Below the pieces are notes generated by a model. It saw nothing but the letters and a program-made list of their open reading frames with translations, ran no database searches and was not told the DNA's origin. A DNA stretch of 64,000 bases, from contig NZ_MRCC01000002.1 of NCBI RefSeq assembly GCF_001904655.1, forward strand, positions 124,001 to 188,000. Reading direction: 5' to 3'. This DNA comes from Chroogloeocystis siderophila 5.2 s.c.1 (GTDB lineage Bacteria > Cyanobacteriota > Cyanobacteriia > Cyanobacteriales > Chroococcidiopsidaceae). Of this stretch, positions 1-64,000 are shown one piece after another. A program made the position numbers and the translations under genes. The stretch's first letter is position 1; each line of letters starts with the position of its first letter.

Positions 1-301
1 GCGCGCGGCGAATTGCTTGCCAGCCTTGCCAACCGAGTTTCAAGCAAAAAAATGCCGCAATTCCTAACCAAGCTGCTGCAAGAATATAGCTAAACCAGCC
101 TGCTTGTAACCCGACCATTTGTCCTTGTGGTCCCATGCACAAGACAGCGATCGCCGTCATCAATAATAACAAAGGAGGAAATAAAAACAAAAATAGTGTC
201 CTTTCAAAGCGCTGTTGCCAATTGCTCATTTCTAGTACAGGTAAATGCTGTCTCAACGACCAAGCAATTACTAACGCTACTAAAATAATTAGTAAGTGCA
301 T
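1..301 (-). CDS. petP: PetP-type M56 (BlaR1-like) membrane protease, N-terminal part only
   Basis: Translation of the minus strand from an ATG at 301 gives about 100 residues open to the window edge, with three hydrophobic segments (near residues 1-15, 34-55 and 65-87). This is the usual N-terminal membrane part of M56/BlaR1 proteases; the HEXXH zinc motif would lie outside the window. Its ATG overlaps the stop of the BlaI-type gene (TAATG), so the two are co-translated. In Synechocystis the PetR-PetP pair (BlaI repressor plus M56 protease) controls petJ by copper, and here petJ is divergent to the pair, which supports the same role. The family call rests on this context and the hydrophobic profile, because the catalytic part is not visible. 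Confidence 0.72.
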   Translation of the reverse strand, partial: MHLLIILVALVIAWSLRQHLPVLEMSNWQQRFERTLFLFLFPPLLLLMTAIAVLCMGPQGQMVGLQAGWFSYILAAAWLGIAAFFCLKLGWQGWQAIRRA

Positions 302-720
302 TACTTCTCCTCCCGTGCTTGACGTGCAGCTTGAACTCGTTTGGCGATCGCTTGTAATTTTTCTAGACTTGTTTGATCGAGACTATCGACAAAAGCCGCA
401 ACAACATCAGGATTTCCCACCGCTAAAAAGCGATGTAACTGATCGTGCGCTTTGATCACTTGTGCTTGCTGCTTCGTCACTAAAGGACGCCAATAGAACG
501 CTTTGGCTTTTTTATCACACGCCAACCAACCTTTTTCGGTTAAGCGCCGCAATACTGTTGTCACAGAAGTATACGCAAGTTCGCGGTTGGGATCAGCAAG
601 AATGCGATCGTGGACATCTTTTACCGTAACTGCACCAAGTTCCCAAATAATCTCTAAAATTTCTGCTTCTAGTGGACCGAGTGATAGTTGTTTTGGACTG
701 TAGTCAGGTAATGGACACAT
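301..720 (-). CDS. petR: BlaI/MecI-family repressor, PetR-type copper-responsive regulator of petJ
   Basis: About 139 residues with the BlaI winged-helix domain at roughly residues 12-90 (LGPLEAEILEIIWELG, then AYTSVTTVLRRLTEKGWL as recognition helix and wing), followed by a helical dimerisation tail. I take the ATG at 720, giving MCPLPDYSPKQL, rather than the TTG at 741. The family represses promoters until a partner M56 protease cleaves it. The gene overlaps the protease gene and is divergent from petJ, the arrangement expected for PetR, which represses cytochrome c6 when copper is available. The functional assignment is inferred from family and neighbourhood. Confidence 0.82.
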   Translation of the reverse strand: MCPLPDYSPKQLSLGPLEAEILEIIWELGAVTVKDVHDRILADPNRELAYTSVTTVLRRLTEKGWLACDKKAKAFYWRPLVTKQQAQVIKAHDQLHRFLAVGNPDVVAAFVDSLDQTSLEKLQAIAKRVQAARQAREEK

Positions 721-936
721 ATCAGATGGCAAGCTTGTCAATTTTGAACAGTATAACTGCTACAAACTCCACAATGGCATATGTTTCAGCATTCTTCCAC
801 ACTATCAGAATTTGGGTCTGCATCTAACAACCTAGCTCGTGTGAAGAGGTTGTTTAAAAATGATTGAATGTCCTATCGAAAAGGAACTGACTACTCAAAG
901 TCACCCACGGGGGATTGAGGAAGCAAATCTCACTTT

Positions 937-1012
937 GACAACGTGTCTTTTGACGCTACTGCGTCCATTGTCGATAATATCCAATGGATAAACATGTGGG
1001 TGCGTCTGCACC
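937..1012. promoter_or_regulatory. Palindromes in the petJ upstream region, candidate PetR operators
   Basis: Three inverted repeats lie within 100 bases of the petJ start: GACAACGTGTC (937-947), GACGCTACTGCGTC (952-965) and GGTGCGTCTGCACC (999-1012). BlaI-family repressors bind dyad-symmetric operators, so these are candidate PetR sites. I do not know the true operator sequence in this organism. Confidence 0.45.
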
Positions 1013-1037
1013 GATATTTTGGCTGAAGAGGAGAAGC

Positions 1038-1373
1038 ATGAAAAAAACTTTAACAGCAATCTTACTTAGCTTGGCAATCGCCTGTCTAGCTTTTGTCCGT
1101 CCAGTGTTAGCCGCTGATGCTGCAAGTGGTGCAAAAATTTTTAGTACGAATTGTGCTGCTTGTCATATGGGTGGGCGTAACGTTGTCGTTGCCCAAAAAA
1201 CCTTAAAGCAAGATGCCTTAGAAAAGTACAGTATGAACTCGATGGAAGCAATTATTCATCAAGTGCAAAATGGTAAAAATGCCATGCCAGCATTTAAAGG
1301 ACGTCTTAGTGATCAGCAAATTGAAGATGTGGCAGCATATGTGTTAGAACAGGCAGCTAAAGGTTGGACATAA
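1038..1373 (+). CDS. petJ: Cytochrome c6 precursor
   Basis: 111 residues from ATG 1038, preceded by a purine-rich site (GAAGAGGAG); an in-frame ATG at 984 is upstream of this site and would give an atypical signal peptide. Residues 1-25 form a Sec signal peptide ending in VLA before [10 protein letters not shown]. The mature protein has the haem motif CAACH and the methionine ligand in NAMPAF, and ends in the typical C-terminal helix ([14 protein letters not shown]). It carries electrons from cytochrome b6f to photosystem I in the thylakoid lumen, replacing plastocyanin when copper is low. The divergent BlaI/M56 pair is likely its regulator. Confidence 0.95.
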
Positions 1374-1454
1374 TCGAAAGCGACGAGGGTTGAGCGATCG
1401 CATATGAGAATCAATTTTGACTCATAAACCCTTGTCTGCCTTGAGTAACCAAAG

Positions 1455-2387
1455 ATGATAAAGCTGTTTTGTCAAGTTTTATTGATTTTCTTGAGTGTGT
1501 TGGTCTACACACAACCATGCGTTGCTCAACCGCTACAAACGACGTCGTCAACCGCACAAGAATTGTTACACCAAGGCATTACAAAAATGCTACATGGTGA
1601 AAATGCCGCAGCAATTAAAGATCTTACGCAAGCGATCGCGATTCAAGATAATTTGACCTCAGCATATAGCAATCGGTGTTTAGCCTATATTTACCTAGCG
1701 CAGTATCAAACAGCAATTGCAGACTGCGATCGCGCTATTGAACTAAATCCTAACCATACAGAGGCTTACTTACATCGCGGACTCGCACATTACCGACTAG
1801 GCAACTATCAAGCAGCGATTGTAAATTACAATTACCTCATCAAGCACAAACCTTACGATTTTCGCGCCTACTACAATCGTGGTATTGCCTTATCAGCAAT
1901 CGGTCACTACGAAAGTGCGATTGCAAGTTACAATCAAGCGTTGTCTCAAATTCCCTACCAAGTACGATTCTTTGTAGCAGACATCTACAATGATCGCGGA
2001 TTAGCTTATTTTGGTTTACAAAACTACGAAGGCGCGATCGCTGATTTTTCTTTAGCTATTCGTCTCAACGGCAACGATGCACGTGCTTACTATAACCGAG
2101 GATGTGCGTGTCAACAACATGGCGACGAACACAACGCTATCAATGATTTCACACAGTCACTCCGCCTGAATCCGGCAAATATTGCCGCTTACGTTAATCG
2201 AGGTCTTGCCCGCTATCAACTAGGTTATCAGCAAGCCGCGATCGCAGATCTACAAAAAGCTTCTCAAGGCTACCTACGTCAAGGCAAAACCGCAGCGTCA
2301 CAAAAAATTTTAAAGCTACTGCGAAAAATTCAACTCAACACCAACGAATCGCAAATTGCCAGCATAACTGACTGCAAAGTTATTTAG
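1455..2387 (+). CDS. Secreted or lumenal tetratricopeptide repeat protein
   Basis: 310 residues: a signal peptide (about residues 1-25, cleaved near CVAQP) and then about seven TPR units, recognisable by repeated patterns such as AYLHRGLAHYRLGNYQAAIVNYN and AYYNRGIALSAIGHYESAIASYN. TPR arrays mediate protein-protein contacts, and no catalytic motif is visible. It stands 28 bases before the TonB-dependent receptor gene on the same strand, so the two are probably co-transcribed and it may act in the periplasm. The partner is unknown. Confidence 0.85.
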   Translation: MIKLFCQVLLIFLSVLVYTQPCVAQPLQTTSSTAQELLHQGITKMLHGENAAAIKDLTQAIAIQDNLTSAYSNRCLAYIYLAQYQTAIADCDRAIELNPNHTEAYLHRGLAHYRLGNYQAAIVNYNYLIKHKPYDFRAYYNRGIALSAIGHYESAIASYNQALSQIPYQVRFFVADIYNDRGLAYFGLQNYEGAIADFSLAIRLNGNDARAYYNRGCACQQHGDEHNAINDFTQSLRLNPANIAAYVNRGLARYQLGYQQAAIADLQKASQGYLRQGKTAASQKILKLLRKIQLNTNESQIASITDCKVI

Positions 2388-2415
2388 TCATGAGACACTA
2401 GCGCATTGCTTTCGT

Positions 2416-4614
2416 ATGACAGCTTGTCTTTTGACTGCAAAAGTCACATCAATTAGTTTAATTCAGGCGATCGTAATCGCTTCAATGTCCTTTTGGTGTG
2501 AGATCTTTGAGATAACAACAGTGAAACTACCTTGCTCGTTATTTTGGGTTGTACTACTAAACTTAATTTTTACCGCATTTTCTGCTGTTGCAGAAGAAGC
2601 GCCGCAAAACTCAAATCCTGCTGTCGCTAAAGAAACTTTACTAAGACGACTCCGACAGTATCGAGATTCTATTCCTCAACTGCGTGAAGTCCAACCACCC
2701 ACCAGCGCAGAACTACTTACTCAGCAGCTACCAACAAATGAAACGAATCCTGTCATTATTGATGATGAAATTTTAATTGAGGTAGAAGGCGCAAGAGATC
2801 CCTTTCCTGCTACTTCGACTCCCATTTACGAAATTACCGAAGAAGAAATTCAAAAGCAAAGACCAAATAGTTTAGCCGAAGTCTTGCGCAACTTACCAGG
2901 ATTTGCAATTAATGATGTTGGCTTTGGCGCAGATATTCATACTGGGACATTCTATCGCGGAAGTTCAATTAACCAGTCTGTCTTTCTCCTTAATGGCAGA
3001 CCTATCAATACAAATATCAGTACTTATCACGGTGGTTTTGACTTAAATAGTATTCCCGTCGATGCAATCGAACGAGTTGAACTTTCGAGTGGTACGAGTT
3101 CAACTTTATACGGTTCAGAAGCGTTTGGCGGTGTAGTTAATATTATCACAAAACAAGGACCAGAAATACCGCGATTCAATGGTTTAGCAGAATTTGGTTC
3201 CTACGATCGCTCGAACTATCGCGCTAGCTACGGCGGAACTTTTGGTTCATTGAGGCTTAATTTTGGTTATGAAGAATTCTCGGCTGAAAACCGCTATCCG
3301 GTTCCGGAAGGTGCAGCTAACCGCGATGCTGAAGGATTATTGTTCAATGGAGATACGGCGACAAGTAATTATTATGGAAGTGCCATTTTAGACTTAGATG
3401 GAAACAATACACTGAGTTTGGATGCGTATAAAATTAGTAGTCGTCGGGGTTTACTTTACTTTGGCTTTCCCTTACAACGCGATCGCTTAGACCACGATGT
3501 TTTAAACGTTGGGTTATCTTTGCGCAGCTTACTCGGTGGTAGCGAAGATTCAATTTTAAGAACGACACTTTCTTACAATCAAGACTATTTTAGTACCTAT
3601 GGTCCTACGCAAAATATTTTTTATCGTCAAGGTATCCTAGATTCGCAATCAATTACTGCAAGAGTAGAACACGAATGGCAATTTAATTCAACAAATAACT
3701 TGCGGTGGGGATTAGATTTACGCAATCGATACTTAAATGGCGATGTATTCAGCACTGCTCCTAATAGAATAGCTCTCAATGAAACTGAATATCGCGAAAG
3801 ATTTGAAGGAGCATTATTTGCGTTGAATACCTGGAGTGTTAGCGATGCTTTGCAAGCTGAACTAGGGTTCAGGCAAAATTTCACGAGTGAATATGGTAGT
3901 TATTTCAATCCTAGTGTGGGCTTACGCTGGGCTGCTAGTCCAAATGTCGCCTTGCGCGGTAGCTGGGTGTCAGTACAGCGCAACCCTGGGTTAGATCAGT
4001 TATATGTTTATGATACTGTTCACAATTGGCTACCAAATCCAGACTTAGAACCCGAAACTGGTTCGTCATGGACAGCAGGCGTTGATGTGCGATTTGCAGC
4101 AAATTTGCTAGGACAATTTACTTATTTTGGTAGTCGTTTAAGCGATCGCCTCGGAATTCAGTTTGGGCGCTGGGCAAATATTGGTTTAGTCAATACTAAT
4201 GGTTTAGAAGCGGCGCTACGGTGGCAAATTGCTCCCCAGTGGTCAACATTTCTTAACTATACTTATACCGATGCCAAAATTGCGAGCGGTATCGAACAAG
4301 GATTACAGCTAGGTTTTGTCCCTTATTCAGTCGCACAATTAGGAATCGGCTATCAATCAGAGGGATGGCAAGTTAATTTATTTGCAAGTTACTTTAGTGG
4401 GGCGCGGCGGGCATTTTTTAACAATCCAGGCGAAAGTAATACTGATTTTTCTCCATCGTGGTTGAATTTGGATTTGGGTGTCCGAGTGCCATTGTTTAGC
4501 AATCTTGCGCTAACATTGTTTGTGGAAAACTTGGCAGATGTTGCTTACGAAAAATCCAACCGCATCTATCAGCCTGGAAGGACGTATCGTATAGGTATCA
4601 CCTCTGATTTTTAA
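2416..4614 (+). CDS. TonB-dependent outer-membrane receptor
   Basis: 732 residues from the first ATG. A better signal peptide begins at the in-frame GTG 2521 (KLPCSLFWVVLLNLIFTAFS, cleavage after AVA), so the true start may be there. After a spacer with a possible TonB box (EILIEV) comes a plug domain with the hallmarks LAEVLRNLPGFAI, FLLNGRPI, IERVELSSGTSSTLYGSEAFGGVVNIIT, then a 22-strand-type barrel ending in a terminal phenylalanine. It resembles the BtuB/CirA class, which takes up cobalamin, siderophores or other metal chelates. The substrate cannot be read from the sequence. It follows the TPR gene by 28 bases. Confidence 0.92.
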   Translation: MTACLLTAKVTSISLIQAIVIASMSFWCEIFEITTVKLPCSLFWVVLLNLIFTAFSAVAEEAPQNSNPAVAKETLLRRLRQYRDSIPQLREVQPPTSAELLTQQLPTNETNPVIIDDEILIEVEGARDPFPATSTPIYEITEEEIQKQRPNSLAEVLRNLPGFAINDVGFGADIHTGTFYRGSSINQSVFLLNGRPINTNISTYHGGFDLNSIPVDAIERVELSSGTSSTLYGSEAFGGVVNIITKQGPEIPRFNGLAEFGSYDRSNYRASYGGTFGSLRLNFGYEEFSAENRYPVPEGAANRDAEGLLFNGDTATSNYYGSAILDLDGNNTLSLDAYKISSRRGLLYFGFPLQRDRLDHDVLNVGLSLRSLLGGSEDSILRTTLSYNQDYFSTYGPTQNIFYRQGILDSQSITARVEHEWQFNSTNNLRWGLDLRNRYLNGDVFSTAPNRIALNETEYRERFEGALFALNTWSVSDALQAELGFRQNFTSEYGSYFNPSVGLRWAASPNVALRGSWVSVQRNPGLDQLYVYDTVHNWLPNPDLEPETGSSWTAGVDVRFAANLLGQFTYFGSRLSDRLGIQFGRWANIGLVNTNGLEAALRWQIAPQWSTFLNYTYTDAKIASGIEQGLQLGFVPYSVAQLGIGYQSEGWQVNLFASYFSGARRAFFNNPGESNTDFSPSWLNLDLGVRVPLFSNLALTLFVENLADVAYEKSNRIYQPGRTYRIGITSDF

Positions 4615-4628
4615 CAAGTCACCAAAAA

Positions 4629-4806
4629 GGGGTGAGGAGCGAGGGGAAAATGCAAGTTTCGCAGCCCCGTCAAGTGGTCTGAAGCCTCCAAATTTATTCG
4701 TGGAGAAGAAAAAAGAATTGTGTGGAGAAGGCTTTGTCCCGACGCACAAGACATCAATTTTCAATCCCCTACGTTTATGTATAAGGTATCCCTCGCTCCT
4801 CACCCC
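4629..4806. repeat. Inverted repeat with 17-base arms and a non-coding core
   Basis: GGGGTGAGGAGCGAGGG at 4629-4645 is repeated exactly as its complement at 4790-4806, about 145 bases away. A further partial copy (CCTCGCTCCTCA) follows at 4811-4822. No convincing gene lies between the arms, although short ORFs cross it. Such GGTGAGGAGCGAG elements look like dispersed cyanobacterial intergenic repeats or small non-autonomous elements. I see no transposase or clear target duplication. Confidence 0.6.
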
Positions 4807-4857
4807 TACCTCCTCGCTCCTCATGAATAATCTACAATCGTTTGTTAATCAACACCT

Positions 4858-5163
4858 ATGCGAGCCAGAATTGAAAATATGGTTCTTTTCCTTCACCATG
4901 AGGATGTGCCAAGTTTCAAAAAAGGTGGCTCGATAGTACGAAATAGCTATTTTTGGGCATTGCGTTCGATTGCGGGTCAAGCATCGCGGTATCGTGATTG
5001 GGAATACGAATCCGAGGTTTGGCTCGCACTTTGTCGTATGCTATTATCTTTCTCAGAATCGGGTTATCTTGGCTTGAAAGAAACAACTTTGGAGTTTCCT
5101 GCGTCACAAGGTGAAATTCCGCAAGTTCTGCGACCGATTGCGACTTGGGAAGCAGAACAATGA
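4858..5163 (+). CDS. Small protein of unknown function
   Basis: 101 residues from ATG 4858 (a second ATG at 4879 starts MVLFLHHEDVPSF). It has no signal peptide, membrane segment or known motif. The sequence looks like a real soluble protein: mixed composition with a central aromatic/charged stretch (ASRYRDWEYESEVWLALCRML). The reading frame starts just after the inverted repeat at 4629-4806 and no strong ribosome binding site is visible. I do not recognise the family. Confidence 0.5.
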   Translation: MRARIENMVLFLHHEDVPSFKKGGSIVRNSYFWALRSIAGQASRYRDWEYESEVWLALCRMLLSFSESGYLGLKETTLEFPASQGEIPQVLRPIATWEAEQ

Positions 5164-5554
5164 GTAATATTGTACTGAGTGAGCAACTCTAGTCTTGACA
5201 GCGTAGAATTACAACAAAAGTTATTAAGGCTTGACTTAGCTACCGCATCTACTGTGTCCAAAGGTAGAAAATATAGTCAGATTTTTGTGTAAGCATCTAA
5301 CTAGTGCTGAATCAATAAGATTTGTGTTTAGGTATGAAGGGCAAACAAGGCAGGCTTCTCAGTTGACAACTTGTGCATTAGTATATAGGTCTGCTTTCGG
5401 CTGAGTGTCTTTATATAACTCAGTGTTTCTACTTAAGATCTTTACTCTGCATGGATTTTAATAAAGTTTTTAAGAATCCAGGCGATCGCACATAGACAAA
5501 CATAGTAGATATACGTATATTTTTATACATTATATTCCCACCAATATTATTGTT
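5164..5554. other. Intergenic stretch, no gene seen
   Basis: About 390 bases, AT-rich towards the right end, with one HIP1 octamer near 5483. No ORF, tRNA or clear hairpin terminator was found. The right end presumably carries the promoter of the gene at 5555. Confidence 0.5.
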
Positions 5555-6532
5555 ATGCCTATTTTAGAAATTCAACGCGCTGAAAAGATTCATGATTATA
5601 TTCAGAAACTAGAAAAACTAACAAATATACCGCTGAGAAGTTCTCCAATTATTCTCAGTTCACCCCGTCAACAAGTTTCTTTAGAACTTCCTCTTGAAGA
5701 AATTAAGCAATCGTATGAATATGTTGAGCAAATATACGAAGATATTGGCGAACACGAATTAGTTTTTAAAGCAATTAAAACCGGATGGGAGTATCTTAAT
5801 TCAGGGTACAAAATTGTCCCGACAAGTAAAGAAGAGTATTTTAGACAAATTAATGAAGCTTATGTTTTTCAGGCTGCTAGAGAACGCGGTTATACCGTTG
5901 ATGAGAACTATTTCAAAGAACATAAATTCTGTTACGGGCAGTATGAAACATACTATGCTGTTCATGAAATAATGCAGCGTAATGCTTTTGATTTTTTATT
6001 AAGTAAATCTTATTCGCCAAGTTTTATACATACTTATGCAAACTGGTATAAATGCATTAAGTTAATTTCTACACAATTTATTATTCCAACGACAACTATA
6101 GAGAAGAAAATCCCGCATATACTCGATCAACTATGGATTATTTCACATAATATTAATCAACTCAGGTTATTAGGAATAGAAATTGTTGGTGAAGGTAAAT
6201 TCTTAAGTAGAAATCAGCCAAGAACATCAGTAAACAATGAATTTCTGAATCAATTAGGATATGAAATTTATCAAGTGGCTAGTTGGTGGTGTCGTGTAGA
6301 TCCTTATCGAGTCATTTGTGAGTTTCTCAAAGCATCAGGTATTTTCCCAGATGCTACTAAGTATCTCATCGGTGCAGAACTTAATACTATTGACGAATAT
6401 GTATGCGGAATTTGTCATGCACCAATGGTTCGGTGGGGTTGGGATTGGATTCAACGCTATCAAATCGGTAATTCTACTGTATTAGCGCACAAAGATTGTG
6501 TCATGCGCAAGCAACACAGTGGCAGATACTAA
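5555..6532 (+). CDS. Unknown protein with a C-terminal Cys-rich (possible zinc) motif
   Basis: 325 residues, starting MPILEIQRAEKIHDYIQ. The first two thirds are helical and rich in charged and aromatic residues, without membrane segments. Near the C terminus YVCGICHAPM followed about 28 residues later by AHKDC could bind a metal (two Cys plus Cys/His). The coding sequence is more AT-rich than the neighbours and has few HIP1 sites, which may point to horizontal gain. I do not recognise the family; a plasmid- or phage-type accessory function is possible but not shown. Confidence 0.72.
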   Translation: MPILEIQRAEKIHDYIQKLEKLTNIPLRSSPIILSSPRQQVSLELPLEEIKQSYEYVEQIYEDIGEHELVFKAIKTGWEYLNSGYKIVPTSKEEYFRQINEAYVFQAARERGYTVDENYFKEHKFCYGQYETYYAVHEIMQRNAFDFLLSKSYSPSFIHTYANWYKCIKLISTQFIIPTTTIEKKIPHILDQLWIISHNINQLRLLGIEIVGEGKFLSRNQPRTSVNNEFLNQLGYEIYQVASWWCRVDPYRVICEFLKASGIFPDATKYLIGAELNTIDEYVCGICHAPMVRWGWDWIQRYQIGNSTVLAHKDCVMRKQHSGRY

Positions 6533-6619
6533 TTTAGTAGAATGACTCAAATTTCAATGACTGAGTGTTAATATCAATTCTGATTAAAACTGTGTGTAGA
6601 ATCTACGGGATGGGAGGAA

Positions 6620-6892
6620 ATGCGATCGCCCCAACAACACTTTAGCGAGCTAGAGGCAATTCTGAAACGCTACGCCGAAGCTTTAGAAGTAGAAATCCGC
6701 ACCTTACAACAGTCTGACGAAACTGCTCAATGGTCAAGTGCTTGGAAGCAAGTTTATAATTGGAACTTTGCTAAAGCGTTTGCACGGCAAAAAGTATTTC
6801 GCAACTGGGCTGCGGATGCTGCTGCGTGGAAACTTCTACCTCAAAGAAACTATCCGAATCAGGGTAATCGTCAAGTAGATTTTGGCGATTAG
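6620..6892 (+). CDS. Small conserved-looking hypothetical protein
   Basis: 90 residues from ATG 6620, preceded by a good ribosome binding site (GGGAGGAA, immediately upstream). The protein is soluble, helical and rich in Trp, Ala and Gln (for example SAWKQVYNWNFAKAFARQK). No motif is recognised. Its stop overlaps the stop of the convergent phosphate permease gene by four bases. The strong start site and codon pattern make it a likely real gene. Confidence 0.65.
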   Translation: MRSPQQHFSELEAILKRYAEALEVEIRTLQQSDETAQWSSAWKQVYNWNFAKAFARQKVFRNWAADAAAWKLLPQRNYPNQGNRQVDFGD

Positions 6893-8145
6893 AAGTTACG
6901 AGCGATCGCAAATATACTAGCACCTAATAACGCACCAGCAGGAACCGTAATCAACCATGCGATAACGATTCCTTGCACAGTATTAAATTGAATTGACTTA
7001 TTACCTTGAACTAAGCCAATTCCAACGACACCACCAACAAGCGCATGGGAAGTAGAAACCGGAATGCCAAAACGCGAAGCGAGTAAAATCGTTGTTGCTG
7101 TCGCAAGTTCAGCACAAAAACCAGCACTCGGTTGCAGCGGGATGATTCCCTCTCCTATTGTCCCAATCACTTTTTTCCCCCAAATGGCTAAACCTGTAAC
7201 AATTCCTGCACCACCTAAAACTAAAATCCACAAAGGAATTATCATGTCATTGATGGGAACTGTACCCGTCAGACTAATGTAGTTAATGGCTGCTAAAGGT
7301 GCGATCGCATTCCCGACATCGTTAGAACCATGCGCAAACGCAACAAAACACGCACTTAGTAGCTGAAATTTTGCCAGTTGTTTTTCAACAATATTTTGTG
7401 TAGGCGAAAGAGATTTCCGCACAATATTTTGATCCAATTGCCGCCAACTCACTATTGTTAGCGAAGCTGCGGCGATCGCACCAATTCCAATCGGTAAATC
7501 GTGTTTGGGAATGTTCCAATGCAGTTGTTCGTAAAAAAATGTATTGATTGGTTGACTTAGTTTAGGAAGCACAATGATGCCAAACACACTCAGAAGTGTA
7601 ACACTCAGCCAAGGAATCCACTCATTTAACTGCTGTATCGAGTCTTGGCGATCAAGAATCGAGTGTTTGATAACGCGATAAAACAACGCAGCGATCGCAC
7701 CACTCACAAGCGGAGTGACGACCCAAGCTAAAGAAATTGTCCCAATTAATGACCAATCAATTGCTTGAACGCCAGCAGCAACCCAACTAAAACCAGCGAT
7801 CGCCCCGACAACTGCATGAGAAGAAGAAACAGGAAAGCCTCTTGATGTCGCGATTTGCAACCATAAACCAGCCGCTAGTAATACAGAAAACATTCCTATT
7901 AACAAAACTTGCGGTTCTGCGGCAAATAATTCCGGATTGACGATTTGTGTTGCTAAAGTTTCTGATACTTCATGACCGAACAAGACAGCACCAGTAAATT
8001 CTAAAACTCCAGCGATAATTAAAGCTTGGCGGAGGGTGACAGCTTTTGATCCTACAGAAGTTCCCATCGCATTAGCGACATCGTTTGCCCCCAAATTCCA
8101 AGCAACATAAAATGCGAGTAAAGCGGTTAATCCTAACTGCAACAT
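6889..8145 (-). CDS. pit: PiT-family inorganic phosphate permease
   Basis: 418 residues with about ten to twelve membrane segments. Both inverted PiT repeats are present: the first with GANDVANAMGTSVGSKAVTL and GFPVSSSHAVVGAIAGF, the second with AHGSNDVGNAIAPLAA and FGIPVSTSHALVGGVVG. The family moves phosphate (as metal-phosphate or with cations) across the inner membrane with low affinity. Length is normal for bacterial members. It ends convergently against the small gene at 6620 and lies 32 bases downstream of the ABC permease gene, so it may share its transcript. Sulfate permeases of the same fold are a less likely alternative. Confidence 0.93.
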   Translation of the reverse strand: MLQLGLTALLAFYVAWNLGANDVANAMGTSVGSKAVTLRQALIIAGVLEFTGAVLFGHEVSETLATQIVNPELFAAEPQVLLIGMFSVLLAAGLWLQIATSRGFPVSSSHAVVGAIAGFSWVAAGVQAIDWSLIGTISLAWVVTPLVSGAIAALFYRVIKHSILDRQDSIQQLNEWIPWLSVTLLSVFGIIVLPKLSQPINTFFYEQLHWNIPKHDLPIGIGAIAAASLTIVSWRQLDQNIVRKSLSPTQNIVEKQLAKFQLLSACFVAFAHGSNDVGNAIAPLAAINYISLTGTVPINDMIIPLWILVLGGAGIVTGLAIWGKKVIGTIGEGIIPLQPSAGFCAELATATTILLASRFGIPVSTSHALVGGVVGIGLVQGNKSIQFNTVQGIVIAWLITVPAGALLGASIFAIARNF

Positions 8146-8177
8146 TAATTACAACTCAGTTTTACTATCTCGGTTAT

Positions 8178-9062
8178 TCATCTTTGCTTTCGCCAACGCG
8201 GATTGATAAACTCACTTAAACCTTCACCCAGTAACGATAGCCCAACAACGAGTAACGTTAACGCCATTCCTGGGAAAAATGCTGTCCACCAAATGCCTGT
8301 TGGTAGTGCTTGCAGCGCTTGACGAAGATCGTGTCCCCATTCAGGAACGCGTGGCGGTAAACCTTGTCCGAGAAAGCCTAAACTTCCCAGCGTTAAGATC
8401 GCATCCGCAGCATTCAGCGTAAATAATACAGGTACACTTTGAATCACATTTAGAAATAAGTATCGCGAAATGACTCGCCAAGTTGATGCTCCCATAGCCT
8501 GGGCAGCTTCGACAAATAATTCGGTTTTGACACTCACCGTATGGTTGCGAACGACACGATAATACTGCGGTATGTAGGAAATGCTGATTGCGATCGCTGC
8601 ATTTAATATACCTCTTCCTACAACAAACGCGAGTGTAATCGATAGTAGCAACCCAGGCAAAGTATAAATTGTATCCATCAGAAATAGTAATACGCGATCC
8701 AAGCTACCGCCTAGATACCCGCTGACAAGTCCTAATGGCACGCCGATTACTAGGCTCAATACTGTAGCCAGAACAACAACTTGCAACGCCACTTGCGTAC
8801 CGTACAGCGTGCGCGAAAAGACATCGTAACCTTCACGATTCGTGCCAAACCAGTACTGTGCTGAAGGTGGTACGTGACTAGGATTATTGAGTGATTCGAG
8901 GGGATTTTGAATCCATCCCCAAGCTTGAAATACAGGAGCTAAGATAGCAATCAGCACAAAAATCAGAGTAATAATGAACCCGATACGCATCAGTTGCATC
9001 GAGACGCTGGAACTACCAGACACTCTAAAAAGTAGCGGAAGTTGGCGTTTAGTTACGGTCAT
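8178..9062 (-). CDS. DppC/OppC-type ABC transporter permease
   Basis: 294 residues with six membrane segments. It shows the N-terminal OppC motif FGTNREGYDVFSRTLYGTQ and the EAA loop EAAQAMGASTWRVISRYLF that docks on the ATPase. This family forms the channel of dipeptide, oligopeptide or nickel importers, paired with a DppB-type subunit, two ATPases and a binding protein. None of those partners is encoded nearby, so the permease works with subunits encoded elsewhere, as is common in cyanobacteria. The substrate is not predictable. Confidence 0.9.
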   Translation of the reverse strand: MTVTKRQLPLLFRVSGSSSVSMQLMRIGFIITLIFVLIAILAPVFQAWGWIQNPLESLNNPSHVPPSAQYWFGTNREGYDVFSRTLYGTQVALQVVVLATVLSLVIGVPLGLVSGYLGGSLDRVLLFLMDTIYTLPGLLLSITLAFVVGRGILNAAIAISISYIPQYYRVVRNHTVSVKTELFVEAAQAMGASTWRVISRYLFLNVIQSVPVLFTLNAADAILTLGSLGFLGQGLPPRVPEWGHDLRQALQALPTGIWWTAFFPGMALTLLVVGLSLLGEGLSEFINPRWRKQR

Positions 9063-9163
9063 CAGTATTCGTTCGACAAGCAGGATCTGCTGACCATTTT
9101 TACAGAATTGCCTGAGTTTTTGACCAGTGTCGCCGCACGCGTAACGATATCAAATATTAAAGA

Positions 9164-9183
9164 AACCCACGCCGGTGGGTTTT
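9164..9183. terminator. Hairpin, bidirectional terminator-like
   Basis: AAACCCAC-GCCG-GTGGGTTT at 9164-9183, followed by a T-rich run on the plus strand. It sits between the ABC permease start and the thioredoxin reductase stop and can act as a second terminator for the latter. Confidence 0.55.
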
Positions 9184-9240
9184 GTTTGTGTCGCCGCGAA
9201 TTCCTTCGCTCCTCCATGAGCGATTGAAATCGCCGCTGCA

Positions 9241-9264
9241 AAAACAAAGTCCGCCTGCGCGGAC
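9241..9264 (-). terminator. Rho-independent terminator of the NTRC gene
   Basis: On the minus strand GTCCGC-GCAG-GCGGAC (9264-9249) is followed at once by TTTGTTTTT. It begins 28 bases after the stop codon of the NTRC gene. Confidence 0.8.
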
Positions 9265-9291
9265 TATTAGCAATGATGTTGATGAGCAAAA

Positions 9292-10662
9292 TTACAAATT
9301 GGCTTCAATCAACTGGCGGTAGTAACTTTTTTGTTTGATGCCTTTAACTTCCATTAAGAGTTCTTGATTTTTGAACAGTTGAATGGTGGGTGTGCCTGTG
9401 ACACCGGCAGTTTCTGCGATTTCACGCTCTTTGTCAATGTCAATTTCTACAAAGTGAATTTTGCCATCAAACTCATCTACTACTTTGTTCAAAATTGGTT
9501 TTAATGTATGACAAGGACCACATCCTGGTGCAACATATTTGACTATGATTAAGCGATCGCTCTCGTGGAACAATTTCCGTAAAGCATAACCGCCTTCATG
9601 ACGCGTTGCACTCACATCAAATTCGCCATTTTGTTCTGTCTTGACTGCTTCGTGAACTAACTCATTATCTAAGTGTAAATTCTCTCCAGCTTGATGGAAT
9701 TCTTGAATTAAACCGTTAGAAGATAACCAGCGTTCGGCTAACATGGCTGCCATACAACCTGAACCTGCCGCCGTAACGGCTTGACGATACTCGTGGTCTT
9801 GCACATCACCTGCTGCAAAGACACCTTCAACGCTCGTTTCTGGCGAACCTGGCTTTGTGACAACGTAGCCAATATCATCGAGTTCGATTTGTCCTTGAAA
9901 GAGTGATGTATTTGGTTTATGACCGATCGCATAAAATAGCCCCTTGGCATGAATTTTGCTTTCTTCGCCAGTTTGCGTATTCCGAACTTTGACTCCTTCC
10001 ATGTGGTTATCATTCCCAAACACATCGATTGGTTCGGTATTCCAATGGACTTGAATCTTGGGGTTACTCAAAACGCGGTCTTGCATCGCTTTACTGGCAC
10101 GCATTTTGTCACTGCGGACAAGCATATGTACTTGCGATCCATACTTGGTGAGATAAATCGATTCTTCAGCTGCGGAATCTCCACCACCCACAACCGCGAG
10201 TTCAGCACCATGAAAAATCGGTGTTGCACCATCGCAGATTGCACACGCTGAAATTCCGCGACTCCAAAACTTGCCTTCACACGGCAATCCTAACCGCTTT
10301 GCTGTCGCACCCGTGGCAATAATCACGCTATGCGTTTTAAACTCGCGCTCTTCTGAACGTACCGTAAACGGACGCTGGCTTAAATCAACATAAGTGACAT
10401 CTTCAGTATATAATTCAGCCCCCCAGCGTTCGGCTTGCGCTTTCATCCGATCCATTAAATTTGGTCCGGTAATTCCTTCGGGAAAGCCTGGAAAATTCTC
10501 TACTTCTGTCGTCGTCATTAGCTGTCCACCTGGCAAACCCCCAGCTTGAAAGCCTTCAAATACAATCGGTTTGAGGTTAGCTCGTGCAGCATAAATTGCG
10601 GCGGTATACCCAGCTGGACCAGAACCAATGATTACTAAGTTCTCTACTGTTGGATTTGTCAT
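9292..10662 (-). CDS. trxB: NADPH-dependent thioredoxin reductase-thioredoxin fusion (NTRC type)
   Basis: 456 residues in two parts. Residues 1-320 are thioredoxin reductase: FAD site [20 protein letters not shown] (about 11-30), redox pair CAIC at 140-143, NADPH site [14 protein letters not shown], and FAD motif FAAGDVQD. Residues about 345-456 are a thioredoxin domain with CGPC at 381-384 and the cis-proline region TGTPTIQLF. Such fusions are found in cyanobacteria and chloroplasts and pass electrons from NADPH to 2-Cys peroxiredoxin and other thiol targets. Both active sites are intact. The gene is monocistronic, with a terminator just downstream. Confidence 0.95.
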
Positions 10663-10764
10663 GGACGCTTATATAAACTCATAATGACTACGCTTAGCTT
10701 AGTATAACAAAAAGTTACATAGAGGGCTAGTCGTATCGTTGCGGATTTTAAATCGAGATTGAGG

Positions 10765-11337
10765 TTAAAGGATATTTTGTAAATCCAAAACAAACCCTGG
10801 TAGCACGTCTTCACCCGATAAGCTGACAGGTGAGTTTAATAATTCTACTGGCTGTCCTTGACGATAGATTTCCACACACTGGTTTTTCGGGTCGATTAAC
10901 CATGCTAAGCGTACGCCGTTGTCGCAGTATTCTTGCATTTTCGCCTGGGTTGCTTCTATATTGTCACTTGCAGACATCAACTCCACCACAAAATCAGAAG
11001 CTAAAGGTAAGAATTTATCAGGATCTGGGTTGAGAACATCGATTCTTTCTTGTTTTACCCATGCTGCATCAGGAGAACGAATTGCTTCATTAGGTAATTC
11101 GAAACCAGTAGAAGAATCAAATGCTACTCCAGTTTGCTTGCGCTCAGCCCAAATTGCTAATTGTTTTATCAGTTGAGTGTTCTTCTTTCCCGTTCCCCAG
11201 CCAGTTGGTGGTGTCATCACAATTTCCCCAGTCGCGGTGCGTTCTAATTTGAGATCTGGGTTGGTTTGACAAAGTTGATAAAACTGCTCATCCGTTAAGT
11301 CAACAACCGAATGTAGATTCAGAGTAATAGCAGTCAT
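10765..11337 (-). CDS. Uma2-family (DUF820) putative endonuclease-fold protein
   Basis: 190 residues from ATG 11337, which has a GGAGAG site about ten bases upstream; the frame stays open to 11388 but that extension has no site. The fold is PD-(D/E)XK-like: the family pattern includes MTPPTGWGTG, SPDAAWVKQERI, PLASDFVVELMSASD (Asp and Glu of the core) and ARLAWLIDPKNQCVEIYRQG. Uma2 proteins are very numerous in cyanobacteria and their role is unknown; nuclease activity is predicted, not shown. A close relative is at 19129 and a decayed one at 13720. Confidence 0.88.
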   Translation of the reverse strand: MTAITLNLHSVVDLTDEQFYQLCQTNPDLKLERTATGEIVMTPPTGWGTGKKNTQLIKQLAIWAERKQTGVAFDSSTGFELPNEAIRSPDAAWVKQERIDVLNPDPDKFLPLASDFVVELMSASDNIEATQAKMQEYCDNGVRLAWLIDPKNQCVEIYRQGQPVELLNSPVSLSGEDVLPGFVLDLQNIL

Positions 11338-11537
11338 TGGTGCGACTCTCCAATCAATGCACATATAAATATTGTGTGCCACTATCAACTACAACACATT
11401 GCACTAAACGGATGCGATCGCACTTCAGTTACTCTACATATCCACCCTTTGCATCAGAAATACAGCCGTGCGTTTGCAAGATTTTTATCATATCTGGGCA
11501 TATTAGCAATTGAGGTAAGCAGGAGGAATTGCAGGAT

Positions 11538-12854
11538 ATGAATCAAGTTTTGACTGAGATTAGTGAGAAAATTCGGCAGCAGTTTGATACTGGACCATAC
11601 CCCAGAATTCCGCTGGAGAAGTCACCGAAGAATGATGCGATCGCGCTGTATATTCATAGCTTGGTGAATGCGTATTATTTGAGAAATCAGAAAGTTATTA
11701 GTACCGAAGATAAGTTAATTCTTGATGCAGGGTGTGGCTCAGGGTATAAATCACTGATTTTAGCCGAAGCGAATCCAGGTGCAAAGATTGTTGGCGTAGA
11801 CATTTCTGCAAACTCGATTGAACTTGCGAAACAACGGTTGCAATATCACGGTTTTGACAATGCACAATTTCATTTGTGTGGTATTGAAGACTTACCCAGT
11901 TTAGGTTTGCAGTTTGACTATATTAATTGTGATGATGTGTTGTATTTGCTAAGTGAACCAGCGGTTGGTTTACAGGCGATGAAGTCGGTTCTCAAACCGG
12001 ATGGAATTATTCGCGCTAATCTACATAGTTCACTGCAACGCACTTACTACTACCGCGCCCAAGAAGTTTTCAAGATGATGGGGTTGATGGATGACAACCC
12101 TGAAGACTTAGAGATTGACTTGGTGCGCGACACGATGAATGCTTTGAAAGATCAAGTAAAACTCAAAGCATATACGTGGAGTTCGGCGTTAGAAGCTGAT
12201 CCAGAGCGCATTCTCATGAATCTTTTGTTCCAGGGAGATAAGGGCTATACAATTCCCGAAACATTTGCAGCAATTCATAAAGCTGAGCTTGAGTTTATCA
12301 GCATGGTCAATTGGCGACAATGGAACTTGATGGAATTATTCAAGGAACCGGATGATTTACCAGTATTTCTAGCAATGAGTTTACCGGAAATTAGTATCGA
12401 AGAACAATTGACTTTATTTGAATTGTTGCATCCGGTGCATCGGTTATTAGATTTTTGGTGTGGTCATCCGCAGCAAGGTGCAGATTTTATACCAGTTGCC
12501 GAATGGGAGTTATCTGACTGGAAAACGGCACAAATTCACCTTGTACCGCAGTTACGAACACTGGAAATTAGACAAAAACTACTTGAATCAATCGCACGGT
12601 TAAATACATTTGAAATTAGCGAGTACTTACCTATCCCAGAAAAACACGTATCGATCGATAGTACCGTTGCAGCGTGTTTGTTACCTCTATGGGAGGAATC
12701 GCAATCAATGCAATCTCTAATAGCACGTTGGCAGCAATTACGTCCTGTGAATTTGGCAACACTTGAGCCATTCGGTGAAAATGAGGCTTTGGATGTACTG
12801 AGTAACGCGCTAATTGGTTTGGAAAGTCGTGGTTATATTCTTGTAGAACGGTAG
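11538..12854 (+). CDS. Class I SAM-dependent methyltransferase with long C-terminal extension
   Basis: 438 residues from ATG 11538; AGGAGGA at 11520-11526 fits this start better than the TTG at 11529. The SAM-binding Rossmann domain is at about 55-170 (LILDAGCGSGYKSLILAE, VGVDISANSIELAKQRL, YINCDDVLYLLSEP). The remaining 250 residues hold no motif I recognise and may be a substrate or regulatory domain, as in methyltransferases with a regulatory region. The substrate is unknown. It stands alone with an independent strong ribosome site. Confidence 0.85.
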   Translation: MNQVLTEISEKIRQQFDTGPYPRIPLEKSPKNDAIALYIHSLVNAYYLRNQKVISTEDKLILDAGCGSGYKSLILAEANPGAKIVGVDISANSIELAKQRLQYHGFDNAQFHLCGIEDLPSLGLQFDYINCDDVLYLLSEPAVGLQAMKSVLKPDGIIRANLHSSLQRTYYYRAQEVFKMMGLMDDNPEDLEIDLVRDTMNALKDQVKLKAYTWSSALEADPERILMNLLFQGDKGYTIPETFAAIHKAELEFISMVNWRQWNLMELFKEPDDLPVFLAMSLPEISIEEQLTLFELLHPVHRLLDFWCGHPQQGADFIPVAEWELSDWKTAQIHLVPQLRTLEIRQKLLESIARLNTFEISEYLPIPEKHVSIDSTVAACLLPLWEESQSMQSLIARWQQLRPVNLATLEPFGENEALDVLSNALIGLESRGYILVER

Positions 12855-12951
12855 TGTGGTAATTGTCATAGGCGATCGCATGAGATTGTGTGTTGTGGAA
12901 TCGCGATTGATATGGCAGGAGGCAGAGGAGGATAACCTTTGTCTTGAAAAC

Positions 12952-13177
12952 TCCCCATATTCACTCTGCACTCCAATCTACCAGTAAATACGATCTGATT
13001 CCATCAAACCGAGCGCGCGGTAATTAGTACTGATACGACCTGAGTAAATCGGTTGACGTTGACTAACTCTTTTAAATTGTAGACTGTTGTGGTAAGAATC
13101 TTCGCGCCAAAGCTTGTAGGCTTTTACTGCTTGTTCTTGCACAGTTGGCGGAATGATTTAGTTACATTTGATTGCAT
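12952..13177 (-). pseudogene. Decayed RelE/ParE-like toxin, copy 1
   Basis: Reading the minus strand from ATG 13177 gives MQSNVTKSFR and then, one frame over, PPTVQEQAVKAYKLWRED and RISTNYRALGLMESDRIYW, the pattern of cyanobacterial RelE/ParE-type toxins. A small deletion near 13150 shifts the frame, and a stop (12978-12980) replaces the Phe-Trp that follows IYW in the second copy at 14948. The gene directly follows the putative antitoxin at 13181. It is most likely inactive. Confidence 0.7.
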
Positions 13178-13180
13178 TAA

Positions 13181-13357
13181 TTATGTGGGAAAAAGGTCAT
13201 CGAGTGGAACAGTTTCACCATTAGCAATCTCTTGCCGGATTTTAGCAGCCAGTTGATCCCATTGTTGATCGGTTGTTGCTTCAAAGCGGGTTTTCCACGC
13301 TTGTTCATCTTCGAGTTCAGTAAGTAGCCGAGTTGCGATCACCAGAAAGTTGCTCAT
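13181..13357 (-). CDS. Putative antitoxin or small partner of the decayed ParE-like toxin
   Basis: 58 residues from ATG 13357 (a GTG at 13375 is also in frame), charged and helical: TELEDEQAWKTRFEATTDQQ and DQLAAKIRQEIANGETVPLDDLF. Position, size and the four-base gap to the toxin remnant fit a type II antitoxin; I do not recognise the DNA-binding fold. The second copy of this duplicated unit has lost the ATG (CAT to CGT on the plus strand) and most of the frame. With its toxin broken this gene may be under no selection. Confidence 0.6.
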   Translation of the reverse strand: MSNFLVIATRLLTELEDEQAWKTRFEATTDQQWDQLAAKIRQEIANGETVPLDDLFPT

Positions 13358-13657
13358 CTGATTCTGCGATCGCACGGCGAAGTAGTTCGGTCATGTTTCA
13401 ATAGTAAGCAAAAGGTTGTAAAGAATATAAAGAATATACTGATTTAATTTTACCTAAGTTGTGTGGGTGGGTAGCTAATTGAGGCGATTGCGCTTTTATC
13501 CTTCACACTATGCGCTCGCGCTCTGGTTGCTATTAAGTGAAACTATAGGAGTAACTGTAGAATGCCTTATGTGGAACTGCCACAAGCATAGGCAAAGTTG
13601 GATTGAAGGTGAAGGTGAAGATGAACAAAAATGAGGTGATGCAACTTCTCAATAGCC
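13345..13657. repeat. Direct repeat, left copy of a 313-base duplication
   Basis: Positions 13345-13657 recur at 15075-15386 with only one substitution (13356) and one missing base (near 13638). Weaker homology continues to the left of both copies through toxin sequence. The repeat spans the antitoxin start, about 240 bases of spacer and the first codons of an mntA-like gene. The high identity indicates a recent tandem duplication with a 1730-base offset. Confidence 0.9.
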
Positions 13658-13707
13658 ATAACATAAATTATACAATTCACGTAGGAGTAAACGCAAATAA
13701 CTGGTAG
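13621..13707 (+). pseudogene. MntA-like nucleotidyltransferase, N-terminal stub
   Basis: ATG 13621 starts MNKNEVMQLLNS, identical to the start of the second mntA-like remnant at 15351, but the homology ends after the repeat boundary (13657) and a stop follows at 13707. The rest of the gene has been replaced by the Uma2 remnant. Confidence 0.55.
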
Positions 13708-13719
13708 CAGAAAAAAACT

Positions 13720-13946
13720 ATGCAATTAACTCTACACAGCTTGAAAGTAAGTGACGAGCAATTTGACCAAATTGCTCAAGCAAATCCTGAGTGGCAGTTT
13801 GAGCAAACAGCAGATGGAGAATTAATAATTGTGCCACCGACAGGAGGAACGTCAGGAAGAAAGAATTTGAACCTTGCAGGACATTCGCGGCTTGGGTAGA
13901 AAACAACTTGAATCTAGGCGAAGGTTTTGATTCTTCAACACTATAG
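13720..13946 (+). pseudogene. Truncated, frameshifted Uma2-family gene
   Basis: ATG 13720 starts MQLTLHSLKVSDEQFDQIAQ and continues through IVPPTGGTSGRKNLNLAG, closely matching the intact Uma2 protein at 19129. A frameshift near 13890 leads to a stop; the following sequence in the next frame still reads WVENNLNLGEGFDSSTL and ends at TAG 13946. The catalytic half is missing. Confidence 0.8.
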
Positions 13947-13979
13947 CCCAAACAAGGAAATCTGTCTCGATTGCGAGGG

Positions 13980-14100
13980 ATCGCAAATTCGGCAGCGTAC
14001 CAGGAGACTGATCCTCAAGAGGATTACGTAGCCTATTTGACTGAGAAATATCAATAATGCGGAATGCGGGTCTTGATTGATACTAATCTGTACCCCTGCT
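13980..14100 (+). pseudogene. Possible VapB tail and VapC start (remnant)
   Basis: One frame reads GIANSAAYQETDPQEDYVAY up to TAA 14057, like the C terminus of a small antitoxin. A few bases on, ATG 14064 starts MRVLIDTNL, the classic PIN-domain opening with its first catalytic Asp, and soon decays. The lengths are too short for certainty. Confidence 0.4.
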
Positions 14101-14168
14101 TTTTCTTGATTGTGACGATAAAATTAATATAGCGATATTGATAGATTCTGTCTAAGTCTCAAATAGTT

Positions 14169-14459
14169 ATGGGAATTCGCGAGTTACTTGATAGACGGCG
14201 AGAAGAGATTCTTTGCATTGCTGCTCAACATGGAGCGTCTAATGTTAGGGTTTTCGGTTCAGTAGCGCGAGGTGAAGCGCGATTAGATAGTGATATTGAT
14301 TTTTTGGTAGAACTAGAATCGAGCCGCAGTCTGTTGGATCGTGTGGCACTCATGCAAGACTTGGAAGATTTGTTAGGCACAAAAGTGGAAGTTGCAACCG
14401 AGAAAGGACTACAAGCAAGTATCCGTGATCGCATTGTGCGCGAAGCATTGCCCTTGTGA
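14169..14459 (+). CDS. mntA: MntA-type minimal nucleotidyltransferase antitoxin
   Basis: 96 residues with the MNT signature [22 protein letters not shown] followed by the DxD metal-binding pair, both intact. In the HepT/MntA system this enzyme neutralises the HEPN toxin by adding AMP units to it, and the two genes are adjacent. The stop overlaps the GTG start of hepT by four bases (GTGA), the usual tight coupling. It is the only intact MNT gene in this region and could also neutralise the orphan HepT at 15683. Confidence 0.9.
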
Positions 14460-14797
14460 AGAACGATCAGTTTTACTTAACTGATATTATTCAACGGATT
14501 GAGCGGATTGAGTTATATACTCAAGAGGGCAAGGATATTTTCTTAAAAACTCCCATGATTCAAGATGCGGTGATTCGCAATTTTGAAGTAATAGGAGAAG
14601 CTGTTAAGCAACTTTCTCAAGAACTACGGCAAAGTTATCCTGAAGTTCCCTGGCGGCGGGTAGCTGGGCTACGAGATGTGTTAATTCACGGGTATTTGGG
14701 TGTGGATCTCAATGAGGTTTGGAACTTAGTAGAGCAAAACTTGGTTGATTTAAAAAGAAAGCTAGCAATAATATTACAGGAGTTGAGTGAGACTTAA
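14456..14797 (+). CDS. hepT: HepT-like HEPN-domain ribonuclease toxin
   Basis: 113 residues from GTG 14456, overlapping mntA by four bases. The HEPN (DUF86) fold is recognisable by [20 protein letters not shown] and [13 protein letters not shown], which includes the RxxxxH catalytic motif (R-DVLI-H) and the following Tyr that is the AMPylation target in characterised systems. Together with MntA it forms a type VII toxin-antitoxin pair. It is complete and probably functional. Confidence 0.9.
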
Positions 14798-14828
14798 TTA
14801 GGAAGACGTTAACTAAAAGCATCTATTT

Positions 14829-14925
14829 TTTTGTGGGATGTAGTGCCCAATAAAGTGCTACTTCTGCACTCTTCAAGTCAGAGATGTAATCGCAATTGAA
14901 ACACAAGCCGCAGATAGCTAATATT
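14829..14925 (+). pseudogene. HepT C-terminal fragment
   Basis: The stretch TTTTGTGGGATGTAGTG and the following 80 bases match, with several changes, the 3' end of the hepT gene at 15951-16045. The frame is broken. It shows that the duplicated unit once included a hepT tail to the left of the second toxin remnant. Confidence 0.7.
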
Positions 14926-14947
14926 GTTCACCAAAATTGATTTGAAC

Positions 14948-15060
14948 TCACAACCGTCGGAGCAATTCATTATATTCACTATCCACTCCAATCCAAAACC
15001 AGTAAATTTGACCTGACTCCATCAAACCCCGCGTACGGTAATTAGTACTGATGCGAACCG
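14948..15060 (-). pseudogene. Decayed RelE/ParE-like toxin, copy 2 (C-terminal part)
   Basis: The minus strand reads RISTNYRTRGLMESGQ and IYWFWIGVDSEYNELLRRL up to TGA 14948, the C-terminal half of the toxin whose first copy is at 12952. About 285 bases present in copy 1 (toxin N terminus and antitoxin C terminus) are deleted at about 15058, joining it directly to the antitoxin start region. Confidence 0.75.
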
Positions 15061-15074
15061 AGTTGTGATCGCCT

Positions 15075-15386
15075 GAAAGTTGCTCGTCTGATTCTGCGAT
15101 CGCACGGCGAAGTAGTTCGGTCATGTTTCAATAGTAAGCAAAAGGTTGTAAAGAATATAAAGAATATACTGATTTAATTTTACCTAAGTTGTGTGGGTGG
15201 GTAGCTAATTGAGGCGATTGCGCTTTTATCCTTCACACTATGCGCTCGCGCTCTGGTTGCTATTAAGTGAAACTATAGGAGTAACTGTAGAATGCCTTAT
15301 GTGGAACTGCCACAAGCATAGGCAAAGTTGGATTGAAGGTGAAGGTGAAGATGAACAAAAATGAGGTGTGCAACTTCTCAATAGCC
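15075..15386. repeat. Direct repeat, right copy of the 313-base duplication
   Basis: Matches 13345-13657 with one substitution (15086) and one base missing near 15368. The missing base breaks the frame of the mntA-like gene that starts in this copy. Confidence 0.9.
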
Positions 15387-15682
15387 TCAGCGCAGATTAT
15401 GCGCGGTTTGGTGTCAAGTCACTGGGTTTATTTGGTTCGATGGCGCGGGATGAAGCGCGAATAGAAGCGATATCGATATTCTAGTTGAATTTAAAGATTC
15501 ACCTACTTTTGACAGTTACATGAATTTAAAATTTTACTTGGAGGATTTGCTAGGGAGAAATGTTGATTTAGTCGAAAACGAGACACTTCATCCATCTTTG
15601 CGTTCACACGTCGAAAGTGAGGGAGTCGCAGTCTTGGCGCTTTGCGTCGATTGCGAACTCCCGAACCCAAAGGGCGAGTTGA
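15351..15682 (+). pseudogene. Frameshifted MntA-like nucleotidyltransferase
   Basis: ATG 15351 starts MNKNEV; after a one-base loss the correct frame gives LLNSLSADYARFGVKSLGLF, GSMARDEAR and, after a second shift near 15465, SDIDILVEFKDSPTFDSYMN and FYLEDLLGRNVDLVENETLH. The GS and DxD motifs are thus present but in different frames. The antitoxin is dead while the downstream hepT frame remains open. Confidence 0.82.
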
Positions 15683-16045
15683 TTGAAATTGCGACATTAC
15701 CTACTGTCTTTAGAAGACATATTGGAAAGTCGCAGCAAGGTACAGCGCTACACAGATGGAATGGATTTTGAGGAGTTTATTGCAGATGAACGCACTTTTG
15801 ATGCTGTGATGCGTAATTTAGAGATGATTGGCGAAGCAGCAAAAAACATCCCTCAAGAGATACGCGATCGCTATCCTGAGATTGAGTGGCGTAAGATTGC
15901 TGGTTTACGAGACATTCTCATTCACACTTACTTTCGCCTAAGTACAACAATTTTGTGGCATGTGGTGCACAATAAAGTACCACTTCTGCATGAGCAAGTG
16001 AGAAATGCAATTGTAATCGAAAAAACACAAGCCGGAGATAGCTAG
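15683..16045 (+). CDS. HepT-like HEPN toxin without an intact partner
   Basis: 120 residues, with TTG 15683 as the first usable start ([20 protein letters not shown]). The HEPN pattern [20 protein letters not shown] and the catalytic [11 protein letters not shown] are intact, including the Arg, His and Tyr. Its own mntA upstream is frameshifted. If expressed, control must come from the intact MntA at 14169, or expression has been lost. Similarity to the HepT at 14456 is only moderate, so the two come from different subfamilies rather than from this duplication. Confidence 0.75.
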
Positions 16046-16364
16046 TGTGTTTGACTGATCTAAGGGGCGATCGCACTTTTGTTAATTGCCCTGATCGCAC
16101 TTTCCTATCACATCCACAGAAGGCGTGTAGGTGATCGCTGCTTCTCGCTAGGAAAAACGGTATCGGCTAACGTGAGTCTAAATAAACCTAAATAACTCAG
16201 AGAAAATACTGGTTTTGCTAAAACATTTTATACACTAATTGCCATTTGAATTGTCGTAAAACCCTGTATTGAAACTCCTGCCTGAATTAGAGCTTGTTCT
16301 TTAGACTTAAGCTGTTGTATCGGCATCAAAAACCTGGAGTTACCACTCAACCCACGCCAGTTCC

Positions 16365-16462
16365 TACAACAGGGGGAACCCCCGCAACGGACTGGCTCCC
16401 CAATTCTGGGGGCTTCTATACTACTCAAAGTCCCCCACGTGTGGGGAATTTAGGGGGCTAGT
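16365..16462. repeat. G/C-tract palindromic repeat, dispersed cyanobacterial type
   Basis: Contains AACAGGGGGAACCCCCGC, CCCCAATTCTGGGGGCTTC and CCCCCACGTGTGGGGAATTT, several short nested inverted repeats. Parts recur at 890-902 (ACTACTCAAAGTC) and at 32530-32556 (CTCCAATTTTGGGGGGCTTC). The rest of the 16046-16621 gap shows no gene other than the pilin promoter region. Confidence 0.6.
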
Positions 16463-16621
16463 ATATCAATTGCTGTCTAGATAAGGGTTAGAGCCTCCTG
16501 TATCAAAATTGCAGCTACAAAGTCAAAAAAATTTTCTGGGGGTGATATGTATTTGATCATAAGTGGGCAAGTTATATCTAGAGGTTAAAAGTTAAACATA
16601 TACCGAAAGGAAAAGCTCACC

Positions 16622-17131
16622 ATGAAAACCGAACTAAAAGTAAAGTTACTACAACACCTAAGCGGCAAGAAAAAAGAACAAGGTTTTACCTTAATTGAAT
16701 TACTCGTTGTCATCATCATCATTGGTATTTTGTCAGCTATTGCATTGCCTTCCTTCCTCAACCAGTCTGCTAAAGCACGTGCCTCTGAAGCAAGAACAAA
16801 CGTAGGTGCGATGAATAGAGCGCAACAAGCATATTATTTGGAAAATCAAAAATTTGCTGTTGGTGATGAGGCTATAGAGAACTTAAGTATTGGCATTAAG
16901 GAAACTGATAACTACAAGTATGCAGCAACAGCTATTGGGGCTGATAATAAAGGTGTAGTAAACACAGCTGAAGCTAAAAATGAAGATCTTAAAGGCTACG
17001 CTGGTGCAGTTTTTAAAGAAGGTGATTCTACACGCGCTATTCTTTGTGAAGCAGAGAAAGCAGGAAAAGCAGCAGCAGGTACTCCAGAAAATGCAGATAG
17101 CTGTACAGGAAGCGATAAAAAGCTGAGTTAA
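16622..17131 (+). CDS. Type IV pilin-like protein, copy 1
   Basis: 169 residues. A short basic leader (residues 1-20) ends at the prepilin peptidase site EQG/FTLIELLVV, followed by the hydrophobic helix VVIIIIGILSAIALPSFLNQ. The C-terminal globular part has two Cys (ILCEAEKAG and ADSCTGS) that can form the usual D-loop disulfide. This is the cyanobacterial PilA/G-H pilin class; it would be assembled into a pilus on the cell surface. A purine-rich site (GAAAGGAAAAG) precedes ATG 16622. A paralogue follows at 17324. Confidence 0.93.
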   Translation: MKTELKVKLLQHLSGKKKEQGFTLIELLVVIIIIGILSAIALPSFLNQSAKARASEARTNVGAMNRAQQAYYLENQKFAVGDEAIENLSIGIKETDNYKYAATAIGADNKGVVNTAEAKNEDLKGYAGAVFKEGDSTRAILCEAEKAGKAAAGTPENADSCTGSDKKLS

Positions 17132-17162
17132 TTTTAGTTGAAATTAATTTCTTCAACATTAA

Positions 17163-17190
17163 GAGGTGGAAAACTTATGTCTTCCGCCTC
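17163..17190 (+). terminator. Hairpin downstream of pilin 1
   Basis: GAGGTGGAA (17163-17171) pairs with TTCCGCCTC (17182-17190), one wobble pair, followed by a T-rich stretch. It lies 32 bases after the stop of the first pilin and may separate or attenuate transcription into the second. Confidence 0.65.
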
Positions 17191-17323
17191 TCTATATCTT
17201 TATAATTATCTTAGCGATTAGCAACTTATTTAACTAAATTTATATATTGTAATTAACTGACTTAAAGTTGTTCATCTGAGCTTTAAGCAGGTAGTTCAAA
17301 ACACTATTTGGTAGTTAATCCAG

Positions 17324-17839
17324 ATGATAAAATTTATAACAGAAAGCTTAAGAAAAGATATGCCTTATGCTACAAATGCAGGATTTACCCTTATTGAATT
17401 ACTTGTTGTTATCATTATCATTGGCATCCTCTCTGCAATCGCAATGCCTTCATTTCTTGGTCAAACCACAAAAGCACGACAATCTGAGGCTAAAACTAAT
17501 GTTGGTGCTATGAATCGCGCTCAGCAAACATACTATTTTGAAAATCAAAAGTTTGTGGAAGATGAAAGTGATAGTACTGCTATTGAAAAATTAGGTATTG
17601 GTGTGGAAGATAGCGCAAATTATATCTACTCAGCAACAGCCGTTAATAACATTCAAAGAGGAGTTGCGAATAAAGCACAAGCAGATAACGCTAAACTTAA
17701 AGGGTATGCAGGTGGTGTTTTTACTGCGTCAGAACTTACTCAAGCAATTTTGTGTGAGGCAAATGAAAAAGGAATGGACTTAGTAGCGAGTCCAACTGAT
17801 GCTAATAACTGTGGAAGTGGTTCTAGTAAGATTAGGTAA
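17324..17839 (+). CDS. Type IV pilin-like protein, copy 2
   Basis: 171 residues; leader peptide up to NAG/FTLIELLVV, then the conserved helix with SAIAMPSFLGQ. It aligns over its length with the pilin at 16622 (NVGAMNRAQQTYYFENQKFV) but differs in the globular part; the two C-terminal Cys are kept (ILCEAN and NNCGSG). A tandem duplication followed by divergence is the simplest origin. A minor or alternative pilin role is possible. Confidence 0.92.
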   Translation: MIKFITESLRKDMPYATNAGFTLIELLVVIIIIGILSAIAMPSFLGQTTKARQSEAKTNVGAMNRAQQTYYFENQKFVEDESDSTAIEKLGIGVEDSANYIYSATAVNNIQRGVANKAQADNAKLKGYAGGVFTASELTQAILCEANEKGMDLVASPTDANNCGSGSSKIR

Positions 17840-17869
17840 TGGGTAATTGCTTTGTAGAGAGATATCTGT

Positions 17870-18031
17870 GTGGAAGCAAACGCAATTCAACTTAGACGGT
17901 TATTTGAAATACTTCGTCAAGAATTGGTGTTTCAATGGCTTGCTAGATACATTGAAGTCTTACCAGGTGGAGTATTAGTATTAAGTTTTGAACACGCAAC
18001 GAAGTATGAAAGCACTAGGAACTTATTATAG
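17870..18031 (+). CDS. Possible small ORF, 53 residues
   Basis: GTG 17870 opens a frame reading EANAIQLRRLFEILRQELVF, then FQWLARYIEVLPGGVLVLSF, which looks like protein sequence, up to TAG 18031. There is no good ribosome site. It may be a fragment of a decayed gene. No family is recognised. Confidence 0.3.
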   Translation: MEANAIQLRRLFEILRQELVFQWLARYIEVLPGGVLVLSFEHATKYESTRNLL

Positions 18032-18131
18032 CAATACTGTAGAAGGTGAAGAAAATGGAAGTTAGACATTGCGCAATCAGTGAAAAAAGAATCTCACGAA
18101 TCGTTTGAAGAGTGCGATCGCGTATTTACCA

Positions 18132-18551
18132 CTAAGGTAAAATATTAAACATAGCGCAATGTTGTGGACGAAATATTCTGAAATCTTGCTGATCTAAAAT
18201 AAGTATAGTTCTAATATTGAAGCGTTCAGCTACAGCCATAACGCTAGCAACTACAAAATCAATTCGACTATCAGCATATTTCTCAAGAATTGTAGCTATA
18301 CGCTCCAAATCAGAGTTAGTCAGTGCTGCAAGCTTAAAGCGACTAGCAGCTATTCCTCGTAAGAAGGCAACTACAGTCAAAATACCTGCATCTCGACCTA
18401 ACAAGTAAGTCACTTCAGCTAAAACAGTTTGAGGTAGTAATATTTGCTGATACTGTAGATAAACTGCTATTACCTCAGTATGTCTAATATCAGAACGATT
18501 GAGCAAAGCAACAACAAAACCCGTATCTGCAACTACGATGGCTCCTTCCAT
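18132..18551 (-). CDS. vapC: PIN-domain ribonuclease toxin (VapC type)
   Basis: 139 residues from ATG 18551; an ATG at 18557 is two codons upstream. The PIN fold is visible in IVVADTGFVVALLNRSD (first Asp), TVLAEVTYLLGR (Glu), and DSRIDFVVASVMAVAERF plus LILDQQDF for the later acidic residues. The acidic cluster that binds the metal is intact. It overlaps the upstream antitoxin gene by about 19 bases, the normal VapBC arrangement. VapC enzymes cut tRNA or rRNA; the target here is unknown. Confidence 0.88.
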   Translation of the reverse strand: MEGAIVVADTGFVVALLNRSDIRHTEVIAVYLQYQQILLPQTVLAEVTYLLGRDAGILTVVAFLRGIAASRFKLAALTNSDLERIATILEKYADSRIDFVVASVMAVAERFNIRTILILDQQDFRIFRPQHCAMFNILP

Positions 18552-18799
18552 GTCCATCCTGAGTTTTGAGTGATTTCCTGCTGTAAAATATCATCAGCTT
18601 GGGTTGCCAAGTCAGACGAACTAGAGAATAACCCTATAAGAGGATCCGGTTCGGTGGTTTGTTGTATCGTTGCTGCTTCAATATACTGTTTGACAGCTTC
18701 AGTAATAATTTTTTCAGGTGATTGCCCTGTTTGACGCGCTAAAGCAGTTACTTTCTCTAATAACGATTGTTCAATCTTCCAGTTTAATATTTGTTCCAT
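18533..18799 (-). CDS. vapB: VapB-type antitoxin
   Basis: 88 residues with an N-terminal ribbon-helix-helix-like segment (LNWKIEQSLLEKVTALARQT then SPEKIITEAVKQYIE) and an acidic, Trp-containing tail (NSGWTWKEPS) that would wrap the toxin. It precedes and overlaps the PIN gene. The pair is complete, unlike the decayed systems around it. Confidence 0.82.
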   Translation of the reverse strand: MEQILNWKIEQSLLEKVTALARQTGQSPEKIITEAVKQYIEAATIQQTTEPDPLIGLFSSSSDLATQADDILQQEITQNSGWTWKEPS

Positions 18800-19128
18800 A
18801 TCTCAATTATCTACAACAAAATTCAAAGTGAGTATGATTGTCGCTTATCTACATATTAAGAAAATCTTACTTGATTTAACTTATGTGCATCGACTAACGT
18901 TTGGTTGCCTAAAGGGTATTTTTCTAGGAGCGATCGCTTAAACTCTAAACAATAGTTTCAACTTTAAAGTGCGATCGCTTCTATGGTAATGTTCAATAGT
19001 AACTAAACAAAGCCAAATTGAGGCAAAATCTTGTCTGAGATTAACAGCAACGAAGCAAACAAATGCCATTACTGCGGAATTAGGTGATACATTTGAACCA
19101 GAAGGATTGCTTGTAGATTAAGATTCCA
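18800..19128. other. Intergenic stretch, possible gene debris
   Basis: Contains two HIP1 octamers. Just before the Uma2 start one frame reads AITAELGDTFEPEGLLVD to a stop at about 19120, which may be the end of a lost gene. No complete feature is seen. Confidence 0.35.
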
Positions 19129-19701
19129 ATGAACAGCAGCCTGACTATCAATTCATTAAAGCTTTCGGATGCAGAATTTGAACGTATTGTTCAAACTAAC
19201 CCAGAGTGGAATTTTGAACAAACAGCAGCAGGAGATTTAGTTGTTGTGCCACCTACAGGAGGAACCTCTGGAAGCAGGAATAGCAACCTTTGTTACCAAT
19301 TAGAGGCTTGGAATTTGGCTAGCAACGCAGGCAAAACTTTTGATTCCAACACTATGTTTGTTTTACCCAATGGTGCTAAGCGAATGCCAGATGCTTCTTG
19401 GGTGAGGCAAAATCGCTGGGATGCACTTACCCCGCAGCAGCAAGACGGCTACCCACCTCTATGCCCTGATTTTTTAGTAGAACTACGTTCTCCGACCGAT
19501 AGTCTTGAACAGTTGCAAGCAAAGATGCAAGAATATATAGAGAATGGGGCACGTTTGGGGTGGTTAATTGATCCGCAAGACCGCCAAGTTGAAATCTACC
19601 GTCAAGCACAGCCAGTCGAAGTTTTACAAGCTCCGTCAACTTTATCTGGTGAAGATGTGTTACCAAAATTTGTGTTAAATTTAGAGCGAATTTTCGCCTG
19701 A
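19129..19701 (+). CDS. Uma2-family (DUF820) putative endonuclease-fold protein
   Basis: 190 residues, normal for the family: VVPPTGGTSGSRNSNL, MPDASWVRQNRWDAL, PLCPDFLVELRSPTDSLEQL (core Asp and Glu-x-Arg), ENGARLGWLIDPQDRQVEIY. It is similar to the protein at 10765 and to the remnant at 13720. ATG 19129 is the only start that gives the normal N terminus. Uma2 genes often sit, as here, among toxin-antitoxin genes, but their function is not established. Confidence 0.88.
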   Translation: MNSSLTINSLKLSDAEFERIVQTNPEWNFEQTAAGDLVVVPPTGGTSGSRNSNLCYQLEAWNLASNAGKTFDSNTMFVLPNGAKRMPDASWVRQNRWDALTPQQQDGYPPLCPDFLVELRSPTDSLEQLQAKMQEYIENGARLGWLIDPQDRQVEIYRQAQPVEVLQAPSTLSGEDVLPKFVLNLERIFA

Positions 19702-19976
19702 GGCATCTGTGATTCATAAATCTGTATGAAAGAAATTTGCGAATAAATTCGCTTCTATACATACCAGATCCACCTTTGTGGACTGATTCAGAAAACTTTT
19801 ACTTATTTAATGTATTACATAAGAACTAATATAATCGCTACACCAAGAGCTATTCCTTTTAGGATTGTACTATTTATGCTTGTCCATCACAACTATATCT
19901 TTACCTGATATGAATTTTCCAACAAAGTGTAATTGCTTGAGGTAATAGGCTGCGGGTGATCGCAAATATTTCTATA

Positions 19977-20160
19977 TTAAGGATAAGGTAGAAGATGCAA
20001 ATTTTGAATCAAGCGATAATATCGCTGATTTTTACTAAGTAAAGAAGCATTAGCAATCAAAGCAGTTGCCGCAATTAATACATCAGCAATTAATAAACGT
20101 GACCCAAACGATCGCTACAAAGAAGCTCAATGGCTGTATCAGATATAATTTCATTATTTA
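19977..20160 (-). pseudogene. C-terminal remnant of a PIN-domain toxin
   Basis: The minus strand reads SFGSRLLIADVLIAATALIA and NASLLSKNQRYYRLIQNLHL ending at TAA 19977, the typical C-terminal half of a VapC. Upstream, in another frame, DTAIELLCSDR continues the homology, so the gene is frameshifted and lacks its N terminus. The rest of the 19702-20268 gap shows no gene. Confidence 0.68.
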
Positions 20161-20268
20161 TATCATCAATTAATTTTTTTATGAAGTCGCAGCTAGGATC
20201 GAGGTGTATGCGATCGCCCAAAAGTACCTTTCTATGAAAAGCGATCGCTTGATATATCAAATAAAACG

Positions 20269-20634
20269 CTATTTCTGATTGGCTTGCTTTACTTGTGCAA
20301 GCACGTTTTGATAGTCTTGGCGACCTGGGTGTAACTGTACGAGTTTTTCTAAAGGTGCGATCGCGGCATTTGGGTTGTTCATCTGCAATTGTGTCAGGGC
20401 TAATCCTTCTAGTGCAGCTTGGTTATTAGGTTCTCGTTGCAAAACAACTTCATAGCCTCGTGCTTGTGCTGGCAGTTGCGATTCTGGCGATACGACTGTG
20501 TTATTTGTAGGTTTTACAGCCTGATTGATCGCGCCGATTGCAGCATACACGGTTGAACCAAAAAAAGCAATAATTGACACCCAGGTGACAATTTGCTGAA
20601 AACGCTTGCGCGAAGTCTTTTGGTAAGCATCCAT
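20269..20634 (-). CDS. Small membrane-anchored TPR protein
   Basis: 121 residues: a basic N terminus, one membrane segment (about residues 17-38, IVTWVSIIAFFGSTVYAAIG), a linker, and about two TPR units (ARGYEVVLQREPNNQAALEG; AIAPLEKLVQLHPGRQDYQN). It is probably anchored in a membrane with the TPRs on one side as a docking surface. The partner is unknown. It is monocistronic. Confidence 0.8.
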   Translation of the reverse strand: MDAYQKTSRKRFQQIVTWVSIIAFFGSTVYAAIGAINQAVKPTNNTVVSPESQLPAQARGYEVVLQREPNNQAALEGLALTQLQMNNPNAAIAPLEKLVQLHPGRQDYQNVLAQVKQANQK

Positions 20635-21042
20635 AACTAAATTAATAACAACTCGGTATTGTGTCTATTGTTAAACCACCCACTTGCCTAAAAGGTGCGA
20701 TCGCATGAATTACCCAGAACCGTTTTGCTTGATTGCCATATATGTATGAGTGAGTAGAAAAGCATTGAGCATAATTTTGTATCGCCTCTACTCTGACGTG
20801 CTTTAATAATGAATGTTCCGACTAAGTAGCATTGCGGTTTACATGAGTACACAAGGCGATTGTGGTAGTGATTCCCGTACTTTGGGGCAAATCAACATAC
20901 CATCTAGAAATCTTTGTGGTAGTGTAAGTAAATAGAAATGCTTTTCGTGCTAAGGGAAGCTTGAGCATTGCAGATTAAATCAAATTGAACGCGCTTCTCT
21001 AGTCGAGAATTGACCAAACATTATTAACATCAAATCGAGGTT
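20635..21042. other. Intergenic stretch between divergent genes
   Basis: About 410 bases separating divergently oriented genes; it must hold both promoters. One HIP1 octamer lies near 20697. No RNA gene, repeat or hairpin stands out. Confidence 0.45.
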
Positions 21043-21261
21043 ATGTCTCAGCAAGTTATTCACCCGATGGTGAAATTGCAACATCACGTGCGATCGCTGG
21101 TAGAATCAAATATTCTTAAACCAAGTGATAGCATTTGGAAAATCGCTCTGCTCTACGGTAATCAATGGCATTACTGGAAGCAAGAATTATTAGATTTCGG
21201 ATTCACGATGCAAGATCCTGTGAGCGAATTACTCGCAGTTGAAGCTTGGGATGAAGAGTAA
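21043..21261 (+). CDS. Small DUF4327-like cyanobacterial protein
   Basis: 72 residues, soluble: VKLQHHVRSLVESNILKPSD, then IWKIALLYGNQWHYWKQELL, and the ending LLAVEAWDEE. Length and pattern resemble the DUF4327 family, which is confined to cyanobacteria and has no known function. It ends six bases from the stop of the convergent kinase gene. Confidence 0.75.
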   Translation: MSQQVIHPMVKLQHHVRSLVESNILKPSDSIWKIALLYGNQWHYWKQELLDFGFTMQDPVSELLAVEAWDEE

Positions 21262-21267
21262 AGGCAT

Positions 21268-22461
21268 CTAACAATTAGCTGATTTGAGGGCAGCAGCCAA
21301 TTCGGGGGCGGTAGCATGGCGATCGCTTGGAATTGGTTCTGTTGCTCGTTCAATCACTCTTCGTAGTTGGGGTGTTATTGTGGGTACGCTGGAAAGGTCG
21401 AAGCGGTATCCGCGACCGCGTTGTTTGAGAAACTTAAAGGGAGTTTCTCCAGTCAGTAGGAAAATCAGTGTAGCGCCTACAGCGTAAAGATCCGACTGTG
21501 TTAATGGTTGTCCGCGTTCTTGTTCAGGGGCGGCGAATCCTTCTGCACCGATGCGAGTTCCAGGAGTTGTACTGCTTTCTTTGACCGCACCAAAATCTAA
21601 GACAACGATAGAGTTATCGGCGCGGCGGACGAGTAAATTTGCGGGTTTAATGTCGCGGTGGATCAGTGGTGGGTCTTGCGTGTGGAGATAATCTAAAACA
21701 TCACAAGTTTGTACCATCCAGGCGATCGCTTGTGCTGGGGTCACAGGTCCGCGTTCTAAGACACGTCTTTCGAGGTCTTGACCGTGAATTAATTCCATTG
21801 CTAAATACTTCTTACCGTCTTGTAAGAAGAAATCATAATACTTGGGAATTCCTGGATGCTGTAGAGTTGCGAGGGTACGTGCTTCGCGTTCAAATAACTC
21901 TTGCGCTTTGGCGATTTTTGCCATATCCGCGTTCATTTCTTTCAAAACGAGAAGTTGTGAATTGGCAATTGTTTTAGTTGCATCCCACGCTAAATAAGTT
22001 GTTCCCATACCGCCTTGTCCGAGGATACGTAGCACTTGATATTGCCGAATTTGCCGCACGACGGTGATAGGTTGACCGCAGCGAGTGCAAAATAGGCTGT
22101 TGGGAAGATTGCCGCTATGATCGCATTGCAAGTTAGCGGGTACAATTGTTGCTTCTAGGTGAAATAGGAGGATTGGGCCGCCGCGCGCTAGTTGAATCAT
22201 CGCGTGATCGCGCACAAGACCTTGCGTCATTAAGATTCCATCAACAAAAGTGCCATTCGTACCGCGATTCGTCAGGTGCCAACGTTGAGGATCTCCAGTA
22301 TGAACGCACTGCAATTCGAGGTGGTAGCGAGAAACCATTGGATCGCTCAATACAATGTCATTATCAGGAGAACGTCCAATCCGAATCCGCGACTCAGAAT
22401 CAAATTGCCACTGCTGTAGTGGTGTTTTTCGTTGAGGATCTAGTAAGTACAGTGCGACCAC
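21268..22461 (-). CDS. Serine/threonine protein kinase with FHA domain and zinc ribbon
   Basis: About 397 residues from GTG 22461, 40 bases after the phosphatase stop; the frame is open to 22590, but that would overlap the phosphatase gene by 89 bases. Order: FHA domain (IRIGRSPDNDIVLSD, MVSRYHLELQ, NGTFVDG), a two-Cys/two-His-like zinc ribbon (CDHSGNLPNSLFCTRCG), then a Hanks-type kinase with the glycine loop LGQGGMGTTYLAWD, HRDIKPANLLVRR and DFGAV. All catalytic residues are present. FHA domains bind phosphothreonine. The preceding PP2C gene suggests a coupled kinase/phosphatase pair. Confidence 0.93.
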   Translation of the reverse strand: MVALYLLDPQRKTPLQQWQFDSESRIRIGRSPDNDIVLSDPMVSRYHLELQCVHTGDPQRWHLTNRGTNGTFVDGILMTQGLVRDHAMIQLARGGPILLFHLEATIVPANLQCDHSGNLPNSLFCTRCGQPITVVRQIRQYQVLRILGQGGMGTTYLAWDATKTIANSQLLVLKEMNADMAKIAKAQELFEREARTLATLQHPGIPKYYDFFLQDGKKYLAMELIHGQDLERRVLERGPVTPAQAIAWMVQTCDVLDYLHTQDPPLIHRDIKPANLLVRRADNSIVVLDFGAVKESSTTPGTRIGAEGFAAPEQERGQPLTQSDLYAVGATLIFLLTGETPFKFLKQRGRGYRFDLSSVPTITPQLRRVIERATEPIPSDRHATAPELAAALKSANC

Positions 22462-22501
22462 ACTAAGCCTAGTTGAGTAGATTAAATTATCGTCACGAGC
22501 A

Positions 22502-24376
22502 TTATGCCAAAGGCATTGTAGGTTCCGAATCATCACTTGTTGGATGAACTTTTGCGCGGATGAGAATCGCGGTGATATTGTCGTGACCATTGCAATGATT
22601 TGCTAAATCGATTAAATTAGCAAGACCTTGCTCTAAACTTGCTTCTGACCTGAGCAATGGTTCTAAGTGCGTATGCCAATGATGTTCTAACAAATTATTA
22701 TCCGAAAGACCATCCGAGGTAAGGATCAGTAAGGTATCTTCGTGAAGTTCAAGAAACTGAACATCAGGATTAACATAACTCGCTTCGCGTGGTCCTAAAG
22801 CTTGCGTCAGTTGGTAAGCATCAGGACGTCCATATGCAATCTCAGGTTCTACTCCGCGTAAGATTTCGCGTTGTCCGACTTCATGATCTGTCGTGATTTG
22901 TTCAAGTTCGCGCTGACGCGATAAACGATAGAGGCGACTATCACCGACATGAGCGACGGCAACTTTGGTATTGTGGATCAAAGCCATGACTAGAGTTGTT
23001 CCCATGCGTCCGACACCGGAACGCGCTTCGTGTTGATTGAGTTCATAAATTGCTTGATTGGCTAATTGTACCGCTTCGCGGATTGTAGTTTCCTCCGGTA
23101 GTTTTTCAGGTTCCCAGTGCGTTTCAAAATACTCTTTGATTGCGTGTACCGCGAGTTTGCTTGCAACTTCACCGCCAGCGTGTCCGCCCATACCATCACA
23201 AAGAATATATAACCCACGCGCTTGGAGTTGGTGATCGCTGGGAGTGTCTTGTTTATTAATTGTTGTTGCAATCCCAAAAAAATCCTCATTGTGTTCGCGT
23301 TGGCGACCGACATCCGTACTACCTGCGTCTTCGAGGCTAGATAATGTCATGGGTAACAATACTGTTGGCATATTCTCGGCAGAAATTTGAGTGTCTTTGA
23401 TTTCTGCTAGCGAGTCTTGAACAATGTTTGTCGATTCGCTTTGATCTTGAACTGCGGCGATTGCTTCTAGACGCGATCGCAGTGCATCGATTGTTTGCAG
23501 TTTACTGCTTTGTAACTCGTTGAGAAGTTCAACTATTGCGATAAACTGAGTTTGTTGCGATGCTTGAAATAACTCAAACCAAATCTGTCCTAAATCTTGT
23601 AAAGTAACCTCAGTTTCCTCAGCATACAAGCGTTGTAGTGCCAAAACACCGTCTTCATCGACGCGCAAATTATTGAGTTTTAACAAGCTTTGCCGACATT
23701 GACAAGGTTCGAGTACTACCCAAAGTTGCAGCATCTCGTGCAACCAGTGCAGAATTTGTAGCAAAGAAGTATTGTCTTCTTGCCACAATGCGATCATCGG
23801 TTGCCAATCAGAACGATCCTCAATCAACACAATTTGTCCGCCATCACTTTGCCACGCATCGTAAATCGCAGGTAATGTTTGATGCAGCTGCGCTTGAAGT
23901 GTTAAATAAGTTTGCGCGATCGCTGGAATTTCTGTGACGGTGGCTGCACCCGCGAGGAGGGGTGATACTTGCAATGGTTGACAATCGAGGACGCGCAAGC
24001 AAACTTCGGTTTGATTGACTGATTCGCTTGCGGGCTGTATATCAAGAATTTGATAGCGCTGTTGTTGATCTAAAAATGCCCCAACTGTTAATTGTTGTGG
24101 TGCGAAGTCTGAATCAGCAGTTTTGTCTACAATTGTCACTGCGGTTTGGACTGTTGTCTCAGTAACGGTAGCAGTTGTCAACGGCTGCTGCAATTGTTGT
24201 GCGATCGCGAAGTAGATCTTTCCAGTAAGTGCGTTACACTTTTGGCACCGTTCTTGATTTAATGCCACAGTAGTACCGCACTCTGCACAAAATTTATGCG
24301 TCAGCGAAGTACCGCACTGTTGGCAGAATTTGTTGTTGTTGGGATTCTCAAACTGGCACTGGGGGCAAATTAGCAT
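22502..24376 (-). CDS. PP2C-family protein phosphatase with N-terminal double zinc ribbon
   Basis: 624 residues. Residues 1-50 form a double zinc ribbon (CPQCQFENPNNNKFCQQCG, then CAECG and CQKC). A middle region of about 280 residues has no clear motif but looks like a degenerate pseudokinase-type domain. The C-terminal PP2C domain (about 350-610) has the metal-binding motifs VGRQREHNEDFFG, LYILCDGMGGHAGGEVAS, VAHVGDSRLYRL and LILTSDGLSD. It would remove phosphate from Ser/Thr, probably from substrates of the kinase encoded 40 bases downstream. Confidence 0.92.
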   Translation of the reverse strand: MLICPQCQFENPNNNKFCQQCGTSLTHKFCAECGTTVALNQERCQKCNALTGKIYFAIAQQLQQPLTTATVTETTVQTAVTIVDKTADSDFAPQQLTVGAFLDQQQRYQILDIQPASESVNQTEVCLRVLDCQPLQVSPLLAGAATVTEIPAIAQTYLTLQAQLHQTLPAIYDAWQSDGGQIVLIEDRSDWQPMIALWQEDNTSLLQILHWLHEMLQLWVVLEPCQCRQSLLKLNNLRVDEDGVLALQRLYAEETEVTLQDLGQIWFELFQASQQTQFIAIVELLNELQSSKLQTIDALRSRLEAIAAVQDQSESTNIVQDSLAEIKDTQISAENMPTVLLPMTLSSLEDAGSTDVGRQREHNEDFFGIATTINKQDTPSDHQLQARGLYILCDGMGGHAGGEVASKLAVHAIKEYFETHWEPEKLPEETTIREAVQLANQAIYELNQHEARSGVGRMGTTLVMALIHNTKVAVAHVGDSRLYRLSRQRELEQITTDHEVGQREILRGVEPEIAYGRPDAYQLTQALGPREASYVNPDVQFLELHEDTLLILTSDGLSDNNLLEHHWHTHLEPLLRSEASLEQGLANLIDLANHCNGHDNITAILIRAKVHPTSDDSEPTMPLA

Positions 24377-24647
24377 ACTGTAGCAGGGGTCAGAGGTCAG
24401 AGGTCAGAGATTAGGGAGGGAAGATAGGGAGTTATGAGGGTAAGGCATACTTACCGTAGGTGTGGAGTTAAGAAGTTCTTTAATTCAAAACTCAACACTC
24501 AAAACTTGAATAATGTCCTAACCTTTACTTCCATTGCTATATAAATAGCTTTGAGGCACGATAGCACTTTGTAAGCAGCTACAACACATCCAACTTGCCA
24601 CAATTTACTCGTCATGCCCACAATTACTAAAAACTTATATATTTAAT
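24377..24647. other. Intergenic stretch with a short tandem repeat
   Basis: GGTCAGA is repeated three times around 24387-24407, followed by purine-rich sequence and ACTCAACACTCAAAACTTGA at about 24490. This is typical cyanobacterial intergenic filler; no gene seen. Confidence 0.4.
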
Positions 24648-25268
24648 TTATTTATTATGACCTCTACTTTGGTGCGATCGCGGCGATAAGAGTTTTAGGA
24701 GAGATTGTTGTTCTGGTGGTGTTAAATTGCGCCATTGTCCTGGTTGTAAATCGCCAAGTTTGAGATCTGCGATCGCGACTCGCACTAATCTTAAAGTCGG
24801 AAACCCTACTTTCGCCGTCATTTTCCGTACCTGACGGTTTTTACCTTCGGTGAGTGTCATTTCTAGCCAAGCGGTGGGAACATTTTTGCGAAAGCGAATC
24901 GGATGCGATCGTGGTGCAATTGCTGGTTCAGTATCGAATAAACGCACAATTGCTGGTCGTGTCTGGTAGTTATCAATCACGACTCCTTGCTGTAGTTGAC
25001 GCAGCGCCGCAGCATCAGGAATTCTTTCAACTTGTACCCAATACGTGCGGGGATGCTCAAATCGTGGATGCGAGAGTCGATGTTGAAGCTGTCCGTGGTT
25101 CGTTAATAGCATCAACCCCTCGCTATCCCAATCTAAACGCCCAACAGGATACACTCCAGGAACCGCGATATAGTCCTTGAGTGTACTTCTTGCTTCGTGA
25201 GTGCGATCGGTAAATTGGCTTAAAACACCATATGGCTTATGAAATAAAATGTAGCGATACTTGCCCAT
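24648..25268 (-). CDS. rluE: Pseudouridine synthase, RluE-like (RsuA family)
   Basis: 206 residues, a short RsuA-family enzyme without S4 domain. The catalytic motif is VGRLDWDSEGLMLLTNHG (Asp after Leu), preceded by LFHKPYGVLSQF and followed by EGKNRQVRKM. RluE makes pseudouridine 2457 in 23S rRNA; close relatives RluF and RsuA differ by an added S4 domain. It stands alone at the edge of the polysaccharide cluster. Confidence 0.88.
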   Translation of the reverse strand: MGKYRYILFHKPYGVLSQFTDRTHEARSTLKDYIAVPGVYPVGRLDWDSEGLMLLTNHGQLQHRLSHPRFEHPRTYWVQVERIPDAAALRQLQQGVVIDNYQTRPAIVRLFDTEPAIAPRSHPIRFRKNVPTAWLEMTLTEGKNRQVRKMTAKVGFPTLRLVRVAIADLKLGDLQPGQWRNLTPPEQQSLLKLLSPRSHQSRGHNK

Positions 25269-25384
25269 AGGCTAAAGAATAGCAGAATATCTACACAATC
25301 ATGGCGACGAGTGCGTTGGAATATAGATTATGAGATTACTCTACTAAGATATCAAAATTAAATGCAATAAATCAGATTTGCAAT

Positions 25385-26320
25385 TTACGTGTTTAATATG
25401 TATTTAAATGAGCGTTGACAAACTTCTTTAATGTGCTTCGTTCTAAGAAGAAAATAATTGTTTATTAATTTATAACCCGCTGAAGTTAAATATTTATAGG
25501 CAACAGATTCAAACGTATAAATTTCGCTCTTTGACAAAGATTTTTTCCATCCATCTATGCGATCAGTTATTGCTTCTTGATCAATATTGCTATGTAAATT
25601 GCCATATCGTTCAGGAACTACATATTTTTTGTTTACCTCTAGATTTCCTTGATAAATAACACCTAAAAAATTACATAGTAATCTAACGGTTTCCTCTGGA
25701 GAATTAACTAATTCTTCATAGTATATGGTGGTTGTATCTTTTGGATATTTATTGCTAAGTTTTTTTAGTAGACTCATAGTTGTACACCAGCGCTTTGCTC
25801 CTGTATAAGGATCTGTTTCAAATGGTTTGCCAGTAGCTGAGTATATACTATTTTTTTGCGAGTTAAAAACTCCTCTTCCATCTCGGATAATTCCAATAAA
25901 TTTAGAGTTTGGAAACATTGATTTCATTTTCTCAAATTCTGATAAATAGTAAATATGCTTTAATCCAAATAGTTTGGCTTTTGAAAAGTTCTTTTCTTTG
26001 TAAACTGTACATATAGATAAAATGAAATCTTTTACACTAACTGGTAAACTGGGTTGAATAAATTGAATTATTTCCTCGGCATGAATTTGCCAATCATTAA
26101 ACTTTGCATCTTTATATAAGACCTTAATTATTGTCTGTAAATCTTGCTCGTTTTCTATTAGCTCTTTAGAATAGTTTGTTAAAACAACTTTAATGAAATT
26201 ACTTTCTGGGGGCAAAGCTATGTTGGCAAATTTAACTAGCAAATTTGCCAGCAAAGTAGAGCCAGATCTTGGTTCAAAAACAATAAAGAAAGGACAGTTA
26301 ATTAAATTATCTATGCTCAT
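25385..26320 (-). CDS. Sulfotransferase, polysaccharide cluster
   Basis: 311 residues. The PAPS 5'-phosphosulfate loop is FEPRSGSTLLANLLVKF (about residues 14-30) and the 3'-phosphate site IIRDGRGVFNSQKNS (about 145-160). It moves sulfate from PAPS to a hydroxyl, here most likely on a sugar. It is the last gene of a minus-strand group (30757 to 25385) of transferases and methyltransferases and starts 15 bases after the methyltransferase upstream. Two more sulfotransferases (44077, 54165) lie in the cluster. Substrate is inferred from context. Confidence 0.87.
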   Translation of the reverse strand: MSIDNLINCPFFIVFEPRSGSTLLANLLVKFANIALPPESNFIKVVLTNYSKELIENEQDLQTIIKVLYKDAKFNDWQIHAEEIIQFIQPSLPVSVKDFILSICTVYKEKNFSKAKLFGLKHIYYLSEFEKMKSMFPNSKFIGIIRDGRGVFNSQKNSIYSATGKPFETDPYTGAKRWCTTMSLLKKLSNKYPKDTTTIYYEELVNSPEETVRLLCNFLGVIYQGNLEVNKKYVVPERYGNLHSNIDQEAITDRIDGWKKSLSKSEIYTFESVAYKYLTSAGYKLINNYFLLRTKHIKEVCQRSFKYILNT

Positions 26321-26335
26321 AAATGTTTATCTTAA

Positions 26336-27022
26336 TTATTTTTTAGCAGTTACCAAGTAGCCTGTTGTTATAAAGTCTGAAGAAATAAGTTTGGATAACA
26401 ACAAATTAAGAGGAATAAAAAGATAAGAAAAAATAATTAAAAATGGTGCAATTATTTTAGTAGATTTTTTCTTCTCTTTAACCAATCTTATAATCAATAC
26501 ATGAATAGCATCTGCCCATGAATTTCTTTCAACAATATTTAAATTCCTAAAATTCTTTAATAGTATTTTCAACCCATACTTTGTAAATCTGTAATAATCG
26601 TAAGGACGACAATGAATAGGAAAAATAAAAGGAACTGTCAAAATCAATTTACCATTTTGTTTTAATAAAGTGTAAATTTGTTCAATAGCTAAGTGAGGTG
26701 CACTAACATGTTCAAGAACTTCACAAACAACAATAAAATCAAAAAAATCCTTACAATTAAAATTGTGAGTACATATATCTCCTACAATATCGGGTTTAGT
26801 TCGCTCGTCGATATCAAAAGAAACTATTTGAAAATCATTTTTATGGGCATATTTTTTTAATAACAACCCTATATCTCCTCCTGCACCAATATTCAAAACT
26901 TTTTCTTTTGCTTGAATTTGATCGAACTCATTTTCTAAAAAGCTGTAAATGCCTTTCCGAGATATCTTCTTGGAAATGTTATTAGCATAACTATGAGAAT
27001 TTGTCGATATTTTTTGAAGCAT
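26336..27022 (-). CDS. SAM-dependent methyltransferase (class I)
   Basis: 228 residues with the SAM site VLNIGAGGDIGLLLKKY, the acidic residue in IVSFDIDERTKP and the post-motif FDFIVVCEVLEHVSAPHLAI. A hydrophobic C-terminal segment (IIAPFLIIFSYLFIPLNLLL) suggests membrane association. Such enzymes O-methylate sugars during polysaccharide synthesis. It is AT-rich, like the whole cluster. Confidence 0.85.
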   Translation of the reverse strand: MLQKISTNSHSYANNISKKISRKGIYSFLENEFDQIQAKEKVLNIGAGGDIGLLLKKYAHKNDFQIVSFDIDERTKPDIVGDICTHNFNCKDFFDFIVVCEVLEHVSAPHLAIEQIYTLLKQNGKLILTVPFIFPIHCRPYDYYRFTKYGLKILLKNFRNLNIVERNSWADAIHVLIIRLVKEKKKSTKIIAPFLIIFSYLFIPLNLLLSKLISSDFITTGYLVTAKK

Positions 27023-27126
27023 ATATTAATTCCTTAATTTTGTTTTAATTTACATTGACCAGATTTAAAACCTAGCTTACTCAAAACTTAAGGATAAAAA
27101 TTCGGCTAGGTAGAGTAATAATTTTC

Positions 27127-28278
27127 TTATAGTTTCTTTGTGAAAAACTGAAGAATACGTTCAGCACGCTGTTCCCAGGTATAGTATTGAACATCTTGAA
27201 AGGCTTGTTGTGCAAGGGATTTGCTCATTTGAGGATTAGTGAGTAATTCTTCTATGGCTTGCTTAAATGATTGAGGACAATCGGGTTCAGCTAAGAGGGC
27301 ATTTTTCTTATGTTGTAGAACAGTTGTAATATTTGGTAGGGCAGAAGCAACGATAGGTCTATGTGTTGCCATATATTCAAACAACTTGAGTGGTGAAGTT
27401 GTCATCGACCAAACATGCTTGCCACTATTTGGCAAGATCAAAACATCACTGGCATATAGATAAGTCGGGAGTTGAGTTTGAGGTACGTGTCCAATAATTT
27501 TTACATTAAAAAGGCGACCGCGTTGACATACTTTTCGGGCTTGTTCAATATCATGTTGCCAGCCTCCTAATAATAGAAATAAACAGTTTGGCATCAACCG
27601 CGCAACCTGATAAATCGTTGGTATTCCTTTAAAGTCATACAAATGACCTGCATAGACTACTATTGGTATACTTAAAGAAAGTTGTAATTTTTGCCGAGCT
27701 TCTTCTTTTAATTGATAAGGAAGAAAATGTGTTAAATCAACACCATCATGCTCAACTATTACTTTTTCCAGAGGAAGCCCTGCTGTAACATATTCGCTTG
27801 CTAATTGTTGAGAGATAGTCACAATTCCTAGAAAATTGCGTTTCGTAAAGGTTTGTTTTGGGAAAAAGTCATCTTTTACAGGCAGATGCCATTCGTATAA
27901 AACATTCAAGCCTAAACTTAGTGCATTTTTTGCTGCTTGCTTTGACCTAGTATAAATTAAATCAGGAGATTTCATGGCAGCATAGAATGCTGCCCAACGC
28001 GAGAAATGCTGACTGCGAAACTTGTTGCGATATTTTCGGGGAAATGGATAACTATTTCTACAAAGTAAAGGTAGTTGCGTAATTTTATATTCTTTTGTTA
28101 ATCCGTACCAATTCTGAAAATCAAACTTATTGTTTTGCACAAGTGACCATAAGTCACCTAAGGTAATGAGTTCAAAGTCTTCAACCTTTTGAGCAAAAGC
28201 TTGAGCCATTTTGGCAACTTGTATAGAGTTTGCTTCTTGCGAGGGTAAGTTACCTTCTGAAATGTAGATTATTTTCAA
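27127..28278 (-). CDS. Family 4 glycosyltransferase
   Basis: 383 residues, GT-B fold: N-terminal acceptor half with YISEGNLPSQEANSIQVAKM, C-terminal nucleotide-sugar half with VYAGHLYDFKGIPTIYQVAR, FLLLGGWQHDIEQA and the EX7E region LKLFEYMATHRPIVASALPN. It is clearly paralogous to the plus-strand gene at 31113, which has the same N-terminal signature. The sugar is unknown. Confidence 0.92.
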   Translation of the reverse strand: MKIIYISEGNLPSQEANSIQVAKMAQAFAQKVEDFELITLGDLWSLVQNNKFDFQNWYGLTKEYKITQLPLLCRNSYPFPRKYRNKFRSQHFSRWAAFYAAMKSPDLIYTRSKQAAKNALSLGLNVLYEWHLPVKDDFFPKQTFTKRNFLGIVTISQQLASEYVTAGLPLEKVIVEHDGVDLTHFLPYQLKEEARQKLQLSLSIPIVVYAGHLYDFKGIPTIYQVARLMPNCLFLLLGGWQHDIEQARKVCQRGRLFNVKIIGHVPQTQLPTYLYASDVLILPNSGKHVWSMTTSPLKLFEYMATHRPIVASALPNITTVLQHKKNALLAEPDCPQSFKQAIEELLTNPQMSKSLAQQAFQDVQYYTWEQRAERILQFFTKKL

Positions 28279-28369
28279 AATTCTCTCCGAATAATCGAGC
28301 CAAACTTTTTTTGATAACTATCGTTAATCAGTGACTCAAATATTTTGTTTAAAACTTTGATATTTTGAC

Positions 28370-29365
28370 TTATACAGAGTAATCATTCTTTCTTGCATAA
28401 ATACCAAATGAACCACTAGTTTTTAAACGGTGTTTAAAAGCAAAGTTATTACCCCAACGTAGGCGTAAGAATGCATCAAATAAATCTTGTAGCTTATAAG
28501 TATATTTTTTAAATTTTCTTAAATTTAGAGCATGCGAAGATATACTTGGGATAAATCCCCAGCCAGACCATAAATCTTCTAATGTAAGTCCTGCTGAATT
28601 GCAGAGTATGAAAAACCCATTTGGTGTAAAGTGAAAACAAGACTGATCGTGCCAACTCTCCCAAAAACTACCTGAAGCAATTAAAGCCCCACCAGGCTTT
28701 AAAACGCGGCTAATTTCAGCAAAAGCAATAAATGGATTATAAAAATGCTCTATAGTAGCTGTCGTCAAAATGAAATCAAAACTAGAATCTTTAAAAGGAA
28801 GACGGTGTGCATCAACTAAAATATCTGCTTCAGGCGATGAGTAATCTACTGAGATTACATTTTCAATTCCTACAGAGTTAAGATAACTTCTATTACCACC
28901 AGAGCCACATCCAAGATCTAAAGCTTTTATATTTGACCCCAATTCACTTCTAATTTGAGCAATATAATATAATATCTCTTTCTGCAATTTTGTTTGATAT
29001 TTATCTCTAATCTCCTCACGCGATATGCATTTGTATTCTACTCTTGTTGCATAACCAAGGTTTTTAATTTGTTGTTCGCTCAAAAAAGGTTGTGGTATCT
29101 GAAACTCAATGCTAACTTGAGATTTATGACTAAGACAACGAAAATCTAGGTTATTAGGCTTTGAATCAACTTCAGCTTGATAATATTTTGTGTTGCAAAC
29201 TTTACAAATTAATCCTTGAGGCTGTAGTATGAGTTCACCTTTGTCAAGTGGGCAAACCAATACTTCATCTATTAGCCTCAAACTTGAATCGTAAGAATAT
29301 TTGTTTGATGAGTGTAATCCGCTAGTTGTATCTTCTAATTTTTTTTGAGTAATATGTGCTGTCAT
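28370..29365 (-). CDS. Methyltransferase with N-terminal zinc-ribbon-like segment
   Basis: 331 residues. Residues about 33-62 hold VLVCPLDKGELILQ and LICKVCNTKYYQ, a Trm112-like two-pair Cys arrangement. The SAM domain follows (ALDLGCGSGGNRSYLN, VDYSSPEADILVDAHRLPF, FDFILTTATIEHFYNPFIAF). Type 11 methyltransferases with such a ribbon are common in polysaccharide and natural-product loci. It is in the same minus-strand group as the glycosyltransferases around it. Confidence 0.87.
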   Translation of the reverse strand: MTAHITQKKLEDTTSGLHSSNKYSYDSSLRLIDEVLVCPLDKGELILQPQGLICKVCNTKYYQAEVDSKPNNLDFRCLSHKSQVSIEFQIPQPFLSEQQIKNLGYATRVEYKCISREEIRDKYQTKLQKEILYYIAQIRSELGSNIKALDLGCGSGGNRSYLNSVGIENVISVDYSSPEADILVDAHRLPFKDSSFDFILTTATIEHFYNPFIAFAEISRVLKPGGALIASGSFWESWHDQSCFHFTPNGFFILCNSAGLTLEDLWSGWGFIPSISSHALNLRKFKKYTYKLQDLFDAFLRLRWGNNFAFKHRLKTSGSFGIYARKNDYSV

Positions 29366-29539
29366 TCTAGCTCTCCTATTTTAGGGATAAACTGAGTAAT
29401 TTATTTTTGTCAATGTACAAAAGCAAATTAAATATGAGTACGTACCTACTGTTTTCAAAGCTAGATTGTTACATTCTGCTGAAAATCAGTAGTTTATTTT
29501 GTTTATCAAAATGTGTTGGAACTATTTAGTATTTTTTTA

Positions 29540-30757
29540 TTATTTACTAGAATGTTCTTTCATCATTTGAACTACCAGATGCTGTAATTTATCAATCTTG
29601 ACTACTAATCCTTTAAACTTTTCACTATACTGATTGTTTATCTCTGGTTCTGATAGCAAACATCCATACTGAAAACCTAATGCTTGCGTTAATAAGAAAT
29701 AAAAAGGAGCAACCATTGAACCGAAAAGTTCGATAACGATTAATTTCTGCGCAAATACTATATTTGTCAGACCAGCACCATGAGCAGCGACTACTATTTC
29801 TGCCTGTGAAAAGAGGGCTACCTGGTCAGTAAAGCTCATATTCTCTAAAGTGTATGACACAAAGCCGAGCGGAGTTAGAGCCGTTAAAACTTCCTCTTCG
29901 TTAATAACTTGACGACCTGCACTTTTTGGGCGTGATATATATATTCTTGAAGAGTAAGACTTTTTATCCTGTGATTTAGGAAGATTGCTGAGTACGCGCT
30001 GACGTAGCCAGTGACACGCTACTGGTGATATAAGGCTTTTCTCTCTACGGAAAGAAGATACTACTAGTCTTTTGATGTTGATACCAAATCCATTCCAGTA
30101 GATATAATCTTCAGGCTTGTATCCCAAAAGTTTCAGGGACTCTATCTTCCAAGCTGGAGGATTTGAATCAATAATTAAAAGTGGTTTTCTTCCTGTTTGT
30201 GCATGGTAATATTCAATTCCTTCAAGTCTAAGTAAACAATCTACTATCCAATGAAAATAGTTGCGGTTGTAAATATTGACTAAAGAACTAGCTGTATCTA
30301 TTTGAGGAATTTTGTGACGAATTAATTTTCTTGAAAGTATAGTATTGATGGGTAAAGTTTTACTCAAGCGATTTGGAGAAACTGTTTCTGAAATAACATG
30401 ACCACTTTTGTTAAAGCCCACAGCTGTAGAGCCAACAAGCGTGGCTTCTGTAAATTCAGATATAAATGGCTTTTGTAATGTAAATTTACCAATGTGATTC
30501 GTCATTAGCTTTGGTAAAATATCTGAACCTTCAACTGGTTCTCTAGCTACGATTGTTTCTCCTACGCCAAACCTAATAACGTTGTATTTACTACTTTTTT
30601 CTATTATTTTTTCTTTTGAAATTGTCTGTAAACCAAGGTTTGTTGTAGCAAAAGAAAACATCCATTGACGTAAGGGATAGTTAACCATTCCAGGCAAGGC
30701 TCGAAAGCGATCGCCTACGATTTTTCGCTTGATATCTTTTGGTTGAAATATTAACAC
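29540..30757 (-). CDS. GT61-type (DUF563) glycosyltransferase
   Basis: 405 residues. The family signature AEIVVAAHGAGLTNIVFAQ is followed by KLIVIELFGS; upstream are NYFHWIVDCLLRLEGIEY and RIYISRPKSAGRQVINEE. GT61 enzymes add xylose or other sugars to branched glycans. It is the first gene of the minus-strand group that ends at 25385 and is divergent from the glycosyltransferase at 31113. Confidence 0.88.
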   Translation of the reverse strand: MLIFQPKDIKRKIVGDRFRALPGMVNYPLRQWMFSFATTNLGLQTISKEKIIEKSSKYNVIRFGVGETIVAREPVEGSDILPKLMTNHIGKFTLQKPFISEFTEATLVGSTAVGFNKSGHVISETVSPNRLSKTLPINTILSRKLIRHKIPQIDTASSLVNIYNRNYFHWIVDCLLRLEGIEYYHAQTGRKPLLIIDSNPPAWKIESLKLLGYKPEDYIYWNGFGINIKRLVVSSFRREKSLISPVACHWLRQRVLSNLPKSQDKKSYSSRIYISRPKSAGRQVINEEEVLTALTPLGFVSYTLENMSFTDQVALFSQAEIVVAAHGAGLTNIVFAQKLIVIELFGSMVAPFYFLLTQALGFQYGCLLSEPEINNQYSEKFKGLVVKIDKLQHLVVQMMKEHSSK

Positions 30758-31030
30758 TTCCTCACCTCTCTATAACTACAAGTTTTACATCTTACGATAA
30801 TCTTAAATGAGGGTAAAAACAAACATATTTAATCATGCCTAAAATATAGGAAAATACACGTATGCAAAATGCATAAAATTCTTTGTGTATTGTAAAAGTA
30901 ATTTTTTAGGTTTTATTCCGTTTCTTCTATTCTCTGACTTTAATCAACATTTGTCTACATATAAAAAGTTGGGTTTATTCAGGAATAGTAGATGACAAAA
31001 CTATTTTACATAGAACTTAGTTTGATACAC

Positions 31031-31049
31031 CTGAACTTTTCTATAATTG
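31031..31049 (+). promoter_or_regulatory. Upstream element, copy 1 (TGAACTT-N5-TA)
   Basis: CTGAACTTTTCTATAATTG, 64 bases before ATG 31113. It matches the left part of the element seen at 38521, 48343, 56908 and 60478, and includes a good -10 hexamer (TATAAT). It is the most divergent of the five copies. Confidence 0.5.
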
Positions 31050-31112
31050 CATAAAATCGACTTTTCATAGAATATTAAGTAGGTATTCAAGTTAGTGTTA
31101 ACTATTTTGTAG

Positions 31113-32396
31113 ATGAAGCAAATGAAAAGTTTATCAAGTTTGGTTTATCTGTCAAAAGGCAATTTGCCATCAAAAATGGCTCATACAATACAAGTAGCTA
31201 AAATGGCACAAGCCTTTTCGCAAAATATTGAAGATTTTGAATTGGTGACTTCTGGAGATATTTTGTCAGCTATTCAAGGAATGAATTCAGATTTTCAAAC
31301 ATGGTATGGATTGCATCATAAATTTAAGCTTGTACGCTTACCAATGCACTTCAAAATTAAGTATCCATTTCCTTATAATTATGAAAATGAAATTTTCTAC
31401 AAGCTAGCAATTTTATATGCTTGTTTGAAGTCTCCATCGGTTGTGTATACTCGTACTCCTACTATCGCTGCGCTTTTGTTAAAAATTGGCGTACCTGTTT
31501 TATGGGAATGGCACGAACCAATACCTGAAGGAACTACTTCTTTTTATCAAGCACTTTTAAATAACAAAAAATTGCTTGGTATTGTGACGACCTTGCCTCA
31601 GTTAGCTGAAAACTATATTCAGCATGGATTTCTAAGAAGTAAAATACTAGTTGCACCTAATGCAGTTGATCTGAAAAATTTTCTACCATATCAAGATAAA
31701 CAACTAGCCCGAAAGAAACTATCTATCTGCCAAAAACATAAAATAGTTCTGTACTCAGGACATTTGTATGAATATAAAGGGATTCCAACAATTTTAGAAA
31801 CTGCCCGTCTTCTACCAGATTATAAATTTGTACTTGTGGGCGGTTGGGCTGATGATATTCAAAGAGTACAAGCAGATTACAAAAAGATTGGTTTAAGCAA
31901 TATAATACTCGTTGGTCACGTCAATCAGACGAAGTTAGCTTCCTATTTATATGCAGCAGATGTCCTAATTCTGCCTACAAGTAAGTACTGGAATTTAGCG
32001 GGAGCTACTTGTCCGCTTAAGCTCTTTGATTACATGGTTTCTCGAAGACCAATTGTAGCTTCAGCCTTACCAACAATCATGACAGTAGCAAGAGATAAAC
32101 AGAATGCTCTTTTGGCAGAGCCAGATAATCCTATTTCCTTTAAAGAAGCTATATTGGCATTATTTGAAAATCCTGTGCTAGCTAATGCTATTGCTGAGTG
32201 TGCTTTTCAAGAGGTGCAAAACTTCACTTGGGATAATAGAGCAAAGCGAGTTCTGCAATTTGGAGCAGAAAGATTACAAGCAGCAGATGAAGATGTAGTT
32301 TCTTATAGAATGGGTTTAATGAAATATATTAAACAAAAAGTTTTTTCACGGGTAGATAATTATCTACCTTCACTACAATCATCGCAAGCAAGGTAA
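31113..32396 (+). CDS. Family 4 glycosyltransferase, paralogue of the 27127 gene
   Basis: 427 residues. The start (ATG 31113 or 31122) leads into VYLSKGNLPSKMAHTIQVAK, MAQAFSQNIEDFELVTSGD and DFQTWYGL, nearly the same as in the minus-strand gene at 27127. The donor half has VLYSGHLYEYKGIPTILETA, LVGGWADDIQRV and LKLFDYMVSRRPIVASALPT. The extra C-terminal 40 residues are basic. The pair probably arose by duplication and inversion and may add related sugars. Confidence 0.92.
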   Translation: MKQMKSLSSLVYLSKGNLPSKMAHTIQVAKMAQAFSQNIEDFELVTSGDILSAIQGMNSDFQTWYGLHHKFKLVRLPMHFKIKYPFPYNYENEIFYKLAILYACLKSPSVVYTRTPTIAALLLKIGVPVLWEWHEPIPEGTTSFYQALLNNKKLLGIVTTLPQLAENYIQHGFLRSKILVAPNAVDLKNFLPYQDKQLARKKLSICQKHKIVLYSGHLYEYKGIPTILETARLLPDYKFVLVGGWADDIQRVQADYKKIGLSNIILVGHVNQTKLASYLYAADVLILPTSKYWNLAGATCPLKLFDYMVSRRPIVASALPTIMTVARDKQNALLAEPDNPISFKEAILALFENPVLANAIAECAFQEVQNFTWDNRAKRVLQFGAERLQAADEDVVSYRMGLMKYIKQKVFSRVDNYLPSLQSSQAR

Positions 32397-32772
32397 TTTT
32401 AACTAGTGTATTCTTATCCTCTAACTCATTTTCTACTGTGGACACATATCTCTAATATCAACTCCAAAAACCTGCTTTTGCTCCTCAACCTCTGCCATCT
32501 CAGCGCTACGTGTTTCAACTTTTGCCAAGCCTCTCCAATTTTGGGGGGCTTCTCGCTATCTTAAACTTGAGTTATAGGATTGATATGTAGTATATTGTAC
32601 CTAACCTTAGGAAAGGAATTTATGGTGAGGGCGATGGTCGCTTGCTGAGAAGCATATCTTTAGATTGAATCTACAGACTATCAGTATTGTTGCTATTAGT
32701 TAATAGTTAGTAGAAAAGTTACTAATCTATTCATGTTCTATCTTAAGCATCATTCATCAATCAAAAACGTTT

Positions 32773-32803
32773 AATAAGGGCTTGGTTGTTCCAAACCCTT
32801 ATT
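32773..32803 (-). terminator. Terminator of the STAND regulator gene
   Basis: AATAAGGG (32773-32780) pairs with CCCTTATT (32796-32803), with an inner TTGG/CCAA extension. It begins 38 bases after the stop of the 32842 gene; T-runs flank both sides, so it may also stop transcripts from 31113. Confidence 0.7.
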
Positions 32804-32841
32804 GCTGTTGATGTTTTATGTCCGTTTGATTGGATAGCGGG

Positions 32842-35800
32842 CTACGATCGCTCGACTGCTCCCAACGCTTTTAAAGCTGCTTTTTGAGCATCGGTTAAAC
32901 CTTCAATATCAGTAATGTTCATATCTTCGTAAGGTCTAGCAGTTCTTAACGTTTTCTGGCATTCTCCGGTGTTGACGTGCCAAAGCTTGATTGTTTCATC
33001 TTGGCTACTACTTGCGATTAAACCATCAGAACTAAAAGCGATCGCACGCACCCAACTTTTATGTCCTTGTAACGCGTTTAGACATTCACCGGTTTTGACA
33101 TCCCATAGTTTCACACTATGATGATCACCATTCGTTGCTAGTATCTGACCATCGGGACTAAACGCAATTGTCCAAATCGTACTAGTATCTACTTGGAACG
33201 ACTGCAAACATTGACCTGTATGAACATCCCAAACTTTGACGATTCCATCATCACTACCGCTTGCTAAGCTTTGATTATCAGGACTTAAGACAACAACCTT
33301 GATATCACTGGTGTGTTCGCATAAGGTTTGGTAGCACTGTTTAGTAGAAACGTGCCAAAGTCTTATAGTTCGATCTTTGCTACCACTGATGATCACTTGA
33401 CCATCGGAACTTAGCGCAACGGTACGTACCTGGCTAGGATGGTGCATTGTACTCAAGCATTCGCCGGTTGTAGCATCCCACAACTTTACAGTGCAATCAT
33501 CACTACCACTAATAATTGTCGAATTATCGGGATGAAATGCTACCGATCGCACTTGGTTTTGATGTCCATATAAGGTTGTCAGACATTCACCTGTACTCAC
33601 TGACCAAAGTTTTAGTGTTTGGTCGTTACTCGCACTCGCTAATGTTTGACAGTCTGGGCTAAAAGCAACCGATTGTACTCGCCCAGTATGACCTTGCACT
33701 GTTCGGATTTCGCCATCGTGAGGATTCCACAACCTTACAGATGCATCGTTGTTACCACTCGCGATTAACCCATCAGCACTAAAAGCAAGCGATACAGCCC
33801 AATTTGCATATGCGCGTAGCGTTTTAATGCATTCACCAGTACTAAGTTCCCAGATTTTGATCGCTTGGTCATTACTACTACTAGCCAGCGTTTGACCATC
33901 AGGATTGAACGTAACTGCGCGGATTTGCCCTGTGTGTCCTTTGAGTGTTGTCAATTCGCCGGTGCTGAGTGACCAAAGTTTAATGGTGCGATCGCTACTA
34001 CCACTTGCTAATGTTTGACCGTCTGGGCTAAATGCCACCGCTTGAACTTCACTAGTATGTTCGTCTAATGTCTTAAGACATTCACCCGTACTCACCGACC
34101 AAAGTTTAATGGTGCGATCGCTACTACCACTCGCTAAAGTTTGACTATCCGGACTAAACGCCACTGTCAAAATCGCGCTGGTATGCTGGTGTAATGTTGC
34201 CAGACGTCTTTGTGAGCTAATCGACCATAACTCGATTGTGCCAGTGTTGCTACCACTAACGAGAATTTCACCGTTAGGACTAAACGCCAAGGAGGTTATA
34301 TGGCTTGTTCCTCCGCGCCAAGTGGTAATCGATTCGCCAGTATCAGTAGACCATAATTTAATGGTGCCATCACAACTTGCACTTGCAAGCATTTGACTAT
34401 CCGAACTCACCGCAACTGTGCCAACGGGATGACGATGTCCGTGCAAAGATTTAATGCATTGACCAGTATTGACATCACCTAGCTTGACTATGCAATCGCT
34501 AGCACAAACGAGCGTTTGTCCATCTGGACTCAAAGTTGCGATGCGCAACCAAGAATTGTATCCTTTACTCAGGTGCCGTAGCTTCATTTGCGGAACGTGC
34601 CAGATATATGTTGCCCCACTTGTATTGACTGCACTCAAGAATTGTCCATTAGAACTATATGCGATCGCTACAATACTACCAAAATTCGCCAAAAAGACTG
34701 ATTTATCTAAATCTGATGATGCCAAGTTCACCTGATGTAAATCGCCATCAAGACGCGCTTGCCAGATTTTGAGGTGTGAAAAGTCATAGCCTTTAAGATC
34801 GACCTGCATATGGCGAAGGAGATTCAAAATATTACCACTGGCATAACCAGGTTGCAGTGGGGATCGTTGCAAGTTCTTGATAATTTTGTTGAGGTGATTA
34901 GCAATACTCTTGCGACTTCCCATATCAGCAAAAAGCTGATTAACTATCGGTTGCAGGATGTAGCGTGTTTGTGCATTTCTAATATACTCTTTAGCAGAAG
35001 CCTTGACTAAAGCGTGACTTTTGAAAAGCGCTAATTCTTGTGTTTTCAATTCTAAACAGATTTGCTTAATAAAACGGTCGGTGACGTATTCAGCGATCGC
35101 CGGTTGCTGCGTAAACAGTCCTGACGTTTTTTCAATCAGCGCGCGTTGCCGCAGCGACTCTAAAGCCTCGGCTAATTCTAACGGGTGTACTTCTTGGAGA
35201 ATATCTTCGGCTAATTCTCGCAATGACACTGGTTCGCGGTTAATTGCTAACCAGTACATAATACCTTGCTCCATCTGTGAGAGACACTCAAAATCTTGAT
35301 CGAATAGATTTTTAATATTGCTAAAGACTGTTTTCCCTGATTTTAAGAATTCTGTAATATCGCGATCAAAAACATCTTGAACAATCGGAGCAACCATCTT
35401 TAGTAATAGAGGGTTACCACCATAAATATTCATAATTTTTGCATAGATTTCCCTCGTTCCATGTAATTGGCTATCTTTTAAAATTTGCTGTCCTTCTTCT
35501 AGATTTAAGCCACTTAGTTGTAAGCTTTTTAAGCGATGTTCGCCTTCTTTAAGATAAAAATCTCTTGGCTTCTCGCGGCTAGTTAACAATAAACAACTTT
35601 GATGCGCTGTTTCGCCTATGCACCGAATCAACTGCGAGTAGCCTTCGTATTCTCGGTGAAATTGTTCCTGATCTCGATGACGTAGAATCGCATCTAAACC
35701 ATCTAGAATAAGTAGACAGCGATGTTTGCGTAGATAATCAAGTAGGCGTAGCGATCGCAAACTAATATTTTCTGGTAGATCAATCTCTGTGTTTTGTGAA

Positions 35801-36387
35801 AGAAAGTAGATGAGTTCTGCCAAAATATCTTTAATTGGCGGAGCTTGGTCTAAAGAGCGCCAGATAACGTACTCAAAGTTGTTTTGAATCTGTTGAGCTA
35901 ATTTAACTGATAAGGCTGTTTTCCCAATACCTGCCATGCCTAAAATAGTGACGACACGACAGCGATCGCTGACAATCCATTGCTCTAATACAACCATCTC
36001 TTGGGTACGACCATAGAAGATTGCGACATCAGCTGCTTCTCCCCAATCCCTGCAAGTGTCAGTAATTTTTTTCGTTGGAGGCAGTGTCGATTTTGCTTCT
36101 TCTAGTTTTCGTTGCAGAGCAGTGCGAAAATTCTTTTTACTAACTTTTTCCCCTAAAGCATCAGAGAGAATTTTCCATAATCTAGGTCCAACATCGCGTT
36201 TCAAGTAGTTATCGCTGTATCCTTCTTTGTCAGCAATTTCTTCATAGGTATAACCTAGCCACGCACCTTTAAGAATAATTTTTTGAATATCTGTTAAGTA
36301 ACTACCTTTTACAGCATAAACAGCATTGTCTGCGGCTTTAAATTCTTCTTTTTTATCTAAATCTAAGTCAGATTCCGAATAGTTCAT
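32842..36387 (-). CDS. STAND NTPase regulator: HTH, NB-ARC and 14 WD40 repeats
   Basis: 1181 residues. Residues 28-95 form a helix-turn-helix-like domain (LTDIQKIILKGAWLGYTYEE, IADKEGYSDNYLKRDVGPRL) of the kind found at the N terminus of cyanobacterial signalling NTPases. The NB-ARC region follows, with Walker A GMAGIGKTA at 150-158 and Walker B LLILDGLDAIL. From about 560 there are 14 WD40 units (IKLWS, VKLWD, IRLWH), enough for two seven-bladed propellers, ending in LTDAQKAALKALGAVE. Such proteins oligomerise on ligand binding; the HTH makes a transcriptional role likely. It sits inside the polysaccharide cluster, recalling XssQ, the STAND activator of synechan synthesis. That comparison is by domain type only. 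Confidence 0.93.
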   Translation of the reverse strand: MNYSESDLDLDKKEEFKAADNAVYAVKGSYLTDIQKIILKGAWLGYTYEEIADKEGYSDNYLKRDVGPRLWKILSDALGEKVSKKNFRTALQRKLEEAKSTLPPTKKITDTCRDWGEAADVAIFYGRTQEMVVLEQWIVSDRCRVVTILGMAGIGKTALSVKLAQQIQNNFEYVIWRSLDQAPPIKDILAELIYFLSQNTEIDLPENISLRSLRLLDYLRKHRCLLILDGLDAILRHRDQEQFHREYEGYSQLIRCIGETAHQSCLLLTSREKPRDFYLKEGEHRLKSLQLSGLNLEEGQQILKDSQLHGTREIYAKIMNIYGGNPLLLKMVAPIVQDVFDRDITEFLKSGKTVFSNIKNLFDQDFECLSQMEQGIMYWLAINREPVSLRELAEDILQEVHPLELAEALESLRQRALIEKTSGLFTQQPAIAEYVTDRFIKQICLELKTQELALFKSHALVKASAKEYIRNAQTRYILQPIVNQLFADMGSRKSIANHLNKIIKNLQRSPLQPGYASGNILNLLRHMQVDLKGYDFSHLKIWQARLDGDLHQVNLASSDLDKSVFLANFGSIVAIAYSSNGQFLSAVNTSGATYIWHVPQMKLRHLSKGYNSWLRIATLSPDGQTLVCASDCIVKLGDVNTGQCIKSLHGHRHPVGTVAVSSDSQMLASASCDGTIKLWSTDTGESITTWRGGTSHITSLAFSPNGEILVSGSNTGTIELWSISSQRRLATLHQHTSAILTVAFSPDSQTLASGSSDRTIKLWSVSTGECLKTLDEHTSEVQAVAFSPDGQTLASGSSDRTIKLWSLSTGELTTLKGHTGQIRAVTFNPDGQTLASSSNDQAIKIWELSTGECIKTLRAYANWAVSLAFSADGLIASGNNDASVRLWNPHDGEIRTVQGHTGRVQSVAFSPDCQTLASASNDQTLKLWSVSTGECLTTLYGHQNQVRSVAFHPDNSTIISGSDDCTVKLWDATTGECLSTMHHPSQVRTVALSSDGQVIISGSKDRTIRLWHVSTKQCYQTLCEHTSDIKVVVLSPDNQSLASGSDDGIVKVWDVHTGQCLQSFQVDTSTIWTIAFSPDGQILATNGDHHSVKLWDVKTGECLNALQGHKSWVRAIAFSSDGLIASSSQDETIKLWHVNTGECQKTLRTARPYEDMNITDIEGLTDAQKAALKALGAVERS

Positions 36388-36423
36388 CTTTACCTCTATC
36401 TGCCTAAAGTTTGTTCCTTTTCT

Positions 36424-36448
36424 GAAGAAAAATAAATGTTTTTTCTTC
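36424..36448. promoter_or_regulatory. Hairpin in the leader of the STAND gene
   Basis: GAAGAAAAA (36424-36432) and TTTTTCTTC (36440-36448) form a nine-pair stem with a short loop, 37 bases upstream of the STAND start codon. The stem is A/T-rich and probably weak. Confidence 0.35.
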
Positions 36449-36840
36449 GGCTTAGTAAAATTAGAATGCTAAATAAAAATTAGATTATTTAGTGTTAGGG
36501 AATATTTTCTCCGCTATCGGAAGGACGATATTTTACGGGAAGCTGCAAAGCATTAAATCATACTTTAGTAAACAAGAATATAGCAAATCTGTTCTTTTGG
36601 AAACAATTAGTAAGTAATTTCGCTTAAATTCATAAAAAAACTCACATTTCCCAGAACTTAGCAGTTGTATTGCTGCAAAATCCTCAAGCAATTAATCATA
36701 ACTCTTCCTTTTATTTTGTTCTTTAGAAGTTTTGTACTTGATTATCAGAGTTTATTAAGTGGATTTCCAGAACTTTATTGACTAGCCATATTTTAAAAAT
36801 TGATACATAAGAAAGTAAGTGTTTACAAAAAAGAAGCTCA

Positions 36841-37230
36841 ATGTATCCCCCATATTCAGAAAATAAAGCTATGACTAATGGTTACGGACGACACAATCCT
36901 GATGCAACCAGTCGCCCTACCTTTTACATGTCAGAAGAATTACTAAGAGCTATCCAAATTCAAGCACAGCGCGAACGCAATTCTCGGTCTGGATTTATAT
37001 CTGGTTTGTTAAGTTTTCTGCTTCTATCACCCATTGGTCAACAATTACGAGAAAATGCTCGTATTAATAACCGCACTTTGGCTCAAGAGTTAGAGCAATC
37101 TTTAGCTTTACTACAACAACAGATACCCCTTGACCAAGTCAACCAGCTTGCTGCTGCAAGCCAGCGATCGCAAATAGAAATGCTTACTTATTTAGTTTTA
37201 CTAGGATTACAAACATATTCCAGAGAGTAA
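36841..37230 (+). CDS. Ribbon-helix-helix-like small protein, possible regulator
   Basis: 129 residues. After a disordered start, SRPTFYMSEELLRAIQIQAQ RERNSRS resembles the strand and first helix of ribbon-helix-helix DNA-binding proteins, followed by a hydrophobic helix (GFISGLLSFLLLSPIGQQL). A Gln-rich helical part ends the protein. ATG 36841 and ATG 36871 are both possible starts. It is divergent from the STAND regulator across a 453-base gap in which I see no other gene, and faces the main biosynthetic genes. Regulation of the cluster is a guess from position. Confidence 0.65.
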   Translation: MYPPYSENKAMTNGYGRHNPDATSRPTFYMSEELLRAIQIQAQRERNSRSGFISGLLSFLLLSPIGQQLRENARINNRTLAQELEQSLALLQQQIPLDQVNQLAAASQRSQIEMLTYLVLLGLQTYSRE

Positions 37231-38694
37231 TGCTTGATTATTAATAGGTATGAGTTATCCCTAAAAGATAACTAATTAGCTATGAAATCATGCCTAACTC
37301 ACAGATGTATTCCAATAATGAAGTAGTTGAATTATTGAAATGAAATAACAACATATCATCAAGATATTATTAGGTGAGAATTGAGTTGATTTTAAAGGTA
37401 GAGGTTTCATAGAGCTTGAGAGATTGAGTAGAAAATAGGTTTACTACAGCCAAAGTTCTTACATCTAGCAGACAAATCAAGCAGGGTACTTAGCTACGAA
37501 GTGCTATAGAATCCATTTTCCTAAAGTTAAGATCTACGTTGTCAGATTAGCTGAAGTTATCGGTAAGCTTTATCTAATCTACTACTTCTATCCAAATCAA
37601 GGCGGAAAGAACAACTCGAAGGAAGACATTTATGCAATCCTACCATTACTACATTCAACTCACTCACCACCATCTAAACTACCGTTATGTTAATTATCTC
37701 TTAATGTCAGTGATCTACATCACAAAAGTAAAGTATGATAACTAGATACACGCATGTTTTGAAGAAACTGACTAAGTAGAAATCTACTTTCTTAAAGAAC
37801 CCTAATTAGATAATGTAGATAGTTGTATTGAGACTTGCATATATTTTTTTCCAAAATAGTTTCCGAGCCAAGCTAATAAGTACTACATTAAGCTGTACTG
37901 CATTTCTAAGCATGTTATCTAGAAAACTTTTCCGTAGATTTAATAAAAATTAATCAATTTCTAATATTTTTACTTTAAAATGATAAAAACTTGATACTCA
38001 TATAGTTAGCATAGATGTCAAAACTGACAGCAATAACATTGATAACATCTATAAGATTTTGGGCAATTGAATGTATTAAAAGCTTCGTAATATTTAATGA
38101 TAGCTTTTTAATAAAAGAGCTTACTACATCAATATACTTTCTTTTTCATTATATAACTATATCAGTTTCGCTTAGCATTTATGCTGTATTAGTTATAGTA
38201 TAAAGTAGTGAATTTATATATTCACTTTGTTTTCATAAGAAGCTCTATTGAGGGAGTTGTATAAATTAAGATTTGGCACATATCTACAGATAGATAGAAA
38301 TGACAAGACAATGTTAGCAATTAACACTTGTATAAAAAAGAAATAAACTATTTGATACATACTCTACCAGGAAAACGAATTGTAACTCAATAAGAGAGCT
38401 TACAATACTGAATTAAATAGCACAATAATTTCTAGCAGTTCTCTCACATATATATCTATGTTTGTCTCTTCAGTGGTTTAAAGTACGTCTTAAGTTCAGC
38501 AATCTAAAAACAACCAACCTCTGAACTTCTCTGTATAGACAATTATTTATTATTAGTAGAACATATAAAAACTAACGAATTGAGTTATGTTTATTGAGCA
38601 AGCTGTAGTGAATCTACTGCACTCGTAACATCACCATAAATTCAGTTTTATATTTCATTCCTATTTCATCAGCAATTTGGCTGGGTAGCAAACA
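37231..38694. other. Long AT-rich non-coding region before the main polysaccharide operon
   Basis: About 1.46 kb without a credible gene; the longest frame (38015-38203, 62 codons) has no ribosome site and a composition set by AT-richness. HIP1 octamers are absent. The conserved element at 38521 lies 174 bases before the first gene. The region may hold distal regulatory sites, a long leader, a small RNA or gene debris. Confidence 0.6.
38492..38542 (+). promoter_or_regulatory. Upstream element, copy 2, with an inverted half-site
   Basis: CTGAACTTCTCTGTAT followed by AGACAA (38521-38542). The reverse complement at 60457-60478 differs at one position of 22. The complementary half AAGTTCAG stands 21 bases upstream (38492-38499), making a dyad. 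It lies 152 bases before the operon's first ATG (38695). Confidence 0.7.
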
Positions 38695-39138
38695 ATGAAA
38701 GTTATACTCGTTTGCTCTACTGGGGGACATTTTCAGGCAATGCAAAACTTATATCCTTTTTGGAGAAATCATCAGCGGATCTGGGTGACGTTTTATAGTG
38801 AGAATACCAAAGCAACTCTAGATGCAGAAACAGTGTATTGGGCGTGGAGTCCTACAAATCGCAATTTAGTCAATTTGGTACGCAATGTTTTTTTAGCCTG
38901 GCAAGTTCTTTCTCAGGAGACACCACATTTAGTTATTTCTACAGGTGCAGGAGTAGCAGTACCTTTTTTGATTTTAGCAAAGCTGTTAGGTAGTCAAACA
39001 GTTTTTATCGAGTCTATTACACGAGTAAAGCAATTGAGCTTATCTGCTAGATTAGCTTTACCATTTCTAGATACTTTATATGTACATTGGCCACAATTGC
39101 AAGCACGGTATCCAAGAGCAGAAATAATAAGTTCTTGA
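38695..39138 (+). CDS. PssD/Alg14-like glycosyltransferase subunit
   Basis: 147 residues: VILVCSTGGHFQAMQNLYPF at the N terminus, VISTGAGVAVPFLILAKLLG and ESITRVKQLSLSARL. This is the membrane-anchored partner of a split UDP-sugar transferase (Alg13/Alg14, PssE/PssD), which adds the second sugar to a lipid carrier. The catalytic partner follows after 30 bases. It is the first gene of the plus-strand operon that runs to 54066. Confidence 0.9.
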   Translation: MKVILVCSTGGHFQAMQNLYPFWRNHQRIWVTFYSENTKATLDAETVYWAWSPTNRNLVNLVRNVFLAWQVLSQETPHLVISTGAGVAVPFLILAKLLGSQTVFIESITRVKQLSLSARLALPFLDTLYVHWPQLQARYPRAEIISS

Positions 39139-39168
39139 GTAGGAATTTCTCCTTTCATATCTACTACT

Positions 39169-39633
39169 ATGATTCTTGTCACCGTTGGTACTGAACAATT
39201 TCCTTTTAACCGCTTAATGTCATGGATTCAAGTCATGACCAAGCGTGGGTTTATATCTGAAGAAGTTGTAGTTCAGTATGGTAGTTCTACTACTGTACCT
39301 ACTGGAGTTAAGAGTTATCCTTTGCTAGCACCAGAACAGTTTCAGGCGCTTACGAAACAAGCCCGTATAATTATAGGACATTGCGGAGAAGGTACTATTC
39401 TTCTCTTATCTGCTACTGCTAAACCATATATTTTAGTGCCTCGAAGCCAAAAGTTTAAAGAACATATTGACGATCATCAAATTGAGCTAGCAGAAGCTCT
39501 TGCTCAATTCAATGTTCCTATTGCTTGGTCTCCAGGTGATTTAGTAAGATTTTTAGCTTTACCTCGAATAGTTCCTGTAACACTCATTTCAGCTACAACT
39601 ATTTGTGCTCGTCTGCATGACCGTTTTAAATAA
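39169..39633 (+). CDS. PssE/Alg13-like glycosyltransferase catalytic subunit
   Basis: 154 residues: ILVTVGTEQFPFNRLMSWIQ, VVQYGSSTTVPTG and the donor site IIIGHCGEGTILLLSATAKP with LVPRSQKFKEHIDDHQIELA. It supplies the nucleotide-sugar-binding half of the split enzyme with the 38695 protein. Together they probably transfer a sugar onto the product of the initiating transferase encoded next. Confidence 0.91.
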   Translation: MILVTVGTEQFPFNRLMSWIQVMTKRGFISEEVVVQYGSSTTVPTGVKSYPLLAPEQFQALTKQARIIIGHCGEGTILLLSATAKPYILVPRSQKFKEHIDDHQIELAEALAQFNVPIAWSPGDLVRFLALPRIVPVTLISATTICARLHDRFK

Positions 39634-39709
39634 TGAAAAAGCTATATTTAGCCAAACAAATAGTGAGTTTTTCAGATTGAATTAAACTAAACTTTTTAAG
39701 GAAATATCT

Positions 39710-40705
39710 ATGGTTTTAGAAACACCTCTATTAAGTAAAGATGTGCATTTATCAATTTTGAATAAGGTTCCTTTAGTTCAGCTACCTGTCAACTTAAATT
39801 TAGCTTGTGCTGTCAATTTAGAAAAAGTGTTTCAACACCTTTTGCTGCATACCCCAAAACATATTATCCTTGACTGTAGCCAAACCACCTTTATTGATAG
39901 TAGTGGTATAGGCTTACTAATTCAAATTCTCCAGAAAGCTCAATACCAAAATACTAATATAATAATTTGGAGTATTGACTCACACATTAAGACAGCGTTA
40001 ATTGCTGCTGGAATTCAACCAATATTTTTTGATACTGAAAGTAATGCTATTTCCTTAATTGAGCGCAAAAAGATAAAAAATCCGCTAGTAAAGGTTCATC
40101 TGTCAGTTAATTCTAGGCTTAAAAGAGCAATAGATATCATAGGAGCAATAGTTGGCTTAGGGGTAGTATTAGCTCTATTCATACCTATCGCGATCGCGAT
40201 CAAACTTGATAGCCCTGGTCCTATTTTTTTTAGTCAAACCCGCTGTGGTTTACTAGGAAGACGTTTTCGCATCTGGAAATTCCGGTCGATGGTTGTCAAT
40301 GCTGAAGATTTGAAAAAGCAAGTTGAAAATCAAGTCAAAGGTCCTTTTTTTAAAAGCAAAAGTGATCCAAGGATTACGCGGGTTGGTAATTTTTTGAGGC
40401 GAACAAGCTTAGATGAAATTCCTCAGTTTTGGAATGTTCTTAAAGGAGATATGAGTTTGGTAGGCACTCGACCTCCTACCTGTGACGAAGTAGATCAATA
40501 TACTGTGCAGATGTGGCAGCGTCTTAATGTTAAACCAGGTATCACTGGTCAATGGCAAACTAATGGTCGTTCAGAAATCTGTGATTTTAATGACGTATTA
40601 GAACTAGATTTAGATTATCAAAAAAAATGGAGTATTCTCTATGACATTAAGCTGATATTGAAAACATTATTAGTTGTTTTTCAAGAGAAAAGTAGTGCTA
40701 TGTAG
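39710..40705 (+). CDS. STAS domain-sugar phosphate transferase fusion (initiating phosphoglycosyl transferase)
   Basis: 331 residues. Residues about 10-115 form a STAS (anti-sigma antagonist-like) domain: HIILDCSQTTFIDSSGIGLL carries the conserved Asp-Ser-Ser-Gly with a phosphorylatable Ser. From about 134 begins a monotopic phosphoglycosyl transferase: KRAIDIIGAIVGLGVVLALF membrane helix, IFFSQTRCGLLGRRFRIWKF, catalytic Asp-Glu in RTSLDEIPQFWNVLKGDMSL, and VGTRPPTCDEVDQY. The enzyme puts a sugar phosphate on undecaprenyl phosphate and starts repeat-unit synthesis. The STAS domain replaces the usual N-terminal membrane region and could make initiation switchable by a kinase/phosphatase. Confidence 0.93.
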   Translation: MVLETPLLSKDVHLSILNKVPLVQLPVNLNLACAVNLEKVFQHLLLHTPKHIILDCSQTTFIDSSGIGLLIQILQKAQYQNTNIIIWSIDSHIKTALIAAGIQPIFFDTESNAISLIERKKIKNPLVKVHLSVNSRLKRAIDIIGAIVGLGVVLALFIPIAIAIKLDSPGPIFFSQTRCGLLGRRFRIWKFRSMVVNAEDLKKQVENQVKGPFFKSKSDPRITRVGNFLRRTSLDEIPQFWNVLKGDMSLVGTRPPTCDEVDQYTVQMWQRLNVKPGITGQWQTNGRSEICDFNDVLELDLDYQKKWSILYDIKLILKTLLVVFQEKSSAM

Positions 40706-40767
40706 AACAATCTTTGTGTGCGCGATAGACCTAGTTTTTCAGAAACATTATTAAACCAGCAAGCTTT

Positions 40768-41814
40768 ATGCCAAAAGTATCAGTTATCATTCCAGTTTAT
40801 AATGTTGAAAAGTTTATTGCTGCTACAGTATCTTCAGTGCTAGCGCAAACTTATACAGACTTTGAACTTCTAATCGTTGATGATGAATCTCCGGATCAGA
40901 GTATAAAAATTTGTCAACAGTTTAGAGACTCCAGAATTAAAATTATTCATCAGAAAAATCGGGGTTTAGCTGGAGCAAGAAACACTGGTATTTATCATGC
41001 ACAAGGAGAATATCTAGCTTTTTTAGATGGAGACGATTTATGGTTGCCAGAAAAGTTAGAACAACATGTGAGCCATTTAGAGAATTCTCCTTCTGTTGGA
41101 GTAAGCTTTAGCTGCTCTGTCTTTATAGATGAAACAGGGCAGTATTTAGGTGTTTATCAAATTCCTAAGAAGCTACAAGGAATTACACCATCATATATCC
41201 TTTGCCGTAACCCGATTGGAAATGGCTCTGCACCTGTCATCCGAAAACAAGTGTTTGAAGCAATTAAGTTTTTTAAGCAGCAAGGCGATCAAGGAGAAAG
41301 TTGTTATTTTGATCCTCAATGCCGACGTTCAGAGGATGTTGAATGTTGGCTACGTATTGCAGTTCAAACCTTCTGGCAATTTGAAGGGATTCCAGAAGCT
41401 TTAACGTTATATAGAATCAATTCCTCTGGGTTGTCAGCGAATTGGGTAGAACAGTTTAAGTCTTGGCAACAAGCCATTGAAAAAATACGTACTTTTGCCC
41501 CAGAGTTAATTTCTCAATGGGAAAAGCCCGCTAAAGCCTACCAATTGCGTTACTTGGCACGTAGAGCCATCACCCTGCGATCGCCATCCATAGCAGTAAA
41601 GCTAATTAATCATTCTGTGGCTACGTACTGGCGTATTTTATTCGAGGAACCACGCCGAACACTCCTCACTTTGGCAGCAGCCTATTTTCTTTTCCTGTTC
41701 CCAGATTTTATTTATAACTCCACAGAAACTATAGCTTTAAAACTAATCAAAATTACACATAAATGGTATTTCTTTAAGCAAGAATCATTTGTAAAAACGT
41801 CAATTTCAAGCTAA
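40768..41814 (+). CDS. Family 2 glycosyltransferase, A
   Basis: 348 residues. GT-A core: VSVIIPVYNVEKFIAATVSS, LIVDDESPDQ, and the metal-binding DGDDLW; base region RRSEDVECWLRIAVQTFW. The C-terminal part ends in a hydrophobic segment (LLTLAAAYFLFLFPDFIYN) that may anchor it. It is closely related to the gene at 42913 over its whole length, including SANWVEQFKSWQQAIEK. Probably cytoplasmic at the inner membrane; sugar unknown. Confidence 0.93.
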   Translation: MPKVSVIIPVYNVEKFIAATVSSVLAQTYTDFELLIVDDESPDQSIKICQQFRDSRIKIIHQKNRGLAGARNTGIYHAQGEYLAFLDGDDLWLPEKLEQHVSHLENSPSVGVSFSCSVFIDETGQYLGVYQIPKKLQGITPSYILCRNPIGNGSAPVIRKQVFEAIKFFKQQGDQGESCYFDPQCRRSEDVECWLRIAVQTFWQFEGIPEALTLYRINSSGLSANWVEQFKSWQQAIEKIRTFAPELISQWEKPAKAYQLRYLARRAITLRSPSIAVKLINHSVATYWRILFEEPRRTLLTLAAAYFLFLFPDFIYNSTETIALKLIKITHKWYFFKQESFVKTSISS

Positions 41815-41859
41815 GTTTTTAAATAGTTAATTAGAATAAAAAACTGCTTTGTATAAAGT

Positions 41860-42837
41860 ATGCCTAAACTATCCGTTATTATTCCTGTTTATAATGGCGA
41901 AAAAACTATACTAAAAACTGTTGAATCGGTTCAAAAGCAAACATTTTTTAATTTTGAACTGATTGTCATTAACGACGGTTCAACAGATTCTACATTAGAG
42001 CTACTAGCCCACCTACGCGAACCACGCATGAAAGTGTTGTCCTATGAAAACGGTGGATTGCCTGTAGCCCGAAATCGAGGTATCGCCAATGCAACAGGGG
42101 AATTTATTACATTTATTGATGCTGACGACTTATGGACGCCTAATAAATTAGAGTTGCAATTAGCTGTTTTACAACAGCATCCAGATGCTGATGCAGTTTA
42201 TAGCTGGACACTGTATTTAAACGAAGAAGGTACAGCTTTTCATCAAGGAGAGCAACTGTATTTTCAGGGCAATGTTTTACCTCAATTGTTGTTGAGTAAT
42301 TTTATTGCGAGTGGTTCTAATATAATGATACGCAAACAGGCGATCGCATCCGTAGGATACTTCGATCCAACATTACGCTCTTGCGAAGATTGGGATTATT
42401 GGCTACGTTTAGCCGCTCACTGTGCTTTTGTTGTCGTACCTAAGTATCAAATTATTTATCGCCAATCTACCACTGCCATGTCATCTAAAGTTGAAGTCAT
42501 GGAAAAACATCTTTTGATTGTTCATGAACGTGGATTTCGCCTAGCGACTTCAGAATTACAATTTCTGAAGAATCAGAGTTTAGCCAATATCTATGAGTTT
42601 TTAGCTCACTTATGCTTGAATTACATTTCCGGCACTAATGGAGCTAAACAAGCATATCAAAAACTTCGGCAAGCAATTGTTTTACAGCCTTCACTATTGT
42701 TAACAAAAAAAACACAAGTACTACTCATGAAAATTGGCTTAATACTGCTATTCTCGCCAAAGCTTTCTGAAAGAATATTACAGGAAGTTAAGACACTTCG
42801 AGCTAAAAATCTTGAATCCATTAACACCTACTCATAG
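41860..42837 (+). CDS. Family 2 glycosyltransferase, B
   Basis: 325 residues: LSVIIPVYNGEKTILKTVES, VINDGSTDSTLELL, ITFIDADDLWTPNKLELQL, and CEDWDYWLRLAAHCAFVVVP. It lacks the C-terminal shape of its two neighbours and belongs to another subgroup. It lies 45 bases after gene A on the same strand. Donor and acceptor are unknown. Confidence 0.93.
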   Translation: MPKLSVIIPVYNGEKTILKTVESVQKQTFFNFELIVINDGSTDSTLELLAHLREPRMKVLSYENGGLPVARNRGIANATGEFITFIDADDLWTPNKLELQLAVLQQHPDADAVYSWTLYLNEEGTAFHQGEQLYFQGNVLPQLLLSNFIASGSNIMIRKQAIASVGYFDPTLRSCEDWDYWLRLAAHCAFVVVPKYQIIYRQSTTAMSSKVEVMEKHLLIVHERGFRLATSELQFLKNQSLANIYEFLAHLCLNYISGTNGAKQAYQKLRQAIVLQPSLLLTKKTQVLLMKIGLILLFSPKLSERILQEVKTLRAKNLESINTYS

Positions 42838-42912
42838 CTTAAGTTTATCCATATTCCTTCCAAGCAATATATGACGGTGAATACTTAATGGATATTTAAC
42901 AGCGAGTTGCAA

Positions 42913-43935
42913 ATGAAAAAAATTTCAGTAATCATTCCGGTTTATCAAGTAGAAAAGTATATAGAAAAAACAATAACTTCTGTTTTTACACAAACTTATC
43001 AGAATTTTGAAGTTATCGTTGTTGATGATGGTTCGCGCGATCGCACTCAAGAAATTTGCCAGCAGTTCACAGACAAGCGAGTTAAAATTATTAGTCAAGA
43101 AAATGGAGGTCCATCTAAAGCCCTTAATACTGGTATTCGTTATGCTCAAGGAGAGTATCTAGCTTTTCTTGACGGCGATGATCTGTGGCTACCAGAAAAG
43201 CTTGCTAAGCACATTGCTCACTTAGAAAGCTCTTTAGATGTTGGAGTTAGCTTCAGTCGATCAGCATTCATTAATGAAACTGGGCAACTTTTAGGGAGCT
43301 ATCAAACGCCAAAACTCAAAAATATTACGGTGTCCGACTTACTATGTAGTAACCCTCTTGGCAATGGATCATCCGCAGTATTTCGCCGCGAAACACTAGA
43401 AGCAATTAAATTTAAAAGCAATTTCGCTAATTCCTTAGAAAACTGTTATTTCGAGGAACGTAACCGCGCATCGCAAGATAATGAAATTTTACTGCGGATC
43501 GGACTTTTAACGTCTTGGAAAATTGAAGGCATATCTGAAGTGCTTACTCTCTATCGGGTGAAACCTGGGGGAATTTCTGCTAATTTCTTGCGAACTGTTG
43601 AAGTTTGGGATGAAGTTCTTGCGCGATCGCGCCATCTTGCACCAGAAATCATTGCTAAATGGGAAAAGAAATCTAAGGCATATCAACTGAGAATAACAGC
43701 ACGTACAGCAGTTCGGATGCAATCAGGTGCTGTAGCTGTGCAATTATTAAACAAATCCTTGCTAACTTACTGGCGCATACTTATTGAGGAGCCGCAACGT
43801 ATGTTTTTAACATATATAGCTGCCTATTCACTCTGGCTCCTACCGTTGCCATTAAATCGCCTGCTAGAAAAGCTGGTTTTACAACGAATCAAAGTTACTC
43901 AAAATCCTATACTTCAAGATTATCCAGGTCGCTAG
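42913..43935 (+). CDS. Family 2 glycosyltransferase, C (paralogue of A)
   Basis: 340 residues from ATG 42913; a TTG two codons upstream is also in frame. Motifs: ISVIIPVYQVEKYIEKTITS, VVDDGSRDRTQE, LAFLDGDDLWLPEKLAKHI, RASQDNEILLRIGLLTSW. It resembles gene A throughout (GNGSSAVFRR versus GNGSAPVIRK; TYWRILIEEPQR versus TYWRILFEEPRR). A and C therefore arose by duplication with B between them, and may transfer similar sugars to different positions. Confidence 0.93.
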   Translation: MKKISVIIPVYQVEKYIEKTITSVFTQTYQNFEVIVVDDGSRDRTQEICQQFTDKRVKIISQENGGPSKALNTGIRYAQGEYLAFLDGDDLWLPEKLAKHIAHLESSLDVGVSFSRSAFINETGQLLGSYQTPKLKNITVSDLLCSNPLGNGSSAVFRRETLEAIKFKSNFANSLENCYFEERNRASQDNEILLRIGLLTSWKIEGISEVLTLYRVKPGGISANFLRTVEVWDEVLARSRHLAPEIIAKWEKKSKAYQLRITARTAVRMQSGAVAVQLLNKSLLTYWRILIEEPQRMFLTYIAAYSLWLLPLPLNRLLEKLVLQRIKVTQNPILQDYPGR

Positions 43936-44076
43936 CGCATTAGATCCATTGTTTAAATTTCCACAAACTAGTTAAGCTATAAACCCAGACTGATCCTAAA
44001 TCTAAGATACCTTGCTTAAAGCTTTGAGCTAATACCATAACTTAATTTGTTATTCCTGCACAATATAGTGTTCATT

Positions 44077-45024
44077 ATGCAAGTCAATAAAATTAAAGTA
44101 CTTTATATCGCTGGCTATTCATTTAGTGGCAGTACTATCCTTGCTAATATCTTAGGAGAAATTGAAAGTTTCTTTTCAGCGGGAGAATTACGTTGTATTT
44201 GGGAGGAAAATTTAATAAAGAACTTTCGATGTGGATGTGGAAGTAGATTCCATGACTGTAGTTTTTGGCAAGAAGTTTTTAATAAATATCCTGGAGGTAT
44301 GCAGCACATTAATGCTCAAGAAATAGTAGGGTTGCAAGAGAAACGCAAGCATTTCCCTTTCATGCTGCTTCCTGGAAATAAACAAGTATTAAAACCAAGG
44401 TTTAAAAAATATTTGTCAAGTATTGAGAAACTATATCAAGCAATTCAGTCAACTACTGGCAGTAAAGTTATCGTTGATTCTTCCAAATCTCCTTTATATA
44501 GTTACACGCTTAGTATGCTGCCGACAATTGATTTATATATTGTTCATCTCGTTCGCGATCCTCGTGCGGTGCAGTATTCATGTATAAAACGCAAACTGCG
44601 TAAAAAACATCGTTGGGAAGAGCATAGTATTGTTGAGGGTTGTCTTACTTGGAATGCTTGCAACTCAGCAGTAGAGTTATTTTGGCGTTCCTCTCTAAAT
44701 CACTACCTAAGATTGCACTATGAAGATTTTATCCAAAGACCAAAAGTAGCTTTACAACAGATTCTTCAGTTAGTTCAGGAGGATGTAACACAATTACCTA
44801 TCAAAGGAAAAAATATAGTAAATCTTACAACTAATCACACAGCAATAGGAAACAATAATCGGTTCAACGCTGGAGCTACTCAGCTTAAAATAGATGAACA
44901 ATGGAAAGAAAAAATGAGTGTCGAAGATCGGCAAATTGTGACTAATTTAACATTGCCTTGGCTTTTATATTATGGTTATTTAAATAAAAATAAATTCACT
45001 TCAAATTACCTTAAAATCACCTAA
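44077..45024 (+). CDS. Sulfotransferase, polysaccharide cluster
   Basis: 315 residues from ATG 44077; the frame is open from a TTG at 44047. The PAPS loop is IAGYSFSGSTILANILGE and the 3'-phosphate site VHLVRDPRAVQYSCIKR. A Cys-rich stretch (RCGCGSRFHDCSFW) follows the loop, as in a subgroup of bacterial sulfotransferases. It is transcribed with the glycosyltransferases on either side, so the acceptor is most likely the polysaccharide or its lipid-linked repeat unit. Confidence 0.88.
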   Translation: MQVNKIKVLYIAGYSFSGSTILANILGEIESFFSAGELRCIWEENLIKNFRCGCGSRFHDCSFWQEVFNKYPGGMQHINAQEIVGLQEKRKHFPFMLLPGNKQVLKPRFKKYLSSIEKLYQAIQSTTGSKVIVDSSKSPLYSYTLSMLPTIDLYIVHLVRDPRAVQYSCIKRKLRKKHRWEEHSIVEGCLTWNACNSAVELFWRSSLNHYLRLHYEDFIQRPKVALQQILQLVQEDVTQLPIKGKNIVNLTTNHTAIGNNNRFNAGATQLKIDEQWKEKMSVEDRQIVTNLTLPWLLYYGYLNKNKFTSNYLKIT

Positions 45025-45050
45025 GAAATAATTAGGCATGGGGGCATACT

Positions 45051-46226
45051 ATGCTCAATATAAGTTGGTCGCCTTGTATAAAAAGCAAAAAATTTTGGAT
45101 TTTTTTTTCTATAGGTTTATTATTTGTAGGAATATTAACACTTAATTCATCACCTACCTTAGGTGTGAAAGAGGAGCGCTTTTCTCGCCTTACTCAAGGT
45201 ATTAATCTTTCACATTGGTTTGCTCAAGCTCCTTTAACTCATAAAAACTTTCAAACCCGTGTCTCTGTTCAAGATATACAGCAAATAAAAAAGATGGGAT
45301 TTAGGCATGTGCGTGTACCTATAGATCCCAACGTCTTATTTAATGAAAAGCAGGCAGAAAAACTCAATCAAGATAATTTAAAAGACTTTGATAGAGCATT
45401 GGATATGATTCTGGCAGAAAATCTTGGAGTAATTGTAGATATTCATCCACAAGCTCGATTTAAGCAACGCCTCTATAATGACGTTATCTTTGTAAATAAT
45501 GTAGCTAAATTTTGGAAATCGTTGGCGCAGCATTTGAGTACAAGAGATCCGGAACTTGTTTTCTTGGAAGTACTTAATGAACCAGATGTCAAAGATCCTA
45601 AAGTTTGGTATGGTATTCAACCCAAACTACTAGCAGCAATGCGCTCTGGTGCGCCTTTACACACTTTAATTGCTAGTGGGAACCTGCGCGTAGGAAGAAA
45701 TTGGGATGGTATCGAAGCTTTACAACTTTTATCTCCAATTAAAGATCTTAATGTAATCTATAACTTCCACTTCTACACACCAAAACCATTTGTTAGCCAA
45801 GGTGCAACTTGGGGATGGGATATGTTGCGGTATTTTCGTAGTGTTCCTTACCCTTCAAATCCAGTTTCAGTTGCATCGATTTTGCCACAAATCAAGAATG
45901 AAACTGCGAGAAAGCGTTTACAAGAATATGGTAAACAACGGTGGAATGCTCAAAAGCTTGAAGAACTGATTAGTAGTGCTGCTGCTTGGGCAAAAGAACA
46001 TAAAGTACGCTTAACGTGTAATGAGTTTGGTGTTTATCGCAGAGTTGCTCCTCCAGACGATCGCAATACATGGATTCGCGATGTGCGATCGCTGCTTGAA
46101 AAATACAACATTGGTTGGTCTATGTGGGATTACAATCATGGCTTTGGTGTGATGAAACGAGTTAACGGAAAGTCCGTTCCTGATTTGGATACCTTACAAG
46201 CGTTATTTACTGAGATAGATTACTGA
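45051..46226 (+). CDS. GH5-type glycoside hydrolase (cellulase family)
   Basis: 391 residues with an N-terminal membrane or signal segment (FWIFFSIGLLFVGILTL, about residues 15-32). GH5 landmarks: GFRHVRVPIDPNV, the acid/base Glu in VFLEVLNEPDVKD and the nucleophile Glu in LTCNEFGVYRR, plus WSMWDYNHGFGV. Both catalytic residues are intact. Family members cut beta-glucans or mannans. In polysaccharide loci such periplasmic glycanases trim or release the chain; the substrate here is unknown. Confidence 0.9.
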   Translation: MLNISWSPCIKSKKFWIFFSIGLLFVGILTLNSSPTLGVKEERFSRLTQGINLSHWFAQAPLTHKNFQTRVSVQDIQQIKKMGFRHVRVPIDPNVLFNEKQAEKLNQDNLKDFDRALDMILAENLGVIVDIHPQARFKQRLYNDVIFVNNVAKFWKSLAQHLSTRDPELVFLEVLNEPDVKDPKVWYGIQPKLLAAMRSGAPLHTLIASGNLRVGRNWDGIEALQLLSPIKDLNVIYNFHFYTPKPFVSQGATWGWDMLRYFRSVPYPSNPVSVASILPQIKNETARKRLQEYGKQRWNAQKLEELISSAAAWAKEHKVRLTCNEFGVYRRVAPPDDRNTWIRDVRSLLEKYNIGWSMWDYNHGFGVMKRVNGKSVPDLDTLQALFTEIDY

Positions 46227-46349
46227 AGATTTATCTATTCTCTTGTCAGCAAGGCAAACTTAAAATTTCCTTGCTCACATTTTCCCTATTTAATAGCTAA
46301 TTAACGTTGATTAGCTTGTATAGATTTTTACAAACTCTGAGAGAAATCC

Positions 46350-48221
46350 TTGAATAAAGCTGTGCGCCTCAAACCAACATTATTGAGTTACAGGCTACTG
46401 AAAGCTACGAGATTCTGGAGAAATAACCACCTTATTCTCCGTCAGTTTAAACACTTCCGCCTCGTTGCGATCGCTGCCATTGCATTTTCTTTACTTGCAG
46501 CAGTCTTTGAAGGAGTTACAATTGGTCTAATCTCGCTGTTTCTATCGAACTTTGCCGAGCCAGATAATCTTGCCAATATTCAAACAAAAATTCGCTGGGT
46601 AGACACTTTATTTTTAAGTGGAACTTTATCACCATTGAATAGGCTTTACCGAGTGACTGCTTTGATTTTTCTGGCTGTGTGGCTACGTTCTAGTTTCATT
46701 TATTTGGGAAACTATTATACTAGCCTTTCTGAAATTAATTTGACATATCGCTTACGCAAACAATTATTTGAACAGCTACACAGCCTGAGTCTAAGCTTTT
46801 TTGCTAAAAAGCGCCTTGGCGAGCTACTAAATAGCCTTCACAATGAAGTCAATCAAATTCGTTTAGCGTGTAATGTTGCCTCTATTTTTATCGCTAAAGG
46901 ATTCACCTTAGTAGTATATGTAGCATCGATGTTTTGGTTGTCTTGGCAGCTAACTATTATTTCACTTTTAATGTTTATTTTATTAGCTACAGGTTTAGCG
47001 ACACTACGAAGACAGGTAAGGCAAGCTAGTTTTGAAAATGTCCAAGCATCGCAAAAATTTACATCAATTTCAACAGAGTTTATCAGTGGTATACGTACTG
47101 TAAAAGCATTTTCATCACTTGAGTATGAACGCAAGCGCTTTTATACTGCTCTTGATGAATTATTTAACGCAAATTCTAAAGCAAAAGTAGCTGCTTCAGT
47201 AGTACAGCCTCTAACAGAAGGAGTTTCTACAACTGTCTTATTAATTATTTTAGCTGTCGCAGTTACACTTTCTTTTTCGGATCGAGATTTTCAGCTTGCC
47301 TCAATATTAACCTTTGTTTTTATATTATTACGTTTAGCACCCGTCGTTGCACATTTAAACGGGGCTTGGTCAAGATTTACAAGTTTTCAGGGTTCATTGG
47401 CAAATATTAAAGAACTTCTAAGAACTGATGATAAAACTTATTTACAAGATGGTCATATTCAGTTTAATGGACTTAAAAAAGCTATCGATTTTAAAGCAGT
47501 GGATTTCGGTTATAATCCTCAAAACTTAGTGTTGCAAAATATTACACTAACAATCAAAAAGGGACAGACGACTGCGTTAGTTGGTGCTTCTGGTGCAGGT
47601 AAAAGTACGCTGGCAGACTTGATTCCGCGCTTTTACGATCCAATTTACGGCAAGATTTTAATTGACGGCGTTGAGTTGCAGAAATTTAAAATGAATTCGC
47701 TACGACGCAAAATGGCAATCGTGAGCCAGGATACATTCATTTTTAATACTTCTGTACGGGAAAATATTACGTATGGTACAGAGAATGTCGATGAAGCAGC
47801 TGTTTGGGAGGCGGCACGACATGCGAATGCTTTGGAATTTATTCTCAAGCTCCCTGACGGCTTAGATACGAGGCTAGGAGATCGCGGAGTGTTACTGTCT
47901 GGAGGTCAGCGCCAACGAATTGCGATCGCGCGTGCTTTGTTGCGTAATCCAGAAATCCTTATTCTCGATGAAGCAACGAGTGCGTTAGATTCAGTTTCCG
48001 AAAGATTAATTCAAGAATCGTTAGAAAAGCTTTCACTTGGACGTACTGTGATTGCGATCGCACATCGTCTTTCTACTATTGTCAAAGCTGATTCTGTAGT
48101 AGTGCTTGAACAAGGTAGAATTGTGGAACAAGGAGGCTATCAAGAACTTTTAGAAAAACGAGGTAAACTGTGGAATTACCATCAGCTTCAGTACGACTTT
48201 AGTAAAACAAAACTTGATTAA
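46350..48221 (+). CDS. ABC exporter, MsbA/PglK type (transmembrane plus ATPase)
   Basis: 623 residues from TTG 46350; no ATG is available before the first helix. The membrane domain (about 35-330) has six segments; the ATPase has Walker A VGASGAGKST, signature LLSGGQRQRIAIARALL, Walker B ILILDEATSALDS and the His switch AIAHRLST. The family moves lipids, peptides or lipid-linked oligosaccharides (MsbA, PglK) across the inner membrane. No Wzx-type flippase is visible in the cluster, so this exporter may flip the lipid-linked repeat unit. Confidence 0.92.
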   Translation: MNKAVRLKPTLLSYRLLKATRFWRNNHLILRQFKHFRLVAIAAIAFSLLAAVFEGVTIGLISLFLSNFAEPDNLANIQTKIRWVDTLFLSGTLSPLNRLYRVTALIFLAVWLRSSFIYLGNYYTSLSEINLTYRLRKQLFEQLHSLSLSFFAKKRLGELLNSLHNEVNQIRLACNVASIFIAKGFTLVVYVASMFWLSWQLTIISLLMFILLATGLATLRRQVRQASFENVQASQKFTSISTEFISGIRTVKAFSSLEYERKRFYTALDELFNANSKAKVAASVVQPLTEGVSTTVLLIILAVAVTLSFSDRDFQLASILTFVFILLRLAPVVAHLNGAWSRFTSFQGSLANIKELLRTDDKTYLQDGHIQFNGLKKAIDFKAVDFGYNPQNLVLQNITLTIKKGQTTALVGASGAGKSTLADLIPRFYDPIYGKILIDGVELQKFKMNSLRRKMAIVSQDTFIFNTSVRENITYGTENVDEAAVWEAARHANALEFILKLPDGLDTRLGDRGVLLSGGQRQRIAIARALLRNPEILILDEATSALDSVSERLIQESLEKLSLGRTVIAIAHRLSTIVKADSVVVLEQGRIVEQGGYQELLEKRGKLWNYHQLQYDFSKTKLD

Positions 48222-48342
48222 TTTTAACTAAAAAGCTTCAAAAATAGTATCAATAACGACTTGATTTATTTGTGATAATATCATAATTTATACAACGCGT
48301 CTTTTAAGTTCAAAGGTAAACCCTGAAATATTTACCTAGTTC

Positions 48343-48363
48343 CTGAACTTATCTGTATTGAAA
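48343..48363 (+). promoter_or_regulatory. Upstream element, copy 3
   Basis: CTGAACTTATCTGTATTGAA, differing from the 38521 copy at few positions. A half-site AAGTTCA lies upstream at 48306-48312. It stands four bases before the small ORF at 48367 and about 285 bases before the phosphodiesterase gene, marking a likely internal promoter of the operon. Confidence 0.6.
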
Positions 48364-48366
48364 CAT

Positions 48367-48558
48367 ATGAGTCTTTTTAGGATCATATGCATAGTTGCAA
48401 TAATTCTCATTTTTGAGATAGCAATCTTTATTTTCACTCTGAATCACCACATTGAAGTAACAGCACATCAAATTAAATTACTACATTCTATTTTGCATAG
48501 CTTAAACGTGATGATTGCAATTCTAATATTGGCACAAACAGCGATCGCAACTAGATAA
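48367..48558 (+). CDS. Small two-helix membrane protein
   Basis: 63 residues from ATG 48367 (a TTG at 48358 is also open): SLFRIICIVAIILIFEIAIF forms one membrane helix and LNVMIAILILAQTAIATR a second, with a His-rich loop between. There is no ribosome site, and the conserved upstream element touches the start, so translation is uncertain. No family recognised. Confidence 0.45.
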   Translation: MSLFRIICIVAIILIFEIAIFIFTLNHHIEVTAHQIKLLHSILHSLNVMIAILILAQTAIATR

Positions 48559-48646
48559 CCCATCAAAACAGTCCGTAAGTTGTGTCAGTTTGTGAAGTCT
48601 TAGACAAGTCCTACTCTCCATTTTTGTCTATTCAAACAAAAGCTTT

Positions 48647-50305
48647 ATGAAGACTCCTGTAATTGCTATTGGCTTGGATGCAGCAGATAATTCACTCATT
48701 GAGGCATGGATGTCTCAAGGTCATCTCAAAAATCTTTGTCGCCTTCGCCAGCAGGGAACTTATACCCATTTACGCAATTTTGACCACTACAGAGCCGAGA
48801 CGCCCTGGACAACTTTTTTGACAGGTTGTTCTCCGCAGAAAACAGGTTATTGGGCACCTGTAAAATTGCGTCAAGGCAGCTATGACATTACAGAAATTGG
48901 CGCTTATGATTTTACGGAATATCCTCCGTTTTATGCGCTCAACGAAGATTACCGAGTTGCAATTTTTGACGTACCGCACTCCCGACCCAGCGAACAAGTC
49001 AACGGGATACAGGTTCATGCTTGGGGAGCGCACTCTCCCTTAGCAGCGACCGAATCACAACCTCCACAACTGTTGCACGAGCTAGAACGTCAACATGGTA
49101 AACATCCCACCTTACACAAAGATTTTGCTAGCTGTTTAGATATTTCTGCTTTGCACCGCCTCAGTCAAGGGCTGATAACAGGAATCTCTCGTCGCGCTGC
49201 TATTTGTCAAGATCTACTTCAACGAGAATCATGGGACTTATTTTTAACAGCCTTTGGTGAAACGCATTCAGCAGCACATTATTTCTGGCATCTCAGTCAA
49301 CCCGATCATCCCTTGTACTCATTACTAGCCGATACGACTGACGATCCTCTACTCGCAGTTTTCAAAGCTGTGGATCAAGCGATCGGCGAAATCGTAGCAC
49401 AAGTACCGGAGAATGCTTATGTCTTGGTGTTTTCTGGACATGGCATGGGTAGCAATGTCATGGATCTTCCCAGTATGGTGTTTCTACCAGAACTACTGTA
49501 TCGAATTAACTTTCCAGGTCGGATAGGAATAGCTGCAGGCGAATTAGGAACACCTCTTACACCACCATTAATAACAGGACGAGCTAAGCGAGGTTCTCTC
49601 GGAGCACTTTGGAGTCTAAAATGCGATCGCAACCCACTGCGAAGCTTCTTGCGGAAAAATACTCCAGGTAAAATCTTTGGTCGCTTAGAGCCATATCTTA
49701 ACTTCCAACAACCAGATTTAGTTTCTCCATTTCAATTGCAGCAGCAATCTGAGCCTCTGTACTATCAACCCGCACTTTGGTATAAACCTTTGTGGTCGCA
49801 AATGAAAGCGTTTGCACTACCAAGCTTTTCTGAAGGGTACATTCGGATTAATCTACAAGGAAGAGAACCCGCAGGAATTGTTACAACCGCCGAATATGAA
49901 GCAGTATGCGATGAACTGAGCCAACATCTGTATCGGCTCATCGATGCGCGCACGGGTAAGCCAATGGTCAAACAGGTAATTCGTACGCGTCAAGATGCCA
50001 CTGATAAAGATCCTAAGTTACCTGATGCTGATTTAGTCGTGATTTGGCAAGAAGAACACGCAACTGATGTAGTTGATAGCCCTTCTTTTGGAAGGATTGG
50101 TCCCGTTCCCTATTTCCGCACAGGTAGCCATCGTTCTAGAGGCTTTTTCTTAGCAAAAGGTCCAGATATTGTTCCTGGTTCTAGTTTACCAGTAGGTCAT
50201 GCACTCGATTTAGCACCGACAATCCTTAACCTTATGGGTGCTGCAATTCCTGAATATTGTGAAGGTAAATCAATGTTGAAAACAGCTTCTGCGTTAGTCG
50301 GCTAA
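48647..50305 (+). CDS. Alkaline phosphatase-superfamily phosphodiesterase/phosphotransferase
   Basis: 552 residues. Type I phosphodiesterase pattern: IAIGLDAADNSLIEAW (first metal Asp), TPWTTFLTGCSPQKTGYW (nucleophile Thr region), FGETHSAAHYFWHL, VFSGHGMGSN and FRTGSHRSRGFF for further metal ligands. No membrane segment is seen. The fold includes nucleotide pyrophosphatases and phosphoglycerol or phosphoethanolamine transferases. In a polysaccharide operon it may remove or transfer a phosphate-containing group; the exact reaction is open. Confidence 0.83.
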   Translation: MKTPVIAIGLDAADNSLIEAWMSQGHLKNLCRLRQQGTYTHLRNFDHYRAETPWTTFLTGCSPQKTGYWAPVKLRQGSYDITEIGAYDFTEYPPFYALNEDYRVAIFDVPHSRPSEQVNGIQVHAWGAHSPLAATESQPPQLLHELERQHGKHPTLHKDFASCLDISALHRLSQGLITGISRRAAICQDLLQRESWDLFLTAFGETHSAAHYFWHLSQPDHPLYSLLADTTDDPLLAVFKAVDQAIGEIVAQVPENAYVLVFSGHGMGSNVMDLPSMVFLPELLYRINFPGRIGIAAGELGTPLTPPLITGRAKRGSLGALWSLKCDRNPLRSFLRKNTPGKIFGRLEPYLNFQQPDLVSPFQLQQQSEPLYYQPALWYKPLWSQMKAFALPSFSEGYIRINLQGREPAGIVTTAEYEAVCDELSQHLYRLIDARTGKPMVKQVIRTRQDATDKDPKLPDADLVVIWQEEHATDVVDSPSFGRIGPVPYFRTGSHRSRGFFLAKGPDIVPGSSLPVGHALDLAPTILNLMGAAIPEYCEGKSMLKTASALVG

Positions 50306-50449
50306 AAACACCATATAGAACCTTACATCAAGCATAAATTCATGTTAAGTGAAACGTTGCTGCACTCAGCATGACAAAGCAAAGATCGTTCCACAATGAG
50401 CAAGCTAAACCTACTTTTGTTCACTACTTGTTAATCAAGATCAACCAAG

Positions 50450-51838
50450 ATGACAGAAACTTTAAGAATTCCTCGTTTTGTGCCTACAAAATTAAATTGG
50501 AAGGCTTTGAATTATCTAGGTTTGGGTATAGTCAATGCGACTATTTGGGGCATCGCTTTTTTTTATTTGCAAACTGCACCACGCACATACACGAGTTCTT
50601 GGACAGTTGCCTTGCCTAAAGGCGGTGAGCAAGCTAATGTTAACTTACCTGGGATTGGAACCGCTTCTTCATCTGCTCAGTCGCCATACAGTAGTAAATA
50701 TGACGATCCCCGCGCCAACTATCAATATATCGCTACAACCCAGCCTGTACTACAAGTTGCAGCTAGCAAGCTGAATATGGATGTAGATGACTTTGGCGAA
50801 CCTCGAATCAAGCTTATGGATGATACAATGCTTCTCCAGTTTGAATTTGAGGGAACCACCCCCAATGAAGCACAGCTAAAATCTTTAGCTCTGCATGAAG
50901 CTTTAGAGGAAAGACTCAACGAACTCAGAACTCAAGAAGCGGCTCAAAAAGATGTTAGGCTACAATCTGCCCTTTCTACGGCAGGGCAAAAGCTAAAAGA
51001 AGCTCAGCAACGCCTTTCTACTTTCCAAGCTCGTTCGGAATTAAACTCTGACAATCAAATTGCCCAGCTTTCTTCTAATATTGAAGCATTGCGCAAAGAG
51101 CAAGTTCAAATAATCGCGCAACATCAATTGTCAGACGCTCGTTTGCAGCAACTGTCAACGACTTTAGAGCTATCACCGCAACAAGCGGCAGAGGCTTTTA
51201 ACCTGCAAACTGATCCCTACTTTCAACAAATTTTAAGTGACAACGGGAAGTCTAGTGCTACTTTAGTCGATTTAAACTCGCGATTGACACCCAATAATCC
51301 GTCAGTGATTAACGAGCAAGAGAAACAAGCAGCTTCTCAGACAGCAATGTTAGCACGCAGTCAGGCATTGCTTAATAAACCCGTAACGGTAGAATACTTA
51401 GAGCAACTTAACCTCAATAACAGCCCATCGCGACAGCAGTTGCTACATACGTTAGTTTCAGTGCAAGCAGATAAACAAGGACTACAGTCGCAAGCACTCG
51501 AATTGGATAGACAAATGGGAATACTTGAGAATCGGCTCAAAGCTTTGACGCAGCAACAAATTGTAGAAAACAACCTCCGGCGAGATGTACAAATTGCAGA
51601 AGCAATCTTCTCCTCAACAATTACTCAACTCGATCTTCGCAGTTCTGATGTCTTTGGTTCTTATCCTCAGATTCAATTAATCGAAGAACCAAGCTTACCA
51701 ACATCGCCGAGTTCGCCTAAATCATTCTATGTTTTTGCAGGTGCTAGCTTTGCTTCTCTATTTTTGACTACTGGACTCATACTCTTCGGGCTAAGTCAGT
51801 CCCCATCAAGACTTCCTAGACAAGTTGAGCCTGCTTAA
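50450..51838 (+). CDS. Wzz/GumC-like polysaccharide co-polymerase without kinase domain
   Basis: 462 residues. The N-terminal membrane segment (IVNATIWGIAFFYLQT) and the periplasmic coiled-coil region (about 140-400: LQSALSTAGQKLKEAQQRLS, LSSNIEALRKEQVQ) are typical. A second membrane segment is at the C terminus (FYVFAGASFASLFLTTGLIL) after LPTSPSSPKSFY, the proline-rich motif before it. No Walker motifs or tyrosine tail follow, so it is a PCP without fused BY-kinase. It would control chain length and link polymerisation to export. Confidence 0.88.
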   Translation: MTETLRIPRFVPTKLNWKALNYLGLGIVNATIWGIAFFYLQTAPRTYTSSWTVALPKGGEQANVNLPGIGTASSSAQSPYSSKYDDPRANYQYIATTQPVLQVAASKLNMDVDDFGEPRIKLMDDTMLLQFEFEGTTPNEAQLKSLALHEALEERLNELRTQEAAQKDVRLQSALSTAGQKLKEAQQRLSTFQARSELNSDNQIAQLSSNIEALRKEQVQIIAQHQLSDARLQQLSTTLELSPQQAAEAFNLQTDPYFQQILSDNGKSSATLVDLNSRLTPNNPSVINEQEKQAASQTAMLARSQALLNKPVTVEYLEQLNLNNSPSRQQLLHTLVSVQADKQGLQSQALELDRQMGILENRLKALTQQQIVENNLRRDVQIAEAIFSSTITQLDLRSSDVFGSYPQIQLIEEPSLPTSPSSPKSFYVFAGASFASLFLTTGLILFGLSQSPSRLPRQVEPA

Positions 51839-51967
51839 TTGCTGTACCCAGCTGGCAAAGGGTAAATCAGTTTAAGTGCGATCGCTTACTTGCGACGTCA
51901 TTTTCCAGGTAAGTGAGGTGACACGAAAGTAAGTTTTGTAAATGATTTCACACAATAACTTGTACCA

Positions 51968-53236
51968 ATGAAACCTTGTAATTTTGAAGAGAAAGTCATT
52001 TGGTATTCTATTCTGGGTACTTACGGGTTCTATTTTACTGGCTTACTTTACTACGTTCCACCCGCGATCGCTTGGATACTCGCTTGTTATCTGATTAAAA
52101 AGGCGTGGCTGCAAAAAGACAACGCATTTGAAACTGGTAAGATCGCTATCCCTTGGGAAGTTTGGGTATGGATTATTGCAATGGCAGCGATAGAATTTGC
52201 CACTATTTTTGGTCATGCCGATTTCAATTTGGGAAGAGCAAGTCTCATAAAAGCTACGTTCGGTTGGGCTAAAGGATGGGCACTTCTAGCCATATTTCCT
52301 CTCATTGGTTGCCTAAGTATTAGACCAAAGTTAGTGTGCCGTGCAGTTTGTCTATTATGTCTTCAATCCCTCATTTATCTTACTTTTTGCTATGTAGCAT
52401 CATTAGTTAGTCTCAATATTTCTTATACTGCTCCCCTCAACTTTTTTGGTGGAGCAAGGTTAGGTTTTTTCGTAACTTTTTATACCATTGAAAATGGTTG
52501 GCTTCGCCTTCCTTTATTTGCCCCATGGGCTACTGTTGTTGGGTTTGTTGGCAATGTATTTTTACCTTTATGTCTTTTAGAAAAAAATCGACGACTGCGA
52601 TGGATTGGAATTGTTACCTCAATTTTAATGTGCTGGTTTTCTGGTTCTAGAGTCAATATGTTAGCTTTACCTACAGCTTGGATCGCTACTCAGATTTTGT
52701 CTAGTTTTCAGCGCCCATTTCTTTGGCTAACAGCTGGTTTTTCCAGTTTAGTTACTGGATTATTAGCACCAAGTTTAATTAATGCGATCGCATCATTTAA
52801 AGATTGGATGCGGAGTTTACGTGCCAATTCTAACAGCGATCGCGAAGCTTTAGACAGAATTGCTATCCGACGTTGGGCAGAAGCCCCAATTACTGGTCAT
52901 GGTGTTACCGATTCAGGTCCTAGTAGAATTGTAGATGTTAATATTGGCACTCATAATAATTGGACTGGTTTACTATTTATTAATGGGATTGTTGGTGTTT
53001 TAGCTCTTGGCGTGTCTTTATCATGTAGCTTTATAAGCTTAGTTGTTCGTTCCCAAGAAAGCCAAACGGCTAAAAGTGCCCTTCAGATTCTTCTAATTAT
53101 ATTTTGCAATACGTTTGTTGATAGCCTCAACATGACTGCCTATCTCGTAGCTCCTGGTTTAATTTTTCTTGGTACTGTCTTTCGGGAACCTTTACTGAAA
53201 CAGGAAAAGAGATTGGTATTACCAATTTCTAGTTAA
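51968..53236 (+). CDS. O-antigen ligase/polymerase-like membrane protein (Wzy/WaaL type)
   Basis: 422 residues with about ten membrane segments. The conserved loop and following motif GHGVTDSGPSRIVDVN, NIGTHNNWTGLLFINGIVG (including the key His of the family) and SGSRVNMLALP are present. The fold joins lipid-linked repeat units into chains (Wzy) or ligates them to an acceptor. Next to the co-polymerase gene, Wzy-type polymerisation of the exopolysaccharide is the likely role. Confidence 0.88.
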   Translation: MKPCNFEEKVIWYSILGTYGFYFTGLLYYVPPAIAWILACYLIKKAWLQKDNAFETGKIAIPWEVWVWIIAMAAIEFATIFGHADFNLGRASLIKATFGWAKGWALLAIFPLIGCLSIRPKLVCRAVCLLCLQSLIYLTFCYVASLVSLNISYTAPLNFFGGARLGFFVTFYTIENGWLRLPLFAPWATVVGFVGNVFLPLCLLEKNRRLRWIGIVTSILMCWFSGSRVNMLALPTAWIATQILSSFQRPFLWLTAGFSSLVTGLLAPSLINAIASFKDWMRSLRANSNSDREALDRIAIRRWAEAPITGHGVTDSGPSRIVDVNIGTHNNWTGLLFINGIVGVLALGVSLSCSFISLVVRSQESQTAKSALQILLIIFCNTFVDSLNMTAYLVAPGLIFLGTVFREPLLKQEKRLVLPISS

Positions 53237-53298
53237 AATTTTTGTTACAAAAGCCCTATTTTTGGAATTATATCAAAGTAGTTTGTAGGAAGAAAAAT

Positions 53299-54066
53299 AT
53301 GAAAAGTTCTGCCAAAATATTACAAAATGAGATCAGCAAAGCACAGAGAATTCTTGACAAGGAACTAGCAAATAAAAGTTATTTAAAGGTGTTAGAAGTA
53401 GGCTGTGGCTCTTGTAGTCGCCTTCATATTGCGCAAAACAAGAATATGGTCGGTATTGATATTTCAGAGAAGCAACTTCAAAGAAACAACACTCTCAATG
53501 AAAAAATACAAGGTGATATACAAAGTTATAACTTCCCTGAATCTAGTTTTGATTTAATTGTATGCTGGTGGATTTTAGAGCATCTACCACAACCAGAAAA
53601 AGCTTTATTAAACTGCCAAAAAGCTCTCAAAGAGGATGGAATAATTATTATTGCTTCTCCTAATGTATTCTCATTAAAGGGAATCATTACAAAGTATACG
53701 CCTCATTGGTTTCATGTCTGGTCATATAGATTTATCTTTGGTCAGCAACTAGCAGGTATCGAAGATAGAGCACCTTTTCGCACTTTCTTAAAATCTTCTA
53801 TTTCGGCAGCAGCAATTAAGAAATTTGCTCAAGACAACGAGCTTTCCGTTGAGTATTTTAGTCCTTATGAGTCGCCCAAACAAATGAGACTCCGAAAAAC
53901 ATATTTTGTTACAGGTTTCTTATGGTCGTCAATTAAGTCAATAACTAGGCTGCTAAGTTTAGGCACAATCGATGCAGAGAACACCGAGTACATCGCAATT
54001 TTGAAAAAGACAACAAACCAGCACAAAACACCATCTGATAAAGCTTTAGAAACTATAGCTGTTTAG
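53299..54066 (+). CDS. SAM-dependent methyltransferase (class I)
   Basis: 255 residues from ATG 53299, preceded by TAGGAAG; a TTG at 53242 is in frame but less suitable. SAM motifs: VLEVGCGSCSRLHIAQ, VGIDISEKQLQRN, FDLIVCWWILEHLPQPEKAL and KEDGIIIIASPNVFSL. It is the last gene of the plus-strand operon, followed by a terminator, and probably methylates a sugar of the repeat unit. Confidence 0.87.
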   Translation: MKSSAKILQNEISKAQRILDKELANKSYLKVLEVGCGSCSRLHIAQNKNMVGIDISEKQLQRNNTLNEKIQGDIQSYNFPESSFDLIVCWWILEHLPQPEKALLNCQKALKEDGIIIIASPNVFSLKGIITKYTPHWFHVWSYRFIFGQQLAGIEDRAPFRTFLKSSISAAAIKKFAQDNELSVEYFSPYESPKQMRLRKTYFVTGFLWSSIKSITRLLSLGTIDAENTEYIAILKKTTNQHKTPSDKALETIAV

Positions 54067-54103
54067 TAGATAAGTATACTCTTGGTTAAAAACGTAACAA
54101 ATT

Positions 54104-54132
54104 AACCCCAATATTGAACTGGGGTTTGTTTT
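54104..54132. terminator. Bidirectional terminator ending the polysaccharide operon
   Basis: AACCCCA (54104-54110) and TGGGGTT (54120-54126) form a stem followed by TGTTTTT on the plus strand, 38 bases after the methyltransferase stop. It lies between convergent operons and can serve both. Confidence 0.85.
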
Positions 54133-54164
54133 TCCGAATTAAACTGAAGCAAATTATGTCAACC

Positions 54165-55229
54165 TTAGCTAATCACTAAACGTAATCGCCGCCAAACATA
54201 TTGAGGTATATTATTAATTCTATTTGTATTAGCTAATAAAGCTCGTGATCCAGCAAAAGGTAAAGTTATCCATAGCCAAAGAATTAGAAGAAATGGAAGA
54301 CGAACTGGCTGTTTTGTATAGCCTGCTTTTAGCAACTGCTGTCCACAGCAAAATTGAAAAATTGCAACTTCTGCATCACTAAGTTTTTCTTGCCAGCGAT
54401 ATGCTGGTTCACTAGACAAACCAGAACCATTACTCCAAGAGTTTGAGTACGAGCTATTTACTAAACCAACTGTATGCATCGAGGGTTCATAATCTAAAGA
54501 TAGCCAGTTTGTTAAGGATTTAAGCGATGACTCAGGACAGGTAACTAAGTTTTCAAATTGCTGAATGTAAACACGGCTTTCCCCAAATTGAGCACGTGCC
54601 TTGAGTGCTGCATTAAGAGCCGCTTTCCAAATTAAACTAATAATTATCAAATTATACGAGTTCTTTATTCTTCGTTTTTCTGTAAGTGACTTGCTACTAC
54701 TATCAGATCTCCATTGACTCTTCCAAAAGTCACGATAGGAAGCAATGACGCCTCCTGGGTTACGAACCATACAAATAACTTTTGCATCAGGATAGCGGTT
54801 TAAAATTTCAGCTATTTTAAAGATATGTCTTGGTGTTTTTTCTCCAAATATAGTTTTGTTTTTGTTCTGAGCGCAAAGCTGGCAATATGCCTCAAAATAC
54901 GAATCTGTTCCACAGCCTATTTGCTGAGCTAAAGAACGTAACTTCATACGATCCATCCAACCTTGCTCCGGATCTCCTTTTGCTTCATATGCCTTATGGG
55001 TTAGAGCAAGAAAGTAATCTTCAGTAACTTGTATCTCTTGAGAAGATAATGGTTTTTGCTCTCGTCCAGACATTTTGACACGTAAATCATCAAAATAATG
55101 AGTTTCTTTAGAGATGTAAACGTTTGAATGTTTGCTAAGAATTTGCCTCATTAAAGTTGTGCCAGAACGAGATGTTCCAACGATGAATATCATGGTCTTT
55201 TTTGGTGCTTCATTTTTACTTTTTTCCAT
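54165..55229 (-). CDS. Sulfotransferase, polysaccharide cluster
   Basis: 354 residues: PAPS loop FIVGTSRSGTTLMRQILSK at the N terminus, 3'-phosphate site VICMVRNPGGVIASYRDFWK, and a C-terminal hydrophobic segment (FLLILWLWITLPFAGSRAL) that may tether it to the membrane. It is the third sulfotransferase of the cluster and differs from the other two in length and C terminus, so it likely acts on a different position or acceptor. A 264-base AT-rich gap lies upstream. Confidence 0.88.
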   Translation of the reverse strand: MEKSKNEAPKKTMIFIVGTSRSGTTLMRQILSKHSNVYISKETHYFDDLRVKMSGREQKPLSSQEIQVTEDYFLALTHKAYEAKGDPEQGWMDRMKLRSLAQQIGCGTDSYFEAYCQLCAQNKNKTIFGEKTPRHIFKIAEILNRYPDAKVICMVRNPGGVIASYRDFWKSQWRSDSSSKSLTEKRRIKNSYNLIIISLIWKAALNAALKARAQFGESRVYIQQFENLVTCPESSLKSLTNWLSLDYEPSMHTVGLVNSSYSNSWSNGSGLSSEPAYRWQEKLSDAEVAIFQFCCGQQLLKAGYTKQPVRLPFLLILWLWITLPFAGSRALLANTNRINNIPQYVWRRLRLVIS

Positions 55230-55493
55230 AATTCAAAGTCCTTGAGTAGATTAAAATTTATGACTTTTCAGCCAAAATTATTGTCTAACAAACTATAGAA
55301 ATATAGCGGATAATTAAGTTGCCAAAAGCAAAGCATAATGTTTGTATTTTGAAGCAAAGAAGGATTGCTATGATTGCTATGCTGTATTCTTTTGACTTTA
55401 TCAAAGCTTATCTAAGAGGAGGAGACAATATTGAATTTCACATATAACTATATAAATTATATATAAGTACAGATCTATTAAAATAGATAAAAA

Positions 55494-56777
55494 TTAAGCT
55501 ACTTTATAATATGATTTACCAGAAGGAAGATAAGTAACTGATTTATCTGCAAGTAATTTTTGATAAAGGTCAACTAGCTCATTGTTAAGTTTTTGTATTT
55601 CATATTGAGCTTCTACAGATTTTCGAGCAGCTAAACCGATATCTGCCCATGTTTCTGGATGTTTAATCAGATAACTTAATTTTTGGGCGATCGCATCAGC
55701 ATCACGCTCAGGAACCAAAAACCCAGAAACACTATCTTCTATTAACTCAGGAATACCGCTATGTCTAGTTGCAACTACTGGTAAACCCATTGCCATTGCT
55801 TCTTTCAAAGTGTTGGGTATACCCTCTTGATTTCCATCTTGCGCTGTTACACTAGGAGCAACAAAAATGTGTGAATTAGTAAGTATCTCAATAATCTCCT
55901 GCTGATTTTTTCGACCAAGTAAAGTAACAATATGGCTGATACCAAAAGCGTGAATCAGGCGCTGCAACTCTTCTTTTAATTCACCATCGCCAATAATGTA
56001 GTAATGGATATTTTTGTATGTTTGAGATAATTGAGCAACAGCTTCAATGCTATACTTTATGCCTTTTTTTTCAACTAAGCGACCTACAGTGACAATTTGA
56101 ATCGAGTCATCAGAATTTAGATACCGAGGTGTAAAGAAGAACTTATTGCAGTCAATTCCCGATCTGTGTGTAATAATTCTCTTGCTATCACCACCATGTT
56201 TAACCAGCCAAGTACGGAAAAAGTCGCAAACAGGAAGAAATAAGTCTCCAGTAGCCAAAAGGCGATCATAAACGCGATCGCCATATTGCTTGACATAGCG
56301 GCTAATATCCCAACCGCGAAAAGATGTGACAATTTTTCCCTGTAACGCTCCAATGTCACGCAGCGTTAAAATTTCAAGTGCGTAGCAGCCAAACTGACAG
56401 TGAATAATGTCATACGGTTTTTGCCCAAGCATCGGTATTGCAGTATACAAAATTTTTAAGGAAGTTGCGGCGCCACCATATTTGAAAAAATTAAGCGATC
56501 GCAAACAAATTAAAGGAGCTTTGTGAAAATTGGTAAAGAGTAACGCAAAACCTTTCAAGTAACGCCAAAACACGTTACTTGGTATAGCAGGAGTATAGTG
56601 GGTACGAGCGAGAAGATTATATTTTTCTACATGGGGATGCATCTTGCAATTAGAGAGTGGATGTCGTAGAGCATAGATATCTACCTCATGTCCTCGATCG
56701 ATTAAACCAGTAATTTGATTCAAAACAAAAGTTTCGGACAAAAGAGGAAAAATCCCAACAATAAAAGCAATTCTCAT
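55494..56777 (-). CDS. Family 4 glycosyltransferase (WcaL-like)
   Basis: 427 residues: FIVGIFPLLSETFVLNQITG at the N terminus, FRGWDISRYVKQYGDRVYD, IVTVGRLVEKKGIKYSIEAV, YYIIGDGELKEELQRL and LKEAMAMGLPVVATRHSGIP for donor binding. The class adds galactose or related sugars to colanic-acid-like chains. An upstream element of the cluster type (56889-56908) and a hairpin (56822-56841) precede it. Confidence 0.93.
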   Translation of the reverse strand: MRIAFIVGIFPLLSETFVLNQITGLIDRGHEVDIYALRHPLSNCKMHPHVEKYNLLARTHYTPAIPSNVFWRYLKGFALLFTNFHKAPLICLRSLNFFKYGGAATSLKILYTAIPMLGQKPYDIIHCQFGCYALEILTLRDIGALQGKIVTSFRGWDISRYVKQYGDRVYDRLLATGDLFLPVCDFFRTWLVKHGGDSKRIITHRSGIDCNKFFFTPRYLNSDDSIQIVTVGRLVEKKGIKYSIEAVAQLSQTYKNIHYYIIGDGELKEELQRLIHAFGISHIVTLLGRKNQQEIIEILTNSHIFVAPSVTAQDGNQEGIPNTLKEAMAMGLPVVATRHSGIPELIEDSVSGFLVPERDADAIAQKLSYLIKHPETWADIGLAARKSVEAQYEIQKLNNELVDLYQKLLADKSVTYLPSGKSYYKVA

Positions 56778-56821
56778 AACAAATTCCTAAACAATTGCAA
56801 AATTCATTTAAATAAATAAAA

Positions 56822-56841
56822 TCCTACTAAAAAAAGTAGGA
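56822..56841 (-). promoter_or_regulatory. Attenuator-like hairpin in the leader of the 56777 gene
   Basis: On the minus strand TCCTACT-TTTTTT-AGTAGGA is followed by TTTTATTTATTT. It lies between the upstream element (56908-56889) and the start codon, so it could act as a leader terminator. Confidence 0.4.
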
Positions 56842-56888
56842 CTTTAGGAAACAGGATATTGCTACTATGCCCTCAAGTTAAAAATTAA

Positions 56889-56908
56889 GTCGATAGGGCA
56901 AAGTTCAT
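56889..56908 (-). promoter_or_regulatory. Upstream element, copy 4
   Basis: The minus strand reads ATGAACTTTGCCCTATCGAC, sharing TGAACTT and TATCGAC with the copy at 60478. It lies 112 bases before the start of the glycosyltransferase gene at 56777. The surrounding 56778-57324 gap shows no gene. Confidence 0.55.
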
Positions 56909-57229
56909 GTTTTATGTAAAATTGTTAGTAAGTTTTGTTATACTAAAAAATAGTCACTTCAAATGTAAAAGAACCAATTTTAACTACGCTTAAATTTAGT
57001 AAGCAAGCAAAAAAATATTTTTATATCAAAGAAAAAATAGTGTAAAATTTTAGATTCGTATTCGCAACAAACGCTTAGACTTCTTACTATGAATTTCTCT
57101 TCAGCAAAGCTCCCTAAAGCTGTTGAATGTAGTACAGTTTTTACCTAATTTTAATAAGTTAAAGCAGTTTAAGCCTGAGCAGCTCAGTAACCAAACAGAG
57201 TGTAACCGAAGCGCTATTATTGAATCTAT

Positions 57230-57276
57230 AATGTTGAGTTTTAAATTTCAGCTTATTCAATTCAAAATTCAACATT
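57230..57276. repeat. Inverted repeat downstream of the acyltransferase-GAF gene
   Basis: AATGTTGAGTTTTAAATT (57230-57247) is nearly the complement of AATTCAAAATTCAACATT (57259-57276). It lies about 50 bases after the stop of the minus-strand gene and may act as a terminator; ATTCAAAATTCAACATT-type repeats are common in cyanobacterial spacers. Confidence 0.5.
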
Positions 57277-57324
57277 TATAATTATAAAAAAAATACCCAT
57301 TTGGTACAGCGATACATGGCGTAT

Positions 57325-58683
57325 TTATGCATATTTACCGTGTGTAAAAGAATTGCAATGATGCTGCCACAATGGATTTAATAAACAAGCCAAATTAGAC
57401 CACCAGTATAATCCTTCTGAAGCTTGAGATACATTAGCCAATGTTATCTCAGCACGAGTAACTAGAAACGCGATACAGTTTGCCATAAGCCGTATAAGTT
57501 TAATTTCATCGCTAGTGAATTGACGCGGAAGAGTCGTACCAACATGAAATACTCCAACTACTTGTCCATTAATCTGCAAGGGAACACCAAGTATTGATCG
57601 CAGTCCCTTATTGCGGAGAATTGGACTAAAAATCTCTATTGTTGATATATCTTCTACTATCATTGGTTGGCAATTAACTGCAACGCGACCAGCAAAACCC
57701 CGCCCAAACGGAATTTTAATTCCTGCTGCAATCTCATCTTCAAGTCCAACAGAGGCACATACTTCCAGATGTTGCTGATCCTCGGTTCGCAGTAGAACTG
57801 TGACTGTGGTGACATTCATAGCTTTACCAGTGCATTCGAGTAACTTGTACAGTAAGTTTTGTAGAGTCACAGCGATCGCACTATCTTTAGGGGATGGATA
57901 TTGCAACTTCTGTTGAGAAGTTCTCTCTACTTCAGCCAAACTCCGGCTCAGCGATACAGACAACGGATTATCGTTTGTAGCAACATCTTCTGGGATACTT
58001 GTTATGGCTTGTTCGCTTGGCTTTCGGCTTTTAATCACCTTAGCAGGTACACCCACCGCAATCGAATAAGGTGGAACATCCTTAGTTACAACTGCTCCTG
58101 CACCAATAACACTACCCTGACCAACCGTTACACCATCTACAATTCTGACTCCACTGGCTAACCAACAATCATCTTCAATGACAATTCCCTTATAAGTGCT
58201 ACCTTGTTCTTTAATTTTGCGATTAGGATCGATGAAGGTATGATTATTTGCATATATCCCCAAATGCGAAGCAATCCGGCAATCTTTCCCAATTTTGATG
58301 TATTTTCCAGATAGACAAGTGTAGGGACCTATATATGTACAATCGCCAATTTCTATTTCACTATTACTATGAGTTTTAATGATAACGCCAAGATCCAGTT
58401 TGACAGAATTGCCCAACCGAATAATACTATTTTGCCCTTCATTTCTTAAAGAAACACCACGGTCAATTTTGACTTTATTCCCAATAGTGATACCACTCGT
58501 ATGAATTAATTCAACTCCTGATTTGATTTGTACAGCGTTTCCAAACTGCGCAAAAATAGAACGATATATTAGCCCACGCAGAGATCTCCCTAGAGATAAT
58601 GGTACCCATCCTACTAAGGTAATAACTACAGCTTCTTTCCAGCAAAACCACTGTGAAGTAGATAGGGCTTTTACGGCATTCAT
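57325..58683 (-). CDS. Left-handed beta-helix acyltransferase fused to a GAF domain
   Basis: 452 residues. Residues about 30-215 carry hexapeptide repeats (IGNKVKIDRGVSLRNEG, IEIGDCTYIGPYTCLSG, IVDGVTVGQGSVIGAGAVVT) and end with IAVGVPAKVI, as in NodL/LacA-type O-acetyltransferases. Residues about 270-420 form a GAF domain (VTVLLRTEDQQHLEVCASVG, PFGRGFAGRVAVN, ILGVPLQINGQVVGVFHVGT). The first part would acetylate or acylate a sugar with acyl-CoA; the second could sense a small molecule and adjust activity. The join is within one clean reading frame. Confidence 0.9.
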   Translation of the reverse strand: MNAVKALSTSQWFCWKEAVVITLVGWVPLSLGRSLRGLIYRSIFAQFGNAVQIKSGVELIHTSGITIGNKVKIDRGVSLRNEGQNSIIRLGNSVKLDLGVIIKTHSNSEIEIGDCTYIGPYTCLSGKYIKIGKDCRIASHLGIYANNHTFIDPNRKIKEQGSTYKGIVIEDDCWLASGVRIVDGVTVGQGSVIGAGAVVTKDVPPYSIAVGVPAKVIKSRKPSEQAITSIPEDVATNDNPLSVSLSRSLAEVERTSQQKLQYPSPKDSAIAVTLQNLLYKLLECTGKAMNVTTVTVLLRTEDQQHLEVCASVGLEDEIAAGIKIPFGRGFAGRVAVNCQPMIVEDISTIEIFSPILRNKGLRSILGVPLQINGQVVGVFHVGTTLPRQFTSDEIKLIRLMANCIAFLVTRAEITLANVSQASEGLYWWSNLACLLNPLWQHHCNSFTHGKYA

Positions 58684-58818
58684 ACTTGTAGTAAATCAAA
58701 TTTAATAATATTGAATAAGTATACTTTTCAACGTAATAAAGTTAATAAATCGTATATTTTAACGTAGTAAATTATTTTTTTTACTGTATCGCAGCTATCT
58801 TCAATAATTGCTTAGAAA

Positions 58819-60243
58819 CTACATCGTTCCAACAACTTGTGTAAAATTTAGTCTATCACTGACGCTACTTTTTGCTTGTGACGCTTTTTCCTCTAAAATA
58901 CTTTGATACAAATTTACTGTGTCTATAGCCTCCATACTCATAGTCCGAATAGGTTGAATTCCTTGGCGAAGTTTAGATAATAAATTTGGGTTAGTAGATA
59001 GTTGCCTAAAAGCTTCAGCCCAAGCTTTAACATCAGTAGGAGGTAGTAACAAACCATCAATATTGTGTTTGATAAGTTCATTAACGCCCCCTACATCCGA
59101 ACCCAAAACAGGTAGCTTCGCAGCATAGCCTTCTAAAATGGACATCGGTCTTACATCAAACCATTGTGCAGGCAAAGCTAAAATATCATATGTTGCTAAA
59201 ACAAAGGGTAACTCTTCGCGTGTTAAGGTTTCCGCAACACAAATACGTGATTCATCTTTAATACTTTGTATAATATCTTCTCGATATTTTTCATCATCAA
59301 CTGCACTACCATAAATTGTTAGTTCAATTGGTAACTCAGTCGGTAGAGATTTGATTGCTTCTACTAAAATATGAATTCCCTTGTTGCGGTTCCAGCGTCC
59401 CAAAAACACAACTCGTAAAGCTTTATTTGCTACTTTTTTTACGTTTTGAGTTGATGTAATAAAAACATCAGGTACGCCTGTTTTACAAATGATCAACTTC
59501 TCTTGAGGAACGTCGTTAAGTAGCAGTGTTTCATAAAGTCGATCGCTCAACGTCACTATGCAATCGGCAAATTTTGCCATTTCTAATAAACCCTGTCTTC
59601 GAGCAGCTATATAAGCTGGCAGCGATACAGGAGTTAGCAAAGCTGTTGCAGCATTATTGATTGGTGCAGGTACTTTTCTAAATTGATGTAGTATTTTACT
59701 TGCTATATTACTTATACTTAAAGGCGTATGGGCTAACTTTTTAATTGCGCTATCTGATATTACTGAAGGCACGCCGCAACAATGACTACATCTTACTTCG
59801 TCTATTTTTCCGTCACATACTTCTTGCCCATTTAGCATTAGAGTTTCTCGCTGACAAACAGGATTAGGTAAACGAATTGAAACAACTGTTACCATACCTA
59901 ATTCTTTAGCAAGGCGTAGATGCGGTAAACCACATTTTGGAGTCCATTGATGCTGATGATAAATATCCGCTTTTTGTTCTTTCAACCAACGTTCAAAATA
60001 CTCAAATCTACCATGTAATAATTCTCCATGATTTGGTTCTGCTTTTGGTTGAGGAAACACAGGATAGCGATATACTTCTATTCCATTATGTATGTAAGTA
60101 TTCTCATGCTTACCATCTTGAGCCGCTGCTATTTTACTTTCTACCCCATATGCTTGGAGAACTGGTAATAGTTCGCTAAGACGAATTTGAATTCCTCCAC
60201 ATTTTTCTGGCAAGTATCGAGCAACAGCTTGAATAGTTTTCAT
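58819..60243 (-). CDS. Family 4 glycosyltransferase with Cys-rich insertion
   Basis: 474 residues. N-terminal half with YLPEKCGGIQIRLSELLPVL, then an inserted stretch with six Cys between about 145 and 175 (NPVCQRETLMLNGQEVCDG, RCSHCCGVPS) that could bind a metal. The donor half has VVFLGRWNRNKGIHILVEAI, LTIYGSAVDDEKYRED and SILEGYAAKLPVLGSDVGGV. The upstream element at 60478-60457 lies 213 bases before its start. Confidence 0.92.
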   Translation of the reverse strand: MKTIQAVARYLPEKCGGIQIRLSELLPVLQAYGVESKIAAAQDGKHENTYIHNGIEVYRYPVFPQPKAEPNHGELLHGRFEYFERWLKEQKADIYHQHQWTPKCGLPHLRLAKELGMVTVVSIRLPNPVCQRETLMLNGQEVCDGKIDEVRCSHCCGVPSVISDSAIKKLAHTPLSISNIASKILHQFRKVPAPINNAATALLTPVSLPAYIAARRQGLLEMAKFADCIVTLSDRLYETLLLNDVPQEKLIICKTGVPDVFITSTQNVKKVANKALRVVFLGRWNRNKGIHILVEAIKSLPTELPIELTIYGSAVDDEKYREDIIQSIKDESRICVAETLTREELPFVLATYDILALPAQWFDVRPMSILEGYAAKLPVLGSDVGGVNELIKHNIDGLLLPPTDVKAWAEAFRQLSTNPNLLSKLRQGIQPIRTMSMEAIDTVNLYQSILEEKASQAKSSVSDRLNFTQVVGTM

Positions 60244-60456
60244 AATAAGTTTATTTTGTATTGAAATAGTCAGTTTCTAAAATAACTTAAGCAGCTTGTA
60301 TTTTTTTAAGTTTAATATGTGACCTATTTTTATCAAAGAAAATAATTTTTTTTACATAATTTTAGTATTGATGAGTTCAAAAATATTAACAATTAATCAA
60401 GCATTTTTTAATAAGAACGTAATAAACAATATAAAGATATAAGAATGTTTCGTGAG

Positions 60457-60478
60457 TTGTCGATACAGAGAAGTTCAG
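60457..60478 (-). promoter_or_regulatory. Upstream element, copy 5
   Basis: The minus strand reads CTGAACTTCTCTGTAT followed by CGACAA, the same as the copy at 38521 but for one base. It is upstream of the glycosyltransferase at 58819-60243. Flanking sequences of the two copies are unrelated, so the match is confined to the element. Confidence 0.7.
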
Positions 60479-60640
60479 GTCTTTATTAGTCAGTATTAAA
60501 GAAGTTATTTAATAGTAGATAGAAAAAATGCGATGTATTAATGAGTTATTTTGATAAATAAAAATTAATAGAGTTATAGATTGAGTTGATCGATTATGGC
60601 TTTTTATATTAATATTTGAATAAAAAATCTATGTATAGCA

Positions 60641-60681
60641 GGTGCGATCGCATTCCGTTTGAGTTGGGGTGCGATCGCACC
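60641..60681 (-). terminator. Hairpin made of paired HIP1 sites downstream of the pentapeptide gene
   Basis: GGTGCGATCGCA (60641-60652) and TGCGATCGCACC (60670-60681) are exact complements around a 17-base loop, seven bases after the stop of the minus-strand pentapeptide gene. Each arm holds a HIP1 octamer. Confidence 0.65.
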
Positions 60682-60687
60682 TTACTT

Positions 60688-61188
60688 TTAGCAACCCAAC
60701 GAATCGCGTGTCGCTACACCTGTTTTTGAATTAACTCCACTTGCTCGCGCGCAAAGTTTTTTCACCACGGCTCTATCAAGAACTGCATTTGTAAAATCAG
60801 CACCAGTAATCTCAACATCATTAAATATGGAACGCAGCATCATCGCCTCTTCCATAACAGCATCACTTAAATCAGCCCCCGTAAAGTCAACGATGTAAGC
60901 AATACCATTTGTAAAATCGGCTCCATGCAAATTTGCGTTCATCAACTTTGCACCATTAAATACCACACCGCGCAAGTCGGCATTACTAAAATTGGCTGCT
61001 TCTAAATCTGCATTGGCAAACTCAGCAGTTTGCAAGTTTTGCCCTGAGTAATCTTTGCCGATAACTTCTCCAGTAGCCGCGCCACGTGAAATAGACGAGG
61101 AACTAGCTGCGCGTGCATCCGTAGGAAAGCTGACAAGAAGTAAGAACACGAAAGCAACTACTGCAAGTCGATAGAAACGTTTCATCAT
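60688..61188 (-). CDS. Secreted pentapeptide-repeat protein, thylakoid-lumen type
   Basis: 166 residues: signal peptide (about 1-27, cleaved near ARAASS), then about 17 pentapeptides of the A(D/N)LXX kind (AEFANADLEAANFSNADLRG, ANLHGADFTNG, GADLSDAVMEE) and a short C-terminal tail with two Cys (KLCARASG, DSLGC). It forms a right-handed quadrilateral beta-helix. Lumenal relatives (TL15/TL17-type) occur in cyanobacteria and plastids; the role is unknown. Confidence 0.88.
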   Translation of the reverse strand: MMKRFYRLAVVAFVFLLLVSFPTDARAASSSSISRGAATGEVIGKDYSGQNLQTAEFANADLEAANFSNADLRGVVFNGAKLMNANLHGADFTNGIAYIVDFTGADLSDAVMEEAMMLRSIFNDVEITGADFTNAVLDRAVVKKLCARASGVNSKTGVATRDSLGC

Positions 61189-61338
61189 TCTTTCAGAAAA
61201 ACAATAAGATCTACTAACGCGGTAAATAACTGTGTATCAGCACGAAGTCTATTCAACTCCTACTGCTAGTACAGTAACCTAACTATATTCGCAGGTAACA
61301 CGGTGATCGGCACTGATAAGGTGAAATCCCTAAAAACC

Positions 61339-61755
61339 CTAGTCAAATAAATCTAGCGGCAGATGCCCGTAAATCTCGTTAATGGTTCCTGAATCTGGAG
61401 AATGACATGACACCAGAACACCTCGATGTTCACCAGAATAAGGATTGAGATAACACAAACTGGTCACTGGATTAAATTTAATGTAAACAGCACCATCAAC
61501 CGCAGTTAAATCAAGCTTAGGCTGATAGCCTAAGGCTTTTGTATAATTTGCCAAGGCTGCTATACCTTGTGTTGCTGTATCAGCACAAATCCCCAAGATT
61601 TGGTAATCAGAAAAACGACTGACAACCAACACAGCCTGACGAATTAGTATTTTTTCAGCTTCAGAAGTTACCAATTTACCACCAATACAGTTGAAGTCCT
61701 TCAAAAGTGCCTGCGCTGCTTCGACAGTAAGATCAGATTGCTGCGGGTTAGACAT
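61339..61755 (-). CDS. DUF1824-family protein
   Basis: 138 residues, a length typical for this cyanobacterial family. Features: AAQALLKDFNCIGGKLVTSE, RFSDYQILGICADTATQGIA, LDLTAVDGAVYIKFNPVTSL. No signal or membrane segment. Function unknown; the compact fold and conservation suggest a role specific to oxygenic phototrophs. Confidence 0.85.
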   Translation of the reverse strand: MSNPQQSDLTVEAAQALLKDFNCIGGKLVTSEAEKILIRQAVLVVSRFSDYQILGICADTATQGIAALANYTKALGYQPKLDLTAVDGAVYIKFNPVTSLCYLNPYSGEHRGVLVSCHSPDSGTINEIYGHLPLDLFD

Positions 61756-61811
61756 GACTTTTTCGCATATCGACGACTTAATATTTATTGTGATATTGTT
61801 CGCAACTAAAA

Positions 61812-61838
61812 AAGCGGTACACTCAAGTGCTACCGCTT
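61812..61838 (-). terminator. Terminator of the oligopeptidase gene
   Basis: On the minus strand AAGCGGTA-N11-TACCGCTT is followed by TTTTAG, 27 bases after the stop of the 61865 gene. Confidence 0.85.
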
Positions 61839-61864
61839 GGTTGCAATTAATTTATAGTTAACCA

Positions 61865-63955
61865 CTAAGCAGCTTTAGTTAAGCCACTGTGTCTCAGTAG
61901 AGGTTCAGTACTTGGTTCGCGTCCTCGGAAAGATTGAAAGACTTCCATCGGGTGTTTACTACCACCTAACGCGAGTACTGTATCGCGGAAGCGCTTACCT
62001 GTGGCAGCGATTTGCTCAGGTTCCAACCCCGACTCTTCAAAAGCGGCGAAAGCATCCGCACTGAGAACTTCTGCCCACTTGTAGCTGTAATAACCTGCTG
62101 CATACCCACCCGCAAAGATATGACCAAACGAACACAAAAAGGCATCTTCTGGTAACGGTGGCAACACAGTAGTATTTTTAGCAATTCGATTACGAATGTC
62201 GTTAGCAGTTTCACTACCACTAGGTTGATAGCGGTGGTGTAATTCGAGATCAACTAAGCTAAAGTGCAATTGCCGTAACATCGCGCTACCACTCATGTAG
62301 TTACGTGCAGCGACTAGCTTTTGATAATAATGCTCAGGCAAAGTTTCACCGGTTTCGTAATGCTTTGCTATTCCTAACAAAGTATCGCGATGATAGCACC
62401 AGTTTTCCATAAACTGGCTCGGCAATTCGACCGCATCCCACTCAACATTATTGATTCCTGCTGCCCCAGCATAATCGACTTTCGTTAACATATGCTGCAA
62501 GCCGTGCCCAAATTCGTGGAATAAAGTTTCCACTTCGTTGAAAGTCATTAGGCTTGGCTTGTCATCGACAGGAGGTGTTTGGTTGCAGACAAGATAAGCT
62601 ACGGGTTTGCGCGTTGAAGTTGTTCCTGCTTCAGTCATTTTAGCACGACCGATGCAATCATCCATCCAAGCCCCACCGCGCTTTTCTGCGGGACGGCTGT
62701 AGGGATCGAGATAGAAATATGCGATCGCCCCAGTTTCATCCGCAATCTGGAAATATCTCACATCAGGATGCCATACCGGTGCTTGACCATCCGCAGCAGT
62801 CACTGTGACACCAAAAACTCGCTCAACTAAACCAAATAGCCCGTCTAAAACTTGGGGTAACGGGAAATAAGGACGCAATTCTTCCGCTGTAAAGTTAAAC
62901 TTTTCTTCGCGTTGGCGTTCTGCCCAATAGCTAATATCCCAGTGTTTCAATTCACTATCAGCACCTTTAGCCGCAGCAAATGCTTTTAGTTCTTCAAATT
63001 CTTGCATTGCTGCATCATAGCTTGCACTCCGCAATTCTTCTAAGAGGTTTTCTACTGCTTCAATGCTCGGAGCCATTTTGCTCGCTAAGCTTAACTCTGC
63101 ATAACTATTAAAGCCAAGTAATTTAGCCTCTTCTTGACGTAATTGCAAAATTCGTTCAATCAGCGGTGAGTTATCTAAATCGCCTGATGATGCGCGACTA
63201 ATGAAAGCTTTATACAGTTTCTCGCGTAAATCGCGGCGAGTACTGTGCTGCATAAAAGGACCAAAACTCGGAAAGTCCAAAGTAATCTGCCAGGGACCTA
63301 CTTCGGGTGTCGCATTTTCTTCACCAGCAGCCCGTGCAGCTTGTGCTGCTAAACTTTTTAAACTCGGAGGTAAACCATCAACTTCGTCTTGTTCTGTGAG
63401 TGTCAAGCTAAAAGCTTTTGTTGCGTCTAAAACGTGATTAGAAAACTTGGTTGAAAGTTCGGCAAGTTCAAGTTGAATTTCGTTAAAGCGCGATCGCTTC
63501 TCTCCTTCTAATCCCACGCCAGAAAGTTCAGCGTCTCGAATCGCGGCTTCCACAATTCGCTGTTGTGCAGTATCTAAGCTATCCCAGCGATCGCTTTGCC
63601 GTAAAGCTTTAAACGCCTCATACAGTGGTTTACTTTGATTGAGCTTGTTATAAAATTCCACAACTTTCGGCTGTACCGTTTCGTAGGCTTCGCGCAGTTC
63701 AGGACTATTTTTGACACCCATTAAATGCCCAACAATACCCCAACTCCAGCGCAAACGCTCTGTAATGCGCTCTAGTGGCTCAACTAAACCACTCCAAGTG
63801 GGACTGACATTCGCTTCTAATGTCGCCAGTTCGGTTTCCAACTCGCCTAGTAGCTGTGTCATTGCTGGCACAACACAATCAGGCTTGATTTGCTCAAATG
63901 GAGGAAGACCTTTACCGATTAGTAATGGATTGTCAGTAATTGTGGTTGCACTCAT
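61865..63955 (-). CDS. prlC: Oligopeptidase A-type M3 metallopeptidase
   Basis: 696 residues, normal for oligopeptidase A. The zinc site is TLFHEFGHGLQHMLTK (HEXXH, with the third ligand Glu in VEWDAVELPSQFMENW). The N-terminal helical channel half is complete. The enzyme cuts short peptides in the cytoplasm, including released signal peptides. ATG 63955 has no strong ribosome site, but the N terminus (NPLLIGKGLPPFEQIKPD) matches the family. A terminator follows. Confidence 0.95.
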   Translation of the reverse strand: MSATTITDNPLLIGKGLPPFEQIKPDCVVPAMTQLLGELETELATLEANVSPTWSGLVEPLERITERLRWSWGIVGHLMGVKNSPELREAYETVQPKVVEFYNKLNQSKPLYEAFKALRQSDRWDSLDTAQQRIVEAAIRDAELSGVGLEGEKRSRFNEIQLELAELSTKFSNHVLDATKAFSLTLTEQDEVDGLPPSLKSLAAQAARAAGEENATPEVGPWQITLDFPSFGPFMQHSTRRDLREKLYKAFISRASSGDLDNSPLIERILQLRQEEAKLLGFNSYAELSLASKMAPSIEAVENLLEELRSASYDAAMQEFEELKAFAAAKGADSELKHWDISYWAERQREEKFNFTAEELRPYFPLPQVLDGLFGLVERVFGVTVTAADGQAPVWHPDVRYFQIADETGAIAYFYLDPYSRPAEKRGGAWMDDCIGRAKMTEAGTTSTRKPVAYLVCNQTPPVDDKPSLMTFNEVETLFHEFGHGLQHMLTKVDYAGAAGINNVEWDAVELPSQFMENWCYHRDTLLGIAKHYETGETLPEHYYQKLVAARNYMSGSAMLRQLHFSLVDLELHHRYQPSGSETANDIRNRIAKNTTVLPPLPEDAFLCSFGHIFAGGYAAGYYSYKWAEVLSADAFAAFEESGLEPEQIAATGKRFRDTVLALGGSKHPMEVFQSFRGREPSTEPLLRHSGLTKAA

Positions 63956-64000
63956 AACTTGTTTTGGGTTGCTGTATCTTAATTATCATCAACATTTGCA

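Follow-up and report, generated by a model that had tools for sequence, protein, structure and literature searches.

We found that the open reading frame at positions 39710-40705 (+) of the window, the 64,000-nucleotide stretch of DNA analysed here, encodes an initiating sugar transferase fused in one frame to an N-terminal STAS domain. The same fusion is widespread in Cyanobacteriia, and a gene for an RsbW-type kinase lies a short way downstream of it in 72 of 130 loci. Read from sequence at the level of the family, the STAS domain is probably a phospho-switch of the RsbV/SpoIIAA type, and since this switch is attached to the enzyme, the enzyme itself would be the output of a partner-switching system.

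The 331-residue product was assigned by Pfam, by full-length relatives and by its predicted structure. Pfam placed a STAS domain at residues 38-110 (PF01740; 41.5 bits with the cut-off at 22.6, E 1.2e-10) and a Bac_transf domain at residues 138-325 (PF02397, E 1.4e-66, 223.9 bits against a cut-off of 27). An AlphaFold model built on an alignment of 72 fusions reached a mean pLDDT of 86.8 and a pTM of 0.81, with both folds predicted with confidence. The STAS part, residues 9-115 (39734-40054, +), was recognized in a PDB profile search and superposed with VIA-align on solved TM1442, RsbV and SpoIIAA at Z 13-14 over about 100 residues, which bears out the STAS fold that an earlier note had read from the letters. 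The C-terminal part, residues 130-326, aligned with WbaP at Z 19.0 (157 residues, rmsd 2.1) and with PglC at Z 18.5 (178 residues, rmsd 3.0). Asp235 and Glu236 (40412-40417, +), both present in 68 of 68 fusions found by profile, presumably form the catalytic dyad, a role that we take from work on PglC. By its domain, dyad and PglC/WbaP fold the protein is a monotopic phosphoglycosyl transferase (PGT), with sugar-phosphate transfer as its predicted activity and a catalytic core at residues 135-326 (40112-40687, +). It scores 285.4 bits against NCBIfam TIGR03025, under the cut-off of 295.55. The earlier note had also proposed that the STAS domain replaces the usual membrane domain, and this was half right. 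In sequence and model, the N-terminal four-helix transmembrane bundle and cytoplasmic DUF of the large monotopic PGTs (WbaP/WcaJ/EpsZ type) are absent and residues 9-115 are STAS instead, but the core keeps a long membrane helix at residues 136-167, which in the model is the re-entrant helix of the monotopic PGT class. A chance STAS match was ruled out by the profile, fold and family evidence, and a gene-prediction artefact by the presence of fusions 97-59% identical to this one in five genomes.

The candidate phospho-acceptor of the STAS domain is Ser64 (39899-39901, +), which lies in the motif IDSSGIG and is the first residue of helix 64-79 in the model. In the profile alignment of the PDB search it pairs with the first serine of the SpoIIAA motif MDSSGLG, which we take to be the phosphorylated Ser58. 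By its fold and by this serine at the start of the helix that follows the DSSG turn, the N-terminal domain is a STAS domain of the anti-sigma-antagonist type. Loss of the serine in most orthologues would have spoken against a switch, and it was not seen. Ser64 and Asp63 were both present in 68 of 68 fusions found by profile rather than by motif, a count that leans on fusions still resembling the search profile. In the diverse 72-row alignment Ser64 was kept in 72/72 and Asp63 in 71/72, and Ser64 and Gly68 were the only invariant STAS columns at a mean pairwise identity (1500 sampled pairs) of 38% for STAS and 71% for the PGT. Position 65 is Met or Thr in single members. An earlier count of 98/98 distinct fusions with the serine is not our main evidence, since 63 of them were collected with two search patterns, one of which already included SSG.

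The survey for the same fusion in other cyanobacteria that the earlier note had suggested returned it in many genomes. Within the window's family it occurs in 6 of 19 genomes, the five relatives being 97%, 82%, 74%, 59% and 59% identical to the window's copy. Across Cyanobacteriia, 244 of 388 genomes contain a match to the STAS profile at E 1e-9; many of the matching frames are 330-380 residues long, and some may be lone STAS proteins. All 68 loci taken from this profile search translate as STAS followed by PGT. They comprise the 30 best STAS-profile loci minus the window's own (set B, 29) and 39 loci hand-picked among the matches listed, by open-frame length and spread of genera (set D), and since neither set is a random draw the result of 68/68 is partly built in. 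A pattern scan supplied a further set of named loci (set C), in which 64 of 70 hold the fusion; non-cyanobacterial loci from that scan (L133, L135 and L136) proved to be lone STAS frames with no fusion. On a 112-row tree (FastTree or quick tree) the fused and unfused states of the transferase require three changes.

Clustering of the genes around 64 named fusions pointed to a candidate partner. A family of about 163 residues was present in 39 of these loci, in 36 of them on the strand of the fusion; the centre distances had a median of +0.8 kb, and three copies lay about 3 kb upstream. Pfam identified the family as HATPase_c_2 (78.4 bits), and a profile of the linked kinase matches RsbW and SpoIIAB in the PDB. 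Over all sets, 72 of the 130 fusions have such a kinase at a distance of up to 1.2 kb, always downstream and in 71 of the 72 on the same strand. By set the counts were 18/29 for the best profile loci, 39/62 for the named loci and 15/39 for the hand-picked loci. Sets B and D overlap partly with set C, and L037 and L068 (second copies of the window's own locus and of L013) as well as L195 were dropped before counting. Removal of fusions more than 97% identical to one another left 64/117, and the two profile-found sets gave 33/68 loci and 14 of 21 families. In contrast, only 1 of 61 unfused transferases had the kinase within 1.2 kb (Fisher 6e-15, uncorrected for kinship), and that one, L060, is an 86-residue frame adjoining a fused frame. 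Of the 61 controls, 30 come from the window's family, in which the fusions have no linked kinase either, 29 come from the class and all lack the kinase, and 2 have other origins. In 37 of the 54 pairs on one strand, fusion and kinase are no more than 100 bp apart, and 16 pairs overlap, with start codons chosen mechanically; a small open frame separates the two genes in some loci. For the remaining 58 of the 130 no kinase gene lies in this range, some of them being on contigs that end nearby, and linkage changes at least nine times on a tree of 85 fusions (FastTree or quick tree).

Other parts of a partner-switching system were found near a minority of fusions. Of 101 loci, 21 have a lone STAS gene at a distance of up to 6 kb, and 18 have a SpoIIE phosphatase gene, searched with one profile, in the same range. 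The phosphatases examined carry a receiver domain in L087 and L158 and PAS/GAF domains in L118. Full sets of fusion, kinase, STAS and SpoIIE with receiver occur for example in L211, L213 and L158 (the last by Pfam), and in L213 the set is followed by a hybrid histidine kinase. With sensor, phosphatase, STAS, kinase and STAS-PGT together, an apparent whole chain is thus present in some loci. In 54 loci the STAS and kinase distances covary beyond those of the PGT (partial r 0.64, a value reached in none of 500 permutations), and the PGT and kinase distances given STAS yield a partial r of 0.20. The former correlation may only reflect that STAS tracks divergence better than the slow PGT. Co-occurrence at the level of genomes proves little because the kinase is near universal: the family is present in 304 of 388 genomes and is common also where the fusion is absent, and of 146 genomes with the fusion STAS profile at E ≤1e-15, compared by eye, 145 have it, the exception being G082.

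The fusion gene sits among genes for polysaccharide synthesis. Immediately upstream lie genes for an Alg14-like subunit (38695-39138, +; PF08660, 64.8 bits) and an Alg13-like subunit of the Glyco_tran_28_C type (39169-39633, +; PF04101, 53.5 bits), which together are predicted to form a second glycosyltransferase. Three GT2 glycosyltransferase genes follow (40768-41814, 41860-42837 and 42907-43935, all +), each matching the GT2 cluster profile and the first also PF00535. In L179, positions 6397-8616, Pfam finds the order Alg13-Alg14-STAS-PGT in one frame of some 720 residues. Since the same parts stand side by side at 38695-40705 in the window, the Alg pair and the fusion likely act as one unit. 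Frames of 713-741 residues in family f37 resemble the L179 fusion by frame length only. Sulfotransferase-family genes were recognized by Pfam at 25385-26320 (-) and 44047-45024 (+) and by eye at 54165-55229 (-). A Wzy_C gene lies at 51968-53236 and an ABC transporter at 46350-48221, and from this gene content a sulfated polymer is probable. In this region a sugar-modifying enzyme and a sensor domain also seem to be fused at 57325-58683 (-), the second case of its kind: the product is hexapeptide acyltransferase-like and carries a GAF domain at its C terminus. Also in the window are genes for a 1181-residue WD40-repeat protein (32842-36387, -) and a 129-residue protein with no Pfam match (36841-37230, +), and in G011, G012 and G014 (L197-L199) genes of like size are similarly placed by Alg14-Alg13-STAS-PGT, a comparison of size only. 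Two adjacent type IV pilin-like genes (16622-17131 and 17324-17839) have very similar N termini by eye.

From these parts we propose the following mechanism. The fusion protein would start the repeat unit of an exopolysaccharide, probably a sulfated one, by transferring a sugar-phosphate to polyprenyl phosphate, and the Alg14/Alg13-like pair would probably add the second sugar. The kinase would bind the unphosphorylated STAS domain and phosphorylate Ser64, and either its binding or the phosphorylation would turn initiation off. A SpoIIE phosphatase, driven by its sensor, would reverse the phosphorylation and free initiation, so that the free, dephosphorylated form is the active one. A lone STAS protein would compete for the kinase. 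The sign of this switch is taken by analogy only from the STAS proteins SypA and HmpV, for which activity in the dephosphorylated state is reported or suggested (PMC8256260, PMC10120452).

If the STAS domain were a structural or docking module, serving dimerization or holding Alg13/Alg14 at the membrane, Ser64 would be kept for the fold and not for phosphorylation. Large PGTs are indeed dimeric with extra N-terminal domains (PMC12802240), the single Alg13-Alg14-STAS-PGT frame of L179 demonstrates spatial coupling, and Ser64 is retained also in fusions that have no linked kinase. A purely structural role would not, however, readily account for an invariant serine and a nearly invariant Asp63 at the known phospho-site of a domain that has otherwise diverged so far, nor for kinase linkage that follows the fused and not the unfused transferases, and we regard it as unlikely. 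Somewhat less likely still is that the arrow points the other way, so that the PGT-tethered STAS domain takes up the RsbW-type kinase and so signals polymer initiation to some target, such as a sigma factor, while the enzyme itself is not switched. In the classic anti-anti-sigma logic a STAS protein takes up an RsbW-type kinase and the output of SpoIIAA/SpoIIAB and RsbV/RsbW is a sigma factor, and such a report would match it. ECF-sigma-like genes do lie near four kinase-less fusions (L173, L177, L183 and L184), all of family f30, where they may mark another partner. In 124 loci with 1976 genes, a set that includes the window and seven other stretches of its genome, these four were nevertheless the only sigma-like ones; the queries were ten sigma proteins of the window's genome, by which divergent ones could be missed. 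Among the linked genes of 59 kinase-bearing loci the same ten queries found none. Direct control of the transferase remains our preferred reading for the family.

The partner-switching control put forward in the earlier note is supported for the family, with its STAS fold, invariant serine and linked kinases, but not by linkage in the window's own lineage: none of the six fusions of the window's family, and none of the eight tree rows of its subclade, has a linked kinase. The partner that the note had offered, a PP2C/kinase pair at 21268-24376, fares poorly. The pair shares the window with the fusion, at a distance of 15 kb, and its PP2C gives a sub-threshold SpoIIE match (22.5 bits against 25), but Pfam identifies an FHA/Hanks-type kinase and a zinc-ribbon PP2C instead of RsbW and SpoIIE types, and the kinase that adjoins the fusion elsewhere is of the HATPase_c_2 family. 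That this pair switches the STAS domain is very improbable. In this genome a kinase of the RsbW type would have to act in trans. An unlinked trio of STAS, SpoIIE-receiver and kinase genes is present on another contig (C10:159055-161296) and matches the profiles of the linked sets with 149 bits for the kinase, 588 for the phosphatase and 154 for the STAS protein. Its kinase has Ala in place of the G1-box Asp (IWAYG for IWDxG), a key residue of the ATP site that is also lost in the kinases of five related genomes, and owing to this loss it may bind without phosphorylating. In the window's family, RsbW-type kinases whose G1-box Asp is replaced by Ala, Ser or Gly (L203:8890-9327 and its relatives L217-L222) lie beside a SpoIIE phosphatase gene and are possible binding-only kinases. 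Two other genomes with the fusion are poor in this family: in G014 no member was found at E 1e-5, and G007 has only a weak match of 30 bits. The switch could therefore be a relic in this lineage, its kinase gone or dead and the enzyme constitutive, a reading that overlaps with our main one at the family level. The missing linkage in 6/6 fusions, the lost G1 Asp of the trio kinase and a Lys at position 63 in one family member (L013) agree with it. Against it, Ser64 is kept in all six fusions although their STAS identity to the window's falls to 35%, and another HATPase_c_2 gene of the same genome, C15:107734, does have the DxG motif. We think a relic doubtful, though less so than any of the other alternatives.

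Parts of this picture have precedents, and the earlier note overstated its case in calling such control not generally described. The fusion type has been published: All4160 of Anabaena sp. PCC 7120 is described as a glycosyltransferase that has a STAS domain at its N terminus (PMC8256260), and all4160 is named as one of the genes required for heterocyst envelope polysaccharide (PMC4390870). As described there it has the same architecture as the window's fusion, and the passages of the two papers that deal with it do not mention a partner-switching role. Direct action on an initiating PGT is documented by EpsW/EpsZ of Myxococcus xanthus and by the phosphorylation of CapM (PMC12802240), but EpsW is a receiver-domain protein that acts in trans on a large PGT, with neither a STAS domain nor a serine kinase. 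The Rsb-like Hmp system (HmpU/V/W) of Nostoc punctiforme controls hormogonium development, motility and polysaccharide with a STAS protein as its output (PMC6495340, PMC8256260), and in Vibrio fischeri the polysaccharide-locus STAS protein SypA is active when unphosphorylated and is controlled by the serine kinase SypE (PMC10120452, PMC8256260). HmpV and SypA are, in these accounts, lone STAS proteins with unknown targets, whereas in the fusion the STAS domain belongs to the same polypeptide as the PGT, the first enzyme of polysaccharide synthesis. The fusion and its linked kinase share the STAS fold, serine site and kinase family of SpoIIAA/SpoIIAB and RsbV/RsbW (PDB 1th8, 1til, 6m36), but there the output is a sigma factor and here it would be an enzyme. 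In the open-licence literature we found no description of a linked RsbW/SpoIIE module around a STAS-PGT. The STAS-PGT architecture and direct control of PGTs are thus known, and the neighbourhood with the linked kinase is the new result here.

By a narrow margin we favour the broader view that cyanobacteria widely use the RsbW-type kinase, SpoIIE phosphatase and STAS system with an initiating PGT as its direct output, through a covalently attached STAS domain. Initiation sets the share of the polyprenyl carrier that each surface polymer receives, and little is known of its post-translational control. Since the kinase gene lies close behind the enzyme in more than half of the fusions examined, such control is directly testable in laboratory cyanobacteria. 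The STAS-PGT is a concrete candidate for the kind of target on which HmpV and SypA act, and if the proposal is true, this natural fusion would point to the first sugar transferase or its complex as the missing target of both.
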